Assembly (NCBI RefSeq): GCF_024662215.1
Contig: NZ_CP096115.1
Location: 1,426,001-1,490,000 of the forward strand
From: Methanoplanus endosymbiosus
Lineage (GTDB): Archaea > Halobacteriota > Methanomicrobia > Methanomicrobiales > Methanomicrobiaceae
DNA: 64,000 nt
Direction of reading: 5' to 3'
Under the pieces are notes generated by a model. That model was given only the letters and a program-made list of their open reading frames with translations, had not been told where the DNA came from and searched no databases. This document shows, piece by piece, positions 1 through 64,000 of this stretch (position 1 is its first letter; each line of letters opens with the position of its first letter). A program made the translations under genes and the position numbers.

Positions 1-591
1 ACGATAGAACTGCCCGAACCAATGAATATTCATGTAAAAGACCCTTTTGCTGAATATATGATAAGCCCGTACAATATGTTTGGTGAAGGCGCGATGAAAC
101 AGTATGTACATGATCTCCTGCACGGCACTGACAATGAATTCGCCTACACTTACCATGACCGCCTCTTTGACCATCCTGTAAAAGACGGGGAGATATTCTC
201 AGGTGACGGCGACGGGAAGGGAATTGACCAGATAGAATATATTGTCCGGAAACTGAAGGAAGAACCAAATTCCCGGCGTGCACTCGGCATAACATGGTTT
301 CCCCCGAAAGATACGGAATCAAGAAATCCACCCTGCCTTCAGAGAATTCAGTGCCTTCTGCGTGACAATAACCTGAACATGCACGTTGAATTCCGTTCAA
401 ACGATATGCTCTCAGCACTCGGCGCAAATATGTATGCCCTTGTAAACCTCCAGAAGATGATTGCAGAGAGACTTAATGCCAATACCGGGTGGTACTCACA
501 TACATCAGTATCCGCACATATATACCACGAGCGCGACTATGAAGAGCTAAGCAGGTACATAAAGGGTCTTGGCTTAAAAGATATCCCCTGA
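1..591 (+). CDS. archaeal-type thymidylate synthase, 5' end missing
   Basis: Reading is open from base 1, so the start lies outside the window; about 196 residues are present. The protein carries the thymidylate synthase active-site segment NPPCLQRIQ (nucleophilic Cys) followed by the dUMP-binding type motif RSND. It matches the short methanogen thymidylate synthase family, which makes dTMP from dUMP and probably uses a methanopterin-type rather than folate cofactor (family knowledge). The C-terminus is complete and ends before the TnpB element. The ATG at base 22 is internal, because the frame continues upstream without a stop. Confidence 0.85.
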   Translation, partial: TIELPEPMNIHVKDPFAEYMISPYNMFGEGAMKQYVHDLLHGTDNEFAYTYHDRLFDHPVKDGEIFSGDGDGKGIDQIEYIVRKLKEEPNSRRALGITWFPPKDTESRNPPCLQRIQCLLRDNNLNMHVEFRSNDMLSALGANMYALVNLQKMIAERLNANTGWYSHTSVSAHIYHERDYEELSRYIKGLGLKDIP

Positions 592-600
592 AACATAAGG

Positions 601-704
601 TGAACTACCTCTGGGCTAAAGACCCAGAGGCTTCCTGCTTCATACCTCGGAGTAACCTCCACAGGTCCACAGGCCCTTCCCCCCGTTCCAAGGGTGCAAA
701 TATA
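601..704 (-). ncRNA. probable omega RNA (right-end guide RNA) of the TnpB element
   Basis: The 100 bases just downstream of the tnpB stop, read on the minus strand, are GC-rich and structured, unlike the AT-rich gene. They end with the hairpin at 608-630 and an AGTTCAC-like end. This is where TnpB proteins take their guide RNA, from the 3' end of the gene into the right end. The guide would be the chromosomal sequence beyond about base 600, inside or just after the thymidylate synthase stop. The RNA itself is inferred, not shown. Confidence 0.5.
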
Positions 705-1817
705 TTATATTCCAATTAAATTCTGTCTATCAAGAGCAAATTTCTTGATATTTATTGCAGCATTAATATCTCTGTCATGATGCATTTCACAATCCGGACA
801 AACCCAATCCCTTATTGACAAAGTCATTTCAGAATTGTAATATCCACAATTACTGCAAATTTTTGTAGATGGTTCAAACTGTCCTATCTGTAGTATAGTC
901 TTACCATATCGCTCCGCTTTATATTTTAATTTTTCAAAAAAAGCGGACCACCCGGCATCAGAGATACTTTTTGCTAATTTATGATTTTTAAGTAAATTCT
1001 CAACTTTTAATGTTTCAACAGCAATTGCTTGGTTCTCGCTAATAATTTGAAAAGAAATCTTATGCTGAAAATCATTACGCTGATTACTTACTTTTTCATG
1101 TTGTTTTGCTAACTGTAATTTTGCTTTTTTGAAATTTGAAGAACCTTTCTTTTTTCGGCTAAATCTTCTCTGAAGAGTTTTTAACCGTTTTTCTGAATTT
1201 TTCAGGAACTTTGGATTGTCATACTTATTACCTTCAGATGTAACAACAAAGTCCTTTATACCTACATCAAGACCAATTGTATTACTGGCATCAAATGATC
1301 CAGGTAATGGATACTCTAACTCATCATCGACAAGAATACTTATGAAATATTTACCTGCGTTATTCCGGGAAACAGTTGCAGTCTTTAAATTTCCGTTAAA
1401 CCTTCTATGAAGTATCGTTTTAACATATCCAATTTTAGGCAACTTAACACAATTCCGGTCAAAATCAACAGAATATGCTTGAGGAACAGAAAATGATTGA
1501 ACTGGATTTTTTCGTGATTTGAATTTAGGAAATCCTTTTTTCTCCCTGAAAAATTTAGTAAATGCGTTATCCAGATGTAATGTAGCTCCCTGAAGAGATT
1601 GTGAATTAACTTCCTTTAACCATTCATTTTCTTGTTTTAGTTCCGGAAGCATCTTGTTTAAAACAAATCTCGATACTGATTTTCCATCAGTTTCATAAGA
1701 TTTTATCTTAATTTCAAGTGCAAAATTATATACAAATCTACAAGCACCAAAATGTTGTTCAAATTTTTCAATTTGAGATTTATTTGGATACATTCTAAAT
1801 TTGTAAGCAATTAACAT
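705..1817 (-). CDS. tnpB: TnpB, RNA-guided nuclease of an IS605-type element
   Basis: A 370-residue protein. The start is taken at the ATG giving MLIAYKFRMYPN, the usual TnpB N-terminus; the longer frame adds eight hydrophobic residues not typical of the family. The RuvC residues look intact: D184 (GLDVGIKD), E268 (VETLKVENL) and D350 (HDRDINAA). The zinc finger CxxC-CxxC is at C321, C324, C340 and C343. The N-terminal helix-turn-helix-like part and the middle basic stretch are present, so the protein looks full length. TnpB cuts DNA guided by the element's own RNA and promotes element retention (family knowledge). The gene is AT-rich compared with its neighbours, consistent with transfer. 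Confidence 0.93.
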   Translation of the reverse strand: MLIAYKFRMYPNKSQIEKFEQHFGACRFVYNFALEIKIKSYETDGKSVSRFVLNKMLPELKQENEWLKEVNSQSLQGATLHLDNAFTKFFREKKGFPKFKSRKNPVQSFSVPQAYSVDFDRNCVKLPKIGYVKTILHRRFNGNLKTATVSRNNAGKYFISILVDDELEYPLPGSFDASNTIGLDVGIKDFVVTSEGNKYDNPKFLKNSEKRLKTLQRRFSRKKKGSSNFKKAKLQLAKQHEKVSNQRNDFQHKISFQIISENQAIAVETLKVENLLKNHKLAKSISDAGWSAFFEKLKYKAERYGKTILQIGQFEPSTKICSNCGYYNSEMTLSIRDWVCPDCEMHHDRDINAAINIKKFALDRQNLIGI

Positions 1818-1883
1818 GCATATAATAATTAAACCTAACACATTAAATGCTTTGTGTTATAAACACTATATTGTCGCTTACAT

Positions 1884-1906
1884 CCCCTTGGCTAAAGACC
1901 AAGGGG
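1884..1906. repeat. left-end hairpin of the TnpB element
   Basis: A perfect 8-bp stem CCCCTTGG/CCAAGGGG with loop CTAAAGA. Its loop is identical to that of the right-end hairpin at 608-630, whose stem is CCTCTGGG/CCCAGAGG. Matching subterminal hairpins are the recognition sites for the HUH transposase in this element class. Confidence 0.65.
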
Positions 1907-1981
1907 TTTTACGCTAACCTTATAAAAAACTGTTTTTTTCGGGAAAACTTCCCGTAAATACATTCAGAGATGATCAGAACA

Positions 1982-2494
1982 CTATCTAAAAGTTTCAAAT
2001 GCACTCTCAACTTCTTCGGGTCTGTCTATGCCGATCTTCTGGAGTGTCAGAAGAGCGCACCGGTGCGCAACATCATCTGAACATTCAATAAACTCACTGA
2101 GAGGTTCAATAGATGGCTTTCCGATTTTAATTAATGCAAGTGAAGCATAACCCCTCAGTTTCGCATTCCCTGTAACAAAAAGGGAAATCAGTGCCTCTAT
2201 GGCAGGTTCGCCGATAGTTCCAAGTGTGGATGCGGCATATTTCCGGATACTGTCATCCTCATTTTCATTCAGAATTTTTACAAGTGAGGGAATTGCCGGT
2301 TCACCAATTGCCGCCATAACATTTGCCGTATACCACCGGAGATCGTTGTTATCGGTCTCCAGAAATGTAGCAGTAACTAAAGGAAGGCATTCCTCCCCCA
2401 TATCCGCCAGACAAAAGACTGCATTCCTCTTCTCATCAAGGGTGCCGCATTCAAGTGCCTTAATCAGCTCATCCACATTATTCTTATTATCCAT
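1982..2494 (-). CDS. HEAT-repeat protein
   Basis: 170 residues made of about five HEAT-like helical pairs of roughly 30 residues, each with the pattern R..A...L..IGEPA...L (for example YAASTLGTIGEPAIEALI). Such proteins are scaffolds for protein contacts; the partner is unknown. The frame is open further up to a GTG at 2545, with ATGs at 2512 and 2494. I chose 2494 because the TATA-like box at 2521-2530 predicts transcription from about 2500, which excludes the upstream starts. It is divergent from the acylphosphatase gene. Confidence 0.75.
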   Translation of the reverse strand: MDNKNNVDELIKALECGTLDEKRNAVFCLADMGEECLPLVTATFLETDNNDLRWYTANVMAAIGEPAIPSLVKILNENEDDSIRKYAASTLGTIGEPAIEALISLFVTGNAKLRGYASLALIKIGKPSIEPLSEFIECSDDVAHRCALLTLQKIGIDRPEEVESAFETFR

Positions 2495-2520
2495 ATCAGA
2501 GAATTTGGTCATATTAACAG

Positions 2521-2530
2521 AATAAATATA
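2521..2530 (-). promoter_or_regulatory. TATA box of the HEAT-repeat gene
   Basis: TATATTTATT on the minus strand, about 26 bases before the expected transcript start near 2500, which lies just ahead of the ATG at 2494. Confidence 0.4.
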
Positions 2531-2642
2531 CAGTTTATGCACCACAGGAGAGCCTGCATGAAATCGGATGTCTAAACATGGTTCACCATGATATGCAGAA
2601 AATTATGAAAGAATTAATTACACTTTGCCGAGAATACCCTAT

Positions 2643-2966
2643 ATGATGGTCTCCGAATCATATGGTTTTCAGGAGCCGGAAACCAGAAATCAAAGAACAT
2701 TAACAGTTGAAGCATATATCTCCGGAAAAGTCCAGGGTGTTGGTTTCAGGGCATGCGTAAATAAAATTGCAGCTCACCTGTCACTGACCGGGGAAGTGAT
2801 GAACATAGAAGACGGGAGAGTGTACATAATTGCAACAGGGGAACTTGTAATAATTGAAAAATTTTTTTCGATACTCCACGAATGCCCAAGAGCGCATGTG
2901 CGTGAGATAGAATACAGGGAAACCAGACCGAAATCTTTCAGTGATTTTTCAATAACCCGGAGATGA
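2643..2966 (+). CDS. acyP: acylphosphatase
   Basis: 107 residues from the ATG at 2643; a TTG at 2625 would add six residues. The catalytic loop is GKVQGVGFRACV with R36, and the second active-site residue is N54 in GEVMNIEDGRV. Acylphosphatases hydrolyse acyl phosphates such as carbamoyl or acetyl phosphate in the cytoplasm. The core domain is about 90 residues, so this copy has an extra N-terminal segment of about 18 residues before LTVEAYISG. Another ATG at 2646 is equally possible. Confidence 0.88.
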   Translation: MMVSESYGFQEPETRNQRTLTVEAYISGKVQGVGFRACVNKIAAHLSLTGEVMNIEDGRVYIIATGELVIIEKFFSILHECPRAHVREIEYRETRPKSFSDFSITRR

Positions 2967-3082
2967 TGAAATATTTCCGGACAAATAAATATTTTCTTTT
3001 TTAAAACCACGAAAAATGCAGCAATTCAGGGATTAACGATAATATAGGCAGCAATAATAAAAATAATATCTGAAATTCCGTT

Positions 3083-4018
3083 TCAGTAATAAATTCTCAG
3101 AGGGGTTTTTTTCATCAGATGATCTGCATAAGAAGAGACCATCATATCAATTCTCTTCTGGTCTATTGATTTATGAAGGCATTCGGAGAGAACAGCCATC
3201 AGGTCATCCCTTAAATGGCATCTTTTCGTACTGAGATCATAGTGATCCGGAGTCAGATACTCTCTTGCTACCCGGAAAACAGCAGAATCCACCATTCCTG
3301 CCCTTAAAGGAGCCATGAGATCATATATCAGTGATCCGCCACCCTCTGATAACACCCCATAATCCGGATTCAGATGAGAACCTGCAACAGAGACGCTGAC
3401 ATTACCAAAAAGCATAGCATAACCTATAGAGAGCATGGCATTCACAGGATCATTATGCGGCCTTTTTGTGCGTCTCCTAAAGCCATGAATGGGGTTAATT
3501 CCTCTTGAAACAACCTCATAATACATATCTGAAATAAGCCTCTGAAGCCTGCGGAGTTCATCAATCTTCACAAGATAGTCAACATCCTCAAGGGATTTTA
3601 AGAAGAGTTCATATTCGCCTTCATAAAATAAAACCCGCCCCGCCTCCTTCATAACCTCATCAATGAGGTTCATCCTCGATTTTACTGAGGAGCGGACAAG
3701 CTCTGAAGCTGCATGATAAACAGGCGTTTTTCTCTGAAAGTTCTCCATATATTCACTGCTGTCATCACCATAAGGACTGAGAATACCCAGAGGGGTGGCA
3801 TCTGCATCAAAAAATGATATTGAGGATTTCTGCTTCAGAAGATTGGAAACTGCGGAAGTATGCAGGTTATGCCCACCCACAAGCAGGAGATGTTCAACCT
3901 TTTCAAGAGGTATTTCCCTGAAATCACTCTTCTGCCGGATAGAAAGGGTTGTGGACGAAGCCTTAATATGTGCTCCAAATCCAAAAACCGAGTGCCAGGG
4001 CATTGTAATTTTCTTCAT
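3083..4018 (-). CDS. cas1: orphan Cas1 homologue, active site probably degenerate
   Basis: 311 residues with the Cas1 fold pattern: an N-terminal part with VEHLLLVGGHNLHTSAV and SISFFDADATPLGIL, then a helical domain with RRTKRPHNDPVNAMLSIGYA, HLNPDYGVLSEGGG and LIYDLMAPLRAGMVDS. In active Cas1 the metal is held by Glu, His and Asp. By alignment in my head these fall at Q159 (LRRLQRLIS, expected GIEG), S224 (YGVLSEG, expected GFLH) and D233 (IYDLM, kept). So two of three ligands seem changed. No cas2, other cas gene or CRISPR array is in the window. Function unknown; it may be a non-catalytic or diverged solo Cas1. Confidence 0.85.
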   Translation of the reverse strand: MKKITMPWHSVFGFGAHIKASSTTLSIRQKSDFREIPLEKVEHLLLVGGHNLHTSAVSNLLKQKSSISFFDADATPLGILSPYGDDSSEYMENFQRKTPVYHAASELVRSSVKSRMNLIDEVMKEAGRVLFYEGEYELFLKSLEDVDYLVKIDELRRLQRLISDMYYEVVSRGINPIHGFRRRTKRPHNDPVNAMLSIGYAMLFGNVSVSVAGSHLNPDYGVLSEGGGSLIYDLMAPLRAGMVDSAVFRVAREYLTPDHYDLSTKRCHLRDDLMAVLSECLHKSIDQKRIDMMVSSYADHLMKKTPLRIYY

Positions 4019-4048
4019 AATTTGCAGTTCCCACAGTTTGAAGTATCA

Positions 4049-4058
4049 TTAAATATCT
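4049..4058 (-). promoter_or_regulatory. TATA box of the Cas1-like gene
   Basis: AGATATTTAA on the minus strand, placed so that transcription would begin about 10 bases before the ATG at 4018. The gene therefore seems to have its own promoter. Confidence 0.4.
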
Positions 4059-4240
4059 ATTCTGACAGACTGATTAATTAATCGTTTATGCCCGGAAATA
4101 TCAGCAAAATTAACTGCCTGGTTCATCATCAGCCAATAACAGTGAAGAAAAATTTCCGGAAAGCCTCCTTCTGCCGGGAAATGAAATCAGAAACTTTCAG
4201 ATCCTGCATGTCACTGATATGGCCAAAAATTCAAGTCATA

Positions 4241-4250
4241 AAAGATATAT
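4241..4250 (+). promoter_or_regulatory. TATA box of the amino acid ABC transporter operon
   Basis: AAAGATATAT, centred about 29 bases before the ATG at 4275, giving an almost leaderless mRNA. Confidence 0.45.
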
Positions 4251-4274
4251 CAATATTTAACTAAGTATCTTCTG

Positions 4275-5078
4275 ATGAACAGAAAGGTTTATGGAATACT
4301 TCTTATTCTTATAGCTGTGGCAGCAGTTGCATTCTCCGGATGTACCGGAAATGCACCTGCTGAAACCGGAGATTCCGGACAGTCAGGCACTGTAGTGGAA
4401 AAAACAGTATATGTAGTTGGTATTGACGGTGAATATCCACCATACTCACTCATTGACAAAGACGGCGGCTCAACAGGATTTGATGTTGAGTCAATTCAGT
4501 GGATTGCTGACGATATGGGCTTTGAAGTAGAGATAAAGCCTATCGCATGGGATGGCATGATACCTGCACTTCAGGCAGGAAAGATTGACATGGTCTATTC
4601 AGGAATGACAATTACAGATGAGAGACTTGACAAAGTGAATTTCTCAATTCCATACCTGAATATCAACCAGTCAGTTGCAGTTCATGACGACAATGAGTTT
4701 ACACTTGACCAGTTCAAGGCAGGAGAACTTATCATCGGCGCACAGAGAGGAACAACAGGACAGATCTGGGTTGAGGAAAACCTCATTGAAACCGAAATTA
4801 TTCCTAAGGATAACCTGAAACTTTATGACAACTTCCCGCTTGTCATTGAGGACCTTAAAAACAAGAGAATTGACGCAGCAATCTATGACAGACCTTCAAT
4901 GGTTGCAGCAATCGAAGAAAAACCAATCCACATAACAGGTGAGATTGACACCGGAGAAGAGTATGGTGTCGCAATCAGAAAGGACGATGTGGTACTTCTT
5001 GAAACAATTAACACCGGACTTGCAAAGCTCCACAAGGATCAGAAGTGGACTGAGCTTAAGGACAAATACGGACTTTAA
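4275..5078 (+). CDS. polar amino acid ABC transporter, substrate-binding lipoprotein
   Basis: 267 residues. An N-terminal hydrophobic segment ends in the lipobox-like AFSGCTG, so the protein is probably lipid-anchored outside the membrane after a short Gly/Ser/Thr linker. The rest is a family 3 solute-binding protein: GIDGEYPPYSLIDKDG opens lobe 1, FDVESIQWIADDMGF and ALQAGKIDMVYSGM follow, with a C-terminal lobe around GVAIRKDD. The ligand is probably a polar amino acid; the exact one cannot be read from sequence. It is followed by the permease and ATPase genes and is closely similar to the binding protein at 9703-10503. Confidence 0.9.
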   Translation: MNRKVYGILLILIAVAAVAFSGCTGNAPAETGDSGQSGTVVEKTVYVVGIDGEYPPYSLIDKDGGSTGFDVESIQWIADDMGFEVEIKPIAWDGMIPALQAGKIDMVYSGMTITDERLDKVNFSIPYLNINQSVAVHDDNEFTLDQFKAGELIIGAQRGTTGQIWVEENLIETEIIPKDNLKLYDNFPLVIEDLKNKRIDAAIYDRPSMVAAIEEKPIHITGEIDTGEEYGVAIRKDDVVLLETINTGLAKLHKDQKWTELKDKYGL

Positions 5079-5225
5079 CCGTAAAAACCAAACTTATCTT
5101 TTTTAAATTTACTTAAAATATAATTCTGCCTGAAATCGGCAGAGTAAATAAGGATTAAACAGAAAACAAAATTAATGTTGTACCGGAATCATAGCTACCG
5201 GTTTCGGTACCGGGAATAATCAGGC

Positions 5226-5909
5226 ATGGACACAATATCTATATTAATAGACTGGCTGCCGTATCTCCTATCCGGGGTAGTTGTCACAATGGGCCTTGTT
5301 GCCGCAGGACTTGGAATTGGTGTTCTTCTGGGCCTGCCAATGGCACTTGGACAGGTGTATTCAAAATGGCCGGTCAGGGCCGCCGTAGGTATTTATGTAT
5401 GGTTCTTCAGGGGTCTTCCGGTCCTTGTTCTTCTCTTCCTCTTCTACTTTGGTTTATTCCCTGCACTTGGTCTGGATGATCTGCCGGCATTTGTCGTTGG
5501 TGCAACTGTACTTGGGCTGAGAGGAGCAGCATATCAGTCTCAGATATTCAGAGGAGCTATCCAGTCAATAAGTGACGGCCAGATGACGGCTGCCCGATCT
5601 CTTGGGATGAGCAGATTTACAGCAATAAAATCTATAATTCTCCCCCAGTCAGTAAGAATAGCACTTCCGGGATGGTCAAATGAATACCCCAATATTCTTA
5701 CAGATTCAGCAGTCTGTTATGCTATCGGAGTAATGGAATTAATCACAAGAACTTCACAGATAGTATCCCAGACATACATCACAATGCCAATTTACATCGC
5801 CTGTGCCGGAGTATTTATTCTCTTAAACTATGCAGGGATGAGAGGACTGTACGCACTTGAGAAGAAGCTGGCTGTACCAGGTTTTGGCGGGAACAGCGGA
5901 GAAGTATAA
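5226..5909 (+). CDS. amino acid ABC transporter permease (HisM/GlnP type)
   Basis: 227 residues with about five membrane helices and the EAA loop that touches the ATPase (GMSRFTAIKSIILPQSVRIALPG region, near residues 127-148). It fits the His/Glu/Gln/Arg/opine permease family. There is a 147-base gap after the binding protein gene, then only three bases to the ATPase gene, so the genes are probably one operon. Together with the second permease at 6675-7343 it likely forms a heterodimeric channel. Confidence 0.88.
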   Translation: MDTISILIDWLPYLLSGVVVTMGLVAAGLGIGVLLGLPMALGQVYSKWPVRAAVGIYVWFFRGLPVLVLLFLFYFGLFPALGLDDLPAFVVGATVLGLRGAAYQSQIFRGAIQSISDGQMTAARSLGMSRFTAIKSIILPQSVRIALPGWSNEYPNILTDSAVCYAIGVMELITRTSQIVSQTYITMPIYIACAGVFILLNYAGMRGLYALEKKLAVPGFGGNSGEV

Positions 5910-5912
5910 ATT

Positions 5913-6662
5913 ATGTCAGATAATGATTATATCCTCAGAATAGAGGACATTCATAAAAAATACGGAAACAATGAGGTATTGAAAGGCGTATCCCTAACTG
6001 TAAAAAAAGGTGAGACAATCGTCTTTATCGGATCTTCAGGTACAGGAAAGAGCACGCTGCTGAGGTGCATAAATCAGCTGACACCGCCTGAAAAAGGAAG
6101 AGTTTTTCTGAACGGTGAAGAGGTCACAAATTCAGGAAACAGAATCAATGAATTCAGGCAGAAGATCGGAATGGTATTTCAGAACTTTTACCTCTTTGAC
6201 CACTTAACAGCAGTCAGAAATGTTGAGGTTGCCCTGATTAAAGTCCGCGGAATGAAACCCGAAGAGGCAAGAAAAAAAGCCATGGAAGAACTCCGCCAGG
6301 TCGGGATGGAAGACTGGGCAGACCATTACCCGGCAGAACTCTCCGGAGGACAGGCACAGCGTGTCTCAATAGCACGTGCCCTTGCAATGGACCCTGAAGT
6401 TATCCTCTTTGATGAACCGACATCTGCACTTGATCCTGAACTTACAAGAGAGGTCCTTGAGGTCATGAAGAAACTTGCAAAAGATGGCATGACAATGCTT
6501 GTCGTAACCCATGAGATGGGATTTGCCAAATCGGTTGCGAACAGAATTATATTTATGGAAGCCGGAAAGATCCTTGAGGAAGGCACACCTGAAGAGATTA
6601 TGAACAACCCGAAATCAGAGAGGACAAAGAGTTTTATCGGGCAGTTTCAGAGCGGGTACTGA
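5913..6662 (+). CDS. amino acid ABC transporter ATP-binding protein (GlnQ type)
   Basis: 249 residues, the normal length for the family. It has Walker [10 protein letters not shown], the Q-loop in [12 protein letters not shown], signature [15 protein letters not shown], Walker [15 protein letters not shown] and the switch His in VVTHEMGF. It powers uptake with the two permeases on either side of it. The gene begins three bases after the first permease gene and ends 12 bases before the second. Confidence 0.93.
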
Positions 6663-6674
6663 GTGGGGATTTAA

Positions 6675-7343
6675 ATGGACCAGATGACATTTATTGCAGA
6701 AATTCTGATGCCGGCACTCATAGGCGGACTTGTAATTACACTTCAGCTCATTGCAGTATCCGCTCCTTTCGGACTCCTGGGCGGTATAGGTGTTGCTGTC
6801 GGAAGGACATACGGCGGACGCTATACGGTTCTCTTCTGCAAGGCCTATGTCACGTTCATCAAAGGGTGTCCGCTTCTGCTTCTCCTCTTCATTCTGTACT
6901 TCGGTCTGCCCTCAGTCGGCATCACACTATCTGCCTTTGTGGCATCTATAACCGGATTTATACTCTGCAATTCAGCTTACAGTTCAGAGTATATCCGTGG
7001 ATCGATGAAATCAATCAAGGAAGGTCAGCTCATTGCAGCAAGAGCACTTGGCATGACAGAAAGACAGGTAATTGTCAATATTGTTCTCCCACAGGCACTG
7101 AGAAGGGCAATTCCCGGACTTTCAAACGAATTCATCTATCTGATAAAATATTCATCCCTTGCGTATATGCTCACAGTAATAGAGCTTACAGGTGCAGGAA
7201 AACTGGTAGCAACCAAGTATTTCACCTACAATGAGACATTTATTATGGTCGGTGCAGTGTATCTTCTCCTCGTTACAATAACAACATTTGGCGCAAACAT
7301 GCTTGAGAAGAAATACGCAATACCCGGCATTGACAGCCGCTGA
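6675..7343 (+). CDS. amino acid ABC transporter permease, second subunit
   Basis: 222 residues with about five membrane helices and an EAA loop (GMTERQVIVNIVLPQALRR). It is related to but clearly different from the first permease. Having two permeases split by the ATPase gene suggests a heterodimeric channel. It is the last gene of the transporter operon; the next gene has its own leader of about 140 bases. Confidence 0.88.
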   Translation: MDQMTFIAEILMPALIGGLVITLQLIAVSAPFGLLGGIGVAVGRTYGGRYTVLFCKAYVTFIKGCPLLLLLFILYFGLPSVGITLSAFVASITGFILCNSAYSSEYIRGSMKSIKEGQLIAARALGMTERQVIVNIVLPQALRRAIPGLSNEFIYLIKYSSLAYMLTVIELTGAGKLVATKYFTYNETFIMVGAVYLLLVTITTFGANMLEKKYAIPGIDSR

Positions 7344-7486
7344 AAGGAATAAACCACTCATTATTTTAACCATTAAAAAAATCTCTATATACGGGCAGAT
7401 CATTCAGATGGTTAATTTAACAGGATCAACCCTGACATACTTCACCTTCTGATTTATCTGGCAAGTATCTGAAGAAAGGGATTGTA

Positions 7487-9181
7487 ATGAAGATCAAAAC
7501 AAAAATTAACCTGCTCACCCTTATTGTAGCCTCAATACTTGTTTTGGGTCTTATTGCCGGCTCATACATAATAGTTCTTAACGGTCTATTTAATATTGAA
7601 GAACATGAGGCCATAGATAATTCAGAAAGGGCAGAGAACTATATTTTTTATAAAATAACCAATATTGACAATATAGACAAAGACTGGGCGTTCTGGGATT
7701 CCTCATACTATTTTATGGATGACAAAAACCCGGAATTCATCGAAGAGAATTTTGTTGAGTCAACATTTTATACTCTCAATATCAATTCAATCCTTTATTT
7801 CGATCTCAATGACAGCTTTTTTTACGGTGAATACTATAATCTGGATGAAGAAGAGTTCACTGACATTCCTGAAGGACTCATAAATTCCCTCACAGAGCTG
7901 GATGCAATAGTAAACCCAAAAAGTCAGGGAAGTGTCTCAGGATTTATTCAGGCAGACGGAGAACTCTATATTGTGGCCATAAACCCTGTTTTAACGAGCA
8001 ATGTTGACGGAATACCAAAAGGAAATCTTGTAATGGCAAGGGAAGTATCCAGAGAATATATAACCGGCATTTCAGATGAGATCAATATTAACCTTGAAGT
8101 AACGAAAATTCCGGATTTGAACAATAAAAACACTGAAATTTACGATAAAATATCCCGCGTTATTTCATACAGCTCAAATGAGGATGAAATCTATGCCAAA
8201 TCACTGATATATGACATCAATGGATTACCTGTTGCAGAATTAACAGTAACCGATAAGAGGGAATTATTCGGTCTTGGTCTTGAAACAATGGTATTCTTTA
8301 CCGGATTTGCACTTCTCCTCTCAGCAGCAGTTACTATACTGCTAAACGTCATATTCGAAGCATTGTTCACCAGAAGACTTGAATCTGTATCTTCTGAACT
8401 GAAAAGGATAGCAAATACAAAAGATTATAAATCACGTCTTAAAGATGAGCATGATGATGAAATCTCATTAATATCAGATTCTGCAAACATTTTGCTTGAT
8501 ACTATTCAGACAAATGTACAGCATCTTGAGGATAAGAACACTGAATTAAACAAAACCCTGCTGAAAAAATCAGAACTGATTGCAGAACTTCACCACGGGG
8601 TTAAAAACAACCTTCAGTATATAATAAGCCTTCTTGGAATCAAGTCACTGAAGATAAGAGATCCAGAGGCACTTGAAGTGATAAATGATGCAACCGGAAG
8701 GATCAAATATCTCGGAATGATCCATGATGACCTCTACAGAAAAGAGGAGAGAAAAACCCTTTTCTTTAAGAGTCATCTCTTTGACTTAACAAACCTTATC
8801 ATGGAAGGTCTGCCCGAAGAGAAGAGGGAGAAGATATCTGTTCAGATAACAGGCGATGAATTTGAAACTGATCTCTCATATGCAATACCTCTCAGCACAG
8901 CCATTTATGAACTGATCAAAAACTCAACCGAACATGCTTTTGGTGAAGGAAGGGGCAATATAGGTATTGAACTTGAGAAGAAAAATTCCGGACTTAGAAT
9001 AAGTATAAAGGATGACGGATCAGGATTAGATGAATCAGGCAGTGGAGAGTTCAGCTTTGGAATTAATTTTGCCAGAAATATTATTACAAAACAGCTGTCA
9101 GGAACAATGAAAAATATCGGGTCTGAGGCCGGGACATGCTGGGTGATCTCACTGACAGATACAGCCGGAGATAAAAAATAA
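7487..9181 (+). CDS. membrane sensor histidine kinase (CHASE4-like, HAMP, HisKA_2)
   Basis: 564 residues. A membrane helix at about 8-30 is followed by an extracytoplasmic domain to about 260 with features of a CHASE4 sensor (DKDWAFWDSSYYFM). A second membrane helix lies near 262-285, then a HAMP-like linker. The HisKA_2 box is ELHHGVKNNLQ, with H370 the likely phosphorylated residue; the usual Arg after it is Gly. The ATPase domain has N-box KNSTEHAF and G-box DDGSGLDESG. The receiver gene follows 19 bases later. The signal is unknown; its place beside two amino acid binding proteins makes a nutrient signal possible. Confidence 0.88.
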   Translation: MKIKTKINLLTLIVASILVLGLIAGSYIIVLNGLFNIEEHEAIDNSERAENYIFYKITNIDNIDKDWAFWDSSYYFMDDKNPEFIEENFVESTFYTLNINSILYFDLNDSFFYGEYYNLDEEEFTDIPEGLINSLTELDAIVNPKSQGSVSGFIQADGELYIVAINPVLTSNVDGIPKGNLVMAREVSREYITGISDEININLEVTKIPDLNNKNTEIYDKISRVISYSSNEDEIYAKSLIYDINGLPVAELTVTDKRELFGLGLETMVFFTGFALLLSAAVTILLNVIFEALFTRRLESVSSELKRIANTKDYKSRLKDEHDDEISLISDSANILLDTIQTNVQHLEDKNTELNKTLLKKSELIAELHHGVKNNLQYIISLLGIKSLKIRDPEALEVINDATGRIKYLGMIHDDLYRKEERKTLFFKSHLFDLTNLIMEGLPEEKREKISVQITGDEFETDLSYAIPLSTAIYELIKNSTEHAFGEGRGNIGIELEKKNSGLRISIKDDGSGLDESGSGEFSFGINFARNIITKQLSGTMKNIGSEAGTCWVISLTDTAGDKK

Positions 9182-9200
9182 ATCAGGAAATGTGATTGAA

Positions 9201-9563
9201 ATGGCACTGATTCTTATTGTCGAGGATGAAGACCTGATTGGAGAGTTTATAAGAACGGTCGTCACCGAAGTTCTGGGTTATGAAAGCATAGGCCCTGTAA
9301 TTTCATGCAGGGAGGCATATCAGGCCGCAATATCGGAGAGACCTGATTTGATCCTGATGGATATACGCCTTGCCGGAGAAGGCGACGGAATTACTGCTGC
9401 TGAGAAAATCAGGAAGAAAGGGATCGATGTCCCGATAATATTTGCATCGGCAAGTACTGAGGCAGCCACAGTGAAGAGGGCTGAAGGGATCAGCAACTCA
9501 GAGTTTCTTAAAAAACCCTTCGAAATAAAAGATCTGATTAGATACATCTCAAAATATGTTTAA
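9201..9563 (+). CDS. single-domain response regulator (receiver)
   Basis: 120 residues from the ATG at 9201 (MALILIVEDED). The longer frame starts with GTG at 9192. It has the acidic pocket VEDED, the phosphorylation site D54 in LILMDIRLAGE, and the conserved Lys in FLKKPFE. There is no output domain, so it probably passes phosphate on or acts through protein contact. It is almost certainly the partner of the kinase just upstream. Confidence 0.9.
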   Translation: MALILIVEDEDLIGEFIRTVVTEVLGYESIGPVISCREAYQAAISERPDLILMDIRLAGEGDGITAAEKIRKKGIDVPIIFASASTEAATVKRAEGISNSEFLKKPFEIKDLIRYISKYV

Positions 9564-9627
9564 CAGGAAAATCGGGAAATCGGGAAATCAGAAAATATCC
9601 GGATCTTCTCCAGGATCCCAAATATAA

Positions 9628-9654
9628 TTCCGGCTGTAAAACCGGAATCTTTTC
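9628..9654. terminator. hairpin terminator between convergent genes
   Basis: Inverted repeat TTCCGG/CCGGAA with an 8-base loop, followed on the plus strand by TCTTTT. It lies between the receiver gene and the convergent binding protein gene. Confidence 0.45.
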
Positions 9655-9702
9655 AGAAATAACCGTAAAATCTAAAAAATAGTTTAATATTACCTGAATG
9701 TC

Positions 9703-10503
9703 TCAGGCAAGTTTGTATTTCTCAATAAGTTCATCCCAGTACGGGTCTGCCATAAGCATGTCAAGGCCGTCATTAAGTGTGTTAAGAAGCCTTACATCGT
9801 CCTTTCTGACAGCAATTCCGTACTCTTCATCAGTCTGAATTGTACCGAGCATAACAACATCATCCTTCTCAGCAATAATGTCTTTTACAACCGGAGTATC
9901 ATACATTGCTGCATCAATTCTCTTGTTCTCAAGATCTGCAATCGCAAGCGGGAAGTTGTCATAGAGCTTCAGATTGTCCTTTGGCATAAGTTCTGTCTCA
10001 ATAAGGTTTGTTTCAATCCATTCTGCTGCTGTTGAACCTCTCTGTGCACCACATACGACCTTTCCGGCCTTATAGTCATCAAGTGTTATTTCAGAGTCTG
10101 CTCTTACTGCAACTGCCTGGTTTGCAACCCAATATGGCTTTGAAAAGTTTACTTTCTCAAGTCTCTCTTCATTTATGGTCATTCCGGAATAGACCATGTC
10201 AATCTTTCCAGCCTGAAGTGCAGGAATAATGCCGTCCCACGCCATTGGCTGAACTTCAACATCGAATCCTTTCTTATCTGCGATCCACTCAATTGACTCA
10301 ACATCAAAACCTGTAGGGTTTCCGTCTTTGTCAATATATGAGTAAGGAGGATATTCACCATCAATTCCGACAATGTACTTGACATCGATGATTGTCACTT
10401 TCTCTACAACAGGGACTGTCTCATCCGCCCCGGTGCAGCCTGCAATGGCAACCGTCATTACAGCAAGCGCGAGCATAAACACAGCAGTAAGCTTTCTGTC
10501 CAT
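9703..10503 (-). CDS. second amino acid-binding lipoprotein (family 3)
   Basis: 266 residues from the ATG giving MDRKLTAVFML, which starts a proper signal peptide ending in the lipobox AIAGCTG. The longer open frame (to 10581) adds residues before it that do not fit. The mature part is very like the binding protein at 4275-5078: both have VGIDGEYPPYS, TGFDVESI and ALQAGKIDMVYSGMTI. No permease or ATPase follows, so it may feed the transporter at 5226-7343 and widen its substrate range. The two may come from a duplication. Confidence 0.9.
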   Translation of the reverse strand: MDRKLTAVFMLALAVMTVAIAGCTGADETVPVVEKVTIIDVKYIVGIDGEYPPYSYIDKDGNPTGFDVESIEWIADKKGFDVEVQPMAWDGIIPALQAGKIDMVYSGMTINEERLEKVNFSKPYWVANQAVAVRADSEITLDDYKAGKVVCGAQRGSTAAEWIETNLIETELMPKDNLKLYDNFPLAIADLENKRIDAAMYDTPVVKDIIAEKDDVVMLGTIQTDEEYGIAVRKDDVRLLNTLNDGLDMLMADPYWDELIEKYKLA

Positions 10504-10689
10504 AATGAAATTTAGGGCAGATAAGAATATATCGGTTATGAATCTTACCCACAGAAAAGGACCTGATAACCGCACCACCATAATTACAGAAAATTATGTG
10601 CAGATTTGTGAAAATAAGAGTTAAGCAATGCAGAATATCTCCGGATAACAAAATATTCATGCCATGCTAAAGCATAACATACTATAGAC

Positions 10690-11982
10690 ATGTACTGGAA
10701 CAAAGAGATGGAGACGCTCAGAGGAGATGACCTTGACAACCTCCAGGCAAAACGACTTCGCTGGACGGTAAAACAGGCACAAAAAGTTCCATTTTACAAA
10801 AAACTCCTGAATGAGGCAGGAATTCATGCAGACGACATTAAAAGGAAAGAAGATATTGTAAAGCTTCCTTTTACAACAAAGAAAGATTTGCAGTCCGGAT
10901 ATCCGTTCGGATTTTTTGCTGTCCCTAAAAAAGAGATTGTACGGATACATACCACATCCGGCACTACCGGAAAACCGACTGTAGTCGGATATACCAGAAA
11001 GGACCTTGACAACTGGTCTGAACTCATTGCCAGGAATATGACAATGGTCGGCCTTACAGATGAGGATACATTCCAGAATGCAGTGAACTACGGCCTGTTT
11101 ACAGGCGGACTTGGATTTCACTACGGTGCGGAAAAAGTCGGTATGACAGTAATTCCAAGCGGCACAGGCAACACCAAGCGCCAGATTGAGATGATTGATG
11201 ACTTTGGTGTAACTGCACTGCACTGCACCCCAGGTTATGCGCTCCATCTCGCCGAGGTTGCAGAGCAGATGGGAACAGAGCTTGAGAGCTTTAAAACCGG
11301 AATGTTCGGTGCTGAGCCGTGGTCTGAAAATATGAGAAAGACACTTGAGGATAAACTCGGTGTCACTGCATATGATTCATATGGCATGAGTGAGATGTAT
11401 GGTCCGGGCGCTGCATTTGAATGTCCGGAAAAGGACGGCCTTCATTTCTGGCATGACTCATACTTAATTGAGATAATCGATCCTGAGACAGGCGAGAGTC
11501 TGGCACCCGGAGAGAAGGGCGAACTTGTTGTAACTCCGCTGGTAAAAGAGGCAATGCCACTTATAAGATACAGAACAGGGGACATCACACATATCATTGA
11601 TGACGAATGCCCCTGCGGGAGAGGGGACCGCATTGCAAGGATCACAGGAAGAAGTGATGATATGCTGGTAATTCGTGGAATTAACATCTTCCCGTCTCAG
11701 ATTGAGCATGTGCTAAGGTCACTTCCGGAAGTAGGTGATCAGTTTATGGTCTATGTTGACAGGGTAAACCACCTTGATGAGATGACCATTGACACTGAGA
11801 TAAAAAGAGAGTATTTCAGCGGTGAACTCTCAGACCTTGAAAATATCCAGAGAAAGATAGTTCATCAGTTAAGGGAAACACTGAATATAAGGACGGGCGT
11901 GAACCTTGTCGAACCTGAATCACTGCCCCGTTTTGAAGGAAAGGCAAAGAGAGTCATTGATAAGAGAGGCGACAAGATATGA
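10690..11982 (+). CDS. phenylacetate-CoA ligase family enzyme (PaaK-like), copy 1
   Basis: 430 residues, usual for PaaK. It has the AMP-forming ligase P-loop TTSGTTGKPTVVGYT, the acceptor motif YDSYGMSEMYGPG, the RYRTGDI segment and the C-terminal AMP-binding_C_2 domain after GRSDDMLVIRGINIFPSQIE. A Cys-rich DECPCGRGDR loop is present. These enzymes link CoA to aryl acids such as phenylacetate. In methanogens this may serve aromatic amino acid synthesis from aryl acids through indolepyruvate oxidoreductase (established for related organisms, inferred here). The next gene overlaps by four bases (ATGA). Confidence 0.9.
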   Translation: MYWNKEMETLRGDDLDNLQAKRLRWTVKQAQKVPFYKKLLNEAGIHADDIKRKEDIVKLPFTTKKDLQSGYPFGFFAVPKKEIVRIHTTSGTTGKPTVVGYTRKDLDNWSELIARNMTMVGLTDEDTFQNAVNYGLFTGGLGFHYGAEKVGMTVIPSGTGNTKRQIEMIDDFGVTALHCTPGYALHLAEVAEQMGTELESFKTGMFGAEPWSENMRKTLEDKLGVTAYDSYGMSEMYGPGAAFECPEKDGLHFWHDSYLIEIIDPETGESLAPGEKGELVVTPLVKEAMPLIRYRTGDITHIIDDECPCGRGDRIARITGRSDDMLVIRGINIFPSQIEHVLRSLPEVGDQFMVYVDRVNHLDEMTIDTEIKREYFSGELSDLENIQRKIVHQLRETLNIRTGVNLVEPESLPRFEGKAKRVIDKRGDKI

Positions 11983-13280
11983 AAATCTGGGACCCAAGAA
12001 TTGAGGAAATGCCGGCAGAAGAGCTGAAAAAGCTTCAGTACCGCCATCTTAAAACGCTTGTTTACCGTCTTTACAGTTTTTCAGAGTTTTATCACCGGAG
12101 AATGGATGAGCAGAAGGTTCATCCGGATGATATAAACTCACTGGCAGACATTACAAAACTGCCGTTTATGTACAAGAGTGACCTAAGGGACAATTACCCG
12201 AACAAAATTTTCACAGCTCCGCAGGATGAACTTGTACGGTACCATGTCTCTTCAGGCACAACAGGTAAGCCGACAGTGGTCGGATATACACAGAAAGACC
12301 TTGAGATCTGGACAAACTCACTTGCACGGTCGCTCACTGCGGCAGGGCTTGGAAGAGGCGATGTCATGCAGGTATCATATGGGTACGGTCTCTTCACAGG
12401 CGGGCTTGGCCTGCATTACGGCGCAGAAAAGATCGGTGCAACAGTTGTCCCGACAAGTGTCGGCAATACGGAGAGGCAGATTGAACTGATGCAGGACCTC
12501 TCTGTGACGGCTATCGCCTGCACACCATCATATATGGTTCACCTCGGTGAGACTGCTGAGAAGATGGGCATATCAATAAAGAATGATACTGACCTTAAAA
12601 CGGCAGTTCTCGGAGCAGAACCCTGGTCTGAGGCAATGCGCCGGAGAATGCAGGAGCAGATGGGAATTTCGGCATACAACATCTACGGCACATCTGAACT
12701 TTCAGGCCCGATGTTCACCGAATGTTCGGAGCAGAACGGGATTCACATCTGGGGTGACATTGCATATACTGAGATCATCGATCCGGATACCGGAGAGCAG
12801 CTTCCTTCCGGGGAGAAGGGCGAACTTGTGATGACAATTCTTCAGAAGGAGGCACTGCCCATGATTAGGTTCAGAATAGGCGATATTACATCTATTGATG
12901 AATCCGTCTGCCCATGCGGCAGGACGCATCCGAGGATTGAGCGGATTCAGGGCCGTGTGGATGACATGCTGATTATACGGGGCATCAATGTATTCCCGTC
13001 ACAGGTAGAGCACGCACTGCTTGGAATTCCTGAAGTATCGGGACATTTCAGGATTGTTGTTGACCGGAAAGGTGCACTTGACACTATGCTTGTGCAGGTT
13101 GAGTTAAATCCGGATTCTTTCTCAGATAAATTATCTGATATAATGGACATACGAAACAAGGTCTCGCATCTGCTGAAAAATCAGCTCAATGTCGGTGTTG
13201 GCATTGAACTGGTTGCGCCGGGTGCACTCCCAAGATTTGAAGGAAAGGCTAAGAGAGTAACTGACAGGAGGGTTATGTAA
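11979..13280 (+). CDS. phenylacetate-CoA ligase family enzyme (PaaK-like), copy 2
   Basis: 433 residues, same domain order as copy 1: SSGTTGKPTVVGYT, YNIYGTSELSGPM, RFRIGDI and GRVDDMLIIRGINVFPSQVE. It is a tandem paralogue with translational coupling on both sides (ATGA with copy 1, TAATG with the ACT gene). Two different but similar ligases may prefer different aryl acids, or act together. Confidence 0.9.
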   Translation: MKIWDPRIEEMPAEELKKLQYRHLKTLVYRLYSFSEFYHRRMDEQKVHPDDINSLADITKLPFMYKSDLRDNYPNKIFTAPQDELVRYHVSSGTTGKPTVVGYTQKDLEIWTNSLARSLTAAGLGRGDVMQVSYGYGLFTGGLGLHYGAEKIGATVVPTSVGNTERQIELMQDLSVTAIACTPSYMVHLGETAEKMGISIKNDTDLKTAVLGAEPWSEAMRRRMQEQMGISAYNIYGTSELSGPMFTECSEQNGIHIWGDIAYTEIIDPDTGEQLPSGEKGELVMTILQKEALPMIRFRIGDITSIDESVCPCGRTHPRIERIQGRVDDMLIIRGINVFPSQVEHALLGIPEVSGHFRIVVDRKGALDTMLVQVELNPDSFSDKLSDIMDIRNKVSHLLKNQLNVGVGIELVAPGALPRFEGKAKRVTDRRVM

Positions 13281-13714
13281 TGAAAACCGAGGATTATATA
13301 ATAAAACAGATTTCCGTATTTTCTGAGAACAGACCGGGAAGACTTGCAGCAATTGCAAAGGCAATGGAAGAGGAGGAGATCAATATATTCGCCTTTTCAA
13401 TTGCAGAGGCAAAGGGTTTTGGTGTTGTCAGGGTTTTGGTTGACAGGCCAAAAGACGCACTTGACAAACTTGTGAACATTGGATTTATGGTCTCATTTAC
13501 AGACGTAATTGCGGTGAGCATGCACGATGTCCCCGGCGGGCTGTATGAGATTGCAAATATTCTTGCTAAGAGTGAGATTAATATTGAGTATTCGTATGCT
13601 TATTCCGGAAAGGAAGCTGCGGTTCTGATCCTTCGTGTGGACCAGGCAGAAGAGGCAGTGCAGCGCCTCCTGGATAACGGGGCAAATCTCCTTAAATCAG
13701 AGATGTTTGCCTGA
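13280..13714 (+). CDS. double ACT-domain regulatory protein
   Basis: 144 residues consisting of two ACT folds: QISVFSENRPGRLAAIAKAM in the first and VSMHDVPGGLYEIANILAKS in the second. ACT domains bind amino acids and control enzymes. The gene overlaps the end of the second ligase gene, a common arrangement for PaaK genes in archaea, so it probably adjusts aryl-CoA ligase activity to aromatic amino acid levels. It has no other domain. Confidence 0.88.
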   Translation: MKTEDYIIKQISVFSENRPGRLAAIAKAMEEEEINIFAFSIAEAKGFGVVRVLVDRPKDALDKLVNIGFMVSFTDVIAVSMHDVPGGLYEIANILAKSEINIEYSYAYSGKEAAVLILRVDQAEEAVQRLLDNGANLLKSEMFA

Positions 13715-13774
13715 GAACAGAGATTATGGAAGAGATCCGGCAATAATAAAAATAATAGTTCAGCCGGAAATTCT

Positions 13775-13794
13775 GGGATTAATTTTTTTATCCC
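13775..13794 (+). terminator. terminator of the ligase-ACT operon
   Basis: GGGAT/ATCCC inverted repeat around a run of seven T residues, about 60 bases after the ACT gene. Confidence 0.5.
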
Positions 13795-13952
13795 TTATCC
13801 GGCCCGCCGGAGTAATTGACAGGAATTGACTCCCGGAGTTTTATTCCGGGTGGTAAAGCCAAAATATAACAGAGATTAAATCATATTAGTTAAGGTAATT
13901 CCGGTTACAGCAGTAATCAGGAATATTTAAAGAAACTTTATGGCGCTTTCCC

Positions 13953-14024
13953 GGACCCATAGGGTAGAGGATATCCTTTTGGGCTTCGAACCCAAAGACG
14001 CGGGTTCGATTCCCGCTGGGTCCG
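13953..14024 (+). tRNA. tRNA-Arg (anticodon TCG)
   Basis: Complete cloverleaf: acceptor GGACCCA/TGGGTCC, anticodon stem TTGGG/CCCAA with loop CTTCGAA, and T loop GGTTCGATTCC. The discriminator base is G and CCA is not encoded. No intron. Confidence 0.95.
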
Positions 14025-14060
14025 CTAAAAATTTATTTTAAATAATTTAATTATTGAACA

Positions 14061-17000
14061 TCATTCTATTTTTATATATGACACATTTCCGGAGGCCACA
14101 CCTATCGCCACCGGAACAGTTTCCGGATCATCGGCTGCATCAATCGCGGTTGCTATTACCCTGAACTGATAATTTCCGGAGGGAAAGCCATATACATTGA
14201 TGGTTTCACTCTTTACATAGTCATTCAGCGGCCCTGATAATCCGTTAAGTGTCTTATACGGCAGCCAGATGCCGTCACCCTCGCGGAGGTAATATATTCT
14301 GTGATTTACCTGTTCAGTGCCGGAATAATTGACCTTCCATCCCAGGTCAAACCTGTCAGTTACAATATCTCCGGATGTAACTGATAGTTCCTTTATATCC
14401 AGTTCGGTGAAGGTGACTCCTGTTGAATTCAGGTCAGCCACTGCCGTGACATATGTGATCGGAAGGGAGAGGTAATCTGTTCCGTTGTTGAAGGTTATTG
14501 TTGAACCCGGACCGAATATATTCAGGTTGCCGCTCTTCATAACCTTCAGCCTGAAGCTGGTCTCCCAGTGCTGGCCAAGCCTTATTGTTCCGACATTGAA
14601 ATCCAGATTCTGATCGTCCTCCCAGTCTGAAGTATCATCAATAGTATGAAACGGCGTTATTACGCCTGATGAATTCCACGACTGAATGGTTGTTGAGACA
14701 CCATCCAGATAGACGTAGTCAACAACAGGATCTTCCTCTGTATTCTGAACAGTCACATTGTTCAGTTCAATATTGTCAAATACAAGCTGCATCGTTGTAT
14801 TAACTCCGGCTTCGACTTTAAGTTCTCCGGCAATGCTTGTATATATGGCCTGCAGTTCATCACCTGTGGGTGCATAGTAATATTCACCGCCTGTGCATTC
14901 CGCAATTTTTTCGAGAACGTCTTTTCCGCCGGATGAAATACCATCACTGAAAGCAATTGAATATATTGTGACATTATTATTATTTGCATATACTGTAAGA
15001 TTCTGCTCTGCCGAAGTGAGACCTGAAAACGGATAATAGTTCTCAGTCAGGGTGTCGTAGTCTGTGGGGCTGTAATAATAATATTTATGTCCATAATAAT
15101 AGTAATAACCGGCATAACCCCTTGCAAGCGGATCGCCATAGTAATTGTAATCACCATCGGATAGGAGAATTACACCCTTTACTGCATCTGCCCTTCCATT
15201 ATCAACAAGTTCCTTTATAGCAAGGTACAACCCCTTCCTCATCGGAGTACCACTCATCGGGACAATTCTGTCCACTTCAGTCTCAAAATCTGAATGATCC
15301 AGAGTCAGCGAGAGATCAGTTGTTGCATAACTACTGTAATATCTCCCGTTTCCGGGATAATGTAAACTTATGTATGATCCATCATCTGAACTTCTGTCAT
15401 CACGGCCGGCCCAGTAATCATAACCGTAGTAATAGATATTAGACGATCCGGAAACCCCAAATGAGGTAATTCCAACCTGATCACGCCCTTCAGACATCTC
15501 TGAATTGAATGTTTTTAAAGCAGACATAGCCGAAACCATCCTGTCCGGATAATCCTTTAACATACTGCCGGAACGGTCAACCGAGACCATAACATCAATC
15601 GGATCGGGAGTCAGTTCATAGCCGTCACCGTATATGCTCACACTCACATCAAGAGTGCCATTCACTGCCACAGTCTCAGGTTCTGCCAGAGTTGTGACAC
15701 TTATATACGGATAATTCTTCCACTCAACTTTTATTGTCCGGCTTACATTATTCCACTGGGCCGTAACTGTGCAGTTTGCCTCAGCAAGTTCGTTATAGTT
15801 TGGAGATGACCAGTCAGTCTCAAATTCTCCGGGTATAAATTCAACTATTGCCTGTCCGTCCTCATCAGTTACAGCACTTGCCTGAAGAAGCTGAGGATCT
15901 TCAGTCTGGTACGCAGGATATGTCTTATCTTCAAGTAAGAATGACACTACTTCGCTCTTCACCGGATTTCCTCTCTCATCAACAACCTTTGCACGGATAC
16001 GTGACTTTGAATCAGGAAGTACATCCACACTCGGCATAGTCTCCGGATTTGCAGTCAGGAGCATATTGACAGGTTCTGTGCTGTCAAAAAGGAGGTCGTC
16101 GCTGACTGATGCACTTGAATTGTCTGTAGATGTTGCAGTCAGTGTAAACAATCCCTTCTGGCTTTTTGGACCATACGTAACACTAATTCTGCCGGCAGAG
16201 TTAGATCGTAAAGTAAAGTCCTCTTCGGTAGGATCTGATGAACTTATGAGAACCGTTCTGTTTCCGGAAGGATTGCCAAAGACATCATACAGAAAATATG
16301 TAATTGTAAACGGAGTCTCTCCGTCTGCGGGAACATAAGGGGGATCTGCTGCATGTGGACTGACAGCAGATTCAATTATTGCAGGCGGAGCTGTTGAAAT
16401 TCCGTTTATCACAATAAGATCCTGACTTACAGGTTCAGGTGGTTCAATATTGATAAGGTTCTCACCCGGAGTTATGGATATGAGAAATGTTACAGTTACA
16501 AGACCGTCTGAACCTACTGTTTCTGTAATTGTATCCTCTGAATAATCAAGACCGTTCCAGAACCCCGAAGTATCTCCGGAGGATGAAAATGTTATCTCTT
16601 CCGGATTCCCGCCCTCAGCATCTTCCCTCTTACTGTCGATAATATTTCCATAGGCATCCTGTATCCGTACAGAAATATCTGTTTCACTTCCGACTTCAGA
16701 TTCATAATCATAATGTAAGTACGATATGCTTTCAGTAACGGAATGATCAACATTCAGAGTTATTATTTTAGAGAGAGAATATTCAGAATCATCAACTGTA
16801 TAGTTTACCTCCGCAACAATAGACGCTTCTCCGCTTTTGGTAGTGGTAAATGTTGTTGAGTAGGGAGAGGAGGAGTCAGAGGTAACACCCGGTTCACCAT
16901 AAATTTCCGGCTGGGTGCAGTAAAACTCTACCGAAGATACAGAAACACTCAGATTATTAATCTCAACTGTTATTTCAGCAGCTCCTCCACCGGCAGTTAT

Positions 17001-17108
17001 CCACTGGCTGTCAGGTGTAATATCTACTTCAGATTCCTCAAGTGCCGCAGAGACACCACATAACAGAGAGGCTAATATCAGAAAAATAAATATAGTAATG
17101 AATTTCAT
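14061..17108 (-). CDS. secreted surface protein with Ig-like and von Willebrand A domains
   Basis: 1015 residues. A signal peptide ends near LLCGVSAA. Several Big_1-like beta-sandwich domains follow (repeated PADGETPFTITYFLYDVFGNP-type segments, GNIIDSKRED, RGNPVKSEVVSFLLE). A von Willebrand A domain starts near residue 505 with the metal site DRSGS. It is very rich in Tyr and Asp between about 560 and 700, and a second beta-rich part follows. I see no membrane anchor or sorting signal at the C-terminus, so it may be held by the S-layer. Likely an adhesin or cell-wall component. It faces the tRNA-Arg gene and is followed upstream by another surface protein gene. Confidence 0.8.
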   Translation of the reverse strand: MKFITIFIFLILASLLCGVSAALEESEVDITPDSQWITAGGGAAEITVEINNLSVSVSSVEFYCTQPEIYGEPGVTSDSSSPYSTTFTTTKSGEASIVAEVNYTVDDSEYSLSKIITLNVDHSVTESISYLHYDYESEVGSETDISVRIQDAYGNIIDSKREDAEGGNPEEITFSSSGDTSGFWNGLDYSEDTITETVGSDGLVTVTFLISITPGENLINIEPPEPVSQDLIVINGISTAPPAIIESAVSPHAADPPYVPADGETPFTITYFLYDVFGNPSGNRTVLISSSDPTEEDFTLRSNSAGRISVTYGPKSQKGLFTLTATSTDNSSASVSDDLLFDSTEPVNMLLTANPETMPSVDVLPDSKSRIRAKVVDERGNPVKSEVVSFLLEDKTYPAYQTEDPQLLQASAVTDEDGQAIVEFIPGEFETDWSSPNYNELAEANCTVTAQWNNVSRTIKVEWKNYPYISVTTLAEPETVAVNGTLDVSVSIYGDGYELTPDPIDVMVSVDRSGSMLKDYPDRMVSAMSALKTFNSEMSEGRDQVGITSFGVSGSSNIYYYGYDYWAGRDDRSSDDGSYISLHYPGNGRYYSSYATTDLSLTLDHSDFETEVDRIVPMSGTPMRKGLYLAIKELVDNGRADAVKGVILLSDGDYNYYGDPLARGYAGYYYYYGHKYYYYSPTDYDTLTENYYPFSGLTSAEQNLTVYANNNNVTIYSIAFSDGISSGGKDVLEKIAECTGGEYYYAPTGDELQAIYTSIAGELKVEAGVNTTMQLVFDNIELNNVTVQNTEEDPVVDYVYLDGVSTTIQSWNSSGVITPFHTIDDTSDWEDDQNLDFNVGTIRLGQHWETSFRLKVMKSGNLNIFGPGSTITFNNGTDYLSLPITYVTAVADLNSTGVTFTELDIKELSVTSGDIVTDRFDLGWKVNYSGTEQVNHRIYYLREGDGIWLPYKTLNGLSGPLNDYVKSETINVYGFPSGNYQFRVIATAIDAADDPETVPVAIGVASGNVSYIKIE

Positions 17109-17344
17109 AATCTCTCATCCGCTGATCATTCAGATGGGTAAAAATATGCAATTTCAGAAGATATATCTTTTGGATATAATTCAGACTGAAAAAAATAATA
17201 TATTTCTCTGAAAAAACCAAATAATATTTCCCTGCAATTGTGCAGGGGTCATAACCGGAAGAATGACCAGTTGGCATTATACCGGAATCAGGACCAATAA
17301 AAACCCCTAATTTCAGGACATAATTATTTTTCCGGAAGATCAGA

Positions 17345-18751
17345 TCAGAGGTTGCCGCCGCCCTTCCGGCCGGATCTTCCCCTCGAACCACCTTTTTTAG
17401 ATCCTGATAATTTCTTCAGGACAAGAAATACCGCTGCACAGATAATTATTATCAGCAGTGCCATTCCGCCTATGAAAATTATGTCAGTCTCTTTTTCAAT
17501 TGTCAGGATGATCTCCATCTCAGTACTGCCCTTTGGCACATTTTTTGTGATTGCAGTATCTTTGTAACCTTTGCAGGTTATATCAAATGTATAGTCCTGA
17601 CCTGAGAGAAGTTGTGTGGTTATCTTTCCGGATGAATCAGTCACACCAATTGTGCTGTTCTTTGACTTCACAACCGCACCGGAGACTGCTTTATGATCAC
17701 CATCTTCAACAAATATTGTGACATCCGATTTGCCGTATTCTATTACTGCAATTATATTGTCATCTGTACCGTCTATTGTGTATTCATTGTACCAGTCTTC
17801 ATAGCCGGCCTTTCTGACCTCAAATGAGTGTTTTCCGGCGATAAGATTTGTAACGCCGGATCGTCCATATGTGTCGGATTTGCCGAAATAATCTGTATCT
17901 ATGTAAATTTCAGCAAATTCTACGGGGCGTTTTTCAGTATCATATACTGAGAGTGTAATTGGATATAATGACTTTGAGAGTGTTACAGGATAGATCACTT
18001 CATCACTTCCAAAGAAGTGGCTCTCTTCAAATACCTGATATTCATCTTTCTGGATTCTGATATCATAGGTTCTTTCATGTTCGATATATGTGGTAAGTCT
18101 GCCATCGCTTCCTGTTGTGCCCTGGAGTATCTCTTCGACATATACTGATGTGCCCGGAAGTGGGAGTCCGTTTTCAGCTTCTTTTACCTGAAAGACAATG
18201 ATGTCATTTCTTTTGAGGAGATAGTCCACCTTTTTTGTGCTCTGGTCCATCTCAACGGTCTTCTGTGTGGTATCATACCTTGGCAGCTGGATTTCCAGAA
18301 CATAAACTGACTGGAGGGGCACTTCAAATACTACTTCTCCGGATGAGTCCGTTGCCTCGCTGTCCTCAGTTCCGGTGCCGGAGATCTTCACCACCGCACC
18401 TGAGAGTGCTTCAAGGGTGTCGGCATCAAGGACATTTATTGAGAGTATTCCTTCTTCTCGTATCATCTCCGCAAAGAAAGAGGTCTTTGAGCCGGAGATG
18501 AGATCATTTAAATATTTATAGCCGCTTTTTTCAATACCTACTCTGAGTGAGTCAGAAAAGGAGTGCGAGTATGTGAACTGGCCATCACTGTCCGTACTTC
18601 CGACATATGCACCGTTTATGTAAACCGATGCACCTTCAACAGATGTCTGGTCAAATTCATCCCTTGCAGTAATTGTCAGGGTTGTGGCCTGAACTATGCA
18701 GCAGAGGGTTGTTAGTATTAATGCCAGGGCAATTATCCGGCGGAGAATCAT
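17345..18751 (-). CDS. membrane-anchored surface protein with carboxypeptidase-regulatory-like repeats
   Basis: 468 residues. An N-terminal signal peptide (LALILTTLCCIVQA) is followed by about five repeats of a beta-sandwich domain of roughly 80-90 residues, each with the pattern VEGASVYINGAYVGSTDSDG (CarboxypepD_reg/PEGA-like). One membrane helix lies near 430-450, with a short basic Gly-rich tail inside. The protein is probably exposed on the cell surface. It is 236 bases upstream of the Ig/VWA gene and on the same strand; the two may work together. Confidence 0.82.
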   Translation of the reverse strand: MILRRIIALALILTTLCCIVQATTLTITARDEFDQTSVEGASVYINGAYVGSTDSDGQFTYSHSFSDSLRVGIEKSGYKYLNDLISGSKTSFFAEMIREEGILSINVLDADTLEALSGAVVKISGTGTEDSEATDSSGEVVFEVPLQSVYVLEIQLPRYDTTQKTVEMDQSTKKVDYLLKRNDIIVFQVKEAENGLPLPGTSVYVEEILQGTTGSDGRLTTYIEHERTYDIRIQKDEYQVFEESHFFGSDEVIYPVTLSKSLYPITLSVYDTEKRPVEFAEIYIDTDYFGKSDTYGRSGVTNLIAGKHSFEVRKAGYEDWYNEYTIDGTDDNIIAVIEYGKSDVTIFVEDGDHKAVSGAVVKSKNSTIGVTDSSGKITTQLLSGQDYTFDITCKGYKDTAITKNVPKGSTEMEIILTIEKETDIIFIGGMALLIIIICAAVFLVLKKLSGSKKGGSRGRSGRKGGGNL

Positions 18752-18827
18752 GAAAAACTATTCTATCTTTATATTTTTAAATATGCGGGTTGTAATTCCC
18801 GTATGTGATATCCGGCAGTCGTTGCCA

Positions 18828-18847
18828 AGGTATTTGATCAAATACCT
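18828..18847. promoter_or_regulatory. 20-bp perfect palindrome, possible operator
   Basis: AGGTATTTGATCAAATACCT, perfectly symmetrical. It is flanked by outer arms CCGGCA (18812-18817) and TGCCGG (18847-18852). It lies about 80 bases before the start of the gene at 17345-18751. It could bind a dimeric regulator or form a hairpin. Confidence 0.5.
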
Positions 18848-19043
18848 GCCGGAGCAGTTATTTAGACTCAGATTATTGTTCATTAGAGCATAAAAAAAGC
18901 CTTCAATTACCAATAAACACCTATTTCATGGGTAATTAACTCACCAGAATAAAATTTTTTCTTCCGGAGAATCTATCAGGCAGATGAATAACTATGAAAT
19001 ATAGTAGACATCAGAACAACTGAGTTATAAGAAGTAAATAATT

Positions 19044-19068
19044 TAAAAAAACTGCAAAAATAAAAAAA
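19044..19068 (-). terminator. oligo-T terminator of the S-layer gene
   Basis: On the minus strand three T runs (7, 5 and 7 bases) follow the stop codon within 40 bases, the typical archaeal terminator. Confidence 0.6.
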
Positions 19069-19081
19069 TGATTTGTTTAAT

Positions 19082-21616
19082 TTAGTCTTTTCTGAGAACC
19101 AGTGCTGCGACTGCTCCAAGACCAATCAGTGCAATCAGTGCGCCAAATCCTGGTGAAGCTGTTGGCTTCGGGGTTGGCTGCTCTGTAGGTGCAACTGTTG
19201 GTGCGGTTGTTGGACCGGTTGTTGGTGCAGTTGTTGGTGCAGTTGTTGGTGTGGTTCCCTTAAGAACATTGAATGTTGTGGTTGCGGTTGCATCTGCTTC
19301 GATTGCTTCTGCTTTAACGATGTACTCGTCAGGCTTGAAGGTTGAAGCGTCAACGTCCATTGACCACTCATTGTATGTTGTTCCCTCTACAACCTGGATG
19401 GTTGAAGATACGCCGGAGAACTCGCCGCTCTGTGTCTTCTGTGTTGGTGCGAATGATGAAGATGTTACTTCAACAATAATATCGTCGCCAACAGCGAGGT
19501 TTGTTGTTCCGGTAAGTGTGAACTGGTCACCAACGTAGTGGTCACCGATTGAGTTGATCCTGATCCATGGCTCTTCTACGAGGAAGGTCAGCTTGTAGTA
19601 TGTATCATCAATGTCTGGTGAGTTGATTGCATCAATAAGAGCTTCTGCAGCGTCTGAGCCCTGAAGCTTTCCATCTCCCCAGATATAGAACTGATTGTTT
19701 GTAACAGCGCCTACTGTATTTGCTACCTCAACAGGGTTACTGTTTGCAACGGTATCAACATCAAATACACCATTGTACATTGGATGCTGAACAACTACAA
19801 AGTACTGACCTGCAGCAAGATTCTGTGTAATTCCAGTTCCCATCTCATATTCAAAAGAACCGTCATCGTTTACGGTTTCAGTGACCATAGCTGAGGTTGG
19901 AATGTTAGTTTTATCAGCACCGTTCCAGTAGTTCTTTCCGAGTACCCAGATACCAACACCCTGAGTTGGGTTGCCTTCTGCGGTTCCACGAATGTAGAGT
20001 TTATCTCCCTTTGCTACTGTTGATGCTGAGGTTGTTGCTGTAACGAATGGTTTCTTAATTACAATTGAAACGGTATCATATTTTACAGTTGTAAGTCCTG
20101 ACTTGTCAACATTACCCGATACAACATAGATTGTATATGTACCTGCATCAAGTGGAATGTTAGAGGTATCCCATTTGTATGACCAAGTGTCGTCAGTCTT
20201 TACTGTCTCATGTGTTTCATTATTTGCAGCTCCAACTGTGTGAATTGCAGTCTGAGGTGCTAATAATGAACCACCATTTGATGGAAGGTTTGGTCCGGTA
20301 ATAAACATATAGACATCATTTGTGTCAGTGTTTGTACCTGAAAGGGTTACTTCCTCACCAAGGTAGTATGAACCGTCACCAGATGCTGTGATTGTAACAG
20401 ATCCCTTTTCCACTTTTACTTTAACAGTATCATAAAGCTGAGAGTTAAGAGTATTGTAACCTGTTACTTTCTGTGCACGAATTGTATAAACGGCATCCTT
20501 TGTATTACCATCAGTTGTAAGACCAATAGTGATCTTACCATCGCTGCCTGTTTCAGCATCGACTGACCAGAACTGAACTAAATTAGCTGGCTGAGTAGGA
20601 ACATCATTTCCAACTGTTATAGTTGTTCCTTTGTAGACTGTGTTAGTTAAGTTATCCATAACAAGATAGCTAACACTGTCCTGATTTGGAAGGAACTTTG
20701 GTGCAGTATTGGTTTCATTGTTATAGCTGTTTGTTCCGGAAATCCACACAAAGTAATGTGTCTTTGGTGCTCCTTCAACTGAAACAGTGAAATCATTGTT
20801 GCGTACAACTGTTTCCTTATCAGCTGTGATTGAAACTGTGTCCTTATCGATGAGAAGTGTTCCAATCGCGGACTTAGTAACACCAGTTACTGTTCCAAGG
20901 TTATCTTTCATGGCATTAACATTAGATGAAGCATAAACCTTGTATGTACCTGCTTTATACAGATCCTGGTCAAGAACCCAGACTGGTTCATAAGCATTGT
21001 GCTTTGTACCAACCCAGTAGAGAGTATTATCAGGTCTAACTGGACTGAGTTTAACTGAACCTGTACCATTATATAATCCAGTAAGAGTTGCACCATCAGG
21101 TGTTTCTACATAAACATCAATGCCCGCAGTTCCACCACCAAGACGCTTTGTAGTGTCAAATAAGGCATCAAGGTTACTGTTCACACGGATTGCAACTTTA
21201 GCATTTGTAATTGCTTTCTGGTTTGTGATATCCTTTAATGTATCATTGTCAAACAGTGATACTGAAAGAGATGGTTTCTCAACATAGAATGTTGCATTTG
21301 CAATTGTTGTACCTGACTGATTGTACCATGCTCCGGTTTTACCTGAAAATACATCGGGCGAAACATAGAAGTTAGCCAGATCTGAAATTGTAATCACTGC
21401 TGAAGGTGCATCAGATTTTGGATTACTTCCAGCTGCATACCATCCAAGAACAGTAGCTCCTCCGGTTGCACGAGAAATATCTAGACCTGATTCTCCAGTA
21501 TAAACTGTAGCTTCCTTAGTAATGGTTGTACCATATGCTGCTGCCATTGCAGGCGCTGCAAGAAGAAGTACAGCTACTAGAGCAATCAGTGCCATTCCTA
21601 TCTTTTTACTTGTCAA
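19082..21616 (-). CDS. S-layer (major surface) glycoprotein with PGF-type C-terminal anchor
   Basis: 844 residues. The signal peptide is MTSKKIGMALIALVAVLLLA followed by APAMAAA. The N-terminal domain (YGTTITKEATVYTGESGLD, about 40-130) resembles DUF3821 of Methanomicrobiales surface proteins. Several beta-sandwich repeats follow. The C-terminus has a Thr/Pro stalk (PTTAPTT repeats), then SPGFGALIALIGLGAVAALV and a basic end, the tripartite signal cut by an archaeosortase. The start is TTG, decided by a strong ribosome site. The long leader, strong site and terminator suggest very high expression. It is likely N-glycosylated and forms the outer lattice. Confidence 0.9.
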   Translation of the reverse strand: MTSKKIGMALIALVAVLLLAAPAMAAAYGTTITKEATVYTGESGLDISRATGGATVLGWYAAGSNPKSDAPSAVITISDLANFYVSPDVFSGKTGAWYNQSGTTIANATFYVEKPSLSVSLFDNDTLKDITNQKAITNAKVAIRVNSNLDALFDTTKRLGGGTAGIDVYVETPDGATLTGLYNGTGSVKLSPVRPDNTLYWVGTKHNAYEPVWVLDQDLYKAGTYKVYASSNVNAMKDNLGTVTGVTKSAIGTLLIDKDTVSITADKETVVRNNDFTVSVEGAPKTHYFVWISGTNSYNNETNTAPKFLPNQDSVSYLVMDNLTNTVYKGTTITVGNDVPTQPANLVQFWSVDAETGSDGKITIGLTTDGNTKDAVYTIRAQKVTGYNTLNSQLYDTVKVKVEKGSVTITASGDGSYYLGEEVTLSGTNTDTNDVYMFITGPNLPSNGGSLLAPQTAIHTVGAANNETHETVKTDDTWSYKWDTSNIPLDAGTYTIYVVSGNVDKSGLTTVKYDTVSIVIKKPFVTATTSASTVAKGDKLYIRGTAEGNPTQGVGIWVLGKNYWNGADKTNIPTSAMVTETVNDDGSFEYEMGTGITQNLAAGQYFVVVQHPMYNGVFDVDTVANSNPVEVANTVGAVTNNQFYIWGDGKLQGSDAAEALIDAINSPDIDDTYYKLTFLVEEPWIRINSIGDHYVGDQFTLTGTTNLAVGDDIIVEVTSSSFAPTQKTQSGEFSGVSSTIQVVEGTTYNEWSMDVDASTFKPDEYIVKAEAIEADATATTTFNVLKGTTPTTAPTTAPTTGPTTAPTVAPTEQPTPKPTASPGFGALIALIGLGAVAALVLRKD

Positions 21617-21620
21617 TTTA

Positions 21621-21630
21621 AACCTCCTTT
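21621..21630 (-). promoter_or_regulatory. strong ribosome binding site fixing a TTG start
   Basis: AAAGGAGGTT on the minus strand, five bases before the TTG at 21616. The next Met codon would remove the positive charges of the signal peptide, so TTG is the right start. Confidence 0.8.
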
Positions 21631-21797
21631 AACATACTTGTAAGGATCAGGCCGTCAACCCAGTCCGGCAATTATAACGAAACAGGCCAATTGGCACTTT
21701 GTGGCACCATTATGACCAGTTCGACTTTTGCCGAATGAGGATTCACCTTGCCCCATACTCCGAACGACGGAATATACACCAATATTTGTGGAACACT

Positions 21798-21807
21798 AAT
21801 TATATCC
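21798..21807 (-). promoter_or_regulatory. possible TATA box of the S-layer gene
   Basis: GGATATAATT on the minus strand, preceded by purines (BRE-like). It would give a leader of about 155-160 bases. Another TATA-like site occurs further upstream, so the choice is uncertain. Confidence 0.4.
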
Positions 21808-22334
21808 TTTGTGGTCGGATTGACGGACTGAAGGTTATAAAGAAAGAAGAAAAGAGAATCATAACGACAGCCATTTAATGTTATGCCCACTCTATAAGAA
21901 AATATAGCCGCCAGGAGAGATTATCCGGCAGTAAAATCTGAAAGAAAAAAATTCCTGCCGGAAATTGCAGGAACAGCTAAAATCATTTTAATTTCAACCG
22001 GATAAACAATCAGGATGTTATTAACAGGATTTTTCGCATGCGCTTTTTTCGTCATTTACAACAATTTCCAGATAGTGTGAGCAGGACAGACAAAATTAAG
22101 GCAATATTAATTGCAGTTTTCCGGAAAAAACGCGATTATCCAGTGAAGTAACAAAAATAAACTCTCCACTTACCCCGACCCTCCCCTACTGAGAACCTGT
22201 GCGCAGTTACACCCGATATTTACGCAATTACCATAATTCCGGATCAAATGTTCCAATTTTCAGACAAATTCTCCGGCCCGATTCGTCAGATTAATAAATC
22301 ACCAGTACCAATATGTAAATGCACAATCTACTAA

Positions 22335-22407
22335 AGTCCGGTAGTGTAGCGGTCAATCATGTGAGACTCTGGATCTTGCGACAGCAGTTCGAATCTGCTC
22401 CGGACTA
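22335..22407 (+). tRNA. tRNA-Gln (anticodon CTG)
   Basis: Acceptor AGTCCGG/CCGGACT, anticodon loop CTCTGGA on the stem TGAGA/TCTTG, and T arm AGCAGTTCGAATCTGCT. The A1 start is usual for archaeal tRNA-Gln. CCA is not encoded. Confidence 0.92.
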
Positions 22408-22564
22408 TAACATTTTTTAGGTATTTAAATTACAATTCACCTCAATATTCTTAAAATATGATTTTGTGACAGATTTTATGATCATTAGCAGGTATTCTGC
22501 CAGCTCCCCACAATACTTACATCAAACAAAAAACTATAATCCCAAACCTGCAATATAATGCATT

Positions 22565-23236
22565 ATGCAGGCAGAAGAACAACACTCAAGGGCAACATTA
22601 ACCATTCATCCGGACATCAAGGATCGTGTTTGTTCACTTAAACCTGGATTCCCGGAGACACATAACTATAGCGAGGCATGTGGGGCCAAATTCATGTTTA
22701 ATTGTCATTTGGCCAATATAGTTTGGGCATTTTAAAAATGCACGGCCCAGTTATGTTTTGTAATTACTACCTAACGAGCGAAGCAACACCCATCAATAAA
22801 ATACACTCCATTTCTAATTTAAAATGAGATACGGCCATTTTGAAAATGGCTCGTTAGGAATTTTCGGGAATCTAGGCTTAAAAGAGGAAATGATACATAT
22901 AACGATATTTTAAAGACAATACCTGACACCGTAGAAATCGGTGAGGAAGGAGATTGCCACGGCATCATATTTCTCCATTCAGTTCTAGTAAAAGGTGACC
23001 TGAAAAAGTTAAAAAAACCCATCACTCTGCGTATGCACATAGAAGATAACGGCACAATAAACCTTGCAAATACTGAATTTAAACTTCTGGTTTCATGTGA
23101 TAACTTAAACGAAGCTATTAAAGAGGCACAATATGAATATTCAGATTTATTTGACATCTATAATAATTCAGAAACCAAAATGAGTAAGGATGCAGAAGAA
23201 TTTGGTAAAAAACTGAAAGATTCTGTCTGGATGTAA
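22565..23236 (+). pseudogene. broken gene, antitoxin-like start and unknown C-terminal part
   Basis: The first part from ATG 22565 reads MQAEEQHSRATLTIHPDIKD and then continues to a stop near 22735. A second open stretch in another frame (22859-23236) reads LKRGNDTYNDILKTIPDTVE and runs through GDCHGIIFLHSV to KKLKDSVWM. The peptides look like two parts of one small protein of about 150 residues. Its start resembles VapB-type antitoxins (...LKRGNDTYNDIL...). They are separated by non-coding, hairpin-rich sequence including a small element with inverted ends at 22770-22858. Only an 67-codon frame from ATG 23033 is intact. Confidence 0.55.
22770..22858. repeat. 89-bp MITE-like sequence with 10-bp inverted ends
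   Basis: CCTAACGAGC at 22770-22779 and its complement GCTCGTTAGG at 22849-22858. Just inside the right end is the hairpin GCCATTTTGAAAATGGC. Upstream, 22684-22714 has GGCCAAA/TTTGGCC arms. It sits between the two parts of the broken gene, so it or a larger insertion probably broke it. Confidence 0.45.
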
Positions 23237-23293
23237 ATATGTGTTCTGAATATCAATTATTTCAAAATCCAGTAAAACTTTACATCAACTACC

Positions 23294-23998
23294 CTACGCC
23301 AGCAGTGCCGCTATAATTCCGGTAAGGAAAACGCCGTCAAAAGTTCCGGCACCACCAATGCTTGCAACCGGAGCACCAATATCGCCAAGCCTCCTCAGGT
23401 TTAAGAGATCAGCGCCGGCAAGAGTGCCCATAGTGCCACTAATATATGCAATGACAGGTGCGGCAAGGGGATCGCCCCATCCAAAGATGATACCACATAT
23501 CAGAGCACATAACGGCGGTATGAAAAACGGAGTCACAATACCAATACCCTGAACCGGCCCTGCAAACCTGTTTGTGACAAATGCTACAATTAAAACAGCA
23601 ACAAGAATTGAAATATATAATCCGGAATCATAACCCAGACTCATCGTCCGGAAGAGCAGCACAATGCTGATTAATACAGGAATTACAGCACCGCCGAAAT
23701 TTACAGCAATCACAGTTTCGGTTGAGAAATCCGAGACCCGATAATACCTGTTCATTAAAAGACCATGGGGAACTTTACAGGCCGCAGGATTTGACTTTAT
23801 TTTTGCAACCGGAATATTGATAAAACTCCCGATAATCGAACCAAAAAGGATCAGAACAACCCCGGCAGGACCAAAACCAAGCCTTGCAAGAGCACTACCT
23901 ATAATACCAAGAAAAATCAGCGGCAGCAGGAAAATTAGTGCAATTATCAGAAATATAAGAATTATTATCGAAAAAGGATTGAAAAAATATCTGTGCAT
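23294..23998 (-). CDS. DUF1614 family membrane protein
   Basis: 234 residues, almost all membrane helices (about seven). The conserved signatures include NIPVAKIKS, NFGGAVIPVLIS and GTMGTLAGADLLNLRRLGDIG. The DUF1614 family is frequent in methanogens; its function is unknown. The N-terminus begins with a basic HRYFF and a long hydrophobic helix. It stands alone, with its neighbours separated by more than 50 bases on both sides. Confidence 0.8.
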   Translation of the reverse strand: MHRYFFNPFSIIILIFLIIALIFLLPLIFLGIIGSALARLGFGPAGVVLILFGSIIGSFINIPVAKIKSNPAACKVPHGLLMNRYYRVSDFSTETVIAVNFGGAVIPVLISIVLLFRTMSLGYDSGLYISILVAVLIVAFVTNRFAGPVQGIGIVTPFFIPPLCALICGIIFGWGDPLAAPVIAYISGTMGTLAGADLLNLRRLGDIGAPVASIGGAGTFDGVFLTGIIAALLA

Positions 23999-24137
23999 AA
24001 CTGATGAGAAAATAGGTTTTTGATATATTTAAAATTCATGAAGAGTAACTACCAGAGACATTGCCGGCAATAAAGTCCTCCATGTTCAGCCATATCTGCC
24101 TGCTGGACACAGAATAATGGATTGATGTCTGAAAAGA

Positions 24138-24526
24138 TCAATAATTTATTATTTCGAGATCAGGGACTTTTGAGAATTGATTATCACGGGTAATCAAAAC
24201 CCGATCATGACAGAGTACCATTGCAGCAATTACCTCATCAAAATCACCGATAGGAATACCCTTCAATTTCAAATCTGCTGAAAAATGTCCAAAAGTCTCG
24301 CAAACGTCCTGACTGAAAGGTAGAATGTCAAATAATGACAAAACCACTCTGACTTTTTCCAGATTCAAATTAGACATCTCAGACAAATTTGCCCCTTTAT
24401 GGAGTTCAAGAGTTGTAATTACAGTAGCCAGAGTAATTCCCTTAGATTCATATAATCTGTACAAATCTATTGCTCCGGATTTATTTCTCATAAGATCTAT
24501 TAAAACAGGTATCGGCAACAGGCATC
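24138..24526 (-). pseudogene. vapC: VapC-type PIN toxin gene with a frameshift near its start
   Basis: The expected start is the ATG at 24526, overlapping the vapB stop (TGATG). It reads MPVADTCF, the usual PIN start with the first catalytic Asp, and then goes out of frame at a short T run (24503-24506 on the plus strand). The other frame continues as LIDLMRNKSGAI through TTLELHKG, PIGDFDEVIAAM and LITRDNQFSKVP, which hold the other acidic residues. Joining them needs +2 or -1 bases. The intact part alone (from ATG 24518) lacks the first Asp. Either the toxin is dead, the run allows slippage, or there is a sequencing error. Confidence 0.75.
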
Positions 24527-24752
24527 AGAATTTAACCTCTCTCATTTTCTCACGTCGCATCTCCTTTGATACCTTTTCAATGCTGTCAGCAAGATCATTA
24601 CAGTTACCTATTTCATTCAGAACATCTGATAATTTCCTTTTACCAGAGTAATTTCTTATTATAACATCCGAAAAACTTTCCATATCCGTTTTTTTAAGGC
24701 CCTTCAGAAGATTATATGCCTCATCAGATATGGGTATCGTCCTTGTTGTCAT
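24525..24752 (-). CDS. vapB: VapB-type antitoxin
   Basis: 75 residues: [20 protein letters not shown] is the DNA-binding N-terminal half of the archaeal VapB family (DUF217-like), and the C-terminal helix with [19 protein letters not shown] would cover the toxin. Its stop overlaps the proposed vapC start. Antitoxins of this kind neutralise the toxin and repress their own promoter. Confidence 0.85.
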
Positions 24753-24823
24753 AAACTTTGATAGGTACTACAAATAAATAAATTATTAGGTTTGGGGAAT
24801 ATAAATTCTGAAAAGAATAATAA

Positions 24824-25438
24824 TCAGGCAATTATCTCCCCTTTCCGGCAGATAATACAGGCATGGTCATGATGATAAGGCTCAAGCCAGAGAGTGTCCT
24901 CAACAACAAGGCCACCAGCTTCCAGCTCAAGGATTGATGCCTCAAAGACCTCTTTAGCAGATCTGGTGACATCAACACTTCTCGTCTTCAGCATAAGGAT
25001 CAGAATGCCGCCGTCCTTTAATAAAGGCAGATTTTTTATTGCAATCCCTGTCTGATCCGGCTGGGCAACATCCTGATAGAGCATATCAGCCGGTTCGGTG
25101 ATCATAGCATACTCAGAAGGCCGGCCCGCATCCCCCATAATCGGGACAATATTCTTTCTCCGCTCCGAAACAGCCATCAGATCCTGCATGGGACGTGGGG
25201 CAAATTCCACAGCATATACCGTATCCACATAATCAGCAACGTGAGACACCGTCGTTCCGTTAGCAGCACCAAGATAAAGGACAATAAACTCAGGAGGGAG
25301 ATCAATATCCTTTCTCTTCATCACAAGTGCAGCAAATTTACTCCGGTAAGGGTTCCACACCCTGTAACCGTCCATCATCCTCTCCCCGTAAACCCCGCCT
25401 TTGCCTTCAGAGAGAAGCACATTATTAATCCGGATCAT
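24824..25438 (-). CDS. flpA: fibrillarin, rRNA/tRNA 2'-O-methyltransferase
   Basis: 204 residues, a little short for archaeal fibrillarin (about 225). It has the SAM-binding motif VLYLGAANGTTVSHVAD, the acidic VYAVEFAPRP, and the catalytic region around DMLYQDVAQPDQ and LILMLKTRSVDV. It is the methyltransferase of C/D box RNA-protein particles and works with Nop5 (next gene, four-base overlap ATGA) and L7Ae. The start follows a short N-terminal segment typical of the family. Confidence 0.95.
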   Translation of the reverse strand: MIRINNVLLSEGKGGVYGERMMDGYRVWNPYRSKFAALVMKRKDIDLPPEFIVLYLGAANGTTVSHVADYVDTVYAVEFAPRPMQDLMAVSERRKNIVPIMGDAGRPSEYAMITEPADMLYQDVAQPDQTGIAIKNLPLLKDGGILILMLKTRSVDVTRSAKEVFEASILELEAGGLVVEDTLWLEPYHHDHACIICRKGEIIA

Positions 25439-26343
25439 TCAGCATCACCACTGTTATTTTTATTACCTGCTTCTTTTTTTTCGTATTCAGCCCCGTACAG
25501 AGTCCGGTCTATCCTCTCCTGTGCCTCACATATAAACTCTTCATTAAAAGAACCGGTATAATAATCTATTTTTGCAGCAATAGCCAGTTTTCCGGCCAGC
25601 ACCCTGGCAACCTTCCCGCGAACAGGTTTTGGGGCATTATGGACACGCCTGTGCTGAAAGATAATCCCGTGCTTGGGCGGCGGAGTTTTAGCCCGCATAT
25701 GTGTAAACAGTGCACTTTCAGCACCAATCACCTGAATTGAAGAGGAAGGCAGCCCTGACAGCTCCTTAAGGCTGCCTGCCCGTGAGATAAGTCTTGCAGC
25801 AACCAGTCCGCCGACAAGTTCACTACAGTTTGGTGCAAGTTTACCGGCCATAGCAGATATAGCCTTCATAAGCCTTGTACGCTCATCTGCAAGTTTTTCA
25901 ATATGCCCGGCAAGATAACCAAGGCCCGTGCCCCTCTCCCTCTTCATCTGGCCAAGCATCTTCTTTGCCGGAATATTCTTATATTTCCTTGAAAAACCGG
26001 GCTTCCTGACCAGGTACCACTCAGTTGCCCTCTCAGTCATCAGATTAATAACATTGTCCATCTCATCAAGCATCCTCACCATCTGGACAAGCTCAAGGTC
26101 CTCCTGACTGTAATGCTCCTTTATCTTCTCTTCTGCATGGGCAAAACAGACCTTTCTGAGGGCAGAGAGATATTCACGCCGATCACTGAACATTCCTGCA
26201 TCAATAGCAACTCCGGGGTCCACCGGCACAACATGCCCGGAAGAGGACAATTCCTTAATACGGGCGATAAATTCCTGAATATCACCTTCAAAGGGCTTAA
26301 AAACCCCGTCTTCATCCATATCTCCAAACCAGAAACTCTGCAT
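25435..26343 (-). CDS. nop5: Nop5 (Nop56/58 family), C/D box RNP core protein
   Basis: 302 residues. N-terminal domain, then a coiled-coil (about 80-150), then the Nop domain with GLVAARLISRAGSLKELS, PSSSIQVIGAESALF and PPKHGIIFQH. It bridges the guide RNA, L7Ae and fibrillarin. The C-terminal tail is short and ends in Lys, Glu and Asn-rich sequence. It is co-transcribed with the fibrillarin gene, an order kept in most Euryarchaeota. Confidence 0.95.
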   Translation of the reverse strand: MQSFWFGDMDEDGVFKPFEGDIQEFIARIKELSSSGHVVPVDPGVAIDAGMFSDRREYLSALRKVCFAHAEEKIKEHYSQEDLELVQMVRMLDEMDNVINLMTERATEWYLVRKPGFSRKYKNIPAKKMLGQMKRERGTGLGYLAGHIEKLADERTRLMKAISAMAGKLAPNCSELVGGLVAARLISRAGSLKELSGLPSSSIQVIGAESALFTHMRAKTPPPKHGIIFQHRRVHNAPKPVRGKVARVLAGKLAIAAKIDYYTGSFNEEFICEAQERIDRTLYGAEYEKKEAGNKNNSGDAE

Positions 26344-26618
26344 ACTGCAATATCATCAGTCAGGATTTTATAAAAAATGGCGTAAATATGCGCAGGTCAC
26401 AACTCTGCGGCAATCAGAATATATAGACATAATCCACATTAATTAAAGAAAAAATAAGACCGGCATTGCAACAGAAAAAGGAAGATAATGAGATCAATTC
26501 CCAATATAATTCCGGAAAACAACAAATAACCAACATTCAGAGAATTTTTGGTGCGCCATAAAATATCAGGAAATACTGACATACCAATATTACCACAATT
26601 AACGGACAGAATAACAAA

Positions 26619-27536
26619 ATGATCATCGAAGCAGCATTATTTATCACCGGACTGATTTTCCTAGTAAAAGGAGCAGACTACTTTGTAGAAGGAGGAGGAG
26701 GACTTGCATCAAGATATGGGGTATCCCCTTCAACAATAGGACTTACAGTTATCGCATTCGGGACTTCGCTGCCGGAATTTGTGGTTAGCATAAATGCAAT
26801 ACTTAGTGAAAATCAGGGCATTGCACTTGGCAATGTTGTAGGAAGTAATATCGCAAATATAGGGTTTATTCTTGCCTTCTGTGCAGCCATTAAACCCGGA
26901 ATATTCCTGCTCAAGAAAAAGAAGGGACAGATTCTTTCAAATGAAGCCGGAATGATGATTGCGGCAACACTGCTCTTCCTCGCATTTGCTGCAACAGGTG
27001 CACTCACCTTCACCGCCGGAATTGCATTCCTGATATTATTTATAATTATAATGATATTCCTGTGGAAAAGCACCCCCGGAGAGGATGAGAAGATAGAATC
27101 TCATGGCATAATGGATTTTGTTTACCTTATCGGCGGGGTACTGGGAGTAATTATAGGATCACAGCTGGTGGTAAACAGCTCAACAGCCATAGCAGAAACA
27201 TTTGGAGTGCCGTCATATATTATAGGAATTTCAATGGTGGCAGTAGGGACGTCACTGCCGGAATTTGCCACATCCGTAGTTGCGATATGGAAAAATCAGG
27301 GTGGCATATCAATCGGAAACATACTCGGCAGCAACATATTCAATCTGCTCTTTGTAATGGGAATAGGCGTGTTAATCCGTCCGATAGAGATCCCATCAAT
27401 GACCGACATCCTGATAATGACAGGATTTTCATTTGCAGCCCTTCTGCTCTTTGTAAGATCAAAGGGATTTATCAGGGCACTTGGAATACTGCTGCTAATG
27501 TCCTACGCCGGATATATCTGCATGCTCTTTCTCTGA
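26619..27536 (+). CDS. CaCA-family cation antiporter (Na+/Ca2+ type)
   Basis: 305 residues with about ten membrane helices in two inverted halves. Each half holds the alpha-repeat signature: TVIAFGTSLPEFVVS with GNVVGSNIAN, and MVAVGTSLPEFATSVVA with GNILGSNIFN. The two Glu residues in the SLPE motifs bind the ions. Length agrees with YrbG-type members and MJ0091-like archaeal exchangers. It is a single gene with its own upstream region. Confidence 0.92.
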   Translation: MIIEAALFITGLIFLVKGADYFVEGGGGLASRYGVSPSTIGLTVIAFGTSLPEFVVSINAILSENQGIALGNVVGSNIANIGFILAFCAAIKPGIFLLKKKKGQILSNEAGMMIAATLLFLAFAATGALTFTAGIAFLILFIIIMIFLWKSTPGEDEKIESHGIMDFVYLIGGVLGVIIGSQLVVNSSTAIAETFGVPSYIIGISMVAVGTSLPEFATSVVAIWKNQGGISIGNILGSNIFNLLFVMGIGVLIRPIEIPSMTDILIMTGFSFAALLLFVRSKGFIRALGILLLMSYAGYICMLFL

Positions 27537-27630
27537 GTATCCGGACTGCAATTTTTTTTCACTATTTTTCACCAGTAACACAAGTTACTCTATGTAATCT
27601 TACTCTGGCAGATAATATCCCTGCAATTAT

Positions 27631-28839
27631 TCACATCAGCTCAAGGGACCACAAAATAACGGGGAGCATAATTGCACCCATGCACGATACCCTCCTGACA
27701 TTAATTACTGAGGGCACAACACCGACAGCCGTCGCAAGTGCCAGGATGAAAAGACCATAAGGCCCGGTCAGTATGAAACTGAGAATAACACAGAAGATTA
27801 TGACTGCTATACTGACATTCCGGACATTGAACCCCTTAAAAATACCCATACGTCCGGCAAGGAAGAATGTGACCAGGTAAGCAATGATGGCGGCAAGTGC
27901 ACCAAATGCAACAAGGAGCAGCACAGGCGGGAGATCAATCAGGGAAATTGCAACCATAATGCCGTTTCTGGTCCTTGAAAGGGCATAGAGTGCCGCAAGG
28001 CCTAAGAAAGCATTGGCAGTATTTGCAGCACCGGTGGCCACAATAAAACCGCCGCCATCCCTGTCATAATTGAGAAAGGATGCCAGAACAGCATTGGCAG
28101 AGGCGTTTGACAATCCCGGAAGCCAGCCGACAACAGCACCGGCAACAGTGCCGGCAAGGCTGCATGTAAGTACTGAATTATCCCGGCTCCATCCTGAATT
28201 GTTAACCTGTTCAGGCATCACACCTCCGGATGATAAGAGCAGAACAGAAATTCCAAAAAGCCCGGTAAGAAGCGGCATAAGTATCCCGGACTGCCCGGCA
28301 ATGCCGGTTGCAAGATATGGATAATTAAATGTAAACATACCCAGTATTCCGGATGTCAGAAAAACGGCAGTGAACCACTCAGGAGATTCAGATGAGAGCG
28401 CCAGAATACCTGCAACAGCAATCAGTAAAATTCCAATCCACCAGTCGATATAATCCTGAAATACCGGAAGGACTGTACAGAAGATAACAATAAGCGGCAT
28501 TGAAAATATAACTGCATACAGGCCGCCGACAGCAGAGAGGCGTACAGCCTCACTCCCCCTTCCTTCCAGTATGAATTTGTGCGCCGGAAGAACAGTTATT
28601 GCTGTGTCTGCGTCAGGGATACCAAAGACTGTAGATGGGATAATGTCCAGAAATGTATGGGTAATCAGTGCAGAGAAGAGAGATACCGCCATTGCTTCCG
28701 GCCCTAAGATGAGAAGAACTGCCGCCTGAAAGGAGAGAAGAAATCCTGCCATCGTATTCGCATGTATTCCGGGAATAAGGCCGCTGATGATTCCCATAAT
28801 AAGGCCCAGAGCAAGACCTGCGAATAATTCAGGCAACAA
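27631..28839 (-). CDS. TctA/DUF112-like multi-pass membrane protein
   Basis: 402 residues with about ten membrane helices and repeated Gly/Pro-rich loops: GLALGLIMGIISGLIPGIHANT at the N-terminus and AVVGWLPGLSNASANAVLAS in the middle. This is the COG1784 group of archaeal proteins related to tripartite tricarboxylate transporter subunits. There is no binding protein or small subunit beside it, so its substrate and mechanism are unknown. Confidence 0.82.
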   Translation of the reverse strand: MLPELFAGLALGLIMGIISGLIPGIHANTMAGFLLSFQAAVLLILGPEAMAVSLFSALITHTFLDIIPSTVFGIPDADTAITVLPAHKFILEGRGSEAVRLSAVGGLYAVIFSMPLIVIFCTVLPVFQDYIDWWIGILLIAVAGILALSSESPEWFTAVFLTSGILGMFTFNYPYLATGIAGQSGILMPLLTGLFGISVLLLSSGGVMPEQVNNSGWSRDNSVLTCSLAGTVAGAVVGWLPGLSNASANAVLASFLNYDRDGGGFIVATGAANTANAFLGLAALYALSRTRNGIMVAISLIDLPPVLLLVAFGALAAIIAYLVTFFLAGRMGIFKGFNVRNVSIAVIIFCVILSFILTGPYGLFILALATAVGVVPSVINVRRVSCMGAIMLPVILWSLELM

Positions 28840-28989
28840 CTGTCAGTCACATCCGGATAACCTGATATTCTGCTGACAGTGCAATAATAATTATGATCTT
28901 ATCCCAAAAGTCAGCCACAATAAAAACTGCATAAGATATTCTAATATTGAGATAGTTTTTATCTGTATCAATCATATATTCATGATACA

Positions 28990-29679
28990 ATGAGAATCGC
29001 AGTCACAAGACTGAAGGAGAAAGCCGGCAAAGACAGGGAAACCTGCAAAGAATACGGCCATTCCTGCTATACAGTCTCACCGCTAAAGTCTGAAATATAC
29101 CATGATTCAGCCGATATATTTATTGAAAAGGCAAATGACGGAAATTATGACTGCATCTTCTTTACAAGTGCACTTCCGGCTGAGATAATTGCGCCACGCC
29201 TCAGCGTCAGTGCAAGAGTTGTTGCAATAGGCCCTCAGACTGCCGCAACACTTGAAAAATATGGTATAAAAACCGAGATCCTCCCCGCCTTTTATTCAAG
29301 GGATTTTGCGCCATACCTCGGTGAATGGCTGAAAGGAAAAAATATCGGAATACCACGTGCAGATGTGCCCAATCCCGTTCTAATTAGTTCAGTTGAGGAT
29401 GCAGGCGGAATTGTGGATGAAATTCCGGTATATGCCCTTGAAGCCACAGGCGAGAGGCTCAATCTTGACGATGCCGATGCAGTACTCTTCACAAGCGCAA
29501 ATTCATTCTCACTTGCAGTATGGGATAAAGATACGGAAATTATCAAAATTGCAATAGGTGACATCACCGCCGGAAGAATGAGGGATGCAGGTATAATTCC
29601 GGATGTGACTGGCGACGGATCACTGAAGGGCACACTAAGGGAAATAAACAGATATACTGATAATTTAAAGAGAGACTGA
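28990..29679 (+). CDS. hemD: uroporphyrinogen-III synthase
   Basis: 229 residues in two Rossmann-like halves. FFTSALPAEIIAPRL and VVAIGPQTAATLEKYGI in the first half and VLFTSANSFSLAVWD and IAIGDITAGRMRDAGI in the second are the usual landmarks. It closes hydroxymethylbilane to uroporphyrinogen III, the precursor of coenzyme F430, cobamides and siroheme. It stands just ahead of cbf5 (one base apart), without other tetrapyrrole genes nearby. Sequence is weakly conserved in this family, but the repeated pattern is clear. Confidence 0.82.
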   Translation: MRIAVTRLKEKAGKDRETCKEYGHSCYTVSPLKSEIYHDSADIFIEKANDGNYDCIFFTSALPAEIIAPRLSVSARVVAIGPQTAATLEKYGIKTEILPAFYSRDFAPYLGEWLKGKNIGIPRADVPNPVLISSVEDAGGIVDEIPVYALEATGERLNLDDADAVLFTSANSFSLAVWDKDTEIIKIAIGDITAGRMRDAGIIPDVTGDGSLKGTLREINRYTDNLKRD

Positions 29680-29680
29680 A

Positions 29681-30658
29681 ATGGTTACTGATGCAGAATT
29701 AAGTAAAAAGCTCAAGAGCGGGATTATTGTCATAGACAAGCCGCAGGGGCCTTCAAGCCACCAGGTGACGGCATGGGTAAAGGAGATACTCGGTGGTGAG
29801 AAGACCGGCCACGGAGGAACTCTTGATCCAATGGTCTCAGGTCTGCTTGTGATAATGCTCGGGCGGACAGTAAAACTTGCCCCTATTCTGTTAAACCACA
29901 GAAAAGAGTATGTCGCACTGCTAAGGCTTCACGGGGATGCAGACAAGGAGGATATCGAAAGGGTCGTATCAGAGTTTCAGGGGAAGGTGTACCAGAGGCC
30001 GCCAAGAAAAAGTGCCGTTAAAAGGCAGCTTAGAATCAGGGAGATGTACGATATTGAGATCCTTGATATAAAAGACAGGCTTGTTCTGCTGCGGGTTGAC
30101 TGTGAGGCAGGGACATATATCAGGTCATTATGTATCCATATCGGGCTTGCACTCGGCACAGGCGGGCAGATGGTGGAACTCCGGAGAACAAAATCAGGCC
30201 CGTTTACAGAGAAGGACTGCATAAGGCTTCATGACTTAAAGGATGCCGCGGTTTATGAAGAGGAGGGAAATCCTGATCTGCTGTCAGAGATGATCCTGCC
30301 GGCAGAAAGGCTTGTTGATACAATGCCAAAGGTTGTCATCCGGGATTCTGCTGTCGATGCTATATGCAGGGGTGCTGCGCTTGCGGGTGTTGGCGTTCTT
30401 CAGACAGAGAGCTACAAAAGAGGCAGCACAGTTGCTGTAATGACAGAGAAAGATGAACTTGTCTGCACTGCCAAAGCTGCAATCTCCTCTGAGGAGTATA
30501 AACCAGGAGATACGGGCATTGTTGCAAGATCAATAGCAGTCATCATGGAGCCCGGAACATATCCACGCGGATGGACCAAAAAACCAAAGGATGATATAAA
30601 ATCCAAAAAAGCCAAGAATTCCAGAAAATATGGAAACGCAAAAAAATACAGAAGATAA
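29681..30658 (+). CDS. cbf5: Cbf5, pseudouridine synthase of H/ACA RNPs
   Basis: 325 residues. The TruB-type catalytic domain has the nucleophile D49 in GHGGTLDPMVSGLL, with IVIDKPQGPSSHQV before it and RVDCEAGTYIRSLC later. A PUA domain occupies about 225-300 (MPKVVIRDSAVDAICRGAAL start). The tail is Lys-rich. In archaea it makes pseudouridine in rRNA under H/ACA guide RNA and also position 55 of tRNA. The gene begins one base after the hemD stop. Confidence 0.95.
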   Translation: MVTDAELSKKLKSGIIVIDKPQGPSSHQVTAWVKEILGGEKTGHGGTLDPMVSGLLVIMLGRTVKLAPILLNHRKEYVALLRLHGDADKEDIERVVSEFQGKVYQRPPRKSAVKRQLRIREMYDIEILDIKDRLVLLRVDCEAGTYIRSLCIHIGLALGTGGQMVELRRTKSGPFTEKDCIRLHDLKDAAVYEEEGNPDLLSEMILPAERLVDTMPKVVIRDSAVDAICRGAALAGVGVLQTESYKRGSTVAVMTEKDELVCTAKAAISSEEYKPGDTGIVARSIAVIMEPGTYPRGWTKKPKDDIKSKKAKNSRKYGNAKKYRR

Positions 30659-30853
30659 TAAAAATCAAATCAGGAAATAAAACTTATTTTTATCCGGACA
30701 TCTGAAAAAAATACCCGGAAAACAAAACATTCACAAATTATTTCATAAACGAAAAGTGGATCAGATTCTCCGGACAAAAGAGATAGAATTAATAAAAACC
30801 GGGTCTAATAAGATAAGGCACAGGAAGTGTGCATGATTTCGTTACACTTTTCT

Positions 30854-30939
30854 GCTGAGGTAGTCTAGTCTGGAAGGGCGCAGGCCTGGAAAGCCTGTGG
30901 GGCATCCGCCCCTCGGGAGTTCAAATCTCCCCCTCAGCG
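30854..30939 (+). tRNA. tRNA-Ser (anticodon GGA), integration target
   Basis: 86 bases with the long variable arm of tRNA-Ser. Acceptor GCTGAGG/CCTCAGC, anticodon stem CAGGC/GCCTG with loop CTGGAAA, T arm GGGAGTTCAAATCTCCC, discriminator G. The 3' end (30929-30939) is repeated at 44359-44369, so the gene was kept whole when a mobile element inserted. Confidence 0.95.
30929..30939 (+). repeat. left attachment repeat (attL) inside tRNA-Ser
   Basis: CCCCCTCAGCG, the last 11 bases of the tRNA gene including the discriminator. Confidence 0.8.
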
Positions 30940-30998
30940 TACATATCCTTGTTACGTAATCCGAAGGCAATTAATAATATTGTAACCAATAATATAAT

Positions 30999-32597
30999 AT
31001 GCCAAACGTAACTATTCAGTCAGGGGAAGAGCCTGATTTAGGACAATATAGCATTGCTATAGCTAAGGCTTTGGACAAAGCCTATTTTACGGAACAGATT
31101 ACAGAAGAAGACTATAACCTGGTAAAACAGTTTATGGTTGATGTTCACCCGTTCGACACAACACAGAAGAAATACCGGGTGCAGCATAATCTATTATTCA
31201 TAAGGAATTTCATAAAACCATTCCGGGAAAACACCATAGAAGACCTGAGAATCTGTGTTAACACCTTAAACAACGGATGGTCAAATGAAGGAAAGCCGAT
31301 AACAACATCAGGGATCCTAAACTACATCCGGACTTTAAAGAGGTTCTATAAATGGATGATTGACAGGGAGTTCTGCAGCTTCCAGAAACAGGACTTAGAC
31401 AGCCTGCCAACACCAATTATGGATGCAAGTTATCACAAGGGATTCCACCTTGCAACAGAAAAATATTATGACTATTCTGAGGTTGCATTAGAGCGGGCAT
31501 TAACTGAAGGCAGATGCACAGAGGATGATGCAGACCTGTTAAGAGAATATATTTCTGAAATATCCGTAAACCTCAGTGCAAAGAGGGTTTACAAATATTA
31601 TTACATTATGATAGGCTGGAGAAGGTTTGTTGGTCCTTTCAGATACAACAAGGCAACAGACCTGTTTGCAGGGGTTGAAAAACTTAAGAGAACGTCAGGT
31701 TTTGCAAAACATACTATTGCTGATTATGTGCAGTTTATCAAGCGTTTTTACAGGTGGATGGTTGAAAATGATTATTCTGATATTCCGGAAAAGAAGATTC
31801 AGAAACTGAGGATACCAAAGCCTGATAAGATGACTGTTACCGCTGAAGAGCTGATAACAGAAGATGAAGTTCTCCGGATGATAAAGACGGCGTGGTGCTC
31901 AAGGGACCGGGCGTTAATTGCTGTGTTGTGGGAGTCAGGATGCCGGATAGGTGAACTTGGAACACTGCAATGGAAGCAGGTTAAATTCACTGACTGGAAT
32001 GCCTTGATTAACACTGATGAGAAGACAGGATCCCCCAGGCACATTCCAATGGTTATGGCGCGGCCATATCTTGCAGCGTGGAAACTTGATTATCCTTATG
32101 AACCATCAGGGAATAATTATGTATTTCTTAACCTGGATACATGGGAACCTGTACAATATCGCGGACTTCAGGAGAAGCTTAAAAAGATTGCAAAGAAGGC
32201 CGGAGTCACACGAAAGATTAAACCGCACCTATTCAGACATAGCCGGATAACCGATTTAATCCGGAAGGGTTACTCCGAATCTGTTGTTAAAAAAATGGCA
32301 TGGGGAAATGTCAATACAGGCATGTTTGCCACATACCTTCATCTGACAGATTCGGACATAGATGCAGAAGTAGCAAGGAAAGCCGGCATTACCACCGAAG
32401 AGGAACGGGAGAAGTCACCACTTGAAGCGAGACAATGCCCCAGGTGCTTTACAGTTAACGGGCCGACTATGGATTACTGTTTGCAGTGTGGTCTTGCACT
32501 TACAGAGGAAGGATTAGCAACATCAGAACTTCTTAAAAACCAACTTGCAAAACTTTCAAAAGAACAGATTATAGAACTGCTTTCAAAAAGCAGTTAA
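30999..32597 (+). CDS. int: tyrosine recombinase (integrase) with C-terminal zinc ribbon
   Basis: 532 residues, long for an archaeal integrase. Two similar N-terminal halves (about 33-140 and 168-275) look like a duplicated core-binding domain. The catalytic domain has R316 (ESGCRIGELG), K342, H410 and R413 (HLFRHSRIT), and the Tyr nucleophile Y446 (FATYLHLT). A zinc ribbon C480-C483-C494-C497 and a short helical tail follow. It would recombine the tRNA-Ser end with the element's own site. The gene begins 60 bases after the tRNA and points into the element. Confidence 0.93.
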   Translation: MPNVTIQSGEEPDLGQYSIAIAKALDKAYFTEQITEEDYNLVKQFMVDVHPFDTTQKKYRVQHNLLFIRNFIKPFRENTIEDLRICVNTLNNGWSNEGKPITTSGILNYIRTLKRFYKWMIDREFCSFQKQDLDSLPTPIMDASYHKGFHLATEKYYDYSEVALERALTEGRCTEDDADLLREYISEISVNLSAKRVYKYYYIMIGWRRFVGPFRYNKATDLFAGVEKLKRTSGFAKHTIADYVQFIKRFYRWMVENDYSDIPEKKIQKLRIPKPDKMTVTAEELITEDEVLRMIKTAWCSRDRALIAVLWESGCRIGELGTLQWKQVKFTDWNALINTDEKTGSPRHIPMVMARPYLAAWKLDYPYEPSGNNYVFLNLDTWEPVQYRGLQEKLKKIAKKAGVTRKIKPHLFRHSRITDLIRKGYSESVVKKMAWGNVNTGMFATYLHLTDSDIDAEVARKAGITTEEEREKSPLEARQCPRCFTVNGPTMDYCLQCGLALTEEGLATSELLKNQLAKLSKEQIIELLSKSS

Positions 32598-32623
32598 AAA
32601 CATATTTTATTTTATAACATTTC

Positions 32624-33583
32624 TTAAGATTTTGGGGAGGAAACTGTTTCCTCACCAAATTGAATATCAAATTCTTTGCCAAGAGTATCAGTCCACGAGA
32701 TGAAATCAAATGATTCCTTCCGCTTTGCAGAAAGCCATTTTACAAAGAGGTCTTTCCATACCGGAGTCTGAAGGATGATTCTGTATATACCAGACATATA
32801 ATCTGAATTTCCGGTTATTTCCTGTTTTATGTTCTCTGATGAAACATTGCTCACATACAAAACTACTGAAAAGAATTCATCTGTTAAATCATTATTTTCT
32901 AATTCATAGGGATTAACGCTTAAATTTTCGTAATCTCCTATAAAAGACAGTCTTTTTGTAACAAATTCATAGTGCTGAATCAGCCTTACAACAGTCAGGC
33001 GCAAGGCAAGAAAACAATATGATTCCCATATGTGTTTTGCAAATTTTTTGTTAGATGGTGCTGATATTCCCTGAATTTTAAAAGATTCATGCAACTTCTT
33101 CTTCTGGTCTGATGTAAGATCATCCTCCATCTTCTGAAGCTGTATTTCTGAATTTAATAACATTTCAAAATTATTTAAGAAATCCGGGAACAGTTCAGAC
33201 CATGTCTTCATTGCCAGAAGGATTTTTTCAGAATCAAACTGGCAAAACATATCACCGGTTTTTCTTGATAATTCAGCATTTAATTTTTCATTAAGATATG
33301 TTAGAAGTCCGTACTTTGTTGGTCCCCAGTAATATTTTTTCTGTTTATTTTCTCCTATTGCTGTTTCTTTAATCTCAATAACATCCTGCTTTAACAATTC
33401 CTTCACATAACCATGATGCGATGAGTAATTCCTGTTTTTGGGATCCTGCTTTTCCAAGTCATAAACTGTAAGAGGTCCATTTTCAACTAAAAAATTTAAT
33501 TCAAAATTTAAAGCTTCATGTCTCATTCGAGGGGCACTTTGTCTTTTTTTTTTCAATTGAACACCCACATTATAATATATCAT
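32624..33583 (-). CDS. winged-helix protein of the element, possible regulator
   Basis: 319 residues. The N-terminal 95 residues look like a winged helix: NGPLTVYDLEKQ, YVKELLKQDVIEIKE, and a wing KKYYWGPTKYGLLTYL. The rest is helical and matches no family I know. It is convergent with the integrase gene (26 bases apart) and divergent from the AbrB-like gene, with symmetrical sites between them. Probably a repressor of element functions. Confidence 0.55.
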   Translation of the reverse strand: MIYYNVGVQLKKKRQSAPRMRHEALNFELNFLVENGPLTVYDLEKQDPKNRNYSSHHGYVKELLKQDVIEIKETAIGENKQKKYYWGPTKYGLLTYLNEKLNAELSRKTGDMFCQFDSEKILLAMKTWSELFPDFLNNFEMLLNSEIQLQKMEDDLTSDQKKKLHESFKIQGISAPSNKKFAKHIWESYCFLALRLTVVRLIQHYEFVTKRLSFIGDYENLSVNPYELENNDLTDEFFSVVLYVSNVSSENIKQEITGNSDYMSGIYRIILQTPVWKDLFVKWLSAKRKESFDFISWTDTLGKEFDIQFGEETVSSPKS

Positions 33584-33731
33584 ATTATGTACGATACATT
33601 TTAAAAAACTATGTTTTCTAATGATATATCAAAGACTGATATAGTGGCTGTGCATGCACTGACTTATATAATACAGTATATCGAACCATATTAGATATAC
33701 AATTAAATATCATGAAGTATAACTATAGATT
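33584..33731. promoter_or_regulatory. divergent control region with palindromes
   Basis: Holds perfect palindromes TGATATATCA (33622-33631) and GTGCATGCAC (33650-33659) and several TATA-like stretches facing both ways. Probably operators shared by the winged-helix and AbrB-like genes. Confidence 0.45.
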
Positions 33732-34007
33732 ATGGAAAAGTTTTTGAGAACGGTGCGGTGCTATCAAAATAGCAATAGTTTGGTAGTTACACTGCCAAAA
33801 GAGGCAGTATTGGCAAACAACATACAGCCAGGAGATAAAATAGCCGTGTTCTTGACAGAAGAAAACGAAATCCGGATGGTTCCACTAAACGGTTCAAAAG
33901 ATGTAGAATTAGTTATCAGGGAGGGTAAATCGTTGCCAAACGTAACCACAGGGGTTAAAACACCCTCCCAAAGCCACCAGGACGAAAAATCACAGGAGGC
34001 ATTATAA
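33732..34007 (+). CDS. AbrB/MazE-type DNA-binding protein
   Basis: 91 residues. RTVRCYQNSNSLVVTLPKEA followed by VLANNIQPGDKIAVFLTEEN is the swapped-hairpin AbrB fold (about 5-52). The C-terminal 40 residues are polar and may be flexible. Proteins of this type act as transcription regulators or antitoxins; no toxin gene is beside it. One base separates it from the next small gene, so it begins the early operon. Confidence 0.8.
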   Translation: MEKFLRTVRCYQNSNSLVVTLPKEAVLANNIQPGDKIAVFLTEENEIRMVPLNGSKDVELVIREGKSLPNVTTGVKTPSQSHQDEKSQEAL

Positions 34008-34008
34008 T

Positions 34009-34191
34009 ATGCGTCTGCCAGCAAAAAAATACTTGCATTCTCGCAATACTCTTAGGGTTTCACCGGAGGTAATTGAAGGGCTTGATCCAATAGATCGAAG
34101 AATCTGTGAAGTTCTCATAAGACTTGGTGAAATTGAAGTCGTTGGAATTGAAGAAGAGCATTCAAATTTTGAGCGGGGGTGTGCTCACTGA
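34009..34191 (+). CDS. small conserved-looking protein of unknown function
   Basis: 60 residues, not recognised. It is charged and probably helical (VIEGLDPIDRRICEVLIRLG), and could be a small DNA-binding or adaptor protein. It is placed between the AbrB-like gene (one base gap) and the next gene, which starts inside its end. Tight packing supports it as real. Confidence 0.55.
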   Translation: MRLPAKKYLHSRNTLRVSPEVIEGLDPIDRRICEVLIRLGEIEVVGIEEEHSNFERGCAH

Positions 34192-34457
34192 GCAACACAC
34201 ACACATCAAAATATGACAAACGTGATTATATTTTCCTTAAAAATATAAAAACCCTTTGTCATGTTTCGGGATTTATCAAACCGGAGGGTGCTGATAAAAT
34301 GGTTTTATTTTGCAGCTTGATGCAGCATCTTGCTACAAAAATCAGGAACAAATCTGCTTTATTTGAAATTGGAACGCATTTTAACCGGATTTATTTAAAA
34401 AATGAATTTGAGAGTAAATTCATTTTTGATGTTGTTTATACGGGGTCTAGTAGATGA
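34179..34457 (+). CDS. hypothetical 92-residue protein
   Basis: Not recognised. It begins with GTG inside the end of the previous gene (13-base overlap) and its stop overlaps the next ATG (ATGA). It has a mid hydrophobic stretch (MVLFCSLMQHLATKI) and many Lys and Phe. The true start could be later. Confidence 0.45.
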   Translation: MCSLSNTHTSKYDKRDYIFLKNIKTLCHVSGFIKPEGADKMVLFCSLMQHLATKIRNKSALFEIGTHFNRIYLKNEFESKFIFDVVYTGSSR

Positions 34458-35356
34458 CCTCCGGGAAAACATCAACCGGAATTGTTCCCCTGCTGTCTGA
34501 CCTGAATATAGAAATTCATGCCAAAGATGGTGGAGGCTGGTCAACGGTAGTTACCCAAAAGGGGATTACCGTTGCAAAGGAAGACACAAAAACAGAACCC
34601 TGGGTTCAAAATGAAATAATAAAAAAATTGGGGAAACAGACAGCTGATAAAACAGCATACAAGTCTGGAGCAATCCAAGACGCAATATCACAGTATTTTG
34701 AAGAGTTCAAAGCATCAGACGATGGTAAAGCCCTGTTGTCGGAACCTGCCAGAAAAGTAATTGAGGCAACCGAAGCAGTTTTCAGAGAGAAATGTAACCC
34801 GCCGAAATTCAGAATATGCTTGAAATCCGGAAATGAACTTTTGTTCACAAACCGGGAACTAACAGCAATGCGACCCATGGACCTGAATGATAAGTGGTCA
34901 GCGATTGAGCGTGAGCGGCTGAAGGCAACAAGGGGCGATTTCGACAAGATAATTGATTATTGGTTTGAAATACAGCAGGATTCAGAAACCTGGGGAGCTG
35001 CTTCAGAATGGGAAGCCGTTTTACAAAAATTGTGTACTGAAATTTCACTCAAACACATTTCAGATAAAAAGGAAAGGTTATTGGATGACGGAATTTATCG
35101 CGAGGGTGAAATTCTTTGGGTTTCAAATGAAGTCATCCGCAAAGTCTTATTAGATTTTGGGAAAGATATAACCGATTCATCTTTTCAAAAATATCTGAGG
35201 GATGAGGGTATGTTATTGGGACCCTCAAAATATATCCGGGTAAATGGTTTTAGACCAAGAGCCTGGCAGTTCAGTATATCAGTTTACATTCAGCAAGGAG
35301 AAGGATTGTATCATGAGGACATTGACCAAATCCCATTTGCGGAGGGGGAAATATGA
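34454..35356 (+). CDS. hypothetical protein of the replication operon
   Basis: 300 residues, not recognised. Mixed alpha/beta composition without signal peptide or membrane helix. The C-terminal third (WVSNEVIRKVLLDFGKD, SFQKYLRDEGMLLGP and RVNGFRPRAWQFS) looks like the winged-helix tail seen after phage primase-helicase domains. It is coupled by ATGA overlaps to the genes on both sides, and is followed by a helicase and primase, so a role in replication is likely. Confidence 0.6.
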   Translation: MTSGKTSTGIVPLLSDLNIEIHAKDGGGWSTVVTQKGITVAKEDTKTEPWVQNEIIKKLGKQTADKTAYKSGAIQDAISQYFEEFKASDDGKALLSEPARKVIEATEAVFREKCNPPKFRICLKSGNELLFTNRELTAMRPMDLNDKWSAIERERLKATRGDFDKIIDYWFEIQQDSETWGAASEWEAVLQKLCTEISLKHISDKKERLLDDGIYREGEILWVSNEVIRKVLLDFGKDITDSSFQKYLRDEGMLLGPSKYIRVNGFRPRAWQFSISVYIQQGEGLYHEDIDQIPFAEGEI

Positions 35357-35673
35357 AACTCAAAATTCCTTCTGTCGCACGCGAGGAAACATTAGTCGCG
35401 AAAAAAACGACAACACAAAAACACCCTCACCACCCTCACCACCCTCGACAAACTCAAAAAATATCAGCAATGGAGTTATATTTTTTAAAAACACGGGAAA
35501 AAAACGTCGAGGGTGAAAAACAAACCACCCTCACCACCCTCACCACCAGCCCCATGGTTTTAGGGGAAATAAGAAAAGTTCTGTCTGAAAAAAAGTGTCT
35601 AATATCCCCACGCACGCGATATAAGGCAAAAATAACAATATCAGGAGGTTTTCTGTTATGGGTGCTGATGTAA
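35353..35673 (+). CDS. small basic protein, reading frame runs through iteron-like repeats
   Basis: 106 residues with HPHHPHHPR and TTLTTLTT segments that come from the same DNA repeat read in two frames. Starts by ATGA overlap with the previous gene and ends inside the helicase gene start. The coding role is doubtful: the DNA repeats may be the functional element here. Confidence 0.35.
   Translation: MKLKIPSVAREETLVAKKTTTQKHPHHPHHPRQTQKISAMELYFLKTREKNVEGEKQTTLTTLTTSPMVLGEIRKVLSEKKCLISPRTRYKAKITISGGFLLWVLM
35422..35541. repeat. iteron-like CACCCTC repeats, possible replication origin
   Basis: Five direct copies of CACCCTC at 35422, 35431, 35440, 35526 and 35535, spaced by exactly nine bases within each group, plus one inverted copy GAGGGTG at 35509-35515 within GTCGAGGGTG, which mirrors CACCCTCGAC at 35440-35449. 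The region lies just before helicase and primase genes. AT-rich sequence (35460-35505) separates the groups. Confidence 0.5.
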
Positions 35674-37385
35674 TCCGTTGGTTAGGTGGTCCAGGGTCTG
35701 GAAAAACTTATCAGTTGCTAAATTTCATTCGTGATGAACTGTATTCTGATTTCAGCGTAACAGACATTCAGGCAATGACCTTTTCAAAATCCCAGGCTGT
35801 TGATATGGGTCTTCGGATGCTCTCTGAAGGAATTGTTCGGGATAAAAAAACGGCAAAGCGACAATGCAGCACCATTCACAGTGTAGCATTACGGGCATGC
35901 CGGGAAGCCGGGATTATAGAATCAACAGAAGAACAGATAATTCAGCTGAATAATTCAGATAAAAATAAGAATCATCATTACAAGGATTTCGCCGAAAAAA
36001 ACAACCTTAAATTCAGTTTCAAGAATCAACCCCTGACTGAAGAGGATGATACAGGACGCGATCAACAACCAGGGAATGAACTATTTCAGATATCGGGGTT
36101 TTTGACAGCAAGCCTGTTACCCCCCGGTGAATGGCGAACTGCTGCATCCCACACGTCACTAAAAACCCCGGAATATATGCTATTTTCCGGTGAAGAAAAT
36201 ATCCGGGCATGGCAGGAATTTAAAACAGAGAGAGAACTTTTTGAGCATGACGATTATGTAAAAGCAGCCCTTGACAGAGAACTTCCACCACCGGGACCGG
36301 TTCTCGTGGTCGATGAATATCAGGACGTGTCACCTTTGCAGGATGCGTTAATCCGTTTCTGGATAGAGCACCCTGACACAGAACGGGTATATCTGGCAGG
36401 AGACCCCGACCAGTCGATATATGGTTTCCGTGGATGTTCTCCGGAACTCTTCCGGAATATACCTGCAACTGACAAGGGTGCAGGCGGGGTTTATGGAACT
36501 CCGGTTTCCAGAAGATGCCCTATATCCATAGTTCAGCAGGCAGAAAGGATCCTTCAGCATGAACCAAACATTCAGCCAACCCCTGAACGTCAGGGTCAGG
36601 TACTCCGGGTTAACGCATATTCTTCAGAAAAATTAGCTCAATATGTGGAAGCTGCGGTTCTTCTGGCACGGAAGTGTAAACCGGAAAATCCACAAATCTA
36701 TATTTTAAGCCGTTTCAGGCAGCAGGCTGATAAAATTGCATTTCGTTTATCTGAACAGGGGGTTCCATGCAGCAGCATAAAACCAGACCGGATAAACTAT
36801 TGGTTAAAATTACGAGTTGGGGCCAAAAAACCCTATTCATCCGACACAATCGAACCTTATTCCCTTCTAAAAGGAATAATGAAATATCAGTCCTGTTCAG
36901 CCATAGATATAATATCTGAATCAGAGGCTGTAAGCCTTGTTAAAGCCACAATGGCAAATCCAGCAAGAAAACACATTGTAACCCGGTTTAAGAAGATAAC
37001 ATCAATTAGACCTCTCAGGGTAGGGGATGTGATTGATAATGCCAAACTTCCCCAGGACAACAGTTTATATGAAAAATTAAACCTCCGCCCGTGGTTAGTT
37101 AATCAAATCAGAAAAGGGGTTGAAGCAGAAAGGCAGCGTGGTTTTTCAATCAACCCCAATCAGATAAAGATTGATACAATTCACCAGTCAAAAGGTCTTG
37201 AAGCACCTGTTGTATTTTTGCACACCGGACACAGCCGGGAACGGATACAGCAGCTGATAAACCCCGAACGCATGGCAGAAGAGAGACGGGTTTACTTTGT
37301 CGGGGCAACAAGGGCATCCCATAAACTGATTTATCTGGATTACGGGCAAAAACCCGCCGTTCCAATCCTGGGAGGTGTATTATGA
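35658..37385 (+). CDS. UvrD/PcrA-like superfamily 1 DNA helicase
   Basis: 575 residues. Motifs in order: Walker A LGGPGSGKT (near 10-17), Ia-like MTFSKSQAVDM, Walker B LVVDEYQDVSPLQ, motif III LAGDPDQSIYGFRG, motif IV-like SRRCPISIV, motif V TIHQSKGLEAPVVF and motif VI ERRVYFVGATRAS. It is shorter than cellular UvrD (about 720), mainly by reduced 1B and 2B insertions. It is likely the element's replicative or repair helicase and is coupled to the primase gene by an ATGA overlap. Confidence 0.9.
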   Translation: MGADVIRWLGGPGSGKTYQLLNFIRDELYSDFSVTDIQAMTFSKSQAVDMGLRMLSEGIVRDKKTAKRQCSTIHSVALRACREAGIIESTEEQIIQLNNSDKNKNHHYKDFAEKNNLKFSFKNQPLTEEDDTGRDQQPGNELFQISGFLTASLLPPGEWRTAASHTSLKTPEYMLFSGEENIRAWQEFKTERELFEHDDYVKAALDRELPPPGPVLVVDEYQDVSPLQDALIRFWIEHPDTERVYLAGDPDQSIYGFRGCSPELFRNIPATDKGAGGVYGTPVSRRCPISIVQQAERILQHEPNIQPTPERQGQVLRVNAYSSEKLAQYVEAAVLLARKCKPENPQIYILSRFRQQADKIAFRLSEQGVPCSSIKPDRINYWLKLRVGAKKPYSSDTIEPYSLLKGIMKYQSCSAIDIISESEAVSLVKATMANPARKHIVTRFKKITSIRPLRVGDVIDNAKLPQDNSLYEKLNLRPWLVNQIRKGVEAERQRGFSINPNQIKIDTIHQSKGLEAPVVFLHTGHSRERIQQLINPERMAEERRVYFVGATRASHKLIYLDYGQKPAVPILGGVL

Positions 37386-38578
37386 ATTCTGAAATCCGGA
37401 ATATTCTTGAAGATGTGTGTAAATTCTATGAAAGGAATCTTAACACAGACCAACTGAAATATTTAAAAACAAGATATGGTCTTAATTCAGATTTCGTTCA
37501 CGGAATGCGTATAGGATACGCACCGGAATTTAGCAACAGCACATTAAGCCATCTTATGGCTGAAGGACATACCCTTTCAGACATATTTGAATCCGGGCTT
37601 GTATCCCGATATGACAACAAAGTTGTTGAGGCATTCAAAGGCCGCCTGATGTTTCCTTACCTGGATGATGATAAAAAACCCCTTTACTTCATTGGCAGGG
37701 CAACCGAACAGACCCCCCACATGCCCGATAAGCTACCACCGAAATATAAAAAACTGAAGGTAACTGAAACCGGACCCACCGAACCGATATTTGGAAGCTG
37801 GTCTATCACAGACGGTAAACCGCTTGTTATCACAGAGGGCGTAACGGATTGTCTGATTGTCCTTCAGGAAGGTTACCCTTCAATCAGCCCGGTAACAACC
37901 CGGTTCAAAAAGGAAAGAATTGAAGATGTGGCTTTGGAATGCGGCCGGGCGGGACCTGTCTATCTGATAAACGACAACGAAGAGAGCGAAGCAGGTCTGC
38001 AAGGTGCAGCCAAAACGGCAACAACTCTTCTTCAGAGCGGTATAAAAGAAGTCTTCATCTGTGAGATCCCCCGCCCTGAAGGGATTGAAAAGGTTGACCT
38101 GAACGACTTCTTACGTAACGGTGGAAACATTCAACCTTTGATTGATGAAGCCACCCCAGGAGCTGAACACCCCAGGGTAAAACAGGAATATCAAAATCAG
38201 CGGATGGCAGGAATAACCCGCCTTCGTTCAAGTCTATCAAAAACCCGGTGGCAAAAGTCGGGACGGGAAAAAAATAGCAGCGTAATTGATGCGAAAAAGC
38301 TGAAGATGTGCATGCCCAATGTATCACAGTATGCAGGAATCCCGCCGGGATGTCGTGGAGTCCATCCGGTGTATGGTTCAAGTACCGGACAAAACTTCGC
38401 GGTATCAGATGATGGTGAGACATACACATCATTTCATGGAGGGGCACAAAAGGGGCGTGGTGGAGATATTTTTAAACTGGTCGCCCTTGAACAGGGTTAT
38501 CTAAACGATGAAGATATGCCACTGCGGGGAGAGGCATTCTTAAAAACCATCCGTTACTGTAAGGATAATTGGGGTTGA
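37382..38578 (+). CDS. DnaG-like TOPRIM primase with a C-terminal CHC2-like domain
   Basis: 398 residues. The first 120 resemble the DnaG core N-terminal part (YLKTRYGLNSDFVHGMRIGYAP, GRLMFPYLDDDKKPLYFIGR). The TOPRIM domain follows: LVITEGVTDCLIVLQEG with the catalytic Glu, and LINDNEESEAG for the acidic pair. The C-terminal part (about 310-385; HPVYGSSTGQNF, GGDIFKLVALEQG) looks like the zinc-binding CHC2 module that normally starts DnaG. Its last two Cys are replaced (SFHGG), so zinc binding is doubtful. Probably primes element replication beside the helicase. Confidence 0.75.
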   Translation: MNSEIRNILEDVCKFYERNLNTDQLKYLKTRYGLNSDFVHGMRIGYAPEFSNSTLSHLMAEGHTLSDIFESGLVSRYDNKVVEAFKGRLMFPYLDDDKKPLYFIGRATEQTPHMPDKLPPKYKKLKVTETGPTEPIFGSWSITDGKPLVITEGVTDCLIVLQEGYPSISPVTTRFKKERIEDVALECGRAGPVYLINDNEESEAGLQGAAKTATTLLQSGIKEVFICEIPRPEGIEKVDLNDFLRNGGNIQPLIDEATPGAEHPRVKQEYQNQRMAGITRLRSSLSKTRWQKSGREKNSSVIDAKKLKMCMPNVSQYAGIPPGCRGVHPVYGSSTGQNFAVSDDGETYTSFHGGAQKGRGGDIFKLVALEQGYLNDEDMPLRGEAFLKTIRYCKDNWG

Positions 38579-38596
38579 TTCAATACCCGAATCTTT

Positions 38597-39031
38597 TCAG
38601 CAGGTAACACATTTTTTCAAACCGCAAAAAAAACCATCATCCGGCAATTCAGAATATTGATAATCCGGGAAATCACATCCAACATTCTTCCCTGTCGGTG
38701 CAGCTTCCCCCAGGTGAAATTTTCTCACAAGCATGAAATCAACCCAGGTTCGTTCAGACAGACCGAGACCGAGTAACGATAAGTCACAGTGGACCCCAGA
38801 CCAGGTGTCAGCTGTTCTGAGAAGTTCCAGCAACAGTCCGAGAATCAAATATTCTTTTGCAGAAGAAGACCGGGCAAACATTTTTTCATTCGGAATGAAA
38901 ACAATCTGATTTTTTCGCTTTGAATTCGTAATAACTAAATTATTTGAATTTAATTTAAGAGTCAGTCTCAAATCATAGCGCTCTACGAATATTTTACACT
39001 CAACCAGCCGGCTAAGTTTACTCATTTTCAT
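38597..39031 (-). CDS. hypothetical protein
   Basis: 144 residues from the ATG at 39031; the frame is open to 39112. The start is chosen because a TATA-like TTATATG lies about 25 bases before it. Not recognised. The middle (YLILGLLLELLRTADTW) is hydrophobic helical, the end has CDFPDYQYSELPDDGFFCG and a CVTC tail that might hold a metal. It is convergent with the primase gene. Confidence 0.5.
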   Translation of the reverse strand: MKMSKLSRLVECKIFVERYDLRLTLKLNSNNLVITNSKRKNQIVFIPNEKMFARSSSAKEYLILGLLLELLRTADTWSGVHCDLSLLGLGLSERTWVDFMLVRKFHLGEAAPTGKNVGCDFPDYQYSELPDDGFFCGLKKCVTC

Positions 39032-39235
39032 AACCAATAGTAATTTTTCACACATATAACCATTACCAAAAGTGATATTTGACAATATCGTATCAGAGCC
39101 ACACCAGGCCACCTAAAATCTATTTAGATATTTGAAGGATAAAACACACAGTGCAACCTGAGAAAAGGCAACAGCACGAATCTGTGGGGGTCAAAAATCA
39201 CCGCCGGGTATTTATGAAATACCCATGTGAGAATT

Positions 39236-39409
39236 TCATTCATCGGCCGGACATTTTTCAATAATAAGCCGTTGACCATCAACAGTAACCCGGATTTTTT
39301 CACCTGGTGTGAATGGATAGGCATCATCACTTGTAATCAATGCAGGTATCGAAACGTAGTGTGTCCGTGCTGAGGACATTTTTATAACTTTACCAAAACC
39401 TTGCTTCAT
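39236..39409 (-). CDS. small AbrB-type DNA-binding protein
   Basis: 57 residues found by reading the minus strand: MKQGFGKVIKMSSARTHYVS, then IPALITSDDAYPFTPGEKIR and a strand ending RLIIEK. This is a single AbrB-like swapped-hairpin domain with the usual GEKIRV turn. It reads divergently from the 160-residue gene across a region with matching inverted repeats, so it may regulate both. It is a different AbrB from the one at 33732. Confidence 0.75.
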   Translation of the reverse strand: MKQGFGKVIKMSSARTHYVSIPALITSDDAYPFTPGEKIRVTVDGQRLIIEKCPADE

Positions 39410-39413
39410 AATT

Positions 39414-39488
39414 CACTTAACAAATTGGTTAGTAAATTATATATACTAATTGCTCTAATAAGTGTATCACTTAATATAATGTTAAGTG
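39414..39488. promoter_or_regulatory. operator-like inverted repeats between divergent genes
   Basis: CACTTAAC at 39414-39421, CACTTAA at 39468-39474 and the inverse TTAAGTG at 39482-39488, with TTAGTA/TACTAA arms around the TATA-like centre at 39429-39449. The last site ends ten bases before the ATG at 39498. Confidence 0.5.
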
Positions 39489-39497
39489 GTGAAAAAC

Positions 39498-39977
39498 ATG
39501 GTTGATGAAAAACAAATTTCCAGTCTGGAAGCACGACTGCAAAAAATTGAGAACCGCATATTTGGATTAGTTGAAAAGTTCCGACCGGCGCATTATGAGG
39601 AATACCAAAAGCTGCATGCGAAAGGTGAATTCTTCCCGGAGATGAATGATATTTTCCTGGCTTGTGAAGGTATGACGATTGAGAGCTTGCAGGTTATGGA
39701 CCGGCAAAGCCAAACCTGTATGTTTAACGAAATTTCGCTTATAAGTGAGATTGAAGAGATTACGACTTGTGCAGTCACCGTAAAAAACCCGGACGGCACA
39801 CAAACAATCTATCCAGGTCGCATTGAGTTTATCAGGCACGTGGATCCAGAGGATGGTGAATATGAGCATCGCTGGTTTACAGTTGATCTTGCAAACACAT
39901 TGACCCCAAAAGCACAGAAGGGGATGAACGCCAGTGACATAACATCAAAGGCTGTTAAGACAATACTCAGTGAATAA
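39498..39977 (+). CDS. hypothetical protein, N-terminal coiled coil
   Basis: 159 residues from the ATG at 39498; a GTG at 39486 falls in the operator-like repeat and is less likely. The start forms a short coiled coil (ISSLEARLQKIENRIFGLVE). The middle is mixed beta (CAVTVKNPDGTQTIYPGRIEF). No family recognised. Its control region is shared with the small AbrB gene. Confidence 0.55.
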   Translation: MVDEKQISSLEARLQKIENRIFGLVEKFRPAHYEEYQKLHAKGEFFPEMNDIFLACEGMTIESLQVMDRQSQTCMFNEISLISEIEEITTCAVTVKNPDGTQTIYPGRIEFIRHVDPEDGEYEHRWFTVDLANTLTPKAQKGMNASDITSKAVKTILSE

Positions 39978-40342
39978 ACTAAAATCTCCTAAAAAACATT
40001 CACTCTTTTCCAAATATCAAAACGTAACATCTCATTACCCCTGAAAGAAATTCGGCTCAAAAATTTTTTGTACAAGACTAATTTAATAGTCTCGTCCGTG
40101 CGAAAAAAAACCCGCTCTCTTCATTCAAACAACAACATACCTGTGAAAGAAGTTCGGCTCAAAAATTTTACTGTACATGACTAATTTAATAGTCTCGTCC
40201 GTGCGAAAAAAAATTTTGCATAAATGCCTTTAAGTATATTGTAATTTTAATAAAAATATAATAATTATTTAATAGATAACAATTTTATATGTTGTTGACC
40301 TTAATATTATTTAAAGATAACAAAATTTTATGGAGGATTGAG
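39978..40342. repeat. gap with a duplicated ~70-bp hairpin sequence
   Basis: Two near-identical copies, at about 40041-40110 and 40141-40210. Each has TTCGGCTCAAAAATTTT, then the hairpin GACTAATTTAATAGTC (40076-40091 and 40179-40194), then TCGTCCGTGCG and a run of eight A. The copies differ at only a few bases. No open frame fits. It could be a pair of small RNAs, a replication or packaging signal, or a recombination site. An AT-rich promoter-like stretch follows to 40342. Confidence 0.7.
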
Positions 40343-40621
40343 ATGAGGAATCGTTTTCAGAGTATAATCGTGCTGCTGCTTTTGTCAGCTGCAATTGTGC
40401 CAGCTGCAAGTGCTGCATTTCAGGTTGTGCCCTGGGTTGAGCCGACACCAGAACCAACACCTGTTGAGGAAGAACCACTGCCAATTATTCCGGCGCTGAT
40501 GCTTATTGGCGGAATTAGTCTAATAGGATATTTTTTTATCCTGCCAAAATATGAAGCTAATCAAAGAAAGAAGGCTTTTGAAAAGATACGGGCGGAATCT
40601 GCACGTTTAAGGGATATTTGA
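40343..40621 (+). CDS. small exported single-span membrane protein
   Basis: 92 residues from the ATG at 40343, preceded by GGAGG (40332-40336); the longer frame lacks a ribosome site. Signal peptide to about residue 25 (LLLLSAAIVPAASA), a short Pro/Glu-rich outside part (PTPEPTPVEEEP), one membrane helix (IIPALMLIGGISLIGYFFIL) and a basic inside tail. Similar in layout to small structural membrane proteins of archaeal viruses, but that is only by layout. Confidence 0.7.
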   Translation: MRNRFQSIIVLLLLSAAIVPAASAAFQVVPWVEPTPEPTPVEEEPLPIIPALMLIGGISLIGYFFILPKYEANQRKKAFEKIRAESARLRDI

Positions 40622-40632
40622 TGGGGATTTAA

Positions 40633-41460
40633 TTGATTCGCGAATTAATAGCCCTATTTTTTATTTTTTCGTTAACCGGGATTTCGTGCGCTGCAACTGA
40701 CGAAAGAATTTTGGATGGTGACTTTTCAGATGGTTTTGATTTTTGGCAGCGTGCCCGCATGGACGGCGGTGCATTCCCTGTTATGTCAGAAGGACAGGTT
40801 TATTTTGAAACGGAAAGCTCAGGCATGAGTGGTATTTCACAGGCAAATGTCGATTTAACAGGTGTTGGAATTGTAACTTTCACATGGTCCGGTTCTGGTT
40901 CTGGCAATTTTAAAATTCTTCTGGATCTCACAGAAATTTACTCAGAAGATGTGAATTTCTGTTCTGGAAACTCACAGGTAGATGTAAGTGATTTTTCAGG
41001 GACATACACTCTATATTTCAGGCTAGTCTCTGATTCAACATCAGAAGTTTATTTGGATGATGTTTCGGCGAAAACATCCTCACTTTACAGACCGACCGCC
41101 TCGGCTACCATCGCCGTGATGAATGAAGATTCATCCGATATAATTATGTCTTATCTGGGAATTGACCAGCCTTATATAAGCGAAGCATCTACCGGCATGA
41201 ATCTGTCTGCACTTGCAGGTGAGGTTTTCGGGGTGTATTCTGATTCTGGCTTAGGGCCGTTTGCTCTCCTGATTGTATTTTGTATGCCGTTTGTTGGTCT
41301 GTGGATTATGCAGCGTGATATGATTATTCCGGGCGGTATTGGGATTATGTTCTCCGGTTTCGTGCTTGTCCGATTACCTGCAGATTTCCAGGGAGTGGCG
41401 GTTATGATGATCGCCGTCTGCGTTACGGCTGTGATTTATTCGATTTATGTAAGGAGGTAA
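40633..41460 (+). CDS. exported membrane protein with a lectin-like outside domain
   Basis: 275 residues starting at TTG, with GGGG eight bases before. Signal peptide (LIALFFIFSLTGISCAA), a beta-rich domain of about 130 residues opening with ILDGDFSDGFDFWQ and ending YLDDVSA, as in carbohydrate-binding jelly rolls, then three C-terminal membrane helices (about 205-275). It starts 11 bases after the previous gene and ends three before the next, so the three are one unit. It may be a surface or spike-type protein of the element. Confidence 0.65.
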   Translation: MIRELIALFFIFSLTGISCAATDERILDGDFSDGFDFWQRARMDGGAFPVMSEGQVYFETESSGMSGISQANVDLTGVGIVTFTWSGSGSGNFKILLDLTEIYSEDVNFCSGNSQVDVSDFSGTYTLYFRLVSDSTSEVYLDDVSAKTSSLYRPTASATIAVMNEDSSDIIMSYLGIDQPYISEASTGMNLSALAGEVFGVYSDSGLGPFALLIVFCMPFVGLWIMQRDMIIPGGIGIMFSGFVLVRLPADFQGVAVMMIAVCVTAVIYSIYVRR

Positions 41461-41463
41461 AAA

Positions 41464-43527
41464 ATGTCATTTGATAATTTTAATTGGAAACATAATAACA
41501 GGGGTTCTTCAGACCCGGCACTTAAAGTACCCTCTGCAACCGGAGGTCAGCCATCACAGGCCGACATAAACCGGCAGAAGAAGAAGGAGTCAATCTTTGC
41601 CGCACGTAAAGAGCGTGAGGAACGAAAAAAGCGGGAAAAAGCACAGGAGACATTCATCAACCGCGCTTACAACCCAAGAACCGGTGAGCATTACGAGCTT
41701 AAGAAGCCCGAAGATAAAGACTCAGATTTCTCCGGGTTCTCTCAGTTAGCCGCACGGTCCGGAATTAAAATATCATCACAGTTTGGTCAGGCAAACCAGA
41801 AAATCAACCAGATGTCTGACGTAGATCCTGTTCTAAAAAAATTGATGACAACGACCAGTGATGTTCTCGGCGGAACCGCCCAGGTGGCCGGCTATGTCCC
41901 GGCAACAGTTGAAAAGGTATTCCAGGTTGCCGGGAAGAAAGGTGTCACCGGTGCGGCAGGAACTGTTGTGGGCGCTACACAAACCGGACTGCAACACCAG
42001 GCAAAAACAGCTGCTGAAAATCCGGTTGACACACTCTTACAGCTTGCCGTTGGCGGTGTGGTCTTCGGTGGTGCACGTGCAGCTGCAAGACCCATAACAG
42101 CACCCTTCAGATCATACGGCACTGAAGCGGGAATCATCATCAGAGCACCCAAAACAGATGCAGCTGCAATTCACGCAACATCAAACATTGGTCGCCTTAC
42201 AAAAGGCGTAAACAGTAAATTCCTGAAAGACCCCGACCTGACAAAAATAAGAAATTTAGGTCCGCAATCCGGGAAAACCCTTGAAAGCATTCTTTCAAAC
42301 GAGCCACATTCATTATATGGGACCGTAACAACGTACGGCCAGATGCCTAAACCGCCCCGTGTAACATCTGATTTAGACGTTTTTGTGAAAAATCCGGCTG
42401 CTTTTAATGAAAACGTGCTTTCAAAACTTGGCAAAAATTATGAAATTAAGGGTTCCGGCATCGTGAATAAGGTAGGGGCTGGAAAAAATGCTCATGCTGT
42501 GGATACCCACCCAATACCTGATGGTTATCCGGCATTTAAGCAACCAAAAATAGTTAAAACAAATATTTACACCGGAGACAAAGCGCCCAAATTGCCTTTT
42601 GACTGGATGCCTGATAAACTGCTTAAGGCTGACAAACTTACACAGGAACCCTTATACAGTCAGGCCGGCCGGAAGGCTGCCGGAGTTATGGGTGGTCCAG
42701 AAGGGAAACTTAAATGGAAATATGGTCCTGCCCCACACAGGGGGAAAGACCTTGTGGACCTCGTGGATGTAAGCCAGTACCTTGCAGAACAGAAGAGGCA
42801 GACAATAAACCCCTTTAAGAAGGTTCAGGCAGTCAGGCTACAGAAATCAATTGATACCCTGAAGGGCACCGGAATGTATAAAGATGCCCTTAAAGCATCG
42901 CAGAAGGAAATTACAGGGAAACCCGGAGAACTTACAATAAATATCAATAAAAGTCCGAGTCCTGGTAAAATCAATGTGATAAAACCTGTATTCTCACCAT
43001 CACCAACAATACCCGGAAACAGGCGGCCATCGCCCACACCGTCAAAAACGAAAGGAAAAAGAGAGGAACCTTCTTCCCCTCCAACCGGTGGAGGTGGTGG
43101 AGGAAGAGATTATGATTTTGTTGGTAAAGGATCCCCAAAGGTTCGTGACCCGCTTGTAGGTTGGCACCCAATAATAACGAGTCCAAGACCTGTGAAGGAC
43201 CCGGACGGTTCAAAAGTCCCTGACCCGCTTATAGGTGGAAACCCGGTAATACCTATCCCTGTGGTTCCTATCCCTGTTATTCCATCCCCGACCGGGGATG
43301 ATAGTGCTGGAAGACGCGCAAGTAATGCAAAATATCCAAGGTACCATTCCGGAAAGAAGAAAAGTACGAAATCTAAAAAATCTAAACGGAGCGTTGATGA
43401 TTGGTTTAGGACGAATCCTATGCCTGGTGTTATATCCGGGAAAACACCCAAAATGCCAACGTTTAAATTAAAAACCCCTGCTTTTAAATCACCATTTGTA
43501 AAAAAAACCGGGAGAAAAAAGAAGTGA
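41464..43527 (+). CDS. large multi-domain protein of the element with nucleotidyltransferase-like segment
   Basis: 687 residues, not recognised as a whole. The N-terminus is charged (REERKKREKAQE). Residues about 110-220 are Ala/Gly/Val-rich and may enter membranes. Around 285-310 the pattern GTVTTYG...TSDLDVFV resembles the hG-x-DhD core of minimal nucleotidyltransferases. From about 490 on it is a long Pro/Ser/Gly region with repeats (DPLVGWHPIITSP and DPLIGGNPVIPIP) and a very basic end. It could be a virion-associated, transfer or toxin-like protein. Confidence 0.6.
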   Translation: MSFDNFNWKHNNRGSSDPALKVPSATGGQPSQADINRQKKKESIFAARKEREERKKREKAQETFINRAYNPRTGEHYELKKPEDKDSDFSGFSQLAARSGIKISSQFGQANQKINQMSDVDPVLKKLMTTTSDVLGGTAQVAGYVPATVEKVFQVAGKKGVTGAAGTVVGATQTGLQHQAKTAAENPVDTLLQLAVGGVVFGGARAAARPITAPFRSYGTEAGIIIRAPKTDAAAIHATSNIGRLTKGVNSKFLKDPDLTKIRNLGPQSGKTLESILSNEPHSLYGTVTTYGQMPKPPRVTSDLDVFVKNPAAFNENVLSKLGKNYEIKGSGIVNKVGAGKNAHAVDTHPIPDGYPAFKQPKIVKTNIYTGDKAPKLPFDWMPDKLLKADKLTQEPLYSQAGRKAAGVMGGPEGKLKWKYGPAPHRGKDLVDLVDVSQYLAEQKRQTINPFKKVQAVRLQKSIDTLKGTGMYKDALKASQKEITGKPGELTININKSPSPGKINVIKPVFSPSPTIPGNRRPSPTPSKTKGKREEPSSPPTGGGGGGRDYDFVGKGSPKVRDPLVGWHPIITSPRPVKDPDGSKVPDPLIGGNPVIPIPVVPIPVIPSPTGDDSAGRRASNAKYPRYHSGKKKSTKSKKSKRSVDDWFRTNPMPGVISGKTPKMPTFKLKTPAFKSPFVKKTGRKKK

Positions 43528-44087
43528 ACAGGATATGTATAAAATAATATTTTTTTCCACCATAATAATCAACAGTAATATTAATATGATCATGGGTGAA
43601 TGTTCTATCGCGGAACGGCATTTCACCGGATGATGTTTAACCAGCCTTGCATCACCCGGACCCGCCGGATTCAGGCCGTTGTTGCCTGAACGTTTCCGCG
43701 TAGATATGATTTCTGATATTTTTCATATCTAAATATCTCGAAAAAATCAATATTCTCAAACAGCATTCTTGCAGAGAAAATTCAAACGATCATTATATCG
43801 TTCTTCCCAAAAAAACACAACACAAGGGCGTACAGAACGCCCTGTAGAAGGTTCTTAACGGCGTTTAGGGTTTTGCCATAACCAAACAAAAAACCTTCTC
43901 TCATCCTCTTTCATGAAATTTTTTGGTTAGTGGTAACTTTTGCCACCAGCCAGTGATGACCTCTTTCCAAAATGGCAAGAGGTCACAATGACCTTTTGCC
44001 AATAACTCAAAATGGCAAGATGCAACAATTGCCCCTTGCCAAAAATAGCAGAGGGACCATGTTGTTAACGTCAACAAAATGGTAATT
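43528..44087. other. 560-bp repeat-rich end of the element
   Basis: No supported gene. It has several hairpins: CAGGC/GCCTG near 43669-43685, GGGCGT/ACGCCC near 43826-43845, and TGACCTCTT/AAGAGGTCA near 43957-43985. From 43930 to 44045 the words TTGCCA and TGGCAA recur about six times in both orientations. This could be a structured RNA or a binding region. Confidence 0.5.
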
Positions 44088-44255
44088 CTATTCTTCCGGC
44101 AGGTCATTTTCAAAGAACCTGCATACAGGACACCACCACCCGATAGGAACCCTTTTCTGTTTACCATCTGACCTATCAACAAGGCGGATGTATGCCCTTC
44201 TCATATCCGGGTTTCTGCAATCAGGATTCATACACACCGGTGGTTTTAACTTCAT
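44088..44255 (-). CDS. small zinc-ribbon protein
   Basis: 55 residues read on the minus strand: MKLKPPVCMNPDCRNPDMRR at the start and GWWCPVCRFFEN near the end. Two Cys pairs (CxxxxC and CPVC) separated by about 29 residues form a zinc ribbon. It lies about 100 bases inside the right end of the element and faces inward. Such small proteins often regulate transcription; the role here is unknown. Confidence 0.65.
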   Translation of the reverse strand: MKLKPPVCMNPDCRNPDMRRAYIRLVDRSDGKQKRVPIGWWCPVCRFFENDLPEE

Positions 44256-44569
44256 ATGATACCTAATTGTGACTTGGAGATAATTTAAACATTACTCCAA
44301 TAATAACAGTATTGAAGTGTAAAACAAGGAAGGATTACGTAACATAGATTATTGTGCCCCCCCTCAGCGCTCAGATTTAAATTTAAGAACTTAAATCCGG
44401 ATGTGGACATCTGTACTTTGATATACCTGATTTTTATCACAGTGTAAATCTGCGCAGGATTTAATCATAAATACGTTCATTATGGAATCAGAGACCATTA
44501 AAGGCATAATTCTGTCAGGTTATGAAAAAATCTGACATTTTTTAAAAAAAAAGGTATGGGGAGAAGCAT
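44256..44569. other. gap holding the right element end
   Basis: Contains attR (44359-44369). Near 44513-44543 a TGTCAG/CTGACA inverted repeat is followed by a T run on the plus strand, next to the 3' end of the kinase gene. No gene seen. Confidence 0.5.
44359..44369 (+). repeat. right attachment repeat (attR)
   Basis: CCCCCTCAGCG, the same 11 bases and orientation as the tRNA-Ser end; the next base upstream differs (C instead of T). Confidence 0.75.
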
Positions 44570-47329
44570 TTAGATGTGGTCCATAAGCAACTGATGAATC
44601 AGCACTTCAGAACGTATTAACAGATCATCTGAGACCTCATCAACTCCGTACTCAATACTCATCCCAATCTCCTTACTCAGATCTGTGAACTCTTTCTGCT
44701 TATCCTCAGGAATAAGACGGATAATATCAAGAATATAAGAGTAAGCCTTTGGAAGATCTCCCATCTTCAGATTGATCATAATGAGATCTGCACAATAATA
44801 TACTGCCTTCCCGGTATTATTGAGTGAGAGACTCTTCTTCATCGTCTGCTTAAGCTCAATATCCAGATATGCCCCGACATCTGCCTGGAGATCAGCAGCC
44901 TTCTGATATCTTTCGTCTTTATTCTTCCTCAGACACTTCATTATAATATCATCAAGCGGTTTAAGTTCCGGATTAAAACTCGATGGAAGAGCCGGGTCCT
45001 CAAAGATTATCTTTGTACTGATCTCAGCGACACCACTGCCGTTATAAGGCAGATGACCAGTCACCAGTTCATAGAATATAATGCCCAGCTGATAGAGATC
45101 TGTCCGGGAATCTGTATTCCCAAATTTATCTGATGATACCTGTTCCGGAGCTGCATACAACGGAGATATAGCAATCATTGTTGATGTCTTCTTATGCGAT
45201 TCTACCTTGGAGAGACCCCAGTCCATAATCTTTGGCTCCCGAAGTTCGTTGATTAGAACATTGTGGGGTTTTAAATCACGGTGGACTATTCCCTTGCTGT
45301 GAGCAAACTTCAGACCCTCAGCGACATCAAAGATAATGCGGGCTGCTTCACGGGCATTGATTGGTTTTTTCATCTCCTCGATACTGCCGGAGTCAATATA
45401 CTCCATCTCAAAATACGGAATCGGAAGAATGTTGATATCGTACAACTCAACGATATTTTTATGTTTAAGTTCTCCCCAGCTTTTTATCTCTTTTAAGAAA
45501 CTTTTCCCGGTTTCAGGGTCCATCTCAAGAGGGAATTTAATAGCAACTTCTTTCCCGTCACTGATCCTTGTTGCCTTAAAGACCATTCCAAATCCTCCTT
45601 TTCCGAGATACTCTGAATCTGAGTATAGATACATAAGTTTTTCCGGAAATTCCCTTGGAAGAGACTCATAAAGGTGCCTTTTGGACGAACGGGTATTTTT
45701 TGACCTTGTGATTGTATTTCCGACAGGAACCGGAGGAGATCTCCGCTTCATATATACGACCACACCACCTATGAGAAGACAGAACAATATCCCTCCTCCA
45801 AAGATAAAACCAGGATTTAAACCGGAGATCGTTGGCAGGGCAATCATTTCAGGTGGCCTCTCAGTAAGGGTGAGATTGAATTCAACGGTCTCAAACGCAA
45901 CCACCTGAACCTGACCGGAACTGTTCAGATAACCATCCATCTCAATATTAATGAAGTAGCTGCCCTCCGGAAGTGATTCAATAACACAGGGGGACACCCC
46001 ATAATACTCATTGTCAAGATAGACATAAGCCCCTTTAGGAGTGCTGTTTATGGCAAGATCTCCGGGACCTCTGCTGAGAGTGGTTGAAAATACTGATGTC
46101 TCACCCGCTTTTGTTCTGATTACCTCAGAAGATTCCTCATAACCATCCATATTCAGCGTTATGGGATATGCACCCTCTCTGAGATCCGATAGAGTGAATG
46201 GAGTAGTTCCGGCAACCGATCCGTTTACAAACACCTCAGCCCCCTGAGGGGAAGAGTCTATAGATATAGCAGATGGTTTCGTTGACACAAAATGAAGTGC
46301 ACCATCGACATATGCAACATACAGAACATCGTCACTGAAGGAAAAATCCCGGAGAGGTTTTGAATTCTTATAGACATAGATAAGATTCCCCTTACTATTG
46401 AAGAGATAAAGTATTGAATCAGATGCAGCTGCAAATTGATCACCGGAAGGCAATACATGGATATAGTTAAGAGGATATCCGTCCAGTGACCAGATACTTG
46501 TATCCACATAACTCACAAAGTCAAATGAGAATACCTGCTGATCATTATTCGCCCCAAAGAAAGAGTTATCTCTCGGTGAAAATGCATATGTGTGGATTTG
46601 AGATGCATTTTGAGGGTATCTCCAGATCTCAAGCCCGTCCTTATTCCACGCTATTGGATATTGCGTGCCCCCCACACAGACATCGCCATTCCATGAGACA
46701 GCACTTTTTGCACCCCCTACGCTCTTCGACCAGAGCAGATCTCCATCCCCGTTCAGATAACAGCATTTACATCCCGTTATCACACAGACACCACTCCCGT
46801 CTTCCGCAACCGAGACAGAATCAATCCTGGATTCAAAGGGAGAACTCCAGATTAATCCGTCTTTACCAAACAAAAACACTTTATCCGAACCGACAGCCAG
46901 ATATTCACCCAATACCGAAAAAGAATGAGAGATTATATCAGACCCGATATTCTCCTCCCATACAATATCCCCTTCAGGATTTATCAGCATTATAGAACCT
47001 GAACGGGTAAGCGCGTACAATGAACCCCCATCATCAGTAAAAGAGAAATCAACAATTCTGGAATTGAGATTTTTTCTCCAGAGTAATTCCCCGACATGAT
47101 TCAGAAGCATCAGATCACTGCTTACAGAACCAGCAGCAATGTAAGAACCATCATGAGATACATCAACAGATTCAAGTTGAATTCTGTCTGAGTAAGAAAA
47201 TATCTCAAGAGAATTTGAATCCCCGGCTACCCCCTCAGTTGCCGCAACAGGCAATACTGATACCAAGACAATAAGAGTAACAAGCAAAAGAATGGTACAT
47301 GATATATACCGTTCAATAACTGGTTTCAT
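44570..47329 (-). CDS. membrane Ser/Thr protein kinase with outside beta-propeller and PEGA domains
   Basis: 919 residues. Signal or anchor helix at the N-terminus, then a beta-propeller of WD40/PQQ-like repeats (about 35-350; repeated GD.LW, GLEIWRY and G.LIYVYKNS patterns), two PEGA domains (about 352-490; YPITLNMDGYEESSE and SYFINIEMDGYLNSS), one membrane helix (about 505-526), then a Hanks-type kinase (about 575-835). The kinase keeps GKGGFGMVFKA, VAIK, HRDLKPHNVLIN and KIMDWGLSK (DWG in place of DFG), and APEQ. A helical C-terminal part of about 80 residues ends it. The propeller probably senses something outside; the kinase acts inside. Confidence 0.92.
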   Translation of the reverse strand: MKPVIERYISCTILLLVTLIVLVSVLPVAATEGVAGDSNSLEIFSYSDRIQLESVDVSHDGSYIAAGSVSSDLMLLNHVGELLWRKNLNSRIVDFSFTDDGGSLYALTRSGSIMLINPEGDIVWEENIGSDIISHSFSVLGEYLAVGSDKVFLFGKDGLIWSSPFESRIDSVSVAEDGSGVCVITGCKCCYLNGDGDLLWSKSVGGAKSAVSWNGDVCVGGTQYPIAWNKDGLEIWRYPQNASQIHTYAFSPRDNSFFGANNDQQVFSFDFVSYVDTSIWSLDGYPLNYIHVLPSGDQFAAASDSILYLFNSKGNLIYVYKNSKPLRDFSFSDDVLYVAYVDGALHFVSTKPSAISIDSSPQGAEVFVNGSVAGTTPFTLSDLREGAYPITLNMDGYEESSEVIRTKAGETSVFSTTLSRGPGDLAINSTPKGAYVYLDNEYYGVSPCVIESLPEGSYFINIEMDGYLNSSGQVQVVAFETVEFNLTLTERPPEMIALPTISGLNPGFIFGGGILFCLLIGGVVVYMKRRSPPVPVGNTITRSKNTRSSKRHLYESLPREFPEKLMYLYSDSEYLGKGGFGMVFKATRISDGKEVAIKFPLEMDPETGKSFLKEIKSWGELKHKNIVELYDINILPIPYFEMEYIDSGSIEEMKKPINAREAARIIFDVAEGLKFAHSKGIVHRDLKPHNVLINELREPKIMDWGLSKVESHKKTSTMIAISPLYAAPEQVSSDKFGNTDSRTDLYQLGIIFYELVTGHLPYNGSGVAEISTKIIFEDPALPSSFNPELKPLDDIIMKCLRKNKDERYQKAADLQADVGAYLDIELKQTMKKSLSLNNTGKAVYYCADLIMINLKMGDLPKAYSYILDIIRLIPEDKQKEFTDLSKEIGMSIEYGVDEVSDDLLIRSEVLIHQLLMDHI

Positions 47330-47748
47330 ACGATTACTATAATTTCATATGATATATATCTGTTTATTTAATCCAATAGCTCAGGAAGAGTCTTTCCAGT
47401 CACCCACAATCATATCAGCCCAAACTCCGGTTGAAAAGTGGATTATCAACCAAAATATATTTAATTGAACTTATTTTATGAATACAGACCCATTGCATTG
47501 AGAAATATCCCACAACATAATCCCCAATAAATTTTGGGTTTGAACAGACAGAAATATTGACCAAATATATTTTAATTCAGAAAATCAACCCAAATTGTAA
47601 GAATTAGGAAAGAAACCCCTAATTCATAACCGGAGTTTGGGATCTACTAACAAAACAGAGTTGTCGCGGCATTCATATCCGCCATGCTTTTGCTACCCAA
47701 AATCAAGGATTGGGACTGCCACAAATTGATGAAATAAAGTTCCTGGCA
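47330..47748. other. gap between kinase and phosphatase genes
   Basis: AT-rich. Near the kinase it holds the TATA box, and around 47448-47475 and 47560-47600 two similar stretches ACCAAAATATATTTAATT and ACCAAATATATTTTAATT recur, followed in the first case by an imperfect palindrome CCCAATAAATTTTGGG at 47523-47538. These may be regulator sites. No gene seen. Confidence 0.45.
47351..47360 (-). promoter_or_regulatory. TATA box of the kinase gene
   Basis: GATATATATC, centred about 26 bases before the ATG at 47329, so the kinase mRNA is likely leaderless and has its own promoter within the cluster. Confidence 0.45.
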
Positions 47749-48582
47749 TCAGGTCCCCTTCCGGATAATTACCGAGATATTATCATTTGATCCATACATC
47801 AGACTCTCAGCACAGATCATCTCACAGATCTCTTCAAAAGTGTATTTCTGATCAATTAACCCACAGAACTCACAGATCTTCTCATCACTTAAAAACCCGG
47901 AGACACCATCGCTCATAACCATAATGATGTCATTATTTCTAAGATGGCACGCTGCAATATCAACAAGAAAATCAGTTCTCATGGTATGAGTCACAACAGA
48001 AGACATAGGATGATCATCTGCCTTATCCTCAGAAACAATTCCCGCCTCCACCATCTCACGGATCAGTGAATGATCCTCTGTCACATGCCTGACACTGTAT
48101 TTTCCGTTATCTCCCAACGATAAGAGATAGGCCCTGCTGTCCCCGGTATTTGCATAAATGATACTGTCATCATATCTGAGGGCTGCAACGAGAGTACTGT
48201 TCAGATCCGACCTGAGCAAAGCACCTTCCTCTTCAACCGCATCACGTGCTGCAACAAATGCATTTTTGATTATATCTTCCGGATTTTTGATTTTTTCAGA
48301 CCCCAAAAATGACTTCTTTACAGATCTACAGGCCGCAGATACTGCAACAGAGGATGCCTTCTCACCGTAGTCAGCCCCACCAAGGCCATCAGCAACAACA
48401 AGGAAATCAACATATTCCCCGCTTAATACACCAATCGAATCCTCATTTGAGCCACGAATTCCGGGGACCGTTATGCCGGCAAAATTTCCAAAAAAAATCT
48501 TCCCTGACTCACCTCCGCCGATAATCCTCTCATCTTTAAGGGCCGTTTCTTTTTTCAAAGAAGAGAATGAAAAAGATGTCAT
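47749..48582 (-). CDS. PP2C-type Ser/Thr protein phosphatase
   Basis: 277 residues. PP2C motifs with metal-binding Asp residues: RGSNEDSIGV, VVADGLGGADYGE, ANTGDSRAYLL, TEDHSLI, VMSDGVSGFLSD and GSNDNISVII. It has no membrane helix, so it is cytoplasmic. It would reverse the phosphorylations made by the kinase encoded next to it on the same strand, the common kinase-phosphatase pairing. It starts 118 bases after the SPFH gene. Confidence 0.95.
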   Translation of the reverse strand: MTSFSFSSLKKETALKDERIIGGGESGKIFFGNFAGITVPGIRGSNEDSIGVLSGEYVDFLVVADGLGGADYGEKASSVAVSAACRSVKKSFLGSEKIKNPEDIIKNAFVAARDAVEEEGALLRSDLNSTLVAALRYDDSIIYANTGDSRAYLLSLGDNGKYSVRHVTEDHSLIREMVEAGIVSEDKADDHPMSSVVTHTMRTDFLVDIAACHLRNNDIIMVMSDGVSGFLSDEKICEFCGLIDQKYTFEEICEMICAESLMYGSNDNISVIIRKGT

Positions 48583-48699
48583 CTTTACCGCACCATTCTA
48601 ACCTTATTCACAATCATATCAGCTATATCCATCAGCTCACCGGTTACCCCATCTACCCTATCATGAGAAATTAATCGCAGTGATATAATAATACCGCAA

Positions 48700-50685
48700 T
48701 TACAGTTTCTCCCCGCAATCAGTGCAAAAAGCCGCTGATGAACTTAGCTCAGCCCCGCACGCAGGACACTCCTTAACGCCCTCAGGATTAACCCCTTCCG
48801 GCACAGCTTTGCCCTGCGTGTCATTCTCAGAGCCGCCACTATCCGGCTGAGTGTTCTGCTGCACCGGATTTATAATAACCGGCTGACCACCAAAACCACC
48901 GCCTCCGGTAACGACAGTTGACCCCTGCGCCTGCTGTGCACTGCTCCTTGCAGTAGCCGTACTGCCCATAGCACCCAGAGCCTGATTCATAACATCGACC
49001 ATACGGTCTGAATTCTCGCCAAAAGTCGCCTGCACCATAGCCATATACCTCTGCTGATCCTCAAGACGTGCAGCATGCATCTTCTCCATCTCTTCGGAGC
49101 CAAACTTCTGTTTTATAGCTTCGGCAGCTGCAACGGAATCCCTGGCAGAAAGGGCTACAATCTGTTCGGCACTAAGGGAGGCTGCACGTTTCATCTTCTC
49201 TAATTCAGTGATCTGCTCAGCAGCATCACGACCGGCCATTGTGATTAAGGCCTCAGCAGAAGCATTTGTTCTGTGACTGAGTTTAACCCCCTCAATCTCA
49301 GCCTCCTTATCAAGATCACGATGAAGGATCTGCTGCTCTCCGGTTTCCCTCTGCAACTTTGCCTCAGTCATCTTCATCTTCATATTCAAGAGAGAATCCA
49401 TCTCCCTCATATCACGTTCATGCTCACGTCCAGCCCACTTATCCTCATGCTCTTTCTGCGAATCATCCATTCTTATGCCATGCTCATTATAAGAAAACTC
49501 CTGACCCATTTTATTAGAAAGCTCAGCATTTGACAGATCATGACCATGTGCCTGAATAGCCTTCTCCCTCACAATAGCACGAATAAATTCTGCATCATCC
49601 CGCCGGTGTGAGATCTTAATTTTTAACTCCTCCAACTCATTTTTACGGATAAGCCCACCAATCACAAGTTCATGGACGAAAGCTTCAACATCATCATCAT
49701 TCTGAAGCCTGTGCATTTTGTCATCCGAAAGAATTTCCCTGAGCTTTTGTTCAATATCAACATCAACGGTTTTTCCGGTGATTAACTTTGTACCACTGCC
49801 CTTCTTACCGATAATTTCACTCCATTCAGCTTCATCGCAATTAACAAACCTGAGATGTTCTATTGAAAAACCATAACTGATTAGCGTCGGAGATACCTGC
49901 ATCAGGGTTTTCTGCTCAATCTCATCTTTAATCTTAAGATTGCCATGAAGGTCATCCATCTTATAACTATAAAACGCAGACTGAACAACAGCCAGAATGT
50001 CGTGCTTTAGTTCATCCTCAAGATCACTTAACAGAACCTGATTTTTACCCTTCAGATAATTATCAATAAAACTCTTGGAATTAACATTTTTAACTGTCAG
50101 CTTACCGCTGACACCTACAGGAACAGAATCTGCGGTTCTGACCTGCGTATTATCAAAGGAAAAATCAATGCTTATTATACCATCATCAATAAGTACGACA
50201 GTCGCACGATCATCCAGATTTACAGGCAGCTTTGTCTCAAGAATATTGCCTAAACTGTAATGACCGGGTGTAAGATCACCAACAAATGCCCCCCCCTGAA
50301 AAAGCATTGCCCGCGTCCCTTCAGTAACTGTAACTGTTTTTTTAAGAATCCCGCGAAGTTCATCAACCTCAAATCTCCTGGCGAAATCTTCAGGATTCCT
50401 CCTCCATTCACGTTTACGTGAAAATTCATCCCTGCTGTTTCCGGGATCTATAATAGCCTTTGATTTCTTCACATTACTCCCACAGCCAGGGCAGAACTTA
50501 GAATTAACAGGAACAGCAGCACCGCATTTGCCACAGAAAAATGTTTCAACTCTCTGCCCGCAATATGGGCAGAATTTTGCTTTATCATCAAGTCCTGAGC
50601 CACATTTTGGACAGACTTTACCACCATCATCAGACCTTACATCTCCGGAATCGGATTTTTTACTGTTTCTCCCAAATAGTCCCAT
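48700..50685 (-). CDS. SPFH/Band-7 protein with N- and C-terminal zinc ribbons
   Basis: 661 residues from the ATG giving MGLFGRNSKK. Two zinc ribbons at the start: C25, C28, C39, C42 and C51, C54, C65, C68. An SPFH-like domain follows (about 105-295; VTVTEGTRAMLFQGGAFVGD, TKLPVNLDDRA), then long charged helices likely to form a coiled coil (about 400-560), a Gly/Gln linker and a last zinc ribbon (CPACGAEL, CTDCGEKL). It resembles bacterial YdjP-type 'virion core' SPFH proteins. SPFH proteins oligomerise on membranes and make scaffolds. It lies between the coiled-coil genes and the phosphatase gene. Confidence 0.85.
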   Translation of the reverse strand: MGLFGRNSKKSDSGDVRSDDGGKVCPKCGSGLDDKAKFCPYCGQRVETFFCGKCGAAVPVNSKFCPGCGSNVKKSKAIIDPGNSRDEFSRKREWRRNPEDFARRFEVDELRGILKKTVTVTEGTRAMLFQGGAFVGDLTPGHYSLGNILETKLPVNLDDRATVVLIDDGIISIDFSFDNTQVRTADSVPVGVSGKLTVKNVNSKSFIDNYLKGKNQVLLSDLEDELKHDILAVVQSAFYSYKMDDLHGNLKIKDEIEQKTLMQVSPTLISYGFSIEHLRFVNCDEAEWSEIIGKKGSGTKLITGKTVDVDIEQKLREILSDDKMHRLQNDDDVEAFVHELVIGGLIRKNELEELKIKISHRRDDAEFIRAIVREKAIQAHGHDLSNAELSNKMGQEFSYNEHGIRMDDSQKEHEDKWAGREHERDMREMDSLLNMKMKMTEAKLQRETGEQQILHRDLDKEAEIEGVKLSHRTNASAEALITMAGRDAAEQITELEKMKRAASLSAEQIVALSARDSVAAAEAIKQKFGSEEMEKMHAARLEDQQRYMAMVQATFGENSDRMVDVMNQALGAMGSTATARSSAQQAQGSTVVTGGGGFGGQPVIINPVQQNTQPDSGGSENDTQGKAVPEGVNPEGVKECPACGAELSSSAAFCTDCGEKL

Positions 50686-50724
50686 AAAACACACCACCAA
50701 TAAAAACCTAAACTCACATATAAC

Positions 50725-51339
50725 TTAAATAAGTGTTCCTGAATCTGACAACTCCGCTTCCTGAGAAGATAATTTATCAAAAAATTTATTCTTAGCAGAA
50801 TTAACCGTAATATTATTATCTTTCAGATCATTAAGCAGAGAATTAAAAAAAGATTCATCAACAGGCTGAATCCCACCTTCTGTGAGATTATTCCTTGTAA
50901 TATCTGAAAGTTCATCCACCTGCTTCCTGTGATTCAATGATTTAACATTCAACTTAGCATACCAGTTCTCAAGCATTTCAGGATTCAGATCATCAATTTT
51001 ATTCAGGATCTGAGCCTCATTTAAAGTTTTTTGCTGCTCCCTGACTGAGATCAGAGTTGTTATGAGACTATAATCTTTTTCAAGATTTAAGCAGGTATCA
51101 TTTTTTAACTGCCAGGATTCAGAAATTGTCCTTAAACGTAAAGTATAATTGGCTATCTCCACATTATTCTGAAGAGCTGAAGCTTCTGAAAAGAGTATAT
51201 TTATCTGTCTCTCAAGATTATTTCTCTCAGACTTAACTTTCTTTAACTGATAATCAAGTTTTGCCGCTGATTTTTTAAGCTCCCCTGTTTTAATTGAATC
51301 AAAAGAATTTTTTTTAAAAATTCCGGAGAAGATTTTCAT
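50725..51339 (-). CDS. ESCRT-III-like coiled-coil protein B
   Basis: 204 residues from an ATG with GGGGTG before it. Mostly helical: basic helix about 16-50 (AAKLDYQLKKVKSERNNLER), long second helix about 52-112, shorter helices after NPEMLENWYAK, and a polar end. It is a paralogue of the protein encoded just upstream: IFKKNSFDSIKTGEL compares with LFKRNQFDKLKIPEL, and VREQQKTLNEAQILNKI compares with IKKYQRELQKTQIWSKI. The layout (basic helical hairpin, then acidic or polar tail, about 200 residues) is that of ESCRT-III/Snf7 proteins. No direct family match can be proven by eye. Confidence 0.6.
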   Translation of the reverse strand: MKIFSGIFKKNSFDSIKTGELKKSAAKLDYQLKKVKSERNNLERQINILFSEASALQNNVEIANYTLRLRTISESWQLKNDTCLNLEKDYSLITTLISVREQQKTLNEAQILNKIDDLNPEMLENWYAKLNVKSLNHRKQVDELSDITRNNLTEGGIQPVDESFFNSLLNDLKDNNITVNSAKNKFFDKLSSQEAELSDSGTLI

Positions 51340-51363
51340 AATTACACCCCGTATTTATCGAAT

Positions 51364-51966
51364 TTACCTCTCGCTTTCTTCCATAGCTTTCTCAATATCC
51401 TTTTCTATTGAGAACATATGATCAGCTTCATCAAGGTCCAGAGTTCCGGTTTCCACATTATTCCAGATCTCAAACATCTCCTTCTCTGAGTCATCAAGGT
51501 CACTGTCAGAATCAGCTATATCCATTGCAAAGATCTGATTAAGATTGTCTAAAACATTATCAAATCCTTTCCCTGCAAGATTTACTTTAATTAGTGAACT
51601 TTCAAAGACTTCAGGAGATATATTCTGGATTTTACTCCAGATCTGAGTTTTCTGCAGTTCACGCTGATATTTTTTTATGACAATAAGATTGGTAATAAAC
51701 ATATACTGCTTGTGCATACCCATAAAATTGCGGACTTTTAATTTAGCCTCCATATCAAGTTGTTTAAGCTCCTGAGCAATCATCTTCTTCTTAATCAGAT
51801 CCGCTCCCACCCCCTCACTAAACTTTAACTTCTTTTCCTTCTCAATTTTGTCAATTTCCTTACGAAGCCGGTTTATGCGGCTTTTAAGCTTAAACTCTTC
51901 CTCCTGCAATTCAGGAATTTTAAGTTTGTCAAACTGATTTCTCTTAAAAAGTTCTTTAATGTTCAT
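51364..51966 (-). CDS. ESCRT-III-like coiled-coil protein A
   Basis: 200 residues from the ATG at 51966, preceded by GAGGG; the longer frame starts at TTG. Basic helix 1 (about 16-50, LKSRINRLRKEIDKIEKEKK), long helix 2 (about 54-112), short helix near 117-128, then an acidic C-terminal part (DIADSDSDLDDSEKEMFEIW). This is the ESCRT-III layout, and a Vps4-like ATPase is encoded close by in the opposite direction. It is the first gene of the minus-strand operon. Alternatives are PspA-like or simple structural coiled-coil proteins. Confidence 0.62.
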   Translation of the reverse strand: MNIKELFKRNQFDKLKIPELQEEEFKLKSRINRLRKEIDKIEKEKKLKFSEGVGADLIKKKMIAQELKQLDMEAKLKVRNFMGMHKQYMFITNLIVIKKYQRELQKTQIWSKIQNISPEVFESSLIKVNLAGKGFDNVLDNLNQIFAMDIADSDSDLDDSEKEMFEIWNNVETGTLDLDEADHMFSIEKDIEKAMEESER

Positions 51967-52060
51967 GATTACCCTCAAAGAGATACTTTTCTTTATTACT
52001 AAATAAATCTATCCTCCCAAATGGAGCCACTGCAATAACTCCAACAAATGCCAATCCATA

Positions 52061-52639
52061 ATGGAGGCAAGCATTTATAGAGTAAAAAGTACATTGAATA
52101 ACAGAATGGGATATCTTTTAATCGTAGATTACAATTCAGATGCTGAACGGAAACGAATTGATGCTACTATTGACAGATGGAAAAAAAGAAAAAAAATTCA
52201 TAAAGAGAAAGGAGTGATAATACGATTAGGGGACGAAAACATTGAAGACTTCCTAAAGGATCTCTATGCAAGAATGGACGATGGAAGAAAAAATGTCCGG
52301 ATTTTCTCAGCAGAGAGATGTAACACCGATATTGATGAAATTTCAGAGCGGTATCAGTATGAAACCAACATTGAAACTGAGGTAGTCAGACGTTTTATCC
52401 GTTATATCCTCTCAAAATTTAATTCAGGCTATGAGGGAATTAATAACGGAGTTGAGTCCTTTACAGCCTACACGAGAAAAGGACAGGCAAAAGTTGATAT
52501 TATTTATTTCACGCACCCGGAAAATACAAAGATATCATTATCTGTAAGTGGTTATGGTTCCGTGGTATCTCTGGTTGCAAAGCGTATTGATGAAGAATTA
52601 AAATCATATCTCAATAATTATGATGAGAACACACAGTGA
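52061..52639 (+). CDS. hypothetical protein at the head of the Vps4 arm
   Basis: 192 residues, soluble, not recognised. It opens MEASIYRVKSTLNNRMGYLL with an alternating beta/alpha pattern, a very basic helix (KRIDATIDRWKKRKKIHKEK), and an acidic middle. It is divergent from the coiled-coil gene across about 95 bases, so both arms probably share a control region. The frame has good codon structure. Confidence 0.6.
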   Translation: MEASIYRVKSTLNNRMGYLLIVDYNSDAERKRIDATIDRWKKRKKIHKEKGVIIRLGDENIEDFLKDLYARMDDGRKNVRIFSAERCNTDIDEISERYQYETNIETEVVRRFIRYILSKFNSGYEGINNGVESFTAYTRKGQAKVDIIYFTHPENTKISLSVSGYGSVVSLVAKRIDEELKSYLNNYDENTQ

Positions 52640-52762
52640 TATATTGTTCAATAATCTAATCAGATTATCAGAACATGATCTTTTGTTCAGGACTTATAAC
52701 CGGTAAGACATTTATGCCGGGTATAACCGGAATAAAATTTAAATTAATAAAAGAGGGATTAT

Positions 52763-53968
52763 ATGGGAATCGATCTGAGTGGGGTTTTATCAACAGAACT
52801 GAAGAAAAATGTAGAGGAATACAAAAAGGCACGCTCCAAAAACGATATCGGAGAGTGCCGCGATAATGCCCATGCATGTGCTGTTTTATGCTACCAGATT
52901 GCAGAGCAGCAGCCGGCTTTCAGGGATAAATATATTGCAAATGCAAAGAAATGGGAAAATATCGCCACCGGAAAAATCACCCCTTCTTCCGGAAGTCACA
53001 ATAAAAATTCTTCTTCCGGGCCGGTAGCAGTAAAAGGTTCTGAAAAAAACTCAGGTAATTCTTCTGAGATTGATTTTGATGCCTCATCGCTTATAGAAAC
53101 CTCAAGTGTAACCTGGAATGATATCGGAGGGCTTGATGAAGTAAAAAGACTTGTAAAAGAGACTGTTGTGATAGCCGGCCTGAAAAAACCTGATGCGATT
53201 AAACCCTGGAAGGGAATTCTTTTATTTGGGCCTCCGGGGACGGGAAAGACAATGATTGCCGCTGCCGCTGCCGGCAGCCTCCATGCTACTTTTTTTAATG
53301 TCAAATCAGACAGGGTTTTGTCGAAATATTTTGGCGAGTCATCCAAATTAATATCCTCCCTGTATGAGACAGCAAAAGTAAAAGCTCCATCTATTATTTT
53401 TATCGATGAATTCGATGCACTCGGTTCAGCAAGGGGAGAAGGGACAAGTGAGGCATCACGAAAGGTTCTCTCATCTCTGCTAATAGAACTTGACGGTCTT
53501 CAGAATAAAAAGAGCGACCACCTTCTTCTGAGTATGGCTGCAACAAATACACCCTGGGATCTGGATACGGCTGTACTTTCACGTTTCCCAAGAAGAATAT
53601 TTGTTACACTTCCGGATGAGATATCCTGCCGCAGTATTATCCAGATAAATACAGTAGGCCTTGACACCTCAGGGCTTGACTTACCAGGACTTGGAAGAAG
53701 ATGTGTTGAAAAACTTTATTCCGGAAGAGACATCCAGAACCTCTGCCAGCAGGCAATATGGAATATGATTCATGACAAAAATCCAAGGATGGATGAACTG
53801 GCTGATCTTCCGTTCAACGAGCTGAAAAACCGTGTTTTAAATACGAGAGAATTAATAAACAGTGATTTTGAGGAGAGTTTTGAGAGAATACATTCTCCAC
53901 TGAATAACGATGATCTCAAACAATATAATACATGGAATGATGAATATGGAGAGAGAAGCCAGTGTTAA
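52763..53968 (+). CDS. Vps4/CdvC-like AAA ATPase with MIT-like N-terminus
   Basis: 401 residues, close to Vps4 (about 435). Residues 1-70 form three helices with the size and pattern of an MIT domain (STELKKNVEEYKKARSKND, CRDNAHACAVLCYQIAEQQP, FRDKYIANAKKWENIA). A Ser-rich linker follows to 112. The AAA domain has VTWNDIGGLDEVKRLVKE, Walker A GPPGTGKT (156-163), Walker B IIFIDEFDAL (211-220), sensor 1 N262 and arginine fingers near SRFPRR (273-278). The end (SPLNNDDLKQYNTWNDEYG) matches the Vps4 C-terminal helix. Start fixed by GAGGGA before the ATG. In ESCRT systems this enzyme pulls ESCRT-III polymers apart. Confidence 0.88.
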   Translation: MGIDLSGVLSTELKKNVEEYKKARSKNDIGECRDNAHACAVLCYQIAEQQPAFRDKYIANAKKWENIATGKITPSSGSHNKNSSSGPVAVKGSEKNSGNSSEIDFDASSLIETSSVTWNDIGGLDEVKRLVKETVVIAGLKKPDAIKPWKGILLFGPPGTGKTMIAAAAAGSLHATFFNVKSDRVLSKYFGESSKLISSLYETAKVKAPSIIFIDEFDALGSARGEGTSEASRKVLSSLLIELDGLQNKKSDHLLLSMAATNTPWDLDTAVLSRFPRRIFVTLPDEISCRSIIQINTVGLDTSGLDLPGLGRRCVEKLYSGRDIQNLCQQAIWNMIHDKNPRMDELADLPFNELKNRVLNTRELINSDFEESFERIHSPLNNDDLKQYNTWNDEYGERSQC

Positions 53969-54456
53969 TATTCCAGGTTCAACAGCAGTCCCTGACAAAA
54001 ATCATAAAAACTACATAATCTTTCAGAAATCAATTTAAAACCCCAAATAAATCCGCATCCACGGCGCGCAAAAAATAGTATGCTATTTTGATATGGCGAG
54101 TCATAAGAAGACATTTTTCCTATTTATATTTATTCGGAAGGAAAAAGGAATTCAAAGTAAAAATTAGCATCAAAAAATACAATACATACAATAATAATTT
54201 TAAACCATAAATATTAAATGTGCAAAATACAATTGGATTTTTTTGCAATAAACCCAATAATTAAGTAAAATGTAATTTTTAAAAAAAAATTATTAAGCAG
54301 ACAATCTGACACACAATATATTTCAAAACAGAAATTCATTTTTAAAAATAATTATCAAATAAGAGAATTTTTGATTTTTAAAATTATTCTGAGATTAGAA
54401 TCGGATTTTAACCAAATAAAAAACATTAATAAACAGATACGATTTCATACGTAATT
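53969..54456. other. 488-bp AT-rich gap
   Basis: Very AT-rich, with many A and T runs and no open frame of note. The last 60 bases before 54457 contain a promoter-like stretch for the next gene. A small structured RNA cannot be ruled out. Confidence 0.4.
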
Positions 54457-56097
54457 ATGGAAACAATCAATAACAAAAAACACGTCTCAAATGCACATCA
54501 GATAACCCTTCAATCAGCCATTTTAGAAGACAATGTACCAATAGATGAAAAACTTGAAACCGCAGAAGTTTATTCAAAAGCCTATAATATCGCAGCAGGA
54601 GATTACTTCAAGAAAAAAACGACTTTAAAAAATTCCATTGCCGAGATACTGATGAAGCGGAATAATCTGGTTTACGGATCTGTCGCAGTTGCAGTATTAT
54701 CATTAATAGTTATATTTATTCTCTTTTTTAACAATGTTCCGGCCACCATAATCTGGGGGATTCCTCCGGTAGTAATTTTAATAGACATAATTACCGCAAA
54801 CCACCTGCACTCAAAATATACTCAGATGTATGAATCAAAAAATGATGAATTAGACAGACTGAAACCTTCCGGAAAAGTATTGGGTTTATCAAAGGTTTAT
54901 CACCAGTATTTTATAATTCCCCATGGGAATAGCTCAATGCTTTTCGATTCGAAAAATCTTGGAACCAATGAGAAGATTTCTGTAAAATATATTGATGGCA
55001 GTAAGCTCACATATGCTGTAAACAGACTTAACAATGAAATCGATAATTACTCGGATTTTTTCTCAGAAAAACATTCTATTAATGAAATTAAGTTATATTC
55101 TCCGGATGCGATTAAAAATAAAAATATTGATATTAAAATTCAGGATTCACTTCAGAGCATAAATTCTGTTATGGAGGATACAAATAGCGAAGATTTTGAA
55201 TTCAATATCCACCGCCCATCAGGTACATCAGCTGAACTAATAAAAAAGTTGCTCTTCAACGTAAAAGTCAATAATGACCCGTTAATTAATTTAAAATCTG
55301 AAAATAAAAATAAAGATTTCAAGGCTATTCCGCCAGACATTACAATTGAAGGGGTAATAAAAAATATCGAAGGGATCATAAGAATTGAGAAGGAAGCAAA
55401 AGAAGGTGAAAGCATTGATATCATAAATAAATGTAAAAACCGCTTTTCAGCAATAGACAAAATAACTGCACAGATGAGCATAAATCAGAATAACATTACA
55501 AACCATTGCAATAACATAAAATCCTATATAGAATCGTTATCCACAATTGCACTGTGCCCCGAATGCATAAAAAAATATGAAGAGGAGCACGAATCGTATA
55601 ATATCCGGAATATTATTGAGCAGCGCCTTGAATATACAAAAACCGAACTTAAAAATATGAATATTGATTCAGGAATTTCATTTTTAGATTCAGAAATGGA
55701 AATACTGGATGATTTTGGCCTTATACTTCCCAATTCCCTGCTTTATGGTGAATATATAGAAAAAGACCTGCTGGATGTCCATCATGAAGACGGTAAACTT
55801 AAAATTACTGCAAATTGTGATAACCATACACAAAATGAAAATATAAGTATTTTTTGCTCAAGCCATGTATTCTGCCGTCCCGCCATGAGCGTTTTTAACG
55901 AGCTTAAACAACCAATATTAAATCTGGCTGAAAATATGGACTCTGAACTACAACTTTCAGGGGCAAATATGAGGAATGAACGGTTATCATTAGCCCCATA
56001 TCATAATATATACAAAGAGCTGGAGCAGCAATACAAAGAGATAGAAATCAGAAAAGAGATGAATAATGAATTTTTAAGAGTAATCCGGGGGATTTAG
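54457..56097 (+). CDS. membrane protein with two helices and long cytoplasmic helical part
   Basis: 546 residues, not recognised. Two close membrane helices at about 70-90 and 96-112 (VYGSVAVAVLSLIVIFILFF and a second) form a hairpin with both ends inside. The rest is soluble, mixed and coiled-coil rich, with Cys pairs CPEC (near 366-369) and CDNHTQNENISIFC further on that could bind zinc. It is followed by coiled-coil and bactofilin-like genes with two-base and overlapping junctions. It may anchor the system to the membrane. Confidence 0.65.
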   Translation: METINNKKHVSNAHQITLQSAILEDNVPIDEKLETAEVYSKAYNIAAGDYFKKKTTLKNSIAEILMKRNNLVYGSVAVAVLSLIVIFILFFNNVPATIIWGIPPVVILIDIITANHLHSKYTQMYESKNDELDRLKPSGKVLGLSKVYHQYFIIPHGNSSMLFDSKNLGTNEKISVKYIDGSKLTYAVNRLNNEIDNYSDFFSEKHSINEIKLYSPDAIKNKNIDIKIQDSLQSINSVMEDTNSEDFEFNIHRPSGTSAELIKKLLFNVKVNNDPLINLKSENKNKDFKAIPPDITIEGVIKNIEGIIRIEKEAKEGESIDIINKCKNRFSAIDKITAQMSINQNNITNHCNNIKSYIESLSTIALCPECIKKYEEEHESYNIRNIIEQRLEYTKTELKNMNIDSGISFLDSEMEILDDFGLILPNSLLYGEYIEKDLLDVHHEDGKLKITANCDNHTQNENISIFCSSHVFCRPAMSVFNELKQPILNLAENMDSELQLSGANMRNERLSLAPYHNIYKELEQQYKEIEIRKEMNNEFLRVIRGI

Positions 56098-56099
56098 TT

Positions 56100-57056
56100 A
56101 TGGATCAGTCAGAGATAACCATGTTAAATAGCGGATTTAAAAGAATTGAAGATCAGATGAACAGACTTAACAGCCAGTTCAGTTCTATGAATTCAACGTT
56201 AAATTCAATTAATCAATTACAAAGAGACGTAGCTCAGGCCGTAAAAGAATCATCTTCGACAATAAATAAACTAAATGAAAATATTAAAAAAATTGAGATT
56301 GAGAAAGCAAAAAGTGAGATAAATATCCTGGAAAAACAGGAATCAATAGTTAAATCTTATAAGGATAATATGGAAAAAATATACCGGCTTGAAGAAAAAA
56401 TACTAAAAAAAGCATACTTTGATTCAATAAAAAATGCGGTTACAAAATTTTCAGATTCAATAAAAAAAGGCTCAGTCAATACAAAGCCGCTGAGATCTGT
56501 TATTGACTCCAATCAGACAATCATTAAAGGCTATGAGGAAATGCTTTCATCAATTGATGAATATAATAAAATCACACCGGAGATATACATAAAACGATCA
56601 AATGACCTGATCACCAAAAAAAATAACATCTTAAAACAGATGGATAATTTTTTGAGAGAACGCAAAACAATTGTGGACAAAATCAATGGATGGGGCACAA
56701 AAGTAAAGTTCAACTCCCCGGTAGTGATAAATGTCCCTTTCTGGGTTGCCTTAATTGAAAAAGACGGACAGATATCAACAATAAAAATCCCAGTATCTGA
56801 ACTGGGAGAAGCAGAAACAGAACCTACCGAAGAGATACCTTATATTGAACATCTAGCCGGTTCAAAGTCCTTAAATTTCAGCGATGAAGTTAACAAATTC
56901 TATAACACAGAGATAGAGAAATTTGCAGTAAATAACCAAATCAGCTATTCAAAAGAGGATCTGCTTTCCGGACTGAAAATGATGCAGGATAAGAAATTCG
57001 TTCATGAAGAATTTGTCAATACCATCTCCCGATTTGAGGTGAATAACAATGAGTAG
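56100..57056 (+). CDS. coiled-coil protein
   Basis: 318 residues. The first half is a long coiled coil (MNRLNSQFSSMNSTLNSINQ, INKLNENIKKIEIEKAKSEI). The C-terminal part from about 195 has a small beta region (VVINVPFWVALIEKDGQIST) and an acidic helix. It starts two bases after the membrane protein gene and overlaps the next by eight bases. No known family. The pattern suggests it forms oligomers. Confidence 0.65.
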   Translation: MDQSEITMLNSGFKRIEDQMNRLNSQFSSMNSTLNSINQLQRDVAQAVKESSSTINKLNENIKKIEIEKAKSEINILEKQESIVKSYKDNMEKIYRLEEKILKKAYFDSIKNAVTKFSDSIKKGSVNTKPLRSVIDSNQTIIKGYEEMLSSIDEYNKITPEIYIKRSNDLITKKNNILKQMDNFLRERKTIVDKINGWGTKVKFNSPVVINVPFWVALIEKDGQISTIKIPVSELGEAETEPTEEIPYIEHLAGSKSLNFSDEVNKFYNTEIEKFAVNNQISYSKEDLLSGLKMMQDKKFVHEEFVNTISRFEVNNNE

Positions 57057-58434
57057 CTCATATTCAAGCAATATTGTCAGAAAATCTGTTGAAACTGATG
57101 ATGCCACTTATGCAACGGTTCTTCCCGATCAGACCTGCGATAAACCTCTTATCCCAAAAAGCAACCCCATAAAACAGCTGGACTGGAAAATATCCTTAGG
57201 GAAAGGTTGTACTTATCTCCCGGAAGAAGGCATATATGCAAAAAATGTTGAAATCGGGTATGGTTCGTGGATAAACGGGAGCATATTTGGCAGGGAAAAT
57301 ATTACTCTCGAATCCGGTTCTTCTTCACGGGGTGGAGGGATAATAAATGGTTCGGTTTTATCAGAGGGCACTGTTAAGATAAAAACTCCGGAATGGAAAA
57401 AAGAAGAATTCAAACAGGATTATTTATATATAAAAGGAGACATTATTGGCGAGAATATTAATATTTCTGCCCCGGTTATAGTACAGGGCAACATTATTGC
57501 CCATGACGCTGTTGAAATATCTGAAAAATCAACTATATTTGGAGGAATTTTTTCAAAAAACAGACTTATTGCCAAAAACATGGTGTCATCATTTATAATA
57601 GGAAAAGATATTCTGCTTGGAGAAAATACATCTGTATTTGCTCCATATATAGTTGCCAGTTCCCAGCTTAATATGAATAAAGTCAGAATTATTTCAGGGA
57701 TCTGTACAAAATGTAAAAATTCAAACAAAAAGGATAATTTTCACTGCAATTTTGAATCATGCGAACAATGCCTATACCTGACCAGTGAGGACATCATTAC
57801 AAAAGGAAATCATAAAATTGCTTCCCATACCTGGAGAACCTATTTTGAAGATAACAATAACTATGCACCATTAAATGAAATTTTTGCTAAACTTCACAAT
57901 AAAAAGAAAGAAGAGGTATCCTTTGGAAAACAGAAATTCAGTGAACTTTCTGAGAACGAACGACAGACAATTATCCAGAATATTCAGTCTATGGTTATGG
58001 GAGACTATGTTTCTGAGAAAATTGATGGAGATAAAATAATCTCTACGGAAGGCAATTATATTGAAAGCGGAGCAACAGTCATTTCTGATTCAATAATAAA
58101 CAGGAGTACCATAGATTCATCAGAAAAAGAAGAAACAAAAAAAGGTACAATTAAAGATACAAATACCGGGAATGCTGTAATTTCTGATTCGATAATAAAC
58201 AGGAGTACCATAAGTTCATCCGAAAAAGATGAAACAAAAACAGGTACAACTGAAGATAAAAATACCGGGAATGCTGTAATTTCTGATTCGATAATAAACA
58301 GGAGCACCATAAGTTCATCCGAAAAAGATGAAACAAAAACAGATGATGCAGAAAATATCAAGTGCAAAAAATGCAATACCACTGTTCCTGAAGGTCATAA
58401 ATTCTGCACAAAATGCGGTACAAAAATGGAATAA
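57049..58434 (+). CDS. bactofilin-like beta-helix protein with zinc ribbon and tandem repeats
   Basis: 461 residues. Residues about 60-200 show stacked short strands with Gly/Asn turns (GYGSWINGSIFG, IKGDIIGENINISAPVIVQG, ISEKSTIFGGIFSK), like bactofilins, which form cell-shape filaments. A Cys cluster near 222-243 (CTKCKNS, CNFESCEQC) may bind zinc. Residues about 343-430 are three 33-residue repeats, each starting VISDSIINRSTI. A zinc ribbon ends the protein (CKKCNTT, CTKCGTKM). The gene overlaps the coiled-coil gene. Confidence 0.7.
   Translation: MSSSYSSNIVRKSVETDDATYATVLPDQTCDKPLIPKSNPIKQLDWKISLGKGCTYLPEEGIYAKNVEIGYGSWINGSIFGRENITLESGSSSRGGGIINGSVLSEGTVKIKTPEWKKEEFKQDYLYIKGDIIGENINISAPVIVQGNIIAHDAVEISEKSTIFGGIFSKNRLIAKNMVSSFIIGKDILLGENTSVFAPYIVASSQLNMNKVRIISGICTKCKNSNKKDNFHCNFESCEQCLYLTSEDIITKGNHKIASHTWRTYFEDNNNYAPLNEIFAKLHNKKKEEVSFGKQKFSELSENERQTIIQNIQSMVMGDYVSEKIDGDKIISTEGNYIESGATVISDSIINRSTIDSSEKEETKKGTIKDTNTGNAVISDSIINRSTISSSEKDETKTGTTEDKNTGNAVISDSIINRSTISSSEKDETKTDDAENIKCKKCNTTVPEGHKFCTKCGTKME
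58081..58345 (+). repeat. 99-bp tandem repeat inside the bactofilin-like gene
   Basis: Three copies starting at 58081, 58180 and 58279, exactly 99 bases apart, the second and third nearly identical (the third is cut short). Each encodes SDSIINRSTI, a polar Lys/Glu/Thr stretch and NTGNAV. High identity suggests recent duplication or gene conversion. Confidence 0.85.
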
Positions 58435-58560
58435 AAATTTCTTTGTAAGTGGTTAGATCCATTACATACTTATGCAATACTATAAACAACAAATCATCAA
58501 AGTTATGTAAAGAATGTAGAGAAAAAATTGCAAAAATACAAATTTTTATCGAGGAATATT

Positions 58561-58574
58561 GTATATAGTATATT
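58561..58574 (+). promoter_or_regulatory. TATA box of the 333-residue zinc-ribbon gene
   Basis: GTATATAGTATATT, about 45 bases before the ATG at 58613, giving a leader of about 20 bases. It also argues against the TTG at 58559 as the start. Confidence 0.5.
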
Positions 58575-58612
58575 CCACAATAATCTCCAATAAACAATTT
58601 AAGACGGCATAC

Positions 58613-59614
58613 ATGTTCAACAAAGTGAATCTCAACGGTGCAAAGGATTTAATTTCAACAGCTGAAAAAGTACTTAACAGTGGCTCTTCCATTTCCAGAC
58701 GATCCTATGATGAAAGAGTCAGACTTATGCAGGAGATCCATGAGCAATATTCACGTTTCCAGGACGGCGAATGTGGATCTTTTAATTCAACATTTAACAC
58801 TTTATTCAGGTCTAAATTTGAAGCTGCCCTCCTGACCATTGCAGTGAGTTTTAATAAAGCAAATGAAGAATGCAGTGAGGTTCCCGGCCAATATACTGAC
58901 GATGAAATCTCCCTTTATGAGATCATTGAACGTTACAGAGTCCTGCCTTCAAAAAAAGAACTCATTAACCTTCTAAGTTCCCCTGATTCAGGTGGTGCTG
59001 CTTTTCTGCAACTGCATTACCAACATATTGATGACCTCGTTGAGGAATTCTGCAACCAAAAAAACCCTGTTAATCCATATCTTGTCAGTTATATGAAGAA
59101 GGAATGGGAGAAGTATGATAAGAAACTCCAGGAAGTTATTGTTGAACTGATCCAGGATAACGGATTAAAATGGTTCATAACATTTATTGCAAACGATATG
59201 AAGACCGCAGAGCAGATCATCTATAATATCTCAGGAGGGATCGTAAACCCTGGGAACGGGGTTCAGGTTATTGACAGCATAATGAACCGTGCCGGCATAA
59301 CAACTGCTGCAACAGATCCCGTTACAAAAGATACAGACCGCGGTGAAGTAAGAATAAATCCGGGAAGCAGATCAGATATAAAATATTCCGGGGGCATAGA
59401 AAATACAGAATCAGAAGTTTTCGGTGTACATATCGAAGACAGCATTCTGAACCGCTCGCACGTAAACGGAGGGCCAGCAATAAAAGATGAGCAGCCTGCC
59501 CTTTCAGAGGTGTACTGCCCGGCATGTGGGACTCAAATACAGGATAATGCACAGTTTTGCACCAATTGCGGAAAAAAGAGACAAAACCAAACCAGCGGTA
59601 AAAAACCTGAATAA
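58613..59614 (+). CDS. helical protein with DSIxNR motifs and C-terminal zinc ribbon
   Basis: 333 residues from the ATG at 58613. Residues 1-215 are helical and match no family I know (SRRSYDERVRLMQEIHEQYS, LSLYEIIERYRVLPSKKELI). The C-terminal half has VIDSIMNRAGI and later HIEDSILNRSHV, the same short motif as in the bactofilin-like repeats (SDSIINRSTI), then a zinc ribbon CPACGTQI, CTNCGKKR. It is the last gene of the cluster and has its own TATA box. Confidence 0.7.
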   Translation: MFNKVNLNGAKDLISTAEKVLNSGSSISRRSYDERVRLMQEIHEQYSRFQDGECGSFNSTFNTLFRSKFEAALLTIAVSFNKANEECSEVPGQYTDDEISLYEIIERYRVLPSKKELINLLSSPDSGGAAFLQLHYQHIDDLVEEFCNQKNPVNPYLVSYMKKEWEKYDKKLQEVIVELIQDNGLKWFITFIANDMKTAEQIIYNISGGIVNPGNGVQVIDSIMNRAGITTAATDPVTKDTDRGEVRINPGSRSDIKYSGGIENTESEVFGVHIEDSILNRSHVNGGPAIKDEQPALSEVYCPACGTQIQDNAQFCTNCGKKRQNQTSGKKPE

Positions 59615-59780
59615 TCATAATAATGTACCCCGCAGATGATTCAGAGATTATTGTGGAGCATTTCACCAAAAATATTGTCATCTGAAGCTTAAATGCCCGA
59701 AGATCATTTACTATCAGAGATGAAATAAAGGGAAGTCTATAACTGAAAACACGGCACCAGGTTAGACACCATTCCAACAA

Positions 59781-60392
59781 TCACTTTGCCTTTCTCGTAT
59801 ATCTCGCAACACCACGTTTTGGAGTAATCCCGTCCGGGGAAAACATAGGCCCTCCGGCATGCCTGATGTCCTCAATGGTGTAAAATGCATTTGGATTGTA
59901 CTTATGCACCTGCCTTAATGCCTCAGAGATGTCTTTTCTCTTAACAACAGAATAAATAATACTGACCGGCCCGAACTGACCCATTGCATTCACCGAGGTT
60001 GTCCGAAATCCCGACTCTTTTAACTGGAAGATGAGTTCCTCAGCATTATACTGTGTAATAACCCTTACAACAGAGATCCCAAGTGCCATCTTCTCCTCCA
60101 CAGTAATTCCCACATAATTTCCGGCTGCAAAACCAAGTGCATAGGCCAGAAATGCAGCAGGAGAGAGACCCTGGCTGAAAACCTCAGATATTGCCAGAAG
60201 CCATATACTTATCTCAAAAAATCCAAGAACAGCCGAAAATAACCTCATACCTCTCGATATGAAGATAATTCTGAGAGTGCCGCATGTAACATCAGCAATC
60301 CTTGCAAAAAATATCAGTGCCGGCAATATTAAAAAACTGACAATCTCCGGATCAATAGTAACCAAAAATCCACTCCCTCCTCTGATAAGCAT
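59781..60392 (-). CDS. UPF0316 membrane protein (DUF5698/DUF2179)
   Basis: 203 residues. Three or four N-terminal membrane helices (ARIADVTCGTLRIIFISRGM, FFEISIWLLAIS, AYALGFAAGNYVGITVEE) and a C-terminal soluble DUF2179-type domain (VRVITQYNAEELIFQLKESG, YTIEDIRHAGG). The family is wide in bacteria and archaea; some members are linked to cyclic-nucleotide type ligand binding through DUF2179, not shown for this one. The gene runs convergent with the 333-residue gene. Confidence 0.85.
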   Translation of the reverse strand: MLIRGGSGFLVTIDPEIVSFLILPALIFFARIADVTCGTLRIIFISRGMRLFSAVLGFFEISIWLLAISEVFSQGLSPAAFLAYALGFAAGNYVGITVEEKMALGISVVRVITQYNAEELIFQLKESGFRTTSVNAMGQFGPVSIIYSVVKRKDISEALRQVHKYNPNAFYTIEDIRHAGGPMFSPDGITPKRGVARYTRKAK

Positions 60393-60489
60393 AAAACATC
60401 AGATAATTTATCACTTCCGGCAATGACAAAAAAATGAAGATCATGACATCAAATTTAACATAAATGCCTGAGATCTAATACTAACGAAG

Positions 60490-60921
60490 ATGAAACGAAA
60501 CACATATTTTATCATAATCGCAGGAATTGCTTTCCTGGAGTTATGCCTAATATGGTGGATAATAAAAAGTCCTCCAAGGCCCCCCGGAAAGGAGATTTTA
60601 GCAATCGGAATCGCTGCCGGAATTATCATTGCACTTCTCCTTAAAGGTAAAACTGAAAATCTTACGGAAGGGGATGAGAGGCATCATTTAATCAACGAAA
60701 AATCTGCGATTAAAACACTCCAGATAACCTGGATTCTGCTTTTCTCCTTCGCAGCATCATCAATCGTCTTCATTGTAGAGAGAGGCGACTTCTTTATAAA
60801 ACATTTCCTCGGATTCCCGTTCATCCAGATGATAATACTGTTCGCCGTAATTGTTGTCTTTGCGGCCTTCAGGATTTATTACACCAATAAATACGGGGGA
60901 TTTGACTCCGATGAAGAATAA
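60490..60921 (+). CDS. DUF2178-like membrane protein
   Basis: 143 residues with four membrane helices ([68 protein letters not shown]) and a charged loop [14 protein letters not shown], typical of DUF2178. The stop overlaps the next gene by 11 bases. These pairs (membrane protein with small XRE regulator) are frequent in archaea; the role is unknown. Confidence 0.8.
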
Positions 60922-61102
60922 GATCAAGGTATTCCGTGCAATGAATGATATGACACAGGAAGATCTTGCAAAGGAAGTTGGTGTCACGAGGCAGACAATA
61001 CTTGCAATAGAAAAAGGAAAATATGATCCGTCGTTAAGCCTTGCCTTTAGGATATCAAGGGTATTTAAGGTAAATGTAGAAGAGGTATTCTTTTACGACT
61101 GA
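60911..61102 (+). CDS. XRE-family small transcription regulator
   Basis: 63 residues from the ATG at 60911 ([20 protein letters not shown]). Helix-turn-helix: [20 protein letters not shown], then [20 protein letters not shown]. This short form is the whole protein and is coupled to the membrane protein gene, whose activity or expression it may control. Confidence 0.9.
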
Positions 61103-61220
61103 ACTCCTATGAAAAACTTCGATTTTTCATCCACCATCTGTGAACCCGCAGGTTCATGAATGACTTTTTTATCAGCCGGAACAGATTAAGTTCAGAAAAA
61201 TATTTTATAGGAATATTTCT

Positions 61221-62429
61221 TTATTCTGCCCTTAATGCCTCGATCGGATCAAGATTTGATGCCCTCCACGCAGGGTAAATTCCGGAGAGGACACATACCA
61301 GAACACCGATAACAATTCCAACCGGGATGTATATCATACTCTCAGGCATGAAGAAATAATCAGTTGTGCCAATCATACCGAATGTCAGTGTATATCCGCC
61401 TATAAAACTCATCACCGCACCTATAAGCGAACCGATAATTCCAAGCAGCAGAGACTCATAGAGAAACATCCTCCTGATCTCCCTTCTCTTTGTCCCTATA
61501 CTCCTTAAAATACCAATCTCCTTAATTCTCTCAGTAACTGACATCATCATTACATTGAATATTGAAACTGCTGCAACGAGAAGTGAAATTGCACCGATTG
61601 CCGTCATAAATGAGGTGATCGTACCAAGAGATTCACTTATTCTCTCAAGCATTGAACCGGAGTCCTGAATACTCACCTCATCCTCGCGGTAATTTAGCTG
61701 CCTGTCAATTTCATCCTCCAGAGCATCAATATTATCAATATCCGCGGCAACCACATTCACCTGATCATACTCACCTTCCCCTCCGTAAAATGAAGTAAAC
61801 CACTTCTCATCCGCAAGAATGGCATTATCAGAATTTAAGTCCATAGACATACCCTTCTCCTCTAAAATGCCATTGACCTTGACCGTGCTCTGTCCCTCAT
61901 CCTCATCACCGACTTTGATCCTGCTTCCGACTTTAAGATCATATCTCTCTGCAAGTGTAGGCCCGACAACAACACCGCTTGAGCTGACCGGATAACTGCC
62001 CTCCGCAACATCAACAAGTTCAGGGATTACAGAAGTATCAAGTCCATATATCGTTGCCCGGCCATCCTTACCTCCGACACTTATGGAATCGGACTCTGAA
62101 TACAACGCGACAACAAGATTTTCAGCACCGGAGATCTTCTCAATATCCCGGAGCTGACTGTCATCAATATACTCATCATCATCGGAGGAACTGCTGCTAC
62201 TTCCCGGACCACTGCCTCCCCCCCCACCACTGTCAGGGGAGATCATAATGATATTGCCGCTCTCAGATAACTGGGCAGTAACTGAAAGCGTCATATTGGC
62301 ACCCATTATGCCAATTGATGTGATTGCAACGACACCTATTACAATACCAATTGCCGCAAGCAGCGACCGGAGAAAGTTCAGCCTGATATTTCTGAGAGAC
62401 AGCTCAAAGAATATATCCTTAATTATCAT
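61221..62429 (-). CDS. MacB/FtsX-type ABC transporter permease
   Basis: 402 residues from the ATG at 62429 (MIIKDIFFELS); another at 62435 is possible. One N-terminal membrane helix (SLLAAIGIVIGVVAITSIGI), a large outside MacB_PCD domain with a Gly/Ser-rich acidic insert (GGGGGSGPGSSSSSSDDD), then three membrane helices of the FtsX core with ERIKEIGILRSIGTKRREIRR. It works with the ATPase gene it overlaps. Usual substrates are lipids, lipoproteins, peptides or surface proteins; not known here. Confidence 0.92.
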   Translation of the reverse strand: MIIKDIFFELSLRNIRLNFLRSLLAAIGIVIGVVAITSIGIMGANMTLSVTAQLSESGNIIMISPDSGGGGGSGPGSSSSSSDDDEYIDDSQLRDIEKISGAENLVVALYSESDSISVGGKDGRATIYGLDTSVIPELVDVAEGSYPVSSSGVVVGPTLAERYDLKVGSRIKVGDEDEGQSTVKVNGILEEKGMSMDLNSDNAILADEKWFTSFYGGEGEYDQVNVVAADIDNIDALEDEIDRQLNYREDEVSIQDSGSMLERISESLGTITSFMTAIGAISLLVAAVSIFNVMMMSVTERIKEIGILRSIGTKRREIRRMFLYESLLLGIIGSLIGAVMSFIGGYTLTFGMIGTTDYFFMPESMIYIPVGIVIGVLVCVLSGIYPAWRASNLDPIEALRAE

Positions 62430-63102
62430 GTACAATCCTCCCGTCAGAGATCACAATTTTCCGGTGAGCATACTCAGCAACACTGTCCTCATGGGTAACC
62501 ATAACAATAGTCCTCCCGTCTCTGTTCAGATCTGACAGGATCTCCATAATCTGTGCACTGGTCTTGGAATCCAGATTTCCGGTAGGTTCATCACATAACA
62601 GAATAGCCGGATCGTTTACAAGTGCCCTTGCCACCGCAACCCTCTGCTGCTGCCCTCCGGAGATCTCAGCCGGTTTATGCTTAAATCTATTATCCTCAAG
62701 GCCGACCATTTTAAGGAGCTTTTCAGGATAACCGGATTCATCCTTTTTTTTGTGCTTCAGAATGAGCGGGTACTCCACATTCTCCCTAAGATCAAGAAGT
62801 GGAATCAGATTGAATTTCTGGAAGATATACCCAATCTTATCCCTTCTCAGTTCAGTCAGCTCATCATCATTTAAATCACGGATATTCCTGCCGTCAATAT
62901 AGAGATCACCTGATGTAGGGATATCAAGGCAGCCGATCTGATTCATGAGTGTTGATTTCCCCGAACCCGAAGGTCCCATTATTGCCACAAATTCACCTTC
63001 GCAGATGTCAAGTGAGACATTATCAAGAGCCACCACTTCATCAGACGGAAGAACATATACCTTAGTCACATTCTTAAGACTGATTACAGGTTGTGGAGTC
63101 AT
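62419..63102 (-). CDS. LolD/MacB-type ABC transporter ATPase
   Basis: 227 residues from the ATG giving MTPQPVISLKNV; the open frame continues 13 codons upstream. Walker A GPSGSGKSTLM, Q-loop YIFQKFNLIP, signature ISGGQQQRVAVARAL, Walker B ILLCDEPTGNLDS, and VMVTHED. The end overlaps the permease gene by 11 bases, so both are translated together. The surface protein gene at 63122-64000 lies 20 bases before it. Confidence 0.93.
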   Translation of the reverse strand: MTPQPVISLKNVTKVYVLPSDEVVALDNVSLDICEGEFVAIMGPSGSGKSTLMNQIGCLDIPTSGDLYIDGRNIRDLNDDELTELRRDKIGYIFQKFNLIPLLDLRENVEYPLILKHKKKDESGYPEKLLKMVGLEDNRFKHKPAEISGGQQQRVAVARALVNDPAILLCDEPTGNLDSKTSAQIMEILSDLNRDGRTIVMVTHEDSVAEYAHRKIVISDGRIVHDN

Positions 63103-63121
63103 CTGCTGCCACCTACAAAAA

Positions 63122-64000
63122 TCACTTCTTCCCCTTAGCAAGTTTTGCCTTCACTGCTTCAGATCCTTTTTTTATGTAACCTTTCTTCCATATGACTACA
63201 AGTCCAAGTCCGGCAATGATGATGACAACAATCTCAAGGACTGGAATCTTTGAAAAGCCTCCGCCCATACCTCCCATCATGCCGCCTCCGCCTCGTTGGG
63301 TGTTTGAACCGACATCAGAGGGATCAGGTGAGGAAGAACCTGAAGATACAGCAGATCCAGAACCTGATGAAATGGAATACTCCTTCTCATAGTCATTCCC
63401 GTTCAGGTCCTTGTATGTAATAATCACAGGAATCTCAGCTGAATATTTATCACTCTGCAGCTCATAAGTGACATCAAAGCTTGAGAAGTCATCAGGTTCA
63501 AGTGAACCGATCACATATATCTTGTACGGGTCAACAGGAACTGCCGGAGAACCAACTGTAACAACTATTGACATTGCATCCTCAAGTCCGGCATTGGTGA
63601 TGTCACCACTGACAGTGGAATAGCTTCCCGATGTTTTGGTCTCCACATTGTTTAAAATCGGATCCGCACCTGTTTTGTCATCACCATAGGATACCGGGAT
63701 TGATACGGACGAAATGTGCTTATTTATGCCGTTTCTCCATGAAGCATCAAATTCAATATATTTTGCATCCTCCGGCGTAATATCAAATTTCATCTCACAT
63801 GACTCATCGGGTTCAAGATTTCCGATAAAATAACTTGTCTGGGAAGAGGTGACACCTTCACCCAAAGGGGATATCTCAACTCCGTTAACTGTATTCTCCC
63901 TTGGATTGCCAATGAGAAGAGTAATCTTTTCCTCATTACCTTCCTGCCATGAATCCGGAGAGTCAATTACTGAGATAGACAGTCCTGTGCTCTCAATCTT
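63122..64000 (-). CDS. COG1361-type surface protein, N-terminus outside window
   Basis: At least 292 residues; the frame is open to the window end. It consists of repeated beta domains (NFQGN-type IGNLEPDESCEMKFDITPE and IGSLEPDDFSSFDVTYEL) as in COG1361 S-layer-related proteins, then a Gly/Ser linker, and a C-terminal membrane helix (IPVLEIVVIIIAGLGLVVIW) with a basic tail. It is 20 bases upstream of the ABC ATPase gene, the common order for exporters that carry an extra outside subunit. It may act with the MacB-like permease. Confidence 0.8.
   Translation of the reverse strand, partial: KIESTGLSISVIDSPDSWQEGNEEKITLLIGNPRENTVNGVEISPLGEGVTSSQTSYFIGNLEPDESCEMKFDITPEDAKYIEFDASWRNGINKHISSVSIPVSYGDDKTGADPILNNVETKTSGSYSTVSGDITNAGLEDAMSIVVTVGSPAVPVDPYKIYVIGSLEPDDFSSFDVTYELQSDKYSAEIPVIITYKDLNGNDYEKEYSISSGSGSAVSSGSSSPDPSDVGSNTQRGGGGMMGGMGGGFSKIPVLEIVVIIIAGLGLVVIWKKGYIKKGSEAVKAKLAKGKK

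Follow-up and report, generated by a model that had tools for sequence, protein, structure and literature searches.

A probable SPFH-type ESCRT system with a receptor kinase and a phosphatase in the methanogen Methanoplanus endosymbiosus

Introduction

It is still unsettled how ESCRT-III filaments are nucleated and regulated where ubiquitin and ESCRT-0/I/II are lacking, a problem that bears on how membrane trafficking arose in eukaryotes. A gene island of the methanogen Methanoplanus endosymbiosus, located in the window (the whole stretch of 64,000 nucleotides that was analysed), brings this question to a single locus: two ESCRT-III paralogues and Vps4 appear to be packed together there with an SPFH scaffold, a phosphatase and a receptor kinase, and a possible control of ESCRT-III by phosphorylation and by SPFH scaffolds can be tested directly. 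The genes listed for the island in a first-pass annotation are all open reading frames at the coordinates given there. In all probability the cluster encodes an SPFH-type variant of the euryarchaeal Main-clade ESCRT systems of archaea, for which an SPFH scaffold, phospho-control and a role in membrane repair or budding are proposed.

ESCRT-III-Like Proteins and the Vps4-Like ATPase

The core of the cluster includes two adjacent genes on the minus strand, encoding ESCRT-III-like protein a (51364–51966) and its divergent paralogue, protein b (50725–51339). The first-pass annotation had described them as two paralogous coiled-coil proteins, and comparison of their profiles identified them as true paralogues (profile-profile probability 99.6). 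The layout typical for ESCRT-III, with a long alpha1–alpha2 hairpin, short helices, an acidic linker and a C-terminal helix, is present in the AF2 model of protein a (mean pLDDT 77, about 90 or more in the hairpin). The Pfam models Snf7 and MIT are too insensitive, and fold and profile comparison were therefore used instead; Snf7, which remains below its cut-off in Sulfolobus too, gave no match for the window proteins and a weak one for 1 of 41 family members (E 0.005). In a search of the PDB with the ESCRT-III profile, CdvB was the second-best sequence match, at a sub-significant E-value of 0.076, and it also ranked second by fold in Foldseek (TM-score 0.36–0.42). No single Foldseek match reached E 0.001, the best having a value of about 1; ESCRT-III/VIPP1 structures made up 18 of the 50 top matches. 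The hhalign score against CdvB, a template chosen by the same profile, was 33.7, compared with maxima of 15.9 for shuffled sequences (n = 150) and 25.4 for heptad-block shuffles (n = 150).

The partner gene on the plus strand (52763–53968) encodes a Vps4-like AAA ATPase with an MIT-like N-terminus, Walker A and B motifs and a Vps4-type C-terminal helix (DLKQYNTWNDEYG). The AAA domain was detected at E 5e-36, and Vps4_C slightly below the cut-off (E 0.001). The N-terminus is predicted to fold into a three-helix bundle, for which the MIT domain of Sulfolobus Vps4 was found at Foldseek ranks 3, 5 and 10; the Pfam MIT model gave no matches among the family members. In a tree, the ATPases of these ESCRT loci are separate from the CDC48/PAN proteins that the genome also encodes, and the ATPase studied groups with those from loci of Main-clade gene content in Thermococcales, Archaeoglobi and Methanosarcinaceae. 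The initial reading of this protein as a Vps4-like ATPase with an MIT-like N-terminus is supported.

It is very unlikely that the coiled-coil pair represents some other two-helix filament or tether that merely happens to work with a Vps4-clade ATPase. Such a reading would fit the lack of any significant single match in the PDB, by fold or by sequence, and the failure of Pfam Snf7 on the window proteins, but CdvB, among hundreds of thousands of chains, stands near the top by two different methods, one structural and one profile-based, a third of the 50 top folds belong to ESCRT-III/VIPP1, and the partner ATPase carries an MIT-like domain. The assignment of the pair to ESCRT-III is supported by converging evidence, in which each structure or sequence match is sub-significant alone; the structures were not found to be unrelated to ESCRT-III. 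Together with the gene context, the fold and profile data uphold the originally proposed combination of an ESCRT-III-like pair with a Vps4-like ATPase.

The gene located between the pair and the ATPase (52061–52639, plus strand, alternative start 52106) encodes a candidate arCOG08177 protein (Cas2-like and TBP-like), which fits the published description (PMC10936438) and is related, in position and sequence, to the Cas2-like gene of Thermococcus loci; neither PDB nor Pfam profile matches were found for it. This gene and the gene at 58559–59614 (plus strand) were missing from the first-pass description of the region.

Receptor Kinase and Phosphatase

Phospho-signalling is represented by two genes on the minus strand. 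The first (44570–47329) encodes a membrane receptor Ser/Thr kinase (STK) with an exported beta-propeller, two PEGA domains, a transmembrane segment at approximately residues 500–525, a cytoplasmic Hanks kinase domain (Pkinase, E 1e-46; HRD intact, DWG) and a helical C-terminus. The second (47749–48582) encodes an Stp1/IreP-like PP2C phosphatase (E 2e-14), in which the motifs DG.GG, SDG and NDN are visible. Both proteins had been recognized earlier, including the outside propeller of the kinase, for which the matches are weak. The Main clade of euryarchaeal ESCRT, which includes Methanomicrobiales, has membrane STKs and phosphatases (Makarova et al. 2024, PMC10936438); both partners, seen in many Main-clade members, are present here. 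The earlier remark on ‘scattered euryarchaeal homologues’ of ESCRT-III/Vps4 was consequently an underestimate.

SPFH Protein and the Winged-Helix Protein arCOG09748

The gene at 48700–50700 (minus strand) encodes an SPFH/Band-7 protein that carries a zinc ribbon at each end, and its initial reading as an SPFH zinc-ribbon protein holds; the Band_7 match is above the cut-off (24.4 bits against 23.6). In six further loci, too, an SPFH gene comes immediately after the ESCRT-III pair. Full-length winged-helix arCOG09748 is absent from 7 of 7 SPFH loci, several of them on short contigs where the missing gene might sit past the contig end, while the reverse is true of 20 of 20 other loci, and the two never occur in one locus. 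The winged helix was not found in a profile search of the SPFH loci, and in the window the profile gave nothing credible, the best hit (E 0.2) being a stretch of the SPFH protein; a PDB profile search with the winged-helix segment returned nothing useful.

In the cluster, arCOG09748 remains only as the N-terminal helical domain (E 3e-36) of the protein encoded at 58559–59614, where it is fused to repeats with DSI.NR motifs and a zinc ribbon, and the C-terminal winged helix is missing. A full-length relative persists in a second, older and decayed ESCRT locus of the same genome (L037), from which the Vps4 and ESCRT-III core has been lost. Gene order, mutual exclusion and analogy with YdjI–PspA suggest that SPFH stands in place of the winged-helix, ESCRT-II-like protein. 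The locus may belong to an ESCRT subtype of its own that moves horizontally; in it, the ESCRT-II-like winged-helix nucleator would have given way to an SPFH scaffold, and interchangeable zinc-ribbon/beta-repeat adaptors would form the client interface, a reading that we hold tentatively and at somewhat less than an even chance.

Genes between the ATPase and the arCOG09748-Like Protein

Three genes on the plus strand are candidate members only, or not conserved. They encode a membrane-hairpin protein (54457–56097), AT-rich and with no relatives in the 198 other genomes of the order; a coiled-coil protein (56100–57056), overlapping the next gene; and a beta-helix-like protein (57049–58434) with a C-terminal zinc ribbon and three SDSIINRSTI repeats, encoded by three 99-nt tandem repeats (58078–58374, plus strand). 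The hairpin and coiled-coil proteins of the first-pass annotation are real open reading frames, but the hairpin is not conserved, and the label ‘bactofilin-like’ proved weak for the third protein (PF04519, E 0.05, 14.3 bits against a cut-off of 27.9), whose gene is not a conserved member either. Together with the intervening coiled-coil gene, the hairpin and bactofilin-like genes resemble an AT-rich insertion peculiar to this genome. Whether 54457–58434 is a separate AT-rich module that landed in the island, rather than part of the ESCRT system, is evenly balanced: the other genomes of the order lack the hairpin and beta-helix part and the G+C content is 31–34% against about 41%, but the three genes lie between Vps4 and the arCOG09748-like protein on the same strand, and DSI.NR repeats with a zinc ribbon are common to the beta-helix protein, the protein at 58559–59614 and proteins of other SPFH-type loci.

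Distribution and Mobility

The core gene set is common to more than 30 loci. The gene pair, the Cas2-like gene and Vps4 are kept together in Methanomicrobiales, Methanosarcinaceae, Archaeoglobi and Thermococcales, which indicates an association beyond chance. A Thermococcus plasmid locus encodes an ATPase 50% identical over 99% of the protein, as well as the ESCRT-III pair, kinase, PP2C, Cas2-like gene and arCOG09748. Co-occurrence of the genes is conserved in many other genomes; the kinase/phosphatase link and the membrane-remodelling logic proposed at the outset are supported.

The spread is patchy: of 393 genomes sampled from the phylum, 17 have the system, as do 13 of 199 from the order, and a related gene set is borne by a Chloroflexota plasmid. 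The 44.4–59.8 kb region is missing from the corresponding place in a genome of the same genus. The cluster adjoins an integrated element at tRNA-Ser, the putative right attachment site of which (CCCCCCCTCAGCGCTCAGA, 44357–44376, plus strand) marks the left edge of the island; the cluster is not taken to be part of the integrase-bearing element itself, whose likely right attachment site at 44357 precedes it. Two MAG contigs labelled bacterial, L055 and L056, do not count as evidence for ESCRT in bacteria because of likely mis-binning: L056 and a Methanomicrobiales MAG have the same ATPase sequence, and L055 is close to a Methanocorpusculum locus. A search of viral contigs with the ESCRT-III profile revealed no relatives. 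The whole gene set was probably gained horizontally, and horizontal movement of ESCRT kits is suggested.

Comparison with Known Systems

The ESCRT system described here is not categorically new, its kin being the kinase/phosphatase-linked Main clade. It shares with that clade Vps4 with MIT, the ESCRT-III pair, a membrane STK with exported domains, a phosphatase and probably the Cas2-like/TBP-like protein, and differs in the absence of full-length winged-helix arCOG09748 and in the SPFH gene adjoining the ESCRT-III genes (PMC10936438). The Meth_adaptin ESCRT of Methanobacteriales likewise has an SPFH protein with a coiled coil and a zinc ribbon, whereas the kinase and phosphatase are found here, and no adaptin-appendage, GOLD or ProX proteins were seen (PMC10936438). 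In the PspA–YdjGHI system of Bacillus, SPFH is also encoded with an ESCRT-III-superfamily protein and is required for PspA membrane focus formation, but the operon has no Vps4-type ATPase or receptor kinase, and the PspA family was not detected here (PMC8581546). The CdvABC division system of TACK archaea similarly combines ESCRT-III and Vps4/CdvC with MIT; the present genome differs in two FtsZ genes, as well as in the kinase, PP2C and SPFH. Archaeal ESCRT machinery was known before, and it is the putatively kinase-controlled version with a flotillin-like scaffold instead of the ESCRT-II-like adaptor that seems undescribed. The island ties the bacterial PspA–SPFH world to the archaeal ESCRT-III–Vps4 world.

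Proposed Mechanism and Role

The two ESCRT-III paralogues would co-polymerize at the inner face of the cytoplasmic membrane, and the SPFH/zinc-ribbon protein, by the same gene order, mutual exclusion and YdjI–PspA analogy, may be the membrane scaffold recruiting or nucleating them. The Vps4-like ATPase, judging from its family, would bind filament subunits by the MIT domain and cause disassembly. The receptor kinase, with its outside propeller and PEGA domains, may respond to envelope sensing by phosphorylation of at least one component, which PP2C would reverse. More speculatively, zinc-ribbon proteins with DS[IV] repeats could serve as client-specific adaptors.

Most likely, the system serves membrane repair or budding under the control of phosphorylation and of stress or other signals, and not cell division; two FtsZ genes above the cut-off were found in the genome, making a role in ESCRT-based division unlikely. 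No PF04012 match for PspA was detected in the genome; the same model does pick up matches in 9 of the 14 controls. As a less likely but substantial alternative, the same machinery may serve budding towards the outside or the sorting of cargo into extracellular vesicles, with adaptors picking the cargo, perhaps plasmid or element DNA: sorting or vesicles are favoured by Makarova et al. for complex euryarchaeal ESCRT (PMC10936438), Sulfolobus vesicles are stated to need ESCRT (PMC12134362), and a related locus is plasmid-borne while the present one adjoins an integrated element, but no vesicle data were found for any Main-clade host, and the YdjI–PspA analogy and the missing PspA fit membrane repair equally. 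The patchy distribution (17/393), the plasmid and tRNA-adjacent locations and the make-up of kinase, phosphatase and ATPase would also suit a defence or mobile-element stabilization system acting on the membrane in infection. This is unlikely: the matches of the cluster proteins in PHROGs and PADLOC were all of a generic kind (kinase/AAA, coiled coil or zinc ribbon), PADLOC contributing generic kinase and AAA models, and the viral contigs hold no relatives. Among the hosts of related loci are members of genera with laboratory genetics, Methanosarcina and Thermococcus.

Gene content of the cluster

All nine genes that the first-pass annotation had assigned to the cluster proved to be open reading frames at the coordinates stated, and two further genes were found, at 52061-52639 (+), encoding a Cas2-like protein (candidate arCOG08177), and at 58559-59614 (+), encoding an arCOG09748 N-terminal domain with a zinc ribbon. 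Pfam identified, at 44570-47329, a Ser/Thr kinase that also has two PEGA domains and weakly matches propeller models; the other assignments were a PP2C phosphatase (47749-48582), a Band-7/SPFH protein with zinc ribbons (48700-50700, minus strand) and an AAA ATPase with a Vps4_C domain near threshold (52763-53968, plus strand). Catalytic motifs are legible in the kinase (HRDLKPHN, DWG), the PP2C (DGLGG, SDG, NDN) and the ATPase (GPPGTGKT, IDEFDAL). Two coiled-coil proteins of about 200 aa, here ESCRT-III-b (50725-51339) and ESCRT-III-a (51364-51966), both on the minus strand, matched no Pfam family. For the product labelled 'bactofilin-like' (57049-58434), the Pfam match scored 14.3 bits, under the cut-off of 27.9.

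Identity of the coiled-coil pair and the ATPase

The ESCRT-III-a and ESCRT-III-b families are homologous (hhalign probability 99.6). In the AF2 model of ESCRT-III-a, residues 17-52 and 57-99 form a long helical hairpin predicted with confidence; after it come short helices, then a linker that is acidic and modelled at low confidence, and last a helix at the C-terminus. The layout, as modelled, is that of ESCRT-III. Foldseek against the PDB returned nothing under E 0.001 for this protein, with low TM-scores; Sulfolobus CdvB and CdvB2 occupied ranks 2-7, and ESCRT-III or VIPP1 structures accounted for 18 of the top 50 matches. By sequence alone, CdvB was the second PDB match of the ESCRT-III profile (E 0.076); the alignment spans the hairpin and takes in its LFE and AQEI segments. 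Against the CdvB/CdvB2 segment, a template previously chosen with the same profile, hhalign gave 33.7, compared with maxima of 15.9 in 150 shuffles and 25.4 in 150 heptad-block shuffles. The N-terminus of the Vps4-like ATPase was modelled as a three-helix bundle, for which the Sulfolobus Vps4 MIT domain (2w2u, 2v6y) was found at ranks 3, 5 and 10, with other MIT domains lower. Since these individually weak tests combine with a conserved gene partnership, the coiled-coil pair is very probably ESCRT-III.

Conserved neighbourhood and known relatives

Within the order, ESCRT-III-a was found in 13 of the 199 genomes searched. The family profile was positive for 17 of the phylum's 393 sampled genomes, almost always with two matches, i.e. 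a paralogous pair. Among 84,980 species genomes, 32 loci were found, in Methanomicrobiales, Methanosarcinaceae, Archaeoglobi and Thermococcales. In the mapped loci, ESCRT-III-a, ESCRT-III-b and the Vps4-like ATPase are kept together as a core. An arCOG09748-like protein and a small Cas2-like one usually accompany them, and kinases and PP2C are frequent. Among annotated records, the nearest is a plasmid of Thermococcus peptonophilus that carries this set (50% identity over 99% of the ATPase).

The euryarchaeal 'Main' clade of Makarova et al. 2024 (PMC10936438) comprises Vps4, ESCRT-III, arCOG09748 (N-terminal helical domain, coiled coil, globular domain and C-terminal winged helix), arCOG08177 (inactivated-Cas2-like and TBP-like domains), a membrane STK and a phosphatase. 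Thermococcus and Methanosarcina relatives agree with it gene by gene, matched by published description rather than arCOG identifier. The ESCRT reading essentially holds, but systems of this kind were already known.

SPFH-type and winged-helix-type loci

The SPFH gene directly follows ESCRT-III-b in seven loci, namely, the present one, two of Methanocalculus, one of Methanogenium, two of Methanocorpusculum and one mislabelled MAG. Full-length arCOG09748 was not found in any of these seven, nor the SPFH gene in any of the 20 loci with full-length arCOG09748, and a profile of the winged-helix segment gave nothing credible in SPFH loci. The arCOG09748 N-terminal domain profile matches 58559-59614 (E 3e-36) and relatives in L051 (Methanogenium) and L052; unlike the Main-clade protein, these carry DS[IV]-motif repeats and a zinc ribbon instead of the rest. 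In the Vps4 tree, all SPFH loci lie within one Methanomicrobiales region. Because winged-helix-type loci are interspersed among them, the SPFH gene may have been gained once and then lost, or gained twice.

In another subtype, the third, a Cas2-like gene is missing from the vicinity of the ESCRT-III pair (L045, L048, L067-L069, L074, L076, L081; mostly Methanoregulaceae); in some of these loci, the form with the arCOG09748 N-terminal domain, repeat and zinc ribbon adjoins PP2C. Given the gene content of the SPFH-type and third-subtype loci, the statement that arCOG09748 and arCOG08177 are present in all Main-clade systems (PMC10936438) seems to need qualification. As far as the literature searched shows, the SPFH-type architecture had not been described before, nor had the adaptor tails, the placement in an island or the decaying other copy.

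Genomic island and second locus

The same-genus genome G025 is collinear with the window to base 30939, where the 3' end of tRNA-Ser (30940) adjoins, and again from 59771, with 1.6 kb of other DNA in between. After tRNA-Ser lie genes for a tyrosine-type integrase (30999-32597), a UvrD-like helicase, a DnaG-type primase and, at 41464-43527, a 687-aa protein that is unmatched. Two putative att sites lie at 30927 and 44357, the latter being CCCCCCCTCAGCGCTCAGA, the last bases of which continue like the G025 sequence after tRNA-Ser. Because 44357 is likely the right att site, the integrated element is placed between these putative sites at about 30.94-44.37 kb (30940-44376), and the ESCRT island, at 44.4-59.77 kb, is its neighbour within one variable spot; both are absent from G025.

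The host genome contains a second ESCRT locus, of winged-helix type, at 9394-12541 of L037 (G000:C1:434000-453999), syntenic with the intact G025 locus L038. Its ESCRT-III-a gene has an in-frame deletion of about 282 bp in the core, and vps4 is wholly gone, so that one ESCRT subtype looks to have been replaced by another. Since its full-length arCOG09748, Cas2-like and ESCRT-III-b genes remain open, their products are possibly shared with the window system. A big gene of roughly 273-nt DNA repeats adjoins this locus (L037, 13109-16327) and its G025 counterpart (L038, 14535-17744).

Repeat tails and peripheral genes

The repeat DS[VI][VIL]xx[SA]x[IV], in one to four copies, precedes a C-terminal zinc ribbon in proteins with differing N-terminal domains (beta-helix, Sel1/TPR and arCOG09748-N). 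Such tails are encoded in the window (57049-59614) and in L048, L051-L054, L069, L081 and L085-L087. Tails of this kind close both the Methanocorpusculum TPR/Sel1 proteins and the beta-helix protein (57049-58434); in the latter, a 99-nt DNA repeat has triplicated the motif in tandem. The tail could be a polymerising beta-solenoid or a docking tail. The beta-helix protein resembles others in its tail only, and no relatives of the membrane-hairpin protein were found in plasmids, in viral contigs or in the order's 198 other genomes. Both genes (G+C 31-34% vs. about 41%) are a genome-specific addition, their products being candidate ESCRT partners.

Proposed function

The ESCRT-III-like proteins would form filaments, which the Vps4-like ATPase would take apart via its MIT domain. 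The SPFH protein may be a scaffold recruiting ESCRT-III, by analogy with YdjI, which is required for PspA focus formation in Bacillus (PMC8581546). An external signal may control the system through the kinase and PP2C, with zinc-ribbon proteins as putative adaptors. The process served is presumably repair or stress remodelling, or budding; cell division is unlikely. Two FtsZ genes are present in the host genome, and no PspA match was found there.

Loci on plasmids and in bacterial-labelled genomes

The plasmid NZ_CP128401.1 of the bacterium Candidatus Chlorohelix allophototropha (Chloroflexota; L035, 1-14440) carries an ESCRT-III-like gene matching the archaeal family profile at E 3e-16, together with a second coiled-coil gene, two kinases, PP2C and a Vps4-like ATPase beginning with the same MPVDLSG motif. 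In the transfers of Vps4 to bacteria described by Ravi et al. 2024 (PMC11237479), snf7 was displaced, whereas here the ESCRT-III-like gene was seemingly kept. Methanogen-type ESCRT loci were also found on contigs of MAGs labelled Bacilli (L055) and Oscillospiraceae (L056); these are probably mis-binned, since the L056 ATPase is identical to one from a Methanomicrobiales MAG.
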